A stretch of 24,430 bases of DNA from a virus. The translations under genes were made by a program, and so were the position numbers. The notes under the pieces are model-generated. The model saw nothing but the letters and a program-made list of their open reading frames with translations, made no database searches and was not told where the DNA came from. Below are positions 1 through 24,430 of the stretch, in pieces; the stretch's first letter is position 1, and every line of letters starts with the position of its first letter. The stretch lies in the IMG/VR virus record IMGVR_UViG_3300022198_001815, positions 1-24,430 of that record, one strand, 5' to 3'.

Positions 1-78
1 TATGGTGAAGAAATTACTGATAGCACCTTGTATTGGTATTCTATAAATCTAAACACCTTAGAAATTAAAACCCTATAA
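1..78 (+). CDS. C-terminal end of a truncated gene
   Basis: An open frame enters from the left edge and ends with TAA at 76-78. Only the last 25 residues are visible, ending in NTLEIKTL. Its stop lies one base before the ATG of the next gene (80), matching the dense packing of this operon, so it is probably a real gene. No function can be assigned from this fragment. Confidence 0.5.
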   Translation, partial: YGEEITDSTLYWYSINLNTLEIKTL

Positions 79-79
79 T

Positions 80-235
80 ATGCCATTACCGAAACCAGAC
101 AGTAGAGAAACCCAAGAGCAGTTCATCGCTCGCTGTATGACAGACGATACGATGCTTATTGAGTATAAACGTCAAGACCAACGATTAGCCGTATGCTATG
201 TAACTTGGCGAGACAGAAACAAAACCAAGAAATGA
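80..235 (+). CDS. Conserved small phage protein, 51 aa (LPKP...RCM...QRLAVCY...W family)
   Basis: This short ORF begins MPLPKP and contains FIARCM, then QRLAVCYVTW near its end. From memory, this spaced pattern recurs in small proteins, or segments of larger head or protease proteins, of many tailed phages: LPKP, then F-x-x-RCM, then QR-x-A-x-CY and a Trp. The function is unknown. The two Cys residues, C19 and C39, are part of the pattern. The stop overlaps the next start as ATGA (232-235), a sign of translational coupling. A longer out-of-frame reading starting at 193 overlaps it, but that is only an upstream extension of the next gene. The family resemblance is recognition by eye and was not searched. 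Confidence 0.7.
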   Translation: MPLPKPDSRETQEQFIARCMTDDTMLIEYKRQDQRLAVCYVTWRDRNKTKK

Positions 236-489
236 ATTTAGATTACGGCAAGAAGCCTTGGAATGGCTGTATCTTTAATTTCGAGTTTTATTTCAGAAAG
301 AAGAATCAAGACTATCTTCTTGAGTTTGAAACAAGCAGACACTATCTTACTATACACTTATTTTCTGATTTGCATACAACACCTAAAGTGTTAAAGTTTG
401 TTGATAAGTTGTTTAATAGAGTTGAAAGAATTAAGTTTGCTAAGAACGAAAGATTTTTAAACGAACGATTCGAAACAAACAATAAATGA
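232..489 (+). CDS. Hypothetical protein, 85 aa
   Basis: I chose the ATG at 232 over an upstream in-frame ATG at 193. It forms an ATGA overlap with the previous stop, and the upstream extension would run over the conserved end of that gene. The protein is rich in Phe, Lys and Asn (FNFEFYFRKK near residues 15-24) and ends in a basic, probably helical stretch (VDKLFNRVERIKFAKNERF). There is no signal peptide or membrane segment. I do not recognise the family. The position in a packed operon ahead of the nuclease and terminase genes suggests an early or packaging-linked accessory role, but that is only context. Confidence 0.6.
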   Translation: MNLDYGKKPWNGCIFNFEFYFRKKNQDYLLEFETSRHYLTIHLFSDLHTTPKVLKFVDKLFNRVERIKFAKNERFLNERFETNNK

Positions 490-716
490 AGAAGCTGTTT
501 ATAGGAAACTACAGAATATCACACATCGGTCAAGTAGACCGCTACAAGTGGTTTATACTGCCATCAGTGGGTGTTGAGGTGGACAACAGAAGTTTATTCT
601 TAGAGTTCCATTTCTTATGCTTATATTGGAATGTTAATATAGAGCATCTAAAAGACTTAGAAGAGTGGGAAGAAAGAATTAGCGATGTGATGAAACACAT
701 AGACGAAGACAAATGA
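486..716 (+). CDS. Hypothetical protein, 76 aa
   Basis: The start overlaps the previous stop (ATGA at 486-489) and the end overlaps the next small ORF (ATGA at 713-716), so it sits in a coupled chain. The N-terminal half looks beta-rich with many aromatic residues. The C-terminal part, from about residue 55, is an acidic helix (LKDLEEWEERISDVMKHIDEDK). A reading on the opposite strand across the same bases is a shadow. I see no recognisable domain. It is probably a small phage protein of unknown function. Confidence 0.55.
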   Translation: MKKLFIGNYRISHIGQVDRYKWFILPSVGVEVDNRSLFLEFHFLCLYWNVNIEHLKDLEEWEERISDVMKHIDEDK

Positions 717-850
717 ACGCAGCACACTATATATTGATACTGATATTCTTTATAGTACTATCTATGCTAAACGCATTAGTACCTATAGATATTAATACAC
801 TGCTGTTAGCATTTCTTATTGTATATTTGATGAGATTCGAGAATGATTAG
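713..850 (+). CDS. Small two-helix membrane protein, 45 aa
   Basis: A 46-codon ORF starts at the ATG in an ATGA overlap (713-716). It ends with TAG at 848-850, overlapping the next gene's ATG at 843. Two hydrophobic stretches, about residues 6-21 (YILILIFFIVLSML) and 29-40 (TLLLAFLIVYLM), are separated by a short turn with Pro and Asp. The C-terminus is charged (RFEND). This is a helical-hairpin membrane peptide. Small phage holins can look like this, but no endolysin lies beside it, so holin is only a possibility. Overlaps at both ends are the main evidence that it is translated. Confidence 0.55.
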   Translation: MNAAHYILILIFFIVLSMLNALVPIDINTLLLAFLIVYLMRFEND

Positions 851-1133
851 CCTATACAAAGACATCGTAGACGTAGAACGCACCCAGCGGTACTTAGATG
901 CTATGGAGTCTTTAGGTGGCACTATTAAGTCTGCTATGGACAAGAAGCCTACAGATGCGCTACATAAGATGGCTAAGGACTTAAGAGAGGTACTTATCTA
1001 CGTTAATAAGCTCGAAGGTATGGTAGACGATTATAAGTTCTCTGAGAGTGTTAGAATGGCTCGCATGGCAGTTCTGGATAAGCATATAGCTTATCTAACA
1101 AAGAAAGTTGAATTATTAGAAAAGAAATTATGA
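843..1133 (+). CDS. Coiled-coil hypothetical protein, 96 aa
   Basis: The protein is almost entirely helical by inspection. Charged and hydrophobic residues alternate in heptads from about residue 38 to the end, with a Leu/Lys-rich C-terminus (AYLTKKVELLEKKL). It begins 8 bases inside the previous ORF and ends in an ATGA overlap with the next (1130-1133). There is no enzymatic motif or membrane segment. A small dimerising structural or adaptor protein is plausible. The family is not recognised. Confidence 0.6.
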   Translation: MISLYKDIVDVERTQRYLDAMESLGGTIKSAMDKKPTDALHKMAKDLREVLIYVNKLEGMVDDYKFSESVRMARMAVLDKHIAYLTKKVELLEKKL

Positions 1134-1294
1134 AGACATTTAAAGGAAAGAAAGTAGAAACACCTATTCAGGAATTATTGTATAATCTAAACAGAGCTAT
1201 GGATAAGGCAGATAGTTCAAAAGAATTTGCAGCCTATGCTGAAGCTGTTCTTATGGTTAGTGAATACAGGAAGAAAGCAAAAATAGAATTATGA
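1130..1294 (+). CDS. Small helical hypothetical protein, 54 aa
   Basis: This is a 55-codon ORF with four-base ATGA overlaps at both ends (1130-1133 and 1291-1294). The protein begins with a basic segment (MKTFKGKKVE) and continues with amphipathic helices (IQELLYNLNRAMDKAD, then AAYAEAVLMVSEYRKKAK). Precise coupling on both sides in a dense operon makes it a likely gene despite its size. Function unknown. Confidence 0.6.
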   Translation: MKTFKGKKVETPIQELLYNLNRAMDKADSSKEFAAYAEAVLMVSEYRKKAKIEL

Positions 1295-2073
1295 TTACAC
1301 TATTAAACGGAGAACAGTGGCAAGAGGCTGACATTCTCAAAAGAATGGAAGACGATAGCTTTTACTACGGACACTTAGGACAGCACGCTCTAAGCAGCTC
1401 TTCACTAAAGAAGATACTACAAAGCCCTAAAGCTTATCAGAAGTCACTTAGGTTCTCTGACACAGGCCAAGCCCTGCGGGATGGCCGTTTGGTTCACATG
1501 AGTATATTAGAGCCACACAAGATTAAAGATCTTATTGTGATTAATGGCACTAAAGCTAAGAAGGAGTTTAAAGATGCAGTAGAAGAGCATGGTGAACACA
1601 TGGTCTATACGGAATCAGAAATGCAAAGTGCCTATTGGGTAGCTGATGCATTAAACAATAATGCAGAAGCTAAGTTCTTAATAGACGATTGTGATTACGA
1701 GATACCAGGTGTAGGTATGTTAGACGGCTTGGCTTTTAGAGCCAAAGCCGATGCGCTCTCTAAAGATGGAAGACGTATCATAGACATCAAGACCACCAGT
1801 TCCGATGTAAATGACTTCCACTGGTCGGCTAAAAAGTATCAGTACGATCTACAAGCTGCGCTGTATTTAGAGTTGTTTGAATCAGCAGTTGAATTTATTT
1901 TCCTTGTAATTAATAAAGACACGAAAGATATTGGTATATTTGAATGTAGCGAGCAGTTCATACAAAATGGACGAAACGCTGTTGAGCATGGCATTAGTAC
2001 TTACAAGTACTACTTCATGCAAGATAATTCAGATGAGCTAATAAAGAATCATGTCATTAGAGGAATTTTATAA
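1291..2073 (+). CDS. PD-(D/E)XK nuclease-like protein (RecE/YqaJ/DUF3799-like), 260 aa
   Basis: The likely role is a metal-dependent exonuclease in phage DNA recombination or end processing. By position, the core motifs are GRLVH (65-69, the helix with a conserved His before the core), FRAKAD (149-154, catalytic Asp 154), IIDIKTTS (163-170, catalytic Asp 165 and Lys 167) and YDLQAALYL (185-193, the Gln/Tyr helix after the core). Their order and spacing fit the exodeoxyribonuclease VIII/DUF3799 type PD-(D/E)XK fold seen in many phages. Length is normal for a standalone phage version. No single-strand annealing protein is visible here, so a recombinase partner, if any, lies outside. The start overlaps the previous stop and the end overlaps the next gene by 23 bases. 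An assembly-associated Cas4-like role is less likely because no Cys cluster is seen. Confidence 0.82.
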   Translation: MITLLNGEQWQEADILKRMEDDSFYYGHLGQHALSSSSLKKILQSPKAYQKSLRFSDTGQALRDGRLVHMSILEPHKIKDLIVINGTKAKKEFKDAVEEHGEHMVYTESEMQSAYWVADALNNNAEAKFLIDDCDYEIPGVGMLDGLAFRAKADALSKDGRRIIDIKTTSSDVNDFHWSAKKYQYDLQAALYLELFESAVEFIFLVINKDTKDIGIFECSEQFIQNGRNAVEHGISTYKYYFMQDNSDELIKNHVIRGIL

Positions 2074-2419
2074 TCAAGAGTACCGAAGCCAAGTGAGTGC
2101 TGCTTATGTCAGCACTCTTCAGTTCTACATAAACTACAACGACCTTACTATCTACGATGCTTTGGTAGCGTACTACGAAAGTACAGAAGAGTATGCAATA
2201 TGCGAAGGCATTAGCAGAGCTATAGACTTTATAGATCTTACGATGGACAATCGCTTTAGCGAGGCCATCGAAGAAGGCGAAGAAGAAGATGGTAAGATAT
2301 ATACGGCTGAAGAGTACAAGAGAGTTAGTAGATTAGTGTTTGAAGATATAATAAAGGAGATTTATGAAAGACAGATTAAAAATTGTAAGGAGAATAATAG
2401 AAAAACAAACGGGATTTGA
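2051..2419 (+). CDS. Acidic hypothetical protein, 122 aa
   Basis: The gene begins inside the nuclease gene (23-base overlap) and runs 56 bases into the next one. The protein is helical and Tyr-rich. A strongly acidic run lies near residues 75-85 (EAIEEGEEEDGK), with a basic Asn/Lys-rich tail. No catalytic or membrane features are visible. The two overlaps are large for this operon, so the start, or the next gene's start, could be wrong. Family not recognised. Confidence 0.6.
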   Translation: MSLEEFYNQEYRSQVSAAYVSTLQFYINYNDLTIYDALVAYYESTEEYAICEGISRAIDFIDLTMDNRFSEAIEEGEEEDGKIYTAEEYKRVSRLVFEDIIKEIYERQIKNCKENNRKTNGI

Positions 2420-2897
2420 TATTAAAAAACAATGCAGAGAAAGAGATGTGACTTACGCAAGGGCGGTATTTTGTAGGGTTGCAAGAAGCGTAAAAACAGA
2501 ATCTGGTCTACCACTCTCTTACTCTAAGATAGGTAGTTATGTAGGTAGAGACCATGCCACCGTTATGCACAACTGTAGAGTTATATTTAAACACGCATAC
2601 AAAGAAGAACCTTATAGGAATCTATATAATAATGTAATGTCTGCTTTAGATCAGTTAAAAGATACTGAGAGTGAGGAGGCTGTTTACTCTCATATTGAGA
2701 GTATAGAAGATGTATCTCGCAAGCTGTCTGAAGCTAATAATAAGATATTAGAATTAAGCTATAAGATTTCTTCTTACAAAAACAGCTCCGAAAAGGTGTC
2801 TTTGCTTATACAGGACTTAAGTGACGAAGAAAAAGAAGAAGTGTTTGAGCGTCTTAACTTAATAGTTAAGTCTATTAAGAGCAGAGTCTATAGATAG
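2364..2897 (+). CDS. DnaA domain IV-like DNA-binding protein, 177 aa
   Basis: The N-terminal part (about residues 5-95) resembles the C-terminal helix-turn-helix domain of the replication initiator DnaA. An early helical region ends in ARAVFCRVAR (32-41), then SYSKIGSYVGRDHATVMHN (52-70), which contains the DnaA box-recognition signature (GRDHATVMHN, 61-70). There is no AAA+ ATPase domain, so it should bind DNA but not act as a full initiator. The C-terminal half (about 105-177) is predicted coiled coil, perhaps for oligomerisation. Such standalone domains occur in phages as possible regulators or origin or packaging-site binders. It lies two genes upstream of the terminase genes. AAAGGAG at 2353-2359 precedes the ATG, an unusual Shine-Dalgarno-like site in this window. 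Confidence 0.8.
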   Translation: MKDRLKIVRRIIEKQTGFDIKKQCRERDVTYARAVFCRVARSVKTESGLPLSYSKIGSYVGRDHATVMHNCRVIFKHAYKEEPYRNLYNNVMSALDQLKDTESEEAVYSHIESIEDVSRKLSEANNKILELSYKISSYKNSSEKVSLLIQDLSDEEKEEVFERLNLIVKSIKSRVYR

Positions 2898-3178
2898 TGG
2901 CTAAACCTAAGAAGAAGGCTGTGGGGTCTCCAAAGACCCCTAATCCAGTCAAGGAGATGCAGTGGTGCTTTAGCAAACATATCTATGTAACTTGGGAGCC
3001 TGAAGCAATATACCAAGCGGGATATTATAAACAAGGTAGCAAGTATAAGGTTACTATTAGACAAGGTGAGAAAATCAAAGACAGCGGATATATTTACACT
3101 AAAGACGAAATCATAGATGCGGTCAACGATACCTACAGAAAACTATATCAAATGAATCATGGCAAAACAAAAGAGTAA
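2897..3178 (+). CDS. Hypothetical protein, 93 aa, GTG start
   Basis: Translation most likely begins at the GTG that shares its G with the preceding TAG (2895-2899). No ATG lies near, and the first residues (MAKPKKKAVG) are typical of a phage N-terminus. A basic Pro/Lys-rich leader is followed by an aromatic domain (about 22-60) and a helical tail. The end overlaps the next gene by 20 bases. No enzymatic motif is seen. It sits directly before the putative small terminase, so it may be a packaging accessory. Function unknown. Confidence 0.55.
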   Translation: MAKPKKKAVGSPKTPNPVKEMQWCFSKHIYVTWEPEAIYQAGYYKQGSKYKVTIRQGEKIKDSGYIYTKDEIIDAVNDTYRKLYQMNHGKTKE

Positions 3179-3602
3179 CGAAATAAAGAGTACGGACGGA
3201 AGGAAGTACAACAAACGACTTCCGTCTAAAGTAAAGTTAAAGCAAAGTGTAACTACAAAGCCAGCTGCCATGAATCAGGCTAAGAAAGACAGAGTAGGTA
3301 AGTTTGCTATAAATGCCATAAAGAAAGTTTATGGATCAGAGGCTGGAGCTATGGAGAAGTTAGCAGAGCTGTCTGGAGAAAGCTTTCAGCACCTCAAGCT
3401 GCTCTTGGAGTATGCCTATGGTAAGGCAGGAGAAAACATTCAGGAGCAAGCTCCTGCAAGGAGCAATGCTCCCGTTATAAACTTCTTTAACACACAGCTA
3501 CCTGAAGGAGACAAAGAAGATACTATTGATATAGACTCTGAAGAAATAGACGACATTGAAGACGCAGAAATAGATGAAGACACAGATAGCTTTACATCCT
3601 AA
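3159..3602 (+). CDS. Putative terminase small subunit, 147 aa
   Basis: The assignment rests mainly on position: it lies directly upstream of, and overlaps by 29 bases, the large terminase gene, the usual place for the DNA-recognising small subunit. The protein has a very basic N-terminus (residues 1-45), a helical core (about 46-90, including KFAINAIKKVYGSE and LKLLLEYAYGKAGE) and a strongly acidic C-terminus from about residue 115 (DIDSEEIDDIEDAEIDED). This basic-helical-acidic layout is compatible with small terminases, but I cannot point to a diagnostic motif. The alternative is a different packaging accessory, with the DnaA-like protein upstream doing site recognition. Confidence 0.5.
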   Translation: MAKQKSNEIKSTDGRKYNKRLPSKVKLKQSVTTKPAAMNQAKKDRVGKFAINAIKKVYGSEAGAMEKLAELSGESFQHLKLLLEYAYGKAGENIQEQAPARSNAPVINFFNTQLPEGDKEDTIDIDSEEIDDIEDAEIDEDTDSFTS

Positions 3603-4788
3603 GTATCAACCACTATTCACGTCTGACTCAAGGTACTTTATAGTTACAGGTGGACGTGGCTCAGGGAAGTCATTTGGCGTTGCGGTGTTTCTACTCAGCT
3701 TAACATACGAGGAGGGACACCGAGTTCTTTTTAGCAGATATACGATGCTATCTGCTCAGACCTCTATTATTCCTGAGTTCATTGAGAAGATAGATATGAT
3801 GGGTCTGCAATCAGACTTTCGTATTACAAAGGATGAGATTATAAACATGACCACTAAGAGCACCATTATGTTCAAGGGTATTAGAACATCAAGTGGTAAT
3901 CAAACGGCTGCCCTGAAGTCTCTAAATGGCGTTACCACCTTTGTGTTGGACGAAGCGGAAGAGCTTATAGACGAAGATACCTTTGATAAGATAGACTTCT
4001 CTGTTAGAACACAAGATAAGCAGAACCGTTGTATTATGATCATGAACCCTGCTACTAAGGAGCATTGGATATACCAACGCTTCTTTCAGAACATGGGCGT
4101 TCCTGAGTCTTATAATGGCTCAGAGAAGAACGTTACTTATGTACATACCGACTACAGAGATAACGCAGAAAACCTATCTCCATCGTTCTTAGAACAGATT
4201 AGAGAGATGAAAGTTAAGCGGCCTGATAAATACCAGCACGCCATACTTGGCGGCTGGTTAAGCAAGGCAGAAGGTGTGGTGTATAAGAATTGGAGAGTAG
4301 GAGACTATGAACATAAGGAGCTTAGTTGTTGGGGACTCGATCCAGGTTTCGCACAAGATATTACAGCTCTTGTTCAGATTAGCGTAGATAATGAAGCTAA
4401 GAAGCTGTGGGTTAGAGAAGGCTTTGGTCAGAAGGCACTGACTACTTCTCAGATAGGTAGTAAGTGTAGACAGCACTGCGGTATAGATTTAATTATTTGT
4501 GATAGCAGTGAACCAAGATTGATTACAGAGCTGAAGGCACAGGATATTAATATCAGGCCTACTATTAAGAAGAAGGGGTCAATCCTTTCAGGGATTGCTC
4601 TTGTGCAGGATTATGAGATTATAGTAGACCGATCAAGTCATGGTATTATCAGAGAGCTTAATAACTATATATGGCAAGAGCGTAACGCAAAGCCTATAGA
4701 TAACTACAACCACTTTATGGATGCTATGCGCTATGCTTTACAGTTCTTAATACAGGGAAAAAGTTTAGGTAGGTATGTTATTCGTTAG
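3574..4788 (+). CDS. terL: Terminase large subunit (ATPase and nuclease), 404 aa
   Basis: This is the motor that packages phage DNA into proheads and cuts it. The N-terminal ATPase domain has Walker A GGRGSGKS (26-33), Walker B VLDEAEE (124-130) and a coupling motif IMIMNPA (154-160). The C-terminal RNase H-like nuclease domain has its acidic residues in GLDPGF (D256), ICDSSEP (D310) and HFMDAMRYA (D383). Length and motif spacing fit PBSX-type (Terminase_3/6) large subunits. It overlaps the small-subunit candidate by 29 bases. The ATG at 3574 gives a short leader before the core. A terminator follows at 4841. Unlike most phages, the next gene is not the portal, which lies about 16 kb downstream. 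A reading on the - strand at 4258-4476 is a shadow. Confidence 0.95.
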   Translation: MKTQIALHPKYQPLFTSDSRYFIVTGGRGSGKSFGVAVFLLSLTYEEGHRVLFSRYTMLSAQTSIIPEFIEKIDMMGLQSDFRITKDEIINMTTKSTIMFKGIRTSSGNQTAALKSLNGVTTFVLDEAEELIDEDTFDKIDFSVRTQDKQNRCIMIMNPATKEHWIYQRFFQNMGVPESYNGSEKNVTYVHTDYRDNAENLSPSFLEQIREMKVKRPDKYQHAILGGWLSKAEGVVYKNWRVGDYEHKELSCWGLDPGFAQDITALVQISVDNEAKKLWVREGFGQKALTTSQIGSKCRQHCGIDLIICDSSEPRLITELKAQDINIRPTIKKKGSILSGIALVQDYEIIVDRSSHGIIRELNNYIWQERNAKPIDNYNHFMDAMRYALQFLIQGKSLGRYVIR

Positions 4789-4840
4789 TATATTATTTGT
4801 ATATTAGCATAGTCAAACATTACGGAATCTTGTAAGAAAG

Positions 4841-4871
4841 GGTCAGCGAACAATAGTAGCTGGCCTTTTTT
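4841..4871 (+). terminator. Rho-independent terminator after terL
   Basis: GGTCAGC (4841-4847) pairs with GCTGGCC (4859-4865) with one G-T wobble, around an 11-base loop, and is followed by a T6 run. It lies 52 bases after the terL stop and should end the first operon. Confidence 0.75.
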
Positions 4872-4907
4872 GTTTTGTACCCTATTTCATAGTTCGCTTC
4901 GCTGCCT

Positions 4908-4971
4908 CTTTAACATAGTACCCCTTTTAACATAGTACCCTCTTTAATATAGTACCCCCTTTAACATAGTA
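4908..4971 (+). repeat. Four-copy CTTTAAYATAGTA array (array A)
   Basis: Four units with the core TTTAAYATAGTA start at 4908, 4925 (first base T), 4942 and 4959, a regular period of 17 bases. C-runs (CCCC, CCC, CCCCC, CCCCC) fill the gaps. The third copy has T where the others have C. The array lies between the terL terminator and the promoter of the accessory genes. A second array with the same core is at 7079-7158, just after those genes. Confidence 0.85.
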
Positions 4972-5008
4972 ACCCCCTATGGCTTCAGCCATTTGGGGGT
5001 GTTTTGCT
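4972..5008 (+). terminator. Strong hairpin, possible terminator, at end of array A
   Basis: ACCCCC (4972-4977) pairs with GGGGGT (4995-5000), and ATGGC (4979-4983) pairs with GCCAT (4988-4992) around a TTCA loop. A short TGTTTTG tail follows. The U-tract is weak, so it may be a terminator or a structured end of the repeat array. Confidence 0.5.
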
Positions 5009-5050
5009 TGTTCAGAAAACTTTCTTAAAGAAATGTTAAAGTTGAAAAAG

Positions 5051-5084
5051 TTTGCATTTGTTTAGATTTTTGTATTTAGGTTTG
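5051..5084 (+). promoter_or_regulatory. Bacteroidota-type promoter for the accessory genes
   Basis: TAGGTTTG (5077-5084) is an exact match to the Bacteroidota -7 consensus TAnnTTTG. Two TTTG boxes lie upstream (5051-5054 and 5057-5060), leaving 22 or 16 bases to the -7 box, close to the usual -33 spacing. The first ORF begins at 5120. The promoter at 7264 has a similar layout: GTTAAAG upstream, TAnnTTTG, then AATAACTAAAA before the ATG. Confidence 0.6.
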
Positions 5085-5119
5085 TAACCGCAATGATGCA
5101 ATAACTAAAACCTATTAAA

Positions 5120-5272
5120 ATGAAAAAAGAACAATTTGCACACAATTTGAAAAAGGCTAAAAGACAAGCCAAAGAAGAACGGAACGAGCAAGTCAATTCA
5201 GTATGGAGGGAGATGTTTTCTTCTTGGATTGATGTTTACGAAAACGATTTGTTAAACATTAGAAAAAGTTAA
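5120..5272 (+). CDS. Small basic hypothetical protein, 50 aa
   Basis: This is the first ORF after the promoter at 5077, with an A-rich leader (CCTATTAAAATG) typical of Bacteroidota starts. The protein has a charged N-terminal helix rich in Lys, Arg and Glu (about 2-25) and a more hydrophobic C-terminal helix with two Trp residues (W29, W36). It ends two bases before the next gene. No known domain is recognised. A small accessory protein is likely. Confidence 0.5.
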   Translation: MKKEQFAHNLKKAKRQAKEERNEQVNSVWREMFSSWIDVYENDLLNIRKS

Positions 5273-5274
5273 TT

Positions 5275-5493
5275 ATGAAAGCAAAAGAAATGTACCTTAA
5301 TCTATATGACCTGCACACAGCTCAATTAAACGAAACTGATTCAGATATTTATTTGTGTGGTAGCTCTTATTACAAAGGAGAGCCTATTGAACTATGCGTT
5401 GTGTTTAATGATATGACCTTCTTGGAGTTTGTATCACACGATGACATTAACAGAATAAAAGAGAACCTAAAGAAACGAATTGATAACTTATAA
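5275..5493 (+). CDS. Hypothetical protein, 72 aa
   Basis: The second gene of the accessory cassette begins two bases after the previous stop. The first half looks beta-rich (DIYLCGSSYYKG, LCVVFNDMTFLEF) and the end is a charged helix (INRIKENLKKRIDNL). There are no membrane or signal features. An antisense reading at 5370-5609 is a shadow. The compact size and the location in a self-contained cassette inside the late region suggest a host-interaction gene, but no function is visible. Confidence 0.6.
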   Translation: MKAKEMYLNLYDLHTAQLNETDSDIYLCGSSYYKGEPIELCVVFNDMTFLEFVSHDDINRIKENLKKRIDNL

Positions 5494-5504
5494 ACTAAAC
5501 TATT

Positions 5505-5756
5505 ATGAAAACTAAACAAGAATACAGAGTAATTGACCAAGAAGCTTGGGCTTCTTCTTTTGTAATGTATGTTACATTTGAATATAACGAAAAAGTTTAT
5601 ACCGCACAATCACAATATATTAATGGTGGTTGGGGACTTGATGATGTAGAAGTTTATGATGATAACAGAGATAGCGTTTTCGATGAAGATGTATTGTCTA
5701 TTGGTGAGAATCTTATTTGGGATATGGAAATTAACAAAGACACAATAACTTATTAA
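5505..5756 (+). CDS. Acidic hypothetical protein, 83 aa
   Basis: The start follows the ACTAAACTATT leader immediately. The protein has a likely beta-sheet N-terminal part (FVMYVTFEYNEKVYTAQSQY, about 20-39), then a Gly/Asp-rich segment (GGWGLDDVEVYDDNRD) and an acidic C-terminus. The strong negative charge and small size are features shared with many phage proteins that bind host enzymes. That is analogy only. No family recognised. Confidence 0.6.
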   Translation: MKTKQEYRVIDQEAWASSFVMYVTFEYNEKVYTAQSQYINGGWGLDDVEVYDDNRDSVFDEDVLSIGENLIWDMEINKDTITY

Positions 5757-5780
5757 TTATAGAAATTAAACTGAACTATT

Positions 5781-5921
5781 ATGATAAAGAGATTTTATTC
5801 TGTATGGGTGGGTGGAACTGAAGTAGTAGATAACCTATTAACCGAAGAAGAAGCTAATAAGGTATTTGATCATTACATATCTGAAGGCTATACTGATGTA
5901 GCAATAACTGAATACAATTAA
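5781..5921 (+). CDS. Small hypothetical protein, 46 aa
   Basis: A 47-codon ORF starts at 5781 directly after the leader variant AACTGAACTATT. It ends 18 bases before the next start, and that gap again carries the leader. The sequence begins with a short beta-like stretch (FYSVWVGGTEVVD), continues with a helix (LTEEEANKVFDHYIS) and ends in another beta-like stretch (DVAITEYN). This resembles a small beta-alpha-beta unit. The repeated leader is the main evidence that it is a real gene. Function unknown. Confidence 0.55.
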   Translation: MIKRFYSVWVGGTEVVDNLLTEEEANKVFDHYISEGYTDVAITEYN

Positions 5922-5939
5922 CTATTAAACTAAACTATT

Positions 5940-6143
5940 ATGCCAAAGAATAGAGAATTAACAAGTAACGAATTGGAATTTTTGTCTGAATGCGCTGATA
6001 TGGCAGTGTTCCTTGCAATTCCTGAGCCTTATTATTCTGCTGAAGATGGCTGTGATTATTACACCGAAAAAGCTCAAGACTTATTTAATAAGATATATGA
6101 TGAGATAGAAGATTCATATAGAACACTAATTATTTTAAACTAA
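5940..6143 (+). CDS. Acidic hypothetical protein, 67 aa
   Basis: It begins after two partial copies of the ACTATT leader and ends with a TAA that is itself part of the next leader copy, six bases before the following ATG. The protein is helical and acidic (SNELEFLSECADMAVFL, then KAQDLFNKIYDEIEDSY), with two Cys residues (C18, C39). There is no membrane segment long enough for anchoring. Family not recognised. Confidence 0.6.
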   Translation: MPKNRELTSNELEFLSECADMAVFLAIPEPYYSAEDGCDYYTEKAQDLFNKIYDEIEDSYRTLIILN

Positions 6144-6149
6144 ACTATT

Positions 6150-6713
6150 ATGAAAACTATTGAGATTAAAGTTTACCAGTACGATGAACTGTCTGATAAG
6201 GCAAAAGAGAACGCTAACAATTATTACCTTAACAATCTTTTTGATGAATGGTGGTATGAATCTACTTATGATGATGCTAAGGAATTTCGCTTAGATATTA
6301 AAGAGTTTGATATTTATCGAAACTACATTAAAGTAGAATTTAAATACGATGCAGAAGAAACTGCAAAAGCTATTGTAGAGAATGCAGGCGGAGAATTATT
6401 GGAGCTTGCAAAAGATTGGCAAACGGAAGTCAATAAGCTATGGGAGTCTTTTAGCGACTATAATAAATACCAGGAATGGTTAGCACAAAGGAATTACAGT
6501 TTAGATGATATGGAATTTGAAGACTGGGTAATGGAGGAGAGCGGATATTCTGATGACAAAGAATCTACTGATTCTGACTTCTTGTATCAATTAGGTGAAT
6601 ACTATTTAAACTATCTAAAGTCAGATTATTACTATTTCGGTAGTGAAGAATACATTCAGGACTATTACGAATGCAACGATTATTTGTTTGATATTAATGG
6701 TAAAATAGTATAG
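6150..6713 (+). CDS. Very acidic Tyr/Trp-rich phage protein, 187 aa
   Basis: The protein carries about 46 Asp/Glu against about 18 Lys/Arg and is unusually rich in Tyr and Trp. Its N-terminus (MKTIEIKVYQYDELSDKAK) resembles a widespread group of phage proteins starting T-I-x-I-x-V-Y...ELS-x-x-AK that are annotated as hypothetical, or sometimes loosely as antitoxin-like. I cannot confirm a link to any toxin system. The strong negative charge spread along the length could mimic DNA or RNA, as some phage anti-defence proteins do, which is speculation. It is the largest gene of the accessory cassette, six bases after the previous stop, with the shared ACTATT leader. Confidence 0.65.
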   Translation: MKTIEIKVYQYDELSDKAKENANNYYLNNLFDEWWYESTYDDAKEFRLDIKEFDIYRNYIKVEFKYDAEETAKAIVENAGGELLELAKDWQTEVNKLWESFSDYNKYQEWLAQRNYSLDDMEFEDWVMEESGYSDDKESTDSDFLYQLGEYYLNYLKSDYYYFGSEEYIQDYYECNDYLFDINGKIV

Positions 6714-6715
6714 TT

Positions 6716-6850
6716 ATGAGAAAACACAAAGCAAGTAACTACGAGTTTAGTGCTATGGTAGCCACCTATGCACTGGGTATGATATGTGTAGTAACCTTAT
6801 TCATGATGTTTGTATTAGTAATGGAATTAACTTGTTGGAACTTATGGTAA
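6716..6850 (+). CDS. Small single-pass membrane protein, 44 aa
   Basis: The ORF starts two bases after the previous stop and overlaps the next start by seven bases. A basic N-terminus (MRKHKASNYEF) is followed by one hydrophobic helix from about residue 13 to 36 (MVATYALGMICVVTLFMMFV). The tail is ELTCWNLW, with Trp near the membrane surface. Positive-inside reasoning puts the N-terminus in the cytoplasm. It could be a holin-like, spanin-like or superinfection-exclusion peptide. Nothing distinguishes these. Confidence 0.5.
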   Translation: MRKHKASNYEFSAMVATYALGMICVVTLFMMFVLVMELTCWNLW

Positions 6851-7044
6851 CTATTAAAACAATAAAGGATCTAAACACAAGTAGCCTAACAGCTAAAGAT
6901 GCTTGTAAGTTAGCCAGCACCAATAAGCAGTATTTGGTTATGGTGCATGATAAAATGCACCTAACCAATGAACCTTATCAATTCCTTGTAATGAAATATC
7001 CAGATGCACTAATGGAAGAAATAAAAATTTATTCGTTGAAATAA
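6844..7044 (+). CDS. Hypothetical protein, 66 aa
   Basis: I prefer the ATG at 6844 to one at 6784. The longer version would overlap nearly the whole preceding membrane ORF, and the segment after 6844 has the typical compact start MVTIKTIKDLNTSSL. The protein is mixed alpha/beta with a central helix (TAKDACKLASTNKQYLVMVHDK) and ends EEIKIYSLK. It is the last gene of the accessory cassette. A hairpin terminator and the second repeat array follow within 30 bases. Function unknown. Confidence 0.55.
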   Translation: MVTIKTIKDLNTSSLTAKDACKLASTNKQYLVMVHDKMHLTNEPYQFLVMKYPDALMEEIKIYSLK

Positions 7045-7070
7045 TTTTTTCGTTCCGCCTAAAACTTTTC

Positions 7071-7107
7071 AGCCCCCTCTTTAATATAGTAGGGGGCTTT
7101 CTTCTTT
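7071..7107 (+). terminator. Terminator hairpin whose loop is a repeat unit
   Basis: AGCCCCCT (7071-7078) pairs perfectly with AGGGGGCT (7091-7098). The 12-base loop CTTTAATATAGT is nearly a complete array unit. A T-rich tail follows (TTCTTCTTT). It ends the accessory operon and links the repeat family to terminator hairpins. Confidence 0.7.
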
Positions 7108-7158
7108 AACATAGTAACCCTCCTCTTTAACATAGTATCCCCCTTCTTTAACATAGTA
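7079..7158 (+). repeat. Four-copy CTTTAAYATAGTA array (array B)
   Basis: Units lie at 7079-7091, 7104-7116, 7125-7137 and 7146-7158 with spacings of 25, 21 and 21 bases. The gaps are C-rich or T/C-rich, except the first, which is the G-run arm of the terminator. The first copy has the T variant and the other three have C, as in array A. C-runs continue to about 7187. Confidence 0.85.
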
Positions 7159-7263
7159 GCCCCCTTGCCCCCCCTCAATAACCCCCTTATTTAGAATCAT
7201 TCTAAGGACTGTTAAAGTTTTGTTAAAAAGTGTAAAAAAGTTTTTTTAAGTGTTTTTCTGTTT

Positions 7264-7271
7264 TATGTTTG
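7264..7271 (+). promoter_or_regulatory. -7 box of a second Bacteroidota-type promoter
   Basis: TATGTTTG matches TAnnTTTG exactly and is followed 32 bases later by the ATG of a mini-ORF. No clear TTG lies at the -33 distance, where the sequence is T-rich. The downstream AATAACTAAAA stretch matches that of the promoter at 5077. Confidence 0.45.
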
Positions 7272-7303
7272 TGTCATAATTAATAACTAAAAAAGAAAAC
7301 AAA

Positions 7304-7408
7304 ATGAAAACAAAAGTAAACTATGCACAATTAATCGTATTATTAACTATCGCATCTCTGGGCGTTGCTGTCATTGCTCACATGATCGCAAACAATGTAA
7401 CCTATTAA
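7304..7408 (+). CDS. Membrane mini-protein, 34 aa
   Basis: This is the first ORF after the promoter at 7264, with an A-rich leader. It has a short basic N-terminus (MKTKVNYAQ) and one hydrophobic helix of about 20 residues (LIVLLTIASLGVAVIAHMIA). At this size chance cannot be excluded. Support comes from the promoter-proximal position, the leader and its membrane-helix character. Small single-pass phage peptides of this kind include toxins and exclusion factors, but no specific match is seen. Confidence 0.4.
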   Translation: MKTKVNYAQLIVLLTIASLGVAVIAHMIANNVTY

Positions 7409-7409
7409 C

Positions 7410-7502
7410 ATGAAAAAAGAACTAATCTTAAACGCTTTATTTTTATTATTTTCAATAGCTCTATTTAAGGGGCTATTGTTTTTAATTTATGTTTTTAACT
7501 AA
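7410..7502 (+). CDS. Possible hydrophobic mini-protein over a hairpin, 30 aa
   Basis: The ORF starts one base after the previous stop and ends at AAC TAA followed by ACTATT, the same context as the gene end at 6143. It is nearly all hydrophobic (LILNALFLLFSIALF, then GLLFLIYVF), split by one Lys-Gly. The bases also form a terminator-like hairpin (7453-7478), so the ORF may be a by-product of a T-rich terminator. Kept at low confidence. Confidence 0.3.
   Translation: MKKELILNALFLLFSIALFKGLLFLIYVFN
7453..7486 (+). terminator. Terminator-like hairpin
   Basis: CAATAGC (7453-7459) pairs with GCTATTG (7472-7478) around a 12-base loop, followed by TTTTTAATTT. It could end the short transcript from the 7264 promoter, or attenuate expression of the 7534 gene. 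Confidence 0.5.
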
Positions 7503-7533
7503 ACTATTTTTTTAACTATTAAATTTATCTATT

Positions 7534-8424
7534 ATGAGAAAAGTATTTTCAAGTCATTCCGAAGTTTGTCACAAGTTCAACGAACAAAGCCAAAGCGAGG
7601 GGCGGGCGGGTAGTATATTCTTTTATGGTAATAAGATTTATTCCTATGGATATCACTATTTGCTTGCTGAATTTATTTCGCCCGAAATTATCCTAATTAA
7701 TAATAAAGGCTATTCTAACAGCACCTCAAAGCATATTGCAATTTTATCCAGTGCAACGCGAGACAAAAAGCAAGTTTATATAACTAAGATACATTTAGAA
7801 CTTGTTTTGCTACAATTACAGAAATTATACAAAAACCTTATCAAAGCAAGAAAACCTCTTTTCTATAAAAATAGTATTGAGGCGTTATATTTAGATTTTG
7901 TTGATGAGGTTAATTTTTTAGGCGGTTTTTATATTGGTGATAGTTTTAACTACTCTTTTGACTTTGTCCCTTATTCTGAAATGAATAAAGAGCAAAAGGA
8001 AAAGTATATACGAATAAATGAAATTAGAACTTTGGCTGATGAATACGCCAAAAGCGAAAAGTATCTAAACAAGATAGAACGAGCCAAAGAATTAGAGGAA
8101 ACCAAAGCCCAAAGAGAAAAAGAGGAAAAGGAAAAACAAATAGATAATTTTTATAGCTACAAAGGTAGCCGAATTAATTGGCTCGAATTTGACCTATTGA
8201 GGCTATCTAAGTGCGGTGAATTTGTCGAAACGAGTCAAGCAGTAAAGATACCTATTAAAGAGGCTCAAAGGTTTTATAAACTATTTAAAAGTGGTGTTGA
8301 ATTAGTAGGCGAAAAAATTAGCCACTATACCACAAAGAGCAACGAAAACTATCTACAAATAGGTTGTCACAAAATAGAACATATCGAGGCGAAAAGAATA
8401 GGCCAATTAATCTTAAATAAATAA
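7534..8424 (+). CDS. Phage protein of unknown function, 296 aa
   Basis: The N-terminal part (about residues 15-72) matches a pattern I recall from many phage proteins annotated as hypothetical or DUF-only: QSEGRAGSIFFYGNKIYSYG, then a beta strand pair and NNKGYSNSTSKHI. Its function is unknown. The middle (about 165-205) is a charged coiled coil (RAKELEETKAQREKEEKEKQ). The C-terminal part has basic helices. There is no nuclease or ATPase motif. The leader contains an AACTAAACTATT copy at 7498-7509 and two further ACTATT or CTATT copies before the ATG. It ends two bases before the next gene, so the pair is probably an operon. Confidence 0.75.
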   Translation: MRKVFSSHSEVCHKFNEQSQSEGRAGSIFFYGNKIYSYGYHYLLAEFISPEIILINNKGYSNSTSKHIAILSSATRDKKQVYITKIHLELVLLQLQKLYKNLIKARKPLFYKNSIEALYLDFVDEVNFLGGFYIGDSFNYSFDFVPYSEMNKEQKEKYIRINEIRTLADEYAKSEKYLNKIERAKELEETKAQREKEEKEKQIDNFYSYKGSRINWLEFDLLRLSKCGEFVETSQAVKIPIKEAQRFYKLFKSGVELVGEKISHYTTKSNENYLQIGCHKIEHIEAKRIGQLILNK

Positions 8425-8426
8425 CT

Positions 8427-8627
8427 ATGTTTAATATATTAGATAGTACACAATTAGCCGAACAAGAATTAACCATAAAGCAACGCTTGCGGATACTAAA
8501 GAGCCGTAAAAAGTACGCTGTTATTTGTCTGGACAATTTATACCTGGTTGATGACCTGGAGCGGTTATTCTTTGACCGATTAAGAGCTGAAAATATCTAC
8601 AACGCTATTGTATATCAGCTCAGATAA
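8427..8627 (+). CDS. Hypothetical protein, 66 aa
   Basis: It begins two bases after the previous stop and is followed by a terminator at 8652. The protein is helical (TQLAEQELTIKQRLRILKSRKK) with a hydrophobic segment KYAVICLDNLYLVDDL in the middle and a C-terminal helix rich in Arg. An antisense reading at 8318-8536 is a shadow. The tight link to the 7534 gene suggests a shared function, which is unknown. Confidence 0.6.
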   Translation: MFNILDSTQLAEQELTIKQRLRILKSRKKYAVICLDNLYLVDDLERLFFDRLRAENIYNAIVYQLR

Positions 8628-8651
8628 AAAAACGCTTTAAACTGCCTTAAA

Positions 8652-8678
8652 AGCCCCTTAAATAGGGGCTATTTTTTT
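8652..8678 (+). terminator. Rho-independent terminator
   Basis: AGCCCCT (8652-8658) pairs perfectly with AGGGGCT (8664-8670) around a 5-base loop TAAAT, followed by A and T7. A clear terminator 25 bases after the 66-aa gene. Confidence 0.85.
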
Positions 8679-8684
8679 GCCCTA

Positions 8685-8692
8685 TAATTTTG
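8685..8692 (+). promoter_or_regulatory. Possible promoter -7 box ahead of the gene-free region
   Basis: TAATTTTG fits TAnnTTTG and is followed by CAAAGG. No TTG lies 17-23 bases upstream, where the terminator stem sits. It would start a transcript near 8700 leading through the structured region to the tail genes. Confidence 0.3.
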
Positions 8693-8760
8693 CAAAGGTG
8701 CTGAAAACATGAAAAGTTAAAATTGCTTAATGTAACCAACTAAAATAGCTTTACTCTCAA

Positions 8761-8784
8761 CTATGATAGTAATACTATCAATAG
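8761..8784. repeat. Inverted repeat, GATAGTA-A-TACTATC core
   Basis: GATAGTA (8765-8771) and TACTATC (8773-8779) form a perfect 7-base inverted repeat around one base. It extends outward to CTAT and ATAG with one unpaired base. It is flanked by two AATAGCTTT copies (8744 and 8780). The form suits a dimeric DNA-binding protein better than a terminator. Confidence 0.5.
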
Positions 8785-8844
8785 CTTTTATCTATAGTAA
8801 TTCAAGTAGCTATAAGAAAAAGTAATGTAAAGTGAACTTGACGG

Positions 8845-8929
8845 GGGGTAAGTTACTCATTTCGATGAATTCAATGCAATATGAAAGTGCGGAGGGGTAA
8901 GTTATCCACTTCAACGAATTCATTCGATT
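8845..8929 (+). repeat. Imperfect direct repeat, period 49
   Basis: Two 36-base copies begin GGGGTAAGTTA (8845 and 8894) and continue as CA-x-TTC-x-A-x-GAATTCA. About three quarters of positions agree. Each copy contains GAATTC. Possible operator pair or a decayed duplication. Confidence 0.55.
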
Positions 8930-9260
8930 CAGCGTGCCTGCTCCGCCATGAGGCCGCCCCGTTCATGCAGCAAAAAACATAATAGAGTGTTTAAACATAA
9001 TCAAGGGTTACTGCCATCTCCCCCCTAAAGGGGGAGTGGCGGAGACTACATAGAGGGTTTCCGCTCTATAAGGTATACGAGAGTGATGTATGCGCCCCCC
9101 TAAATGCTCTAAATAAAATAATAATGCTGGTCAGGCTGTATGTTGATGGGGCGCACACAAGAGCAATAGAAGAGTATCAACGCAGTTCCTAAGCAGACTT
9201 AGGGTGTCTGATCCAACAGCTGGTGTTCCTGAAGTTTGGGGATTTAGTTAGGCAGATTCC
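8930..9260 (+). ncRNA. Candidate structured RNA or regulatory region
   Basis: No credible ORF is seen here, but several perfect complementary segments are. CTCCGCCA (8941-8948) pairs with TGGCGGAG (9037-9044). CTCCCCC (9018-9024) pairs with GGGGGAG (9030-9036). ATAGAG (9050-9055) pairs with CTCTAT (9064-9069). TGCGCCCC (9091-9098) pairs with GGGGCGCA (9148-9155). CCTAAG (9188-9193) pairs with CTTAGG (9198-9203) with a CAGA loop. A perfect 10-base palindrome TGTTTAAACA lies at 8988-8997. Base composition is locally more G/C-rich than the flanks. It matches no RNA family I can name. The remaining stretches 8693-8929 and 9261-9382 hold only the repeats listed separately. Confidence 0.35.
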
Positions 9261-9316
9261 CTTCTACCATATCAGTCTATACTAAGATAACTAAATAATT
9301 AAAATCTGTTCATTAT

Positions 9317-9360
9317 AATCTGTAAGCATAAACCACCTTTTTGGTTACAATCTGTAAGCA
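9317..9360 (+). repeat. Direct repeat AATCTGTAAGCA, two copies
   Basis: Exact 12-base copies lie at 9317-9328 and 9349-9360, 32 bases apart, with a shorter AATCTGT at 9304-9310. They sit just upstream of the first tail gene and could be sites for a late-gene activator. Confidence 0.55.
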
Positions 9361-9382
9361 ATTTACGGATATGGTACAAAAT

Positions 9383-10132
9383 ATGAAAGTTTGGTTATCT
9401 CTATGTATGGGAAAGACAATACAGTTAGAGCTTACTATTCCGCAACGTTTGGCAGACATTAAGTTGGAGCAATATCAAAAGTACGTTAAGGTACTTGACG
9501 GTATTGATAAGGAAGCTGAAGACGCAGGTGACTTTATTAATCTTAAGGCTCTTGAGATATTCTGTGGGCTACAGCTTAAGGAATCTTATAAGCTACCAGT
9601 ATCTTCTTTTCAGTCGGTATTAGAAACCATTGCTAATTGCTTGCAAGAACCTACACCGCTTGTAAAGCGGTTTTGGTTCAGAGGCTCTAATGGAACGGAG
9701 GTAGAGTTTGGAATGATACCTGACCTTAAGAACATCTCATTTGGTGAGTATATAGACTTGGACAGGTACATAGGAGACTGGACGCAGATGCACAGAGCTA
9801 TGGCTATCTTATTTAGACCCATTACAGCTAAGAAGGGAGAGTTCTACGAGATAGAGGATTATGAAGGATCTGATAAGTATGCAGGTCACATGTTACACAT
9901 GCCTGCAAATGTAGCGTTAGGAGCGTTGGTTTTTTTTTATCGTTTAGGAATGAAATTGTCGAAACATACGATGGACTATTCACTAAAACAGATGACTCAG
10001 GAGCAGCGCCAACAAGTAGAGAGCAAGTTTTCGGAGCTAAATGGGGTTGGTATCAATCACTTTATGCACTCGCTGGAGGAGATGTCTCAAAATTTGATAC
10101 GATTGCAGAGCAACCACTCACTAAATGCCTAA
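9383..10132 (+). CDS. Tail assembly chaperone, short (zero-frame) form, 249 aa
   Basis: By position and pattern this is the G-type tail chaperone of the module. It precedes the tail completion genes and the tape measure, and a second frame overlaps its end. The core begins IQLELTIPQRLADIKLEQYQ, a start I recall from related Bacteroidota phage proteins. The start is uncertain: in-frame ATGs at 9371, 9383 and 9407 are all possible, and a TTG at 9341 would run through the direct repeats. I used 9383 for its A-rich leader. After VALGALVFF (the T-run at 9930-9938) this frame continues with about 64 helical residues and ends at TAA 10130-10132. Those last 64 residues are shared in DNA with the frameshifted extension. 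Confidence 0.7.
   Translation: MKVWLSLCMGKTIQLELTIPQRLADIKLEQYQKYVKVLDGIDKEAEDAGDFINLKALEIFCGLQLKESYKLPVSSFQSVLETIANCLQEPTPLVKRFWFRGSNGTEVEFGMIPDLKNISFGEYIDLDRYIGDWTQMHRAMAILFRPITAKKGEFYEIEDYEGSDKYAGHMLHMPANVALGALVFFYRLGMKLSKHTMDYSLKQMTQEQRQQVESKFSELNGVGINHFMHSLEEMSQNLIRLQSNHSLNA
9930..9938 (+). promoter_or_regulatory. Candidate -1 ribosomal frameshift site (T9)
   Basis: Nine T in a row place T-TTT-TTT (9931-9937) in the classic X-XXY-YYZ register of the chaperone frame. AGGAG (9919-9923) lies seven bases upstream, like the internal Shine-Dalgarno stimulator of dnaX. A weak downstream stem ATCGT (9939-9943)/ACGAT (9968-9972) is possible. Confidence 0.7.
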
Positions 10133-10209
10133 CATGGTTAGTATTTGAGAAGGAGAAAAACGAATTAGAAGAGAAACGAATAAAAGACGCATATAACAAG
10201 AACAGATGA
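9937..10209 (+). CDS. Frameshifted C-terminal extension of the tail assembly chaperone (GT form)
   Basis: After a -1 slip in the T-run, reading continues for 90 codons to TGA at 10207-10209, giving a fusion of about 275 aa. The extension includes FGAKWGWYQSLYALAGGD and then PLTKCLTWLVFEKEKNELEEK, which I recognise as the conserved C-terminal pattern of chaperone-type proteins in related phages. The whole open frame (9877-10209, 111 codons) contains no ATG, GTG or TTG, so it cannot start on its own. It ends in an ATGA overlap with the next gene (10206-10209), as elsewhere in these operons, whereas the short form stops 73 bases before that gene. In lambda the analogous GT fusion recruits the tail tube protein to the tape measure. 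That role is inferred here. Confidence 0.7.
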   Translation, partial: LSFRNEIVETYDGLFTKTDDSGAAPTSREQVFGAKWGWYQSLYALAGGDVSKFDTIAEQPLTKCLTWLVFEKEKNELEEKRIKDAYNKNR

Positions 10210-10670
10210 CAAGTATATACGATGTTATAACTAAGATAAAAGTTTTCCTACGGGAAAACCCTATAGTGAACTATGTGACCTATGGAGACATTACGCAAGT
10301 AGACCTCAACAAGACTACTATGTTTCCACTAACCCACTTTTTCATTCGAAATGTAGCCATCACCGAACACGCTATGCGTGTGACGGTGTCTTTATTGTTC
10401 TTAGATATAGTAGACTACACGAAGGAATATAATGCGGATGACTTAGGAGACAGACAAGATGCAAGCAACCTTATTGATGTGTACAATACGCAGCTACAGA
10501 TTGCCAATGCGCTGGTACAAGACCTAAGAAGAGGTGATCTATACAGAGACAAGTATCAACTCGTAGGCGAGCCTGTTTGTGAGCCATTTAAAGACCGATT
10601 TGAAAACGAGCTTGCAGGATGGTCAATGGACATTACTATAGACATTGTTAACGATATATCTGTATGTTAG
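10206..10670 (+). CDS. Putative tail terminator/completion protein, 154 aa
   Basis: It starts with MTSIYDVITKIKVFL and contains DITQVDLNKTTMFPLTHFFI (about 28-47), later LRRGDLY (about 107-113). I recall this layout from conserved tail-module proteins of Bacteroidota phages. Size, position between the chaperone and a neck-like protein, and a mixed alpha/beta pattern fit a tail terminator that caps the tail tube, but no diagnostic residue proves it. The start overlaps the frameshift product by four bases, which also supports that product. The end overlaps the next gene by seven bases. Confidence 0.55.
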   Translation: MTSIYDVITKIKVFLRENPIVNYVTYGDITQVDLNKTTMFPLTHFFIRNVAITEHAMRVTVSLLFLDIVDYTKEYNADDLGDRQDASNLIDVYNTQLQIANALVQDLRRGDLYRDKYQLVGEPVCEPFKDRFENELAGWSMDITIDIVNDISVC

Positions 10671-11149
10671 AACAACAACTTAAGGCGCTATTTGACCTCT
10701 ACGGAGAGGAGTTCATAAAGGACATGCGTGCTAAGATGGCCTCTGATAAAAGATCGGCCTCTGGTTCAGCAAGCATAAGCCTTGAGAGCGTTTCTACAGG
10801 TAGCGGATTTGCTATATTAGGTAACGACTACATAGAGCAGATTAGTGAAGGGAGAAGACCAGGCCCGATAAGCAAAGAGGGATTTAAGAGAATAAAGGAA
10901 TGGGTAAGAATTAAGGGTATAACCCCTAATAAACCAAATATCAGATACAAGGACTTACCGTTTCTTATGGCAAGAAGCGTAAGAACAAGAGGATTTGCCG
11001 CTACAGGCTTATTTGACTATGTAATCAACAAAAACATCGTACAGTTAAGCGAGGATGTAGCAGACGTAGTCTTAGAGGTGGTAGGACAGCAAATAGACCA
11101 AACTATAAAAGCAAACTTTAAAGGACGTAACATAGGAACAGCAATATAA
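10664..11149 (+). CDS. Putative neck/head-tail joining protein (HK97 gp10-like), 161 aa
   Basis: The central pattern EGRRPGPISKEGFKRIKEW (60s to 80s), then a PFLMARSVRTRGFAATGLFD segment (about 103-122), resembles minor tail or neck proteins of the HK97 gp10 type. There, a Gly-Arg-Arg-Pro-Gly turn and an I-x-x-W helix recur. The function would be joining the head to the tail. It overlaps the preceding gene by seven bases and shares its final A with the next ATG. Recognition is by pattern only. A tail-completion role is the main alternative. Confidence 0.55.
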   Translation: MLEQQLKALFDLYGEEFIKDMRAKMASDKRSASGSASISLESVSTGSGFAILGNDYIEQISEGRRPGPISKEGFKRIKEWVRIKGITPNKPNIRYKDLPFLMARSVRTRGFAATGLFDYVINKNIVQLSEDVADVVLEVVGQQIDQTIKANFKGRNIGTAI

Positions 11150-12315
11150 TGAGCGCAATAATTAACACAAGGAGTCCGTATTATGTTAATATGAGCAGAT
11201 CATCTGCATTATCTGTAAAGGTAAACTTAAGGATATATTCAGGTCTTCAATCAGCTCTTCCAGCTACAGACACCTACTCTCTAATAAAAAACACTTCAGA
11301 TAATGGAGGTACGGTTACTGAGTACGCAACATTTGAAATAAGTGAACTAATCAGGGATTATATATACACCGATTATTATACAGATGCGATAGATGCTGTG
11401 TGGGTACGAGTAGAAAGAACTTTTTACGATGGATTAAATGGTACGGGTAGCACCCTTTCGGGAGGCGGTACTTTATATTACCTTGCCATTGATGGATTTG
11501 GATACTTCGAAGAGGGTGTGAATCCAAGAACATCTATAGACCCAGATGACGAATCTTATACACCCATGACCTTGCAAGACAACCTTACGGTTTACTTTGT
11601 GCCTGGTGAGCAAATCACGTTACCATTCTTTTCTGAAGCAGAGCCTTTAATAGACTTTACGTTCTCAGGAGGTGCAGGGGTAGAGTGGCAAGCATTAGAC
11701 AACTTTTGGGAAACATACGATGGGCTATGGAACTCTTCTTTGGACGATGTTCAAATTGAAGATTCTACAGACAGCCTTGATAAGATTCAATATATAGGTA
11801 TATTTCCTACTAACAACATAAAAACGGGAGACACCGCAACAGTCACCTCAACCACAGGAACTGCACAAACGCAGAATATTGTGTTTAAGGCTCTGTGTGC
11901 GGGCAAATACCCTGATGTTAAGATTGTATTCTATAACAAGTACGGAGCAATACAAGAGCTTTGGGCACACAAAAAATCAGTTAAGTCATTAAGCACTAAA
12001 TCTGAAACCTACAACAGGAATATCATGGATTATGCTGCTGTTGACTATAGCGTCTATAAGCACGCCACGTCACGTTTTGACGTGAACGGGCGTGAGTCTA
12101 TTACGGTAAATACAGACTTTATGGACGAGTCTATAAACGACCCTGTTAAACAACTATTACTTTCTGAGCAAGTATGGTTAGATATAGGAACTGACACTTA
12201 TCCAGTAGTCATTAAGACCTCTTCTTTAACAGAGAAAACGAGTGTTAACGATAAGATGGTTCAATATACTTTTGAGTTTGAATACGCTTACGATAAGGTG
12301 CAAAACATTAGATAA
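11149..12315 (+). CDS. Putative tail structural protein, 388 aa
   Basis: This is a long beta-rich protein with many Thr, Ser, Gly and Asp residues and no enzymatic motif. The C-terminal third carries FYNKYGAIQELW (about 261-272), then SETYNRN, and the end FEFEYAYDKVQNIR. I recall similar sequences from flavobacterial and marine phage tail modules. It overlaps both neighbours by one base, so it is in the tail operon. A baseplate or distal tail component is plausible given its place before the tape measure gene. An antisense reading at 11351-11533 is a shadow. Confidence 0.6.
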   Translation: MSAIINTRSPYYVNMSRSSALSVKVNLRIYSGLQSALPATDTYSLIKNTSDNGGTVTEYATFEISELIRDYIYTDYYTDAIDAVWVRVERTFYDGLNGTGSTLSGGGTLYYLAIDGFGYFEEGVNPRTSIDPDDESYTPMTLQDNLTVYFVPGEQITLPFFSEAEPLIDFTFSGGAGVEWQALDNFWETYDGLWNSSLDDVQIEDSTDSLDKIQYIGIFPTNNIKTGDTATVTSTTGTAQTQNIVFKALCAGKYPDVKIVFYNKYGAIQELWAHKKSVKSLSTKSETYNRNIMDYAAVDYSVYKHATSRFDVNGRESITVNTDFMDESINDPVKQLLLSEQVWLDIGTDTYPVVIKTSSLTEKTSVNDKMVQYTFEFEYAYDKVQNIR

Positions 12316-14315
12316 TGCAGACAGTACAGCTGTACATAAATGACACAAGAATTGAGCTGTTTAAGGACGAAGACATTGCTTTAAATGAGTCCATCCGTAA
12401 TGCAAAGGACATTGCGAAGGTGTTTACCACCTTCAGCAAGCAATTTACCGTTCCAGCAAGCAAGACTAACAATAAGGTCTTTAAGCACTACTACAATTTT
12501 AACATATCAGGAGGTTTTGATGCTCGAACTACGCAATCAGCACGCATAGAGATTAATAATTTACCCTTTAAAGACGGTAAAATTAAGCTGAATGGGGTGA
12601 AAATGAAGGATAATGCACCTTATGCATATAACATAACCTTCTTTGGTAGTATAGTAGACCTAAAAGACGTTCTTGGAGAGGATAAATTGACCGATTTAGA
12701 CGATTTAGGACTTTTGGTAAAGGACTACTCTAATTCAGGTATATTAACTGCGCTACAGGCGGCTCCTGGAGAGACAGCATTACCTTTAGTTACCGCTAAT
12801 CAGCAATTATACTACGACACAAGAGATAATACCGTTGGTACGGGTAATTTGTACTATAATGCATCATATCTTAAAGGGTTAGACCCTAAACAGCTTAAAT
12901 ATGCGGTAAGACTCGACAAGATTATTGATGCTATTGAAAGTAAGTACAGTCAAATAACTTTTGCGAGCACAAGCTTCTTTAAAGATGCCACAAAGGACAT
13001 TCATAAGCTTTATATGTGGTGTCACAGAAAGAAAGACTTAATTACAATAACACCTGGATCTGAGCAAAGAATTACTTTTGACCCTACTTACTCACTACCC
13101 GCTTTTAACATAGAAGCCGACAGTGATGCAGTGCTTGCTGTAAGTGCTGTTGCAGGAGACACCTTTGAGTTGGCTGTTTCTGCTGGAGCTACAGACAAGT
13201 ACGACCTTATAATTAAGAAAAATGGCACTATAGTAAAGGAATACACGAATCAGACAGGTTCTGTTACCTACAGCACTGGTAGTTTTGTCTCTGGGGATCA
13301 GTTTGGTGCTTTTGTTAAGACTTACGATAAAAGTATTACGTTTTCAGGTATCAGATGGATATTTAAGGATAATGGATCAGAGTTTCAGGATGAAGACGCA
13401 AACAATTTTACTTATTTAAGGTCTTTTAGCTTCAATATACAAGAGCAAATACCTGAGCAAAAGATTATAGACTTCTTATCGAACCTATTTAAGATGTTTA
13501 ATTTGGTTGCGTATGTAAATACGGATGGAGAAATAGATGTGCAGCCATTAGACACCTTTTATACATCCACTTCACATGATATAACCGATTATGTAGATGT
13601 GAATGAGTCAGAAATCAATGTGGCACTACCTTATAAAGAAATATTCTTAAAGTACAAGGACACTAAGACCATTCTTGCAGCTCAACACTTGCAAGAGATA
13701 GCTAATATCGATTGGGGTGGTAATGAGTATACAGATACAGGCAACTTGTATGGGGAAACTTACAAGGTAGAGCCTTCGTTTAACCACTCTAAATTTGAGA
13801 AGTTATTAGACCTTTCTGATAATTCTGTAGATACGGGAATAATGTATGGCTACTATGTTGATGATAATCAGAACGGATATTTAGGAGATCCTTTAATAAT
13901 GTATATAGACCAAGCCCAGATAGGAGTTCAGATGTCTATAAATAATGATGGCGTGCTTTCAAGCTTCGCTTCATCAACAATCATTAACATGCCCTCTAAC
14001 TTAGAAGATATTGCAGACGAAACGTCTAACAATATCCACTTTAACACAGAGCTAAGTGAATACAATGGATTAAGTGCTGATGAGACGTTATTTAAGCGTT
14101 TTTATGAGAACTATATAGTAAACATCTTCGATTTAGACAATAGACTCACAAAAGTAACTGCATATCTTCCTGTTCAAAAAATAGTAAGGGGAGGTAAACA
14201 AATAACGCTTTCGGATGTTATTGTTCTTAATCAAAACAAGTACAGGATAAACTCCATGAGCATCAACCTTACTACAGGTAAAACGGACTTTGAATTAATT
14301 AACTACTATGATTAA
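12315..14315 (+). CDS. Large putative tail/baseplate protein, 666 aa
   Basis: The N-terminal region (about 1-115) has DEDIALNESIRNAKDI, then FSKQFTVPASKTNNKVF, NISGGFDA and YNITFFGSIVDLKDVLGEDKL. I recall this conserved head region from large structural proteins of Bacteroidota phages. The middle (about 255-345) looks like a beta-sandwich insertion of Ig-like type, with many short strands. The C-terminal part again has conserved-looking strands (IVLNQNKYRINSMSINLTTG). There are no catalytic motifs. It is likely a distal tail or baseplate hub protein. It starts on the last base of the preceding gene and overlaps the next small ORF by eight bases. Confidence 0.6.
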   Translation: MQTVQLYINDTRIELFKDEDIALNESIRNAKDIAKVFTTFSKQFTVPASKTNNKVFKHYYNFNISGGFDARTTQSARIEINNLPFKDGKIKLNGVKMKDNAPYAYNITFFGSIVDLKDVLGEDKLTDLDDLGLLVKDYSNSGILTALQAAPGETALPLVTANQQLYYDTRDNTVGTGNLYYNASYLKGLDPKQLKYAVRLDKIIDAIESKYSQITFASTSFFKDATKDIHKLYMWCHRKKDLITITPGSEQRITFDPTYSLPAFNIEADSDAVLAVSAVAGDTFELAVSAGATDKYDLIIKKNGTIVKEYTNQTGSVTYSTGSFVSGDQFGAFVKTYDKSITFSGIRWIFKDNGSEFQDEDANNFTYLRSFSFNIQEQIPEQKIIDFLSNLFKMFNLVAYVNTDGEIDVQPLDTFYTSTSHDITDYVDVNESEINVALPYKEIFLKYKDTKTILAAQHLQEIANIDWGGNEYTDTGNLYGETYKVEPSFNHSKFEKLLDLSDNSVDTGIMYGYYVDDNQNGYLGDPLIMYIDQAQIGVQMSINNDGVLSSFASSTIINMPSNLEDIADETSNNIHFNTELSEYNGLSADETLFKRFYENYIVNIFDLDNRLTKVTAYLPVQKIVRGGKQITLSDVIVLNQNKYRINSMSINLTTGKTDFELINYYD

Positions 14316-14457
14316 AGATATTATAGACCTACTAAATACCAATGATTGGATAGTAGGAGATGAGGATATAGACTTTGCTATGGGAGCCAATAAGCTCCCA
14401 AGCACACTCAAAGAAGCTAAACAACTAATTAAACGAAGAAATGGCAGACTCAGTTAA
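14308..14457 (+). CDS. Small hypothetical protein, 49 aa
   Basis: A 50-codon ORF fills the gap between the baseplate-like protein and the tape measure gene, overlapping them by 8 and 17 bases. It begins MIKDIIDLLNTNDW and ends with a basic helix LKEAKQLIKRRNGRL. Without it the gap would be 125 bases, unusual in this operon, and the overlaps favour a real gene. Function unknown. It might help tape measure folding, which is only positional guesswork. Confidence 0.55.
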   Translation: MIKDIIDLLNTNDWIVGDEDIDFAMGANKLPSTLKEAKQLIKRRNGRLS

Positions 14458-16222
14458 AAAGATACTATTAGAATTAGAATTAAACTCTGAAGGTGCTGTT
14501 GTTGGAATAAACAGGACTGAGAAAGAATTACAGGATTTAGGAAAGACAACTCAAGCGGTGTCTAAGCAGACTTCTGATATGAATAAAGCATTTCAGAATA
14601 CTGCTGGTTCTGCTGGTATTGCAGGTGCAGCTACTGCAGAATTTGGTAGATTTATCTCGGATTTACCTTATGGTATTCAAGCAGTAACAAACAACATTTC
14701 TCAGTTAGGTTCAATGTTTGCTTTGCTTGTCTCTTCTGCTGGAGGTGTAAGGAATGCTCTTAAGGCAATGTGGACTACAATGATGGGGCCTGCTGGTGTT
14801 CTTATTGCGTTTCAAGCTATAGTTGCATCTGTTGATTACTTTAGTAGGTCTACAAGCAAGGCTACTGAAGAGGTTAACAAACTTAATGAGGCAATGTCAA
14901 ATTTAGAGCCAAGAATAGAAGAAATGAATGCTTTGGCTAATATATTAGAAGATAATAATGCTTCGTTTAAAGAACAAAGAGTTGCTCTTGAAGACTTAAA
15001 AAAACTTGGGTATGATCCGCTTGTAGAGTCTTTGACTGAGTTTAGAGATAGATATATAGAGATTATAACATTACAAGCAACTAAAGACATATTCGCTGAA
15101 AGGATTGCTTCTATTGTTAAACAGAGACTTGAGTTGCAGGATGAAATAGAGAGGTTAAAAGAAGAGTTTACTGATGATGAAACTTTCCTTGAGAAAGTAG
15201 CTGCTATGTTCAACATACCACTCAAAGAAGCTCAAGATGCTATAGTGGCAATGAAACTTGAATTGTCTCCTCAAGCATTGGCTCAACTAAATCAAGACTT
15301 AAAGAAGGAAACTGAATCATTTGCTAATATAGTACGGCAAATAGTCTCTACTGTTGCTGCGGGTCAGCCTGAACCAAGGCCTTTGGTCGAGAAGCTAATA
15401 TCTCAAATACTTGGACTTGTAAATGTAAGAACTGAAGACATAGCAGATCAAATTGCAGATAATGTGCCAAGCCCAGACGAAATTATAGAGGGACTTATAA
15501 GAAAAAGAAAGGTTGACGAGTCAGGAGAGTTGTTTGATAAGATGCTTGGCATGAAGCTTTCTTCTGAAAAACTTGCAGGGAGACTTGATACTATTAGTCA
15601 GGCTTTTGATTCTTTAAATCAGATATTAAATGCGCAGGCTCAAAGAGAAATGGATATTGAAGAAGCAAAAACCATAGCTCAGAATGATGCATTAAGAGAG
15701 CGTTTAAGAAATGAACAATTAAGTGCTGAACAAAGAGATTCTATTAATCAGCAAATATCAAGAAATGAAGCTAAGTTAATAGAAGAGCAAAATAAGATGA
15801 AGGAAAAGGCCTTTAAAAGAGATAAGGCTTTTAGAATCTCTATGGGGTTAATTGATACCGCATCTTCTGCTATTAAAGCGTATGGATCTCAATTAATACC
15901 AGGTGACCCAAGTTCACTTGTTAGAGCGCAAGTTGCTGCTGCTTTAACAACTGCTTTTGGATTGGCACAGGTAGCCGCTATTGCAAGTCAAAAATTTGTT
16001 CCTCAAGCATCACCAACACCAAATCTTACTGCTCAAGGAAGTGGAGAAGCGGGAGGTTTGTCTCCTTCTTTTAATGTGGTTGGCTCTGCTAATCAGAATC
16101 AGATTGCAGCAGCTGTATCTGCAGCAATCAGAGAAACTCCAGTAAGAAGTTATGTGGTTTCTTCTGATGTAACTACAGCGCAGCAGCTTGACAGAAACAT
16201 TATATCGAGCGCATCAATCTAA
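14441..16222 (+). CDS. Tape measure protein, 593 aa
   Basis: This protein sets tail length and occupies the tail tube lumen. The N-terminus has a short beta/coiled start, then a Gly/Ala-rich segment and FGRFISDLPYGIQAVTNN (68-85), a motif I recall from Bacteroidota phage tape measure proteins. A hydrophobic stretch follows at about 89-132. Coiled coil dominates roughly 140-280 and 400-460 (RLRNEQLSAEQRDSINQQ). A second Ala-rich hydrophobic segment near 490-520 (AQVAAALTTAFGLAQVAAIA) is followed by a low-complexity tail. If the lambda ratio of about 0.15 nm per residue holds, the tail would be near 90 nm, which is an estimate. An antisense reading at 14836-15225 is a shadow. Confidence 0.88.
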   Translation: MADSVKKILLELELNSEGAVVGINRTEKELQDLGKTTQAVSKQTSDMNKAFQNTAGSAGIAGAATAEFGRFISDLPYGIQAVTNNISQLGSMFALLVSSAGGVRNALKAMWTTMMGPAGVLIAFQAIVASVDYFSRSTSKATEEVNKLNEAMSNLEPRIEEMNALANILEDNNASFKEQRVALEDLKKLGYDPLVESLTEFRDRYIEIITLQATKDIFAERIASIVKQRLELQDEIERLKEEFTDDETFLEKVAAMFNIPLKEAQDAIVAMKLELSPQALAQLNQDLKKETESFANIVRQIVSTVAAGQPEPRPLVEKLISQILGLVNVRTEDIADQIADNVPSPDEIIEGLIRKRKVDESGELFDKMLGMKLSSEKLAGRLDTISQAFDSLNQILNAQAQREMDIEEAKTIAQNDALRERLRNEQLSAEQRDSINQQISRNEAKLIEEQNKMKEKAFKRDKAFRISMGLIDTASSAIKAYGSQLIPGDPSSLVRAQVAAALTTAFGLAQVAAIASQKFVPQASPTPNLTAQGSGEAGGLSPSFNVVGSANQNQIAAAVSAAIRETPVRSYVVSSDVTTAQQLDRNIISSASI

Positions 16223-16252
16223 AACATAAACAACTAATTAAGTTATCCTAAT

Positions 16253-17182
16253 ATGGACTATAAGGTTTACGAATTATTCATAGAAGAAGACAATGAGTTT
16301 AGCGGTGTAGAAGCTATCTCTATTGTCGAAGATCCTGCTATAGAAGAAGATTTTGTTGCGCTAAAAGCGCACAAAATAGAAATGGCTGAGGTTGATACAG
16401 ACAAGCGCATCCTGATGGGGCCTGCGCTTATTCCCGACAGAAAGATTTACAGACGTAACGATGAAGAGGAGTATTATATCTTCTTCTCTAAAGATACAGT
16501 GAGAAAAGCCGCAGAGCTATTTCTTGCAAGGGGCAATCAAAACAATTCAACATTAGAACACGAATACAACCTAAAAGGACTTAGTGTTGTAGAATCATGG
16601 ATTGTTGACGATCCCCAAAAAGATAAATCAAGTTTATACAATCTTAATGTGCCTCAAGGCACATGGATGGTGTCTGTAAAAGTAAACAATGAAGAAGTTT
16701 GGCAAGAGTTTGTTAAAACAGGTAAGGTTAAAGGTTTTTCTATTGAGGGCTATTTTAGCGATAATGCTGATAGACCTAAAGAACCTATCGAAGAAGATTT
16801 GTGCGCAGATTGCTTTAGAGAACTACAAGCGGAATATGCTCTTTTAGAGGCTGTAGCGCAGCTTGAAGAAGTAGAGTTAGAATCTTATGGAGGCTATCCT
16901 GAAAGTGCCTCTAACAACGCTAAATTAGGTATTGAACGTAATAAAGAGTTAGGTAATAAATGCGCTACACAGGTAGGAAAAGTAAGAGCTCAACAATTAG
17001 CAAGAAAAGAGAAGTTCACCCTACCAACACTGAAGAGAATATACAGCTACCTAAGCCGAGCAGAAGCATACTACGACCCAGCAAAGCCAGAGGCTTGCGG
17101 TACGATTAGCTACCTATTATGGGGTGGCAAATCTATGAAGAATTGGGTAGAGTCTAAGTTAAAGGGATTAGGTGAGATATAA
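16253..17182 (+). CDS. XkdF-like prohead protease with extra C-terminal domain, 309 aa
   Basis: This is a head maturation protease that cleaves scaffold or capsid during assembly. Residues 1-170 show the XkdF/Peptidase_S78_2 pattern: GVEAISIVEDPAI (18-30), MGPALIPDRKIYR (55-67), LEHEYN (101-106, candidate catalytic His 103), VVESWIVDDP (112-121), GTWMVSVK (136-143) and VKGFSIEGYF (159-168, candidate catalytic Ser 163). A CxxC-type stretch (LCADCF, 183-188) links to a C-terminal domain (about 213-305: YPESASNNAK, NKCATQVGK, ACGTISYLLWGG). I have seen that domain attached to other phage proteins, function unknown. It lies between the tape measure and scaffold genes, as expected for a protease acting on the head. 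The leader AGTTATCCTAAT abuts the ATG. Confidence 0.85.
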   Translation: MDYKVYELFIEEDNEFSGVEAISIVEDPAIEEDFVALKAHKIEMAEVDTDKRILMGPALIPDRKIYRRNDEEEYYIFFSKDTVRKAAELFLARGNQNNSTLEHEYNLKGLSVVESWIVDDPQKDKSSLYNLNVPQGTWMVSVKVNNEEVWQEFVKTGKVKGFSIEGYFSDNADRPKEPIEEDLCADCFRELQAEYALLEAVAQLEEVELESYGGYPESASNNAKLGIERNKELGNKCATQVGKVRAQQLARKEKFTLPTLKRIYSYLSRAEAYYDPAKPEACGTISYLLWGGKSMKNWVESKLKGLGEI

Positions 17183-17316
17183 TGGCTAAGCAGACCGTAG
17201 CAATAAAAGCACAGAAGACTAAAGTAAACCGAAAGGGCGTTCAAGCGAAGACCAAAACAAGTCAATCAAAGACGTCTAAGAATTATAAAAAACCATACAG
17301 GGGACAAGGTAGATAA
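17182..17316 (+). CDS. Small very basic phage protein, 44 aa
   Basis: A 45-codon ORF is joined to both neighbours by a one-base overlap (TAATG at 17180-17184 and 17314-17318). The protein is strongly basic, and its end (KTKTSQSKTSKNYKKPYRGQGR spread over residues 23-44) matches a pattern I recall in mini-proteins of Bacteroidota phages: AKTKTS, then SKNYKK-x-Y-x-GQG. It may bind nucleic acid or the acidic scaffold. No experiment is implied. Perfect spacing and family resemblance support it as a real gene. Confidence 0.7.
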   Translation: MAKQTVAIKAQKTKVNRKGVQAKTKTSQSKTSKNYKKPYRGQGR

Positions 17317-17951
17317 TGGCACTTATATATAACACTTCTTATAGAACGAAATCAGATGTAAACACAGAAGCTGAAAGGCTTCTGTATAACATTGAAGAAG
17401 GTGCGTATGTAACCACTTCGGCAGGCGTATGGACGGTCTTTAATGGCGAGTGGGTAAAGCTATATCCACAAGCGGGAATTGGAACGGGCATAGGTTGGGC
17501 AAGATACATAGATAGCCAATATACAGAAGCAGCGCCTTTAAGTTTGGCAGATGGTGTTTCTACCCTACTTCCTAATAATAAAGGAACTGTAATTAGAAGC
17601 GATTCGTCTGTTGAATATTATGAAAACGCTGTAAATCAAAAAATAATAGGAGATAATTTAAATGACGTTTATATAACAACAGTAGAATTTAAAGCACAAG
17701 CACCAAATGCAAATCAAACGTATTTAGATTTGTCAATTCAAAATGGTGGGGGTGTTATTGAAAATCTTGATATAGCTTTAGCTTTTATTAAAGGAAACGC
17801 AACGACACAGATATTTCATAATATATTTCAGTATTATATAGACCAAAGCTTTCTTGATAATGGAGCGTCTGTTTATGTAGAATCAAACGGAGGTACTTCT
17901 ACTGTTTGGGATATAGAATACTTCATTCAAAAGACACAAAGCTATGCGTAG
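17316..17951 (+). CDS. Putative virion structural protein, 211 aa
   Basis: The first 60 residues describe a small strand-rich domain (LLYNIEEGAYVTTSAGVW). The rest looks like a jelly-roll, with WARYIDSQYT, LSLADGVSTLLPNN, IIGDNLNDVYITTVEFKA and regularly spaced strands to the end. I recall similar proteins in marine phage head modules. A head decoration or short fibre role is likely but unproven. It overlaps the previous gene by one base and the next small ORF by eight. Confidence 0.55.
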   Translation: MALIYNTSYRTKSDVNTEAERLLYNIEEGAYVTTSAGVWTVFNGEWVKLYPQAGIGTGIGWARYIDSQYTEAAPLSLADGVSTLLPNNKGTVIRSDSSVEYYENAVNQKIIGDNLNDVYITTVEFKAQAPNANQTYLDLSIQNGGGVIENLDIALAFIKGNATTQIFHNIFQYYIDQSFLDNGASVYVESNGGTSTVWDIEYFIQKTQSYA

Positions 17952-18096
17952 ACTAAAAGGCTCAAGAAATGAGTGGAGCAGAACAAGCCCAAGAGAAAAT
18001 CGCAGGGCTTGTCTTTGTGCTAAAGGAAACACCTACAGCAGAAAGTGCTGTAAAGGCCGTATGATTAATCAAGGAATTGGTTTTATCGGAGGTTGA
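17944..18096 (+). CDS. Small Cys-rich conserved protein, 50 aa
   Basis: A 51-codon ORF overlaps the previous stop by eight bases. An Arg-rich N-terminus is followed by ACLCAKGNTYSRKCCKG (22-38) and QGIGFIGG at the end. The pattern CLC, then G-x-TYS-x-x-CC-x-G, then QGIG is one I recall from C-termini or mini-proteins of Bacteroidota phages. Four Cys residues (C23, C25, C35, C36) could bind metal or form disulfides. It lies immediately upstream of the scaffold and capsid genes. Function unknown. Confidence 0.65.
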   Translation: MRRLKGSRNEWSRTSPRENRRACLCAKGNTYSRKCCKGRMINQGIGFIGG

Positions 18097-18148
18097 AAAT
18101 ACAACAATAAAAATAAGTAATAGTTAACCCAATATAAATTAAGTATTT

Positions 18149-18610
18149 ATGAAAGCAAGTGAAATTGTAGACAAATTAAAGTCTGTTTTACTTTCTGCTG
18201 AAGATACAGTGGTTGAGCAAGCTGAAGAGCAAGTTGAACTATCTGCCGAAGAAGTGGAAGTAAACGAGCCTGTAGAGTTAGGCTACGAAGACAAAGAAGG
18301 CATGGAAGAAGATATGCCTGTAGAAGACGAAGTAAAAATAGAGTACGTCTCTAAAGATGACTTCGAGAAAGCTATCGCAGAAGTTAGAGCAATGTACGAT
18401 GCGTTAGTTGACAAAATGGGATCTGAAGAAATGGAAGTAGAAGTTCCAACTGAAGATCTTGCAAAAGAAGAATTGTCTGCTCAAGAGCCAGCGGTAGAGC
18501 CTATCACTCACGCTCCACAAGCAGAATCACAACCGAAAAAACAACTGTTCAACGGTCTAAGACCTAAAAACACCATGAGCGTTGTTTACGAGAAAATGTT
18601 CAATAATTAA
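18149..18610 (+). CDS. Putative capsid scaffolding protein, 153 aa
   Basis: Very acidic and low in complexity from about residue 15 to 75 (runs of Glu, Val and Pro), with a helical segment at about 70-90 (DFEKAIAEVRAMYDALVDKM). A basic helix sits at the C-terminus (QPKKQLFNGLRPKNTMSVVYEKMF). A basic C-terminal helix that binds capsid subunits is typical of phage scaffolds, as is the place directly before the major capsid gene. The XkdF-like protease upstream would be expected to degrade it. It begins after a 52-base gap with an A-rich leader. Confidence 0.75.
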   Translation: MKASEIVDKLKSVLLSAEDTVVEQAEEQVELSAEEVEVNEPVELGYEDKEGMEEDMPVEDEVKIEYVSKDDFEKAIAEVRAMYDALVDKMGSEEMEVEVPTEDLAKEELSAQEPAVEPITHAPQAESQPKKQLFNGLRPKNTMSVVYEKMFNN

Positions 18611-18625
18611 AATTAATAAATAACA

Positions 18626-19570
18626 ATGGCTACTACGACCTCGATTACCACAACCTATGCGGGCCAGTTTGCAAATCAGTACATCTCGGCTGCGCTACTT
18701 TCAGGTAAAACCCTGAACGATGGTGCTATCAGCATCAAACCAAACATTAAGTACAAAGAAGTAATTAAGAAAGTTGCTACTTCAGGACTTATTGCTAACG
18801 CTTCTTGTGACTTTGCTGATACAGGGACAGTTACTCTTACAGAGCGTATCATTCAACCGGAAGAATTCCAAGTAAACGTTGAGCTTTGTAAGAAAGACTT
18901 CCGTTCTGACTGGGAAGCTATCCAAATGGGTATCTCTACTTTCGACCAACTACCTCCTAACTTTGCTGATTTCTTAATCGCTCACGTTGCAGGTAAAGTT
19001 GCTGAGAAGACTGAGCAAAACATTTGGGGTGGTGTTAACGCTACTGCTGGTGAGTTTGACGGATTCACAGTTCTTATGGCTGCTGACTCTGATGTTAACG
19101 ATGCTGCTAACGGATCTGAGACTTCATTCACTTCATCTAACATCATCACTCTTTTAGGAAACACTGTTGATGCGCTTCCTTCTGCTGTGTATGGTAAAGA
19201 AGATCTTACTATCTATGTTCCAACTGTAGCTTTCCAAGCTTACGTTCGTGCTTTAGGTGGATTCGGAGCTTCAGGATTAGGTGCTGCGGGTGTTGCTAAT
19301 CAAGGTTCACTATGGTACAACATGGGTAACGCTCTTGCATTCGAAGGAATCAAAGTTCAGCTTGCTCCTGGTATGCCATCTGACCACATCGTAGCTGGTG
19401 AGGCTTCTAACCTATACTTTGGTACAGGTCTACTTTCTGACCACAACGAAGTTAAAGTAATCGACATGGGAGACCTTGACGGTTCACAAAACGTACGAGT
19501 TATCATGCGATTTACTGCTGGTGTTCAGTACGGAATTGGTTCAGACCTTGCATTGCTAACTTTAGCTTAA
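18626..19570 (+). CDS. Major capsid protein, 314 aa
   Basis: This is the main subunit of the icosahedral head, probably with an HK97 fold. It has the N-terminal pattern YAGQFANQYISAALLSG (11-27), then ISIKPNIKYKEVIKKV (35-50) and LCKKDFRSDWEA (87-98). I recognise these from major capsid proteins of Bacteroidota phages. It ends GVQYGIGSDLALLTLA. Codons are strongly biased toward a few forms (many GCT, GGT and CTT), as expected for a highly expressed gene. It sits between the scaffold gene, 15 bases upstream, and a strong terminator. An antisense reading inside is a shadow. There is no separate cleavage propeptide obvious at the N-terminus. Confidence 0.9.
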   Translation: MATTTSITTTYAGQFANQYISAALLSGKTLNDGAISIKPNIKYKEVIKKVATSGLIANASCDFADTGTVTLTERIIQPEEFQVNVELCKKDFRSDWEAIQMGISTFDQLPPNFADFLIAHVAGKVAEKTEQNIWGGVNATAGEFDGFTVLMAADSDVNDAANGSETSFTSSNIITLLGNTVDALPSAVYGKEDLTIYVPTVAFQAYVRALGGFGASGLGAAGVANQGSLWYNMGNALAFEGIKVQLAPGMPSDHIVAGEASNLYFGTGLLSDHNEVKVIDMGDLDGSQNVRVIMRFTAGVQYGIGSDLALLTLA

Positions 19571-19591
19571 TAAATCTAATGTTTAACAAAG

Positions 19592-19626
19592 AAGGGGGTG
19601 GGGTCTTCGCCCCTCCCCCTTTTTTA
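19592..19626 (+). terminator. Strong rho-independent terminator after the capsid gene
   Basis: AGGGGGTGGGG (19593-19603) pairs with CCCCTCCCCCT (19610-19620) with a single T-T mismatch and a six-base loop, followed by a T6 run. Partial readthrough must be possible for downstream genes unless a promoter lies between. Confidence 0.9.
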
Positions 19627-19645
19627 ATATAAAAACCTAAATAAT

Positions 19646-20164
19646 ATGAGTTGCAACATCGATACTGGAAGAACGCTTCCTTGTAGAGACTCGGTAGGTG
19701 GACTGAAGAACGTATATTTCATCAATTACGATTCATCAGCATCTATTCCGCTTGTAGAGACCGCTGGTTCTGAAGACACAGTAGCTTCTGCTGTTTGGGC
19801 TGCCACAGCTACAACCTACAAGTATGAGCTTAAAGGAACATCTTCTTTAACACAAAACATTCAAGCTTCTCGTGAAAACGGGACTGTTGCTTTCGAGCAA
19901 GTGCTTGAGCTTACTTTGCCTAAATTAAGCAAAGAGGACAACTACCAAATTAAACTACTTTCTTTTGGTCGTCCAAGAATTGTTGTAGAAGACTACAACG
20001 GAAACCTATTCTTGGTAGGTAGAGAGCATGGTGCTGACGTAACAGGAGGTACTATTGTAACTGGTGCTGCTATGGGTGACCTTTCAGGTTACACACTAAG
20101 CTTCTCAGCTATGGAGCTTACTCCTGCTAACTTAGTAACAGGAACATTCCCTTACACAGCTTAA
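19646..20164 (+). CDS. Putative major tail tube protein, 172 aa
   Basis: The N-terminus (LPCRDSVGGLKNVYFINYD, about 11-29) and the middle and end (YELKGTSSL, SRENGTVAFEQ, EHGADVTGGTIVTG, 127-140, then GDLSGYTLSFSA) match a pattern I recall from abundant tail proteins of Bacteroidota phages. The beta-rich composition and length suit a tail tube subunit. Strong codon bias like the capsid gene and terminators on both sides suggest high, separately controlled expression. It lies apart from the tail module, between the capsid and portal genes. A head decoration protein is an alternative. Confidence 0.6.
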   Translation: MSCNIDTGRTLPCRDSVGGLKNVYFINYDSSASIPLVETAGSEDTVASAVWAATATTYKYELKGTSSLTQNIQASRENGTVAFEQVLELTLPKLSKEDNYQIKLLSFGRPRIVVEDYNGNLFLVGREHGADVTGGTIVTGAAMGDLSGYTLSFSAMELTPANLVTGTFPYTA

Positions 20165-20186
20165 GTATCAAGCTTAGAAGTTAATC

Positions 20187-20214
20187 AAAGAGGCCCCGTA
20201 AGGCCTCTTTTTTT
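20187..20214 (+). terminator. Rho-independent terminator after the tail tube gene
   Basis: AAAGAGGCC (20187-20195) pairs perfectly with GGCCTCTTT (20202-20210). The stem is nine pairs with a six-base loop, running into a T-run. Confidence 0.9.
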
Positions 20215-20256
20215 ATTTAAATAAAAACAGAAAACACACCTTTTAGTTATCCTATT

Positions 20257-20619
20257 GTGATACGATTAAGACCAATACAAACGGAACAAACTTTTAGTAT
20301 TATTCCGTCTACATACAACACGACAACGCTCGGTAACGCTACTCTTTCTTTAATAGAGAATGGTACTGACGTTGAGGATGGAGGGCTTAGCTTTAGCGTT
20401 GCCCTTTCATCTAACGGTAACTTTATAGAGGTTAGTCTAACGCCTTCTGTTACGTTAAAGGAAGGTCAGATATACACCGTAACTATAAAGAGTAGTACTG
20501 ATATTTATTACAGGGATCTGATTTATATAACAGCTGAGACAAGCAAGAAAGAAGTATTTACGCTACCTGATAACTACAACGAGTATAACTCAGGTAAGGA
20601 TGAATACATAGTATTATAA
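20257..20619 (+). CDS. Putative small structural protein (Ig-like), 120 aa, GTG start
   Basis: It begins MIRLRPIQTEQTFSIIPS and reads as a sandwich of strands, with LKEGQIYTVTIKSSTDIYYRDLIYITA (split over about 68-94) and a disordered tail (NEYNSGKDEYIVL). I recall this type next to portal genes in Bacteroidota phages. The GTG start is supported by AGTTATCCTATT directly before it, nearly identical to the leader of the protease gene at 16253. The next gene begins two bases after the stop. Likely a head completion or decoration protein. Confidence 0.6.
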   Translation: MIRLRPIQTEQTFSIIPSTYNTTTLGNATLSLIENGTDVEDGGLSFSVALSSNGNFIEVSLTPSVTLKEGQIYTVTIKSSTDIYYRDLIYITAETSKKEVFTLPDNYNEYNSGKDEYIVL

Positions 20620-20620
20620 T

Positions 20621-22405
20621 ATGAAGAACAGAGTTAAATTAGTAGGAACGCCACAGCAACCTAAGAGTTATAAAGATAGCATTAAGGTTGTAAACCTTAG
20701 TGGTTATCAAAGCCCAGAGGTGGTAGAACAGCACAGCAAAGACTGGGTACTCTACTTAGATGGCGAAAACGGACAAGATTATTTTGACGGTCTTATAGAA
20801 AACTATTTGGGCAGTCCAACCAACTCATGCTGTATTAATGGTATTACAGAGATGATTTATGGTCGTGGATTAGATGCTACAGATAGTGCTGAGAAGCCTG
20901 AGATGTATGCTAAAATGAAGCTGCTTCTCAAGTCTCGTGAAATGAGAAGGGTAGTAAGTGATTATAAGCTTCTTGGACAAGCTGCAGTACAAGTTATTTA
21001 CAACAAGCAAAAGACGGCAATCACTAAGGTACTCCATTTTCCAATGGAGACCTTGAGAGCTGAGAAGGCTAAAAATGGTCGTATAGAAGCTTATTACTAC
21101 TTTCACAAGTGGTCTGAACTAAAGCCTGGAGATAATCCTAAGCGTATACCAACATTCGGTAATGGTGGCAAAGGAGACCTTATTGAGCTGTACATATTCA
21201 AACCTTATAAATCAGGATTCTATTACTATGCTCCAGTCGATTATAATGGGTGTCTTCAGTACTGCGACCTCGAAGAAGAGGTGGCTAATTACCACATTAA
21301 TAATATCCAAAATGGTCTACAACCTTCGCTTTTGGTTAACTTTAATAACGGTGTTCCCAACGAGGAGACGCAAGAGTTAATTGAAAGACGAATCTATGAG
21401 AAATTTAGTGGTTCATCTAATGCAGGTAAGTTTATACTTACCTTCAATGAGTCTGCTGAAGACCAAGCAAGTATAGACCCTATCCATTTACCTGACGCTC
21501 ATGCGCAGTATCAGTTCTTAGCTGATGAGTCAAGAGAGAAGATAATGTTAGGCCACAGAATTGTGTCTCCTATCTTATTAGGTATTAAAGACAACACAGG
21601 CTTTGGTAACAACGCAGAAGAGCTTAGAACAGCTTCTATTATCATGGACAACATGGTAATTAGACCGTTCCAACAGCAGATTATTGACGGCCTGGATGAA
21701 ATCCTGGCCTTCAATGGTATTTACCTTAACCTATACTTTATAACACTACAACCTATTGAGTTTACAGAGCTTGACAACATCGCCACTAAAATCAAACGAG
21801 AAGAAGAAACAGGAGAAAAGTTGTCAAAGCAAATGCCTGAAGACCTGCAAGAATTGTCAGACGAAGACGCAGACGACCTACTCGACCAATTAGAGGAGTT
21901 AGGAGAAGTAATCTCTTCAGATTGGGAGTTGGTACACACAGAAGTGGTTACTGATGAGAATGAAGAGTTTGACCTTACTAAGCTTGCAGAAGTGAAGCGA
22001 AATGACGCTGCTCCTTCTAAGAAGAGTTCTCAGGACAATAAAGGTTTCAAGGTACGTTATGCATATATGCCTGTTAGAAAGTCTGCTGAGAGCCGTCAAT
22101 TCTGCTCTAAAGTAGAATCTTTAACAGAGAAGGATATTGTATTTAGATTAGAGGACATCAACATGATGTCTTTTAGAGGAGTCAACAAGGATTTAGGTCA
22201 CAAGAAACGTAACTACTCGCTATTTAAATACAAGGGTGGTAAGAACTGCCATCACTTCTGGGAAAGAAGAGTGTATAAGAAGAAACAACAAGTAAGCGAA
22301 GATCAGGCGTTGTCTGAAGGTTTTGAAGCACCAACTAATCCAAGTGAAGTGCCAATCAGGCCAATCGATATGCCGAACAAAGGTGCTTACCCAACAACTA
22401 ACTAA
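20621..22405 (+). CDS. Portal protein, 594 aa
   Basis: This forms the dodecameric ring through which DNA enters the head. The N-terminal half (about 40-400) fits portal proteins: DYFDGLIENYLGSPTN (48-63), YGRGLDA, SDYKLLGQAAVQVIY, a wing domain with HINNIQNGLQPSLLVNF, then GHRIVSPILLGIKDNTGFGNN (helical stem/crown), where SP and LGI are typical. The C-terminal part is acidic (about 385-440). It ends in a separate domain (about 473-555) with ESRQFC, FRLEDINMMS and KGGKNCHHFWERR. That last domain may be MuF-like or a minor head domain fused to the portal. It lies 16 kb from terL. Several antisense readings are shadows. Confidence 0.85.
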   Translation: MKNRVKLVGTPQQPKSYKDSIKVVNLSGYQSPEVVEQHSKDWVLYLDGENGQDYFDGLIENYLGSPTNSCCINGITEMIYGRGLDATDSAEKPEMYAKMKLLLKSREMRRVVSDYKLLGQAAVQVIYNKQKTAITKVLHFPMETLRAEKAKNGRIEAYYYFHKWSELKPGDNPKRIPTFGNGGKGDLIELYIFKPYKSGFYYYAPVDYNGCLQYCDLEEEVANYHINNIQNGLQPSLLVNFNNGVPNEETQELIERRIYEKFSGSSNAGKFILTFNESAEDQASIDPIHLPDAHAQYQFLADESREKIMLGHRIVSPILLGIKDNTGFGNNAEELRTASIIMDNMVIRPFQQQIIDGLDEILAFNGIYLNLYFITLQPIEFTELDNIATKIKREEETGEKLSKQMPEDLQELSDEDADDLLDQLEELGEVISSDWELVHTEVVTDENEEFDLTKLAEVKRNDAAPSKKSSQDNKGFKVRYAYMPVRKSAESRQFCSKVESLTEKDIVFRLEDINMMSFRGVNKDLGHKKRNYSLFKYKGGKNCHHFWERRVYKKKQQVSEDQALSEGFEAPTNPSEVPIRPIDMPNKGAYPTTN

Positions 22406-22407
22406 TC

Positions 22408-22926
22408 ATGGCACAGAAGGCACTATTTGTTACAATACAAGATATAAAACAGAAGTCTATTGTTAGTGGAAACTTAGACCCCGACAAGATCATTCAGTTT
22501 GTTGAGGTTGCTCAAGATACTCAGATTCAGAACTATCTTGGTGGCACACTATACAAGAAGCTGCAAACGCTTATTATAAACAACACTATTAATGACGCTG
22601 GTAATGCAGATTATAAGACGTTGTTAGATGAATACATTAAGCCCATGCTTATTTGGTTTACTCAGAGTACCTACTTGCCATTTGCCGCTTTTCAAGTCGG
22701 CAATGGCGGAGTGTATAAACACAGAAGTGAAAACTCAGACAGTATAACAGAGAGTGAGCTTAACATGTTAATCAATAGAGCTTCTGAGACTGCTGAGTTC
22801 TACACAAGACGTTTTATGGACTACATGGATTTCAACAGTCAACTATACCCTGAGTATACTACAGTTGATACAGATGACATGCAGCCAGACAAAGATGTTG
22901 GATTCCACAGTTGGTATTTGGGTTAA
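22408..22926 (+). CDS. Putative head-tail connector protein, 172 aa
   Basis: Helical protein starting MAQKALFVTIQDIKQKSIVSG, with a central LGGTLYKKLQTLI (about 44-56), LLDEYIKPMLIWF (71-83) and a helix before YTRRFMDYMDF (130s). The pattern of conserved helices ending in a short tail is one I recall for DUF6712-type head-tail connector proteins of Bacteroidota phages, analogous to HK97 gp6. It follows the portal by two bases, the usual place for an adaptor that binds beneath the portal ring. The stop shares a base with the next ATG. Confidence 0.65.
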   Translation: MAQKALFVTIQDIKQKSIVSGNLDPDKIIQFVEVAQDTQIQNYLGGTLYKKLQTLIINNTINDAGNADYKTLLDEYIKPMLIWFTQSTYLPFAAFQVGNGGVYKHRSENSDSITESELNMLINRASETAEFYTRRFMDYMDFNSQLYPEYTTVDTDDMQPDKDVGFHSWYLG

Positions 22927-23036
22927 TGGGAAAAGTAAGAGGCAAATACAAGCCTAAGGAAGAAAACATCAAGAAGTTGATTGCTTTTCTAAAGAAAGAA
23001 GAGAAACAACCAGATCAAGATAACAAAAAACAATAA
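22926..23036 (+). CDS. Small basic protein, 36 aa
   Basis: A 37-codon ORF is linked by one-base TAATG overlaps on both sides (22924-22928 and 23034-23038). The sequence is rich in Lys (MGKVRGKYKPKEENIKKLIAF is the first 21 residues, positions 1-21, basic then helical) and ends in a polar tail. The exact coupling on both ends is the evidence. Function unknown. Confidence 0.5.
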   Translation: MGKVRGKYKPKEENIKKLIAFLKKEEKQPDQDNKKQ

Positions 23037-24430
23037 TGGCTACACTTACAAATACTAAAATTAAAGACACTTATGATGGTCTGTTAAAGACAGCAGATAA
23101 TGATGTTATAGGTGCAAGTGAAAAGAATATTACAGATGGATTAGGGAATGCTACGGTTCTTAGCATAGGAACGGGTAGTGCTTCGTTTACTTCTGATATC
23201 GAGGTTAATGGGCTTACTATTGGTAAGGGGAATGGTAGTATTACTCAAAATACTGCTATTGGTGTACAGGCTCTTTTTGATAATATAGATGGTCAATTCA
23301 ACACAGCTGTAGGTTATAATACTCTTGGAGCGAATACTTCGGGAGACCATAATGTTGCAGTGGGATATCTTTCATTGTATAATAACACTACTGGGTTAAG
23401 AAATGTTGCTATAGGAACAAACTCTTTAAGCAGTAATCAGTCAGCTAATGATAATATCGCAATAGGATATGATTCACTTAATTTTAACACTACAGGAGCA
23501 AATAATAGTTCTTTAGGCTCAAGCTCACTATTTAAAAACACCACAGGTTCTCAAAATACTGCTGTAGGATATCTTTCATTGTATAATAACACTACGGGTA
23601 GTCAAAATACTGCATTAGGTTCAAATGCTTTACAAGACAATACTACAGGTCAGCATAATACGGCAGTAGGTTATACTTCTCTTAATAACAATATAGATGG
23701 TGCAGATAACACCGCAGTTGGTTATTCTTCTTTATACACTAACACATCGGGCTCTCAGAATGTTGCTATAGGTCGTCAAGCACTTTTATCGAATACAACG
23801 GGAGGAAGTAATACAGCTATTGGATATGTATCACTTGCAGGAAATATTACAGGTATAAACAATACCGCTGTAGGTAGAGCTTCTTTATATGCAAATACAG
23901 GTTCTTACAATACAGCTTTAGGAGCATACTCATTGTTAGATAATACTACAGGTTCGAACAATGTAGCAGTAGGATATAATTCTTTAGTAGAAAACTTAAC
24001 GGGATTATATAATACAGCTATAGGGGTTTCGACTCTTGGAGATAATACCTCAGGAAGTGGTAATGTTGCAGTAGGATATCAAGCCTTAAGAATTAATACT
24101 GCTTCAGAGAATACCGCTGTAGGTAAAGAGGCTTTGACCTATAACACTACAGGGAGTAGAAATGTTGCAGTAGGTAAGGATGCTTTAAGAAATAATGTTA
24201 CAGCAAATGGTAATACCGCTGTAGGTTACGAATCAATGTTACAAAACACTTCAGGAGCTTACAATTCAGCTTTTGGAGGTGATTCTTTAAGATCTAATCT
24301 TGTGGGAGGTTTTAACTCAGCAATGGGTTATAATTCTTTAAGCAATAATACTACGGGTTCTTACAATATATCAATAGGTGTAAATTCTTTATTATCAAAT
24401 GCAGATGGCGATAGAAATGTTGCTGTAGGA
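23036..24430 (+). CDS. Repetitive tail fibre or adhesin-like protein, truncated at window end
   Basis: The ORF runs open for 465 codons to the edge. Residues 1-71 form a non-repetitive head (MATLTNTKIKDTYDGL, then DIEVNGLTIGKGNGSI) like those that attach fibres. From residue 72 (nt 23249) it consists of about 24 copies of a 17-residue repeat with consensus N-T-A-V-G-Y-x-S-L-x-x-N-T-T-G-x-x; two copies have 16. The NTAxG...SL pattern resembles YadA-type head repeats and similar beta-helical repeats in phage fibres. The protein is probably a trimeric or beta-helical fibre for host attachment. An antisense reading at 23141-23350 is a shadow. The C-terminus, where receptor binding or a chaperone domain would sit, lies outside. 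Confidence 0.8.
   Translation, partial: MATLTNTKIKDTYDGLLKTADNDVIGASEKNITDGLGNATVLSIGTGSASFTSDIEVNGLTIGKGNGSITQNTAIGVQALFDNIDGQFNTAVGYNTLGANTSGDHNVAVGYLSLYNNTTGLRNVAIGTNSLSSNQSANDNIAIGYDSLNFNTTGANNSSLGSSSLFKNTTGSQNTAVGYLSLYNNTTGSQNTALGSNALQDNTTGQHNTAVGYTSLNNNIDGADNTAVGYSSLYTNTSGSQNVAIGRQALLSNTTGGSNTAIGYVSLAGNITGINNTAVGRASLYANTGSYNTALGAYSLLDNTTGSNNVAVGYNSLVENLTGLYNTAIGVSTLGDNTSGSGNVAVGYQALRINTASENTAVGKEALTYNTTGSRNVAVGKDALRNNVTANGNTAVGYESMLQNTSGAYNSAFGGDSLRSNLVGGFNSAMGYNSLSNNTTGSYNISIGVNSLLSNADGDRNVAVG

Follow-up and report, generated by a model that had tools for sequence, protein, structure and literature searches.

The window analysed here is the whole 24,430-nucleotide stretch of viral DNA, from positions 1 to 24,430 of IMG/VR virus record IMGVR_UViG_3300022198_001815. 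It contains a gene that appears to be read into two different C-termini from one run of nine T's, within a module of presumed tail genes. The features of this region, all on the plus strand, are as follows.

9407-10132, + strand: zero-frame gene of 241 residues, whose N-terminal domain would be common to both products
9919-9923, + strand: AGGAG, resembling a Shine-Dalgarno sequence, ending 7 bases upstream of the heptamer and found in 7 of 105 relatives
9930-9938, + strand: run of nine T's, read directly, with the heptamer T_TTT_TTT at 9931-9937 in the zero-frame register
9937-10209, + strand: -1-frame domain of 90 codons and a stop, without a start codon, in a frame open from 9877
9938-10132, + strand: dual-coded zero-frame tail of 64 codons and a stop, with homologous tails in most relatives
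9945-9947, + strand: TAG closing the third frame just past the run; 103-104 of 105 relatives retain the TTTAGG that creates it
10133-10209, + strand: single-coded part of the -1 domain, where synonymous differences rise past the end of the overlap
10206-10670, + strand: following gene in the module, with 154 residues, in phrog_30964 (unknown function)
14441-16222, + strand: tape-measure-like gene, matching the tape-measure family phrog_1506 (E 7e-8)

Direct reading of the letters bore out the initial annotation, which had placed nine T's here in a T-TTT-TTT register, had described a long start-less -1 frame ending in ATGA, and had estimated that 64 further zero-frame residues, or about 195 bases, are read in two frames. 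The zero-frame codons at the run are GTT TTT TTT TAT (9929-9940, the G being at 9929), which therefore sets the heptamer at 9931-9937. No other A or T run of at least eight occurs in the 24.4 kb window. The zero-frame gene likely starts at ATG 9407, where the starts of its homologs align; on the same alignment a listed TTG start at 9341 is unlikely. Its stop lies at 10130-10132, 64 codons past the heptamer, so that 195 bases, stop included, belong to both frames. The -1 frame contains no ATG, GTG or TTG anywhere in 9877-10209 and closes with TGA at 10207-10209, overlapping the ATG at 10206 of the next gene (ATGA, 10206-10209). After slippage, only the part from 9937 onward would be translated in the -1 frame (90 codons, LSFRNEIVE...YNKNR), and the resulting fusion would have about 267 residues, compared with 241 for the zero-frame product. 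In AlphaFold2 models, made separately for the zero-frame product and the -1 domain, most of residues 10-180 of the former had a pLDDT of about 85-95.

We sought relatives of the gene in several ways. With the zero-frame product as query against viral contigs we found 28 loci; the -1 domain, used by itself, gave 296 matches, and we retained 80 of these. Together these define a first clade of 87 distinct sequences in which the zero frame, T run and -1 domain stand in the same relation; the run has nine T's in 78 of them, ten in 8 and twelve in 1. The homolog from phage P12024S, used as a new starting point, yielded 63 more loci, and in the 50 distinct sequences with an in-register heptamer analysed from this second clade the run is nine T's long in 49 and ten in 1. 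Additional loci were supplied by a genome-derived relative, by Bacteroidetes genomes and by a nucleotide pattern scan, whose spacing was set too narrow and which recovered only a subset of loci. The T run, its register and both downstream frames thus proved to be conserved across some 170 distinct relatives. Most of these are IMG/VR contigs; Bacteroidetes genomes contribute a few, and P12024S and P12024L are phages in culture. Distinct contigs are not equivalent to independent lineages, and metagenomic contigs may hold homopolymer errors. T_TTT_TTT was in register in all relatives examined. Across them the zero-frame tail ranges from 16 to 84 codons and the -1 tail from 80 to 98.

In the complete genomes of the Nonlabens phages P12024S and P12024L the site reads C-T9-ATCATTTAGG, followed by a zero-frame tail of 25 codons and a -1 tail of 81 codons. 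In both phages the frameshift gene is annotated in two pieces, as separate hypothetical proteins: P12024S_38 and P12024S_39 (JQ823122.1, 23136-23830), and P12024L_40 and P12024L_41 (JQ823123.1, 23946-24640). Five remote homologs from Bacteroidetes genomes (L332-L336) have exactly seven T's, CAT TTT TTT A, in the same register and with both frames; their zero-frame tails are 28-39 codons long. A homopolymer of about nine or more is thus present in the main clades and absent from these five. One such remote homolog adjoins terminase genes (L338) and is therefore probably prophage-like.

Slippage at the conserved run offers the simple explanation for expression of the -1 frame, and it is probable that it is the ribosome that slips, at the heptamer. 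This reading is favoured because the remote homologs retain precisely a bare heptamer, and the phage P2 site T_TTT_TTG was also counted toward it. We consider it rather unlikely, though deserving of attention, that RNA polymerase slips on the nine T's instead, with ten-U transcripts putting ordinary translation into the -1 frame and giving the same products. Such slippage would fit the finding that the run is never shorter than nine outside one remote clade, a minimum that holds despite another codon phase in GCT TTT TTT TTC (L113 clade) and TTT TTT TTT CTC (L029). Similarly, the last base of the heptamer is never C in the nine-T class, though C would be silent in both frames. In 566 other ORFs of related loci, runs of at least nine are avoided, both of T (1 seen, 5.8 expected) and of A (6 seen, 33 expected), consistent with the slippage threshold of about nine bases reported for many bacteria (PMC1088944). 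Nonetheless, the in-register heptamer with only seven T's in five remote homologs argues against the polymerase, and the flanking T's of the main clade are also fixed by the encoded amino acids. The same holds when the gene is compared with transcriptional slippage at A9 or T9 in bacterial IS elements and Thermus dnaX (PMC1088944): a nine-base A/T run and a conserved shifted frame are common to both, but our relatives keep an in-register heptamer even at a run of seven. Ribosomal and polymerase slippage could also be additive. In the same 566 ORFs, A runs of at least eight numbered 79 against 107 expected, and the sharp drop at nine suggests general selection against slippage in these viruses.

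The initial annotation had also pointed to AGGAG 7 bases upstream of the heptamer. The motif is indeed present, but it is not conserved, occurring in only those 7 of 105 relatives, and a study in Flavobacterium johnsoniae reported that ribosomes of its phylum do not recognise Shine-Dalgarno sequences (PMC9976891). For both reasons the AGGAG is probably not a stimulator, and it probably has no functional role. Downstream of the run, consensus pairs of a hairpin or pseudoknot were absent in 41 sequences, the search covering nested structures only, and RNA folding energies were like those of shuffles in 15 sequences. Slippage of either kind could do without the AGGAG, and probably without an RNA structure, though the absence of a conserved stimulator counts against the ribosomal reading.

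We then compared substitution patterns in the overlap with those around it, the synonymous-site comparison proposed together with the initial annotation. In 28 independent, non-overlapping pairs, built to avoid reuse of sequences and with Fisher values that treat sites as independent, four-fold wobble sites of the -1 frame differed at 73 of 536 positions in the overlap (13.6%) and at 25 of 62 in the single-coded tail (40%), with 441 of 1155 (38%) differing upstream of the overlap. Zero-frame wobble sites in the overlap differed at 48 of 409 positions (11.7%), so that the suppression is strong in both frames. The clade with zero-frame tails of 79-84 codons showed the same pattern, with wobble differences of 4/317 and 11/286 compared with 72/437 upstream. 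Synonymous differences ran at 5-18% through most of the overlap, 29% in the ten codons past its end and then 21%, and on one tree of 59 sequences the mean number of third-position changes in the -1 frame was 7.8 in the overlap compared with 12.2 in the single-coded tail. When rates were tested inside the P12024 clade and inside the L113 clade, changes were too few to reach significance, and 1 of the 16 L113-clade rows was mis-registered. Taken together, both tails are under purifying selection in the shared stretch, as in dual-coding genes, the two products themselves being predicted from sequence.

It is improbable that only the -1 domain matters, with the zero-frame tail a by-product that is useless or not even translated, and with something else, such as RNA signals, constraining the overlap. 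The variation of zero-tail length among lineages (16-84 codons) does speak for this. However, the wobble suppression spans the overlap in both frames and weakens past the zero-frame stop, and no conserved RNA structure was found. Furthermore, amino-acid identity in the pairs was 79% for the zero-frame tail, much like the 83% of the -1 domain in the overlap and the 82% of the upstream part, and where a change was synonymous in the -1 frame, its effect on the zero-frame protein was more conservative than expected (p 0.003). When the -1 frame was recoded synonymously according to codon usage, the zero frame was as open as seen in a median of 0.6% of draws; with each sequence's own codons permuted, it was as open in 6%.

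Still less probable is that translation starts within the -1 frame itself, through coupled re-initiation for instance, and yields a separate protein. A GTG or TTG does occur within its first 25 codons in 8 of 59 relatives, and upstream in frame in 6. Yet an ATG was found in neither stretch in any of the 59, and 45 had no ATG, GTG or TTG there at all, which makes independent initiation unlikely. In addition, the T run marks the exact beginning of the -1 domain, and a start would be required far upstream of the zero-frame stop. A sequencing or assembly error at the homopolymer, or a broken gene, has a negligible probability, since, error-prone as homopolymers are, about 170 distinct contigs, as well as the complete P12024S and P12024L genomes, have the same register, both frames are under selection, and a probe with eight T's returned nothing, in a search where only 10 distinct nine-T contexts would match with one T less.

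As to what the gene encodes, the initial annotation had named a tail assembly chaperone. This is still the best reading, suggested by the arrangement, the tail-module context and a weak match to the P2 gpE family; against it, no curated family matched and the gene does not adjoin the tape measure. The arrangement is that of a frameshifted chaperone, in which a -1 shift leads from one ORF into a second that lacks a start, at an in-register slippery heptamer conserved in relatives. The N-terminal domain belongs to phrog_32199 (unknown function; E 2.7e-14). The 'tail protein' family phrog_166 was weakly matched by 10 of 58 members (best E 3.3e-4) and itself matches the P2 gpE region (E 3.6e-9). 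No curated chaperone family was matched in Pfam or NCBIfam. In fold searches the zero-frame product had no match in the PDB with E below 1 and, among viral models, matched uncharacterised phage proteins only. A weak fold match to Flavobacterium phage 6H was set aside, the profile search giving no match.

The usual place of a frameshifted chaperone gene is immediately before the tape-measure gene. In the window this is not so: between the two stand four genes of 154, 161, 388 and 666 residues (10206-14315). Phage phi10:1 has a virion structural protein to which the tape-measure-like gene is related. P12024S has a similar gene order, with the frameshift gene adjoining the large terminase gene. 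If the chaperone reading is right, the pair of products would act in tail assembly like lambda G and GT or P2 E and E+E', with the -1 domain recruiting another tail component.

Frameshifting in tail chaperones is in itself textbook knowledge. What distinguishes the window gene is the length of the overlap, and the view that so long a dual-coding stretch is unusual is upheld by comparison with three frameshifted chaperones, those of lambda, P2 and HK97, the only yardsticks used: in these the unshifted frame runs for about 5-7 codons past the shift, compared with 64 in the window. P2 E and E+E' are the closest parallel, with a -1 shift at a T-rich heptamer, a place in the tail module, a C-terminally extended second product and the weak N-domain profile link through phrog_166. 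Unlike the window gene, however, P2 E ends its main frame about 20 bases past the shift, rather than 195, and lies directly upstream of the tape measure, rather than four genes away. Lambda G and GT likewise share one N-domain, with two C-termini produced by a -1 shift and a second ORF without its own start, but there the overlap extends 9-19 bases past the shift site and the heptamer is G_GGA_AAG; we found no sequence similarity of the window gene to lambda G or GT. HK97 gp13 and gp13-14 are an annotated -1 frameshift tail protein as well, with an overlap of about 25 bases from GGGAAAA to the zero-frame stop. Lambda has a ratio of about 30:1 between the unshifted protein and its shifted fusion, and the two bring the tape measure and tail tube together (PMC5009743). 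By analogy, the window gene may have a similar bridging role.

Since the main product of lambda, P2 and HK97 stops within 5-7 codons, only one C-terminus carries new information in those phages. The window gene, by contrast, is a predicted lambda G/GT-like device with most of its frameshift domain dual-coded. In the clade with the largest overlap, the -1 domain has 92 codons, and the zero frame runs over 84 of them. The near-constant length of the -1 domain (80-98 codons) and the variable zero-frame tail (16-84) suggest that the -1 domain is the older and that the zero-frame tail has lengthened over it. We give about an even chance to the further reading that the zero-frame tail serves as a second functional domain, overprinted on the older -1 domain in a tail-module gene of double-stranded DNA phages, with two isoforms as the result. 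If so, lineages would differ in how far the overprinting reaches, from 16 to 84 codons. Five viral models in the BFVD (A0A6J5N0W0, A0A516L611, A0A516L5A8, A0A6J5N3F3 and A0A6J5SVK3) match both the N-domain and -1 domain models; such models, 234-267 residues in length, may be natural single-frame fusions without a frameshift.

An abundant family of Bacteroidetes viruses would thus have an unshifted product with its own conserved C-terminal tail, encoded atop that of the shifted one, in genes that annotation splits into two 'hypothetical proteins'. The range of overlaps and the cultured pair of phages make overprinting in double-stranded DNA phages directly testable, and the family also probes the setting of frameshifting in hosts reported not to read Shine-Dalgarno sequences (PMC9976891). 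We found no description of this gene family in a literature search that covered few subscription papers, and any claim of novelty is limited by this partial coverage and by the use of three yardsticks.

Several other observations concern the surroundings of the gene. The gene order of the window from 3574 to 22926 is unusual, with the large terminase, small genes and tail module followed by scaffold, capsid and portal past the tape measure. One homolog of the frameshift gene (L340; G080:C5:166000-184000) lies on the opposite strand to genes resembling those of 388, 666 and 593 residues in the window; here, in a bacterial genome, the tail module is rearranged. A stretch of some 0.7 kb before the frameshift gene (8628-9406) is without a clear gene; it contains a G+C-rich hairpin near 9018-9045 and repeated AATCTGTAAGCA, had no Rfam or tRNA matches, and at 8960-9260 folds like shuffles (z -1.0). 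Finally, a long ORF at 23036-24430 continues past the end of the window and carries repeats like NTAVGYxSLxxNTTG, resembling YadA-type head repeats; by reading only, it is probably a tail fibre or adhesin.
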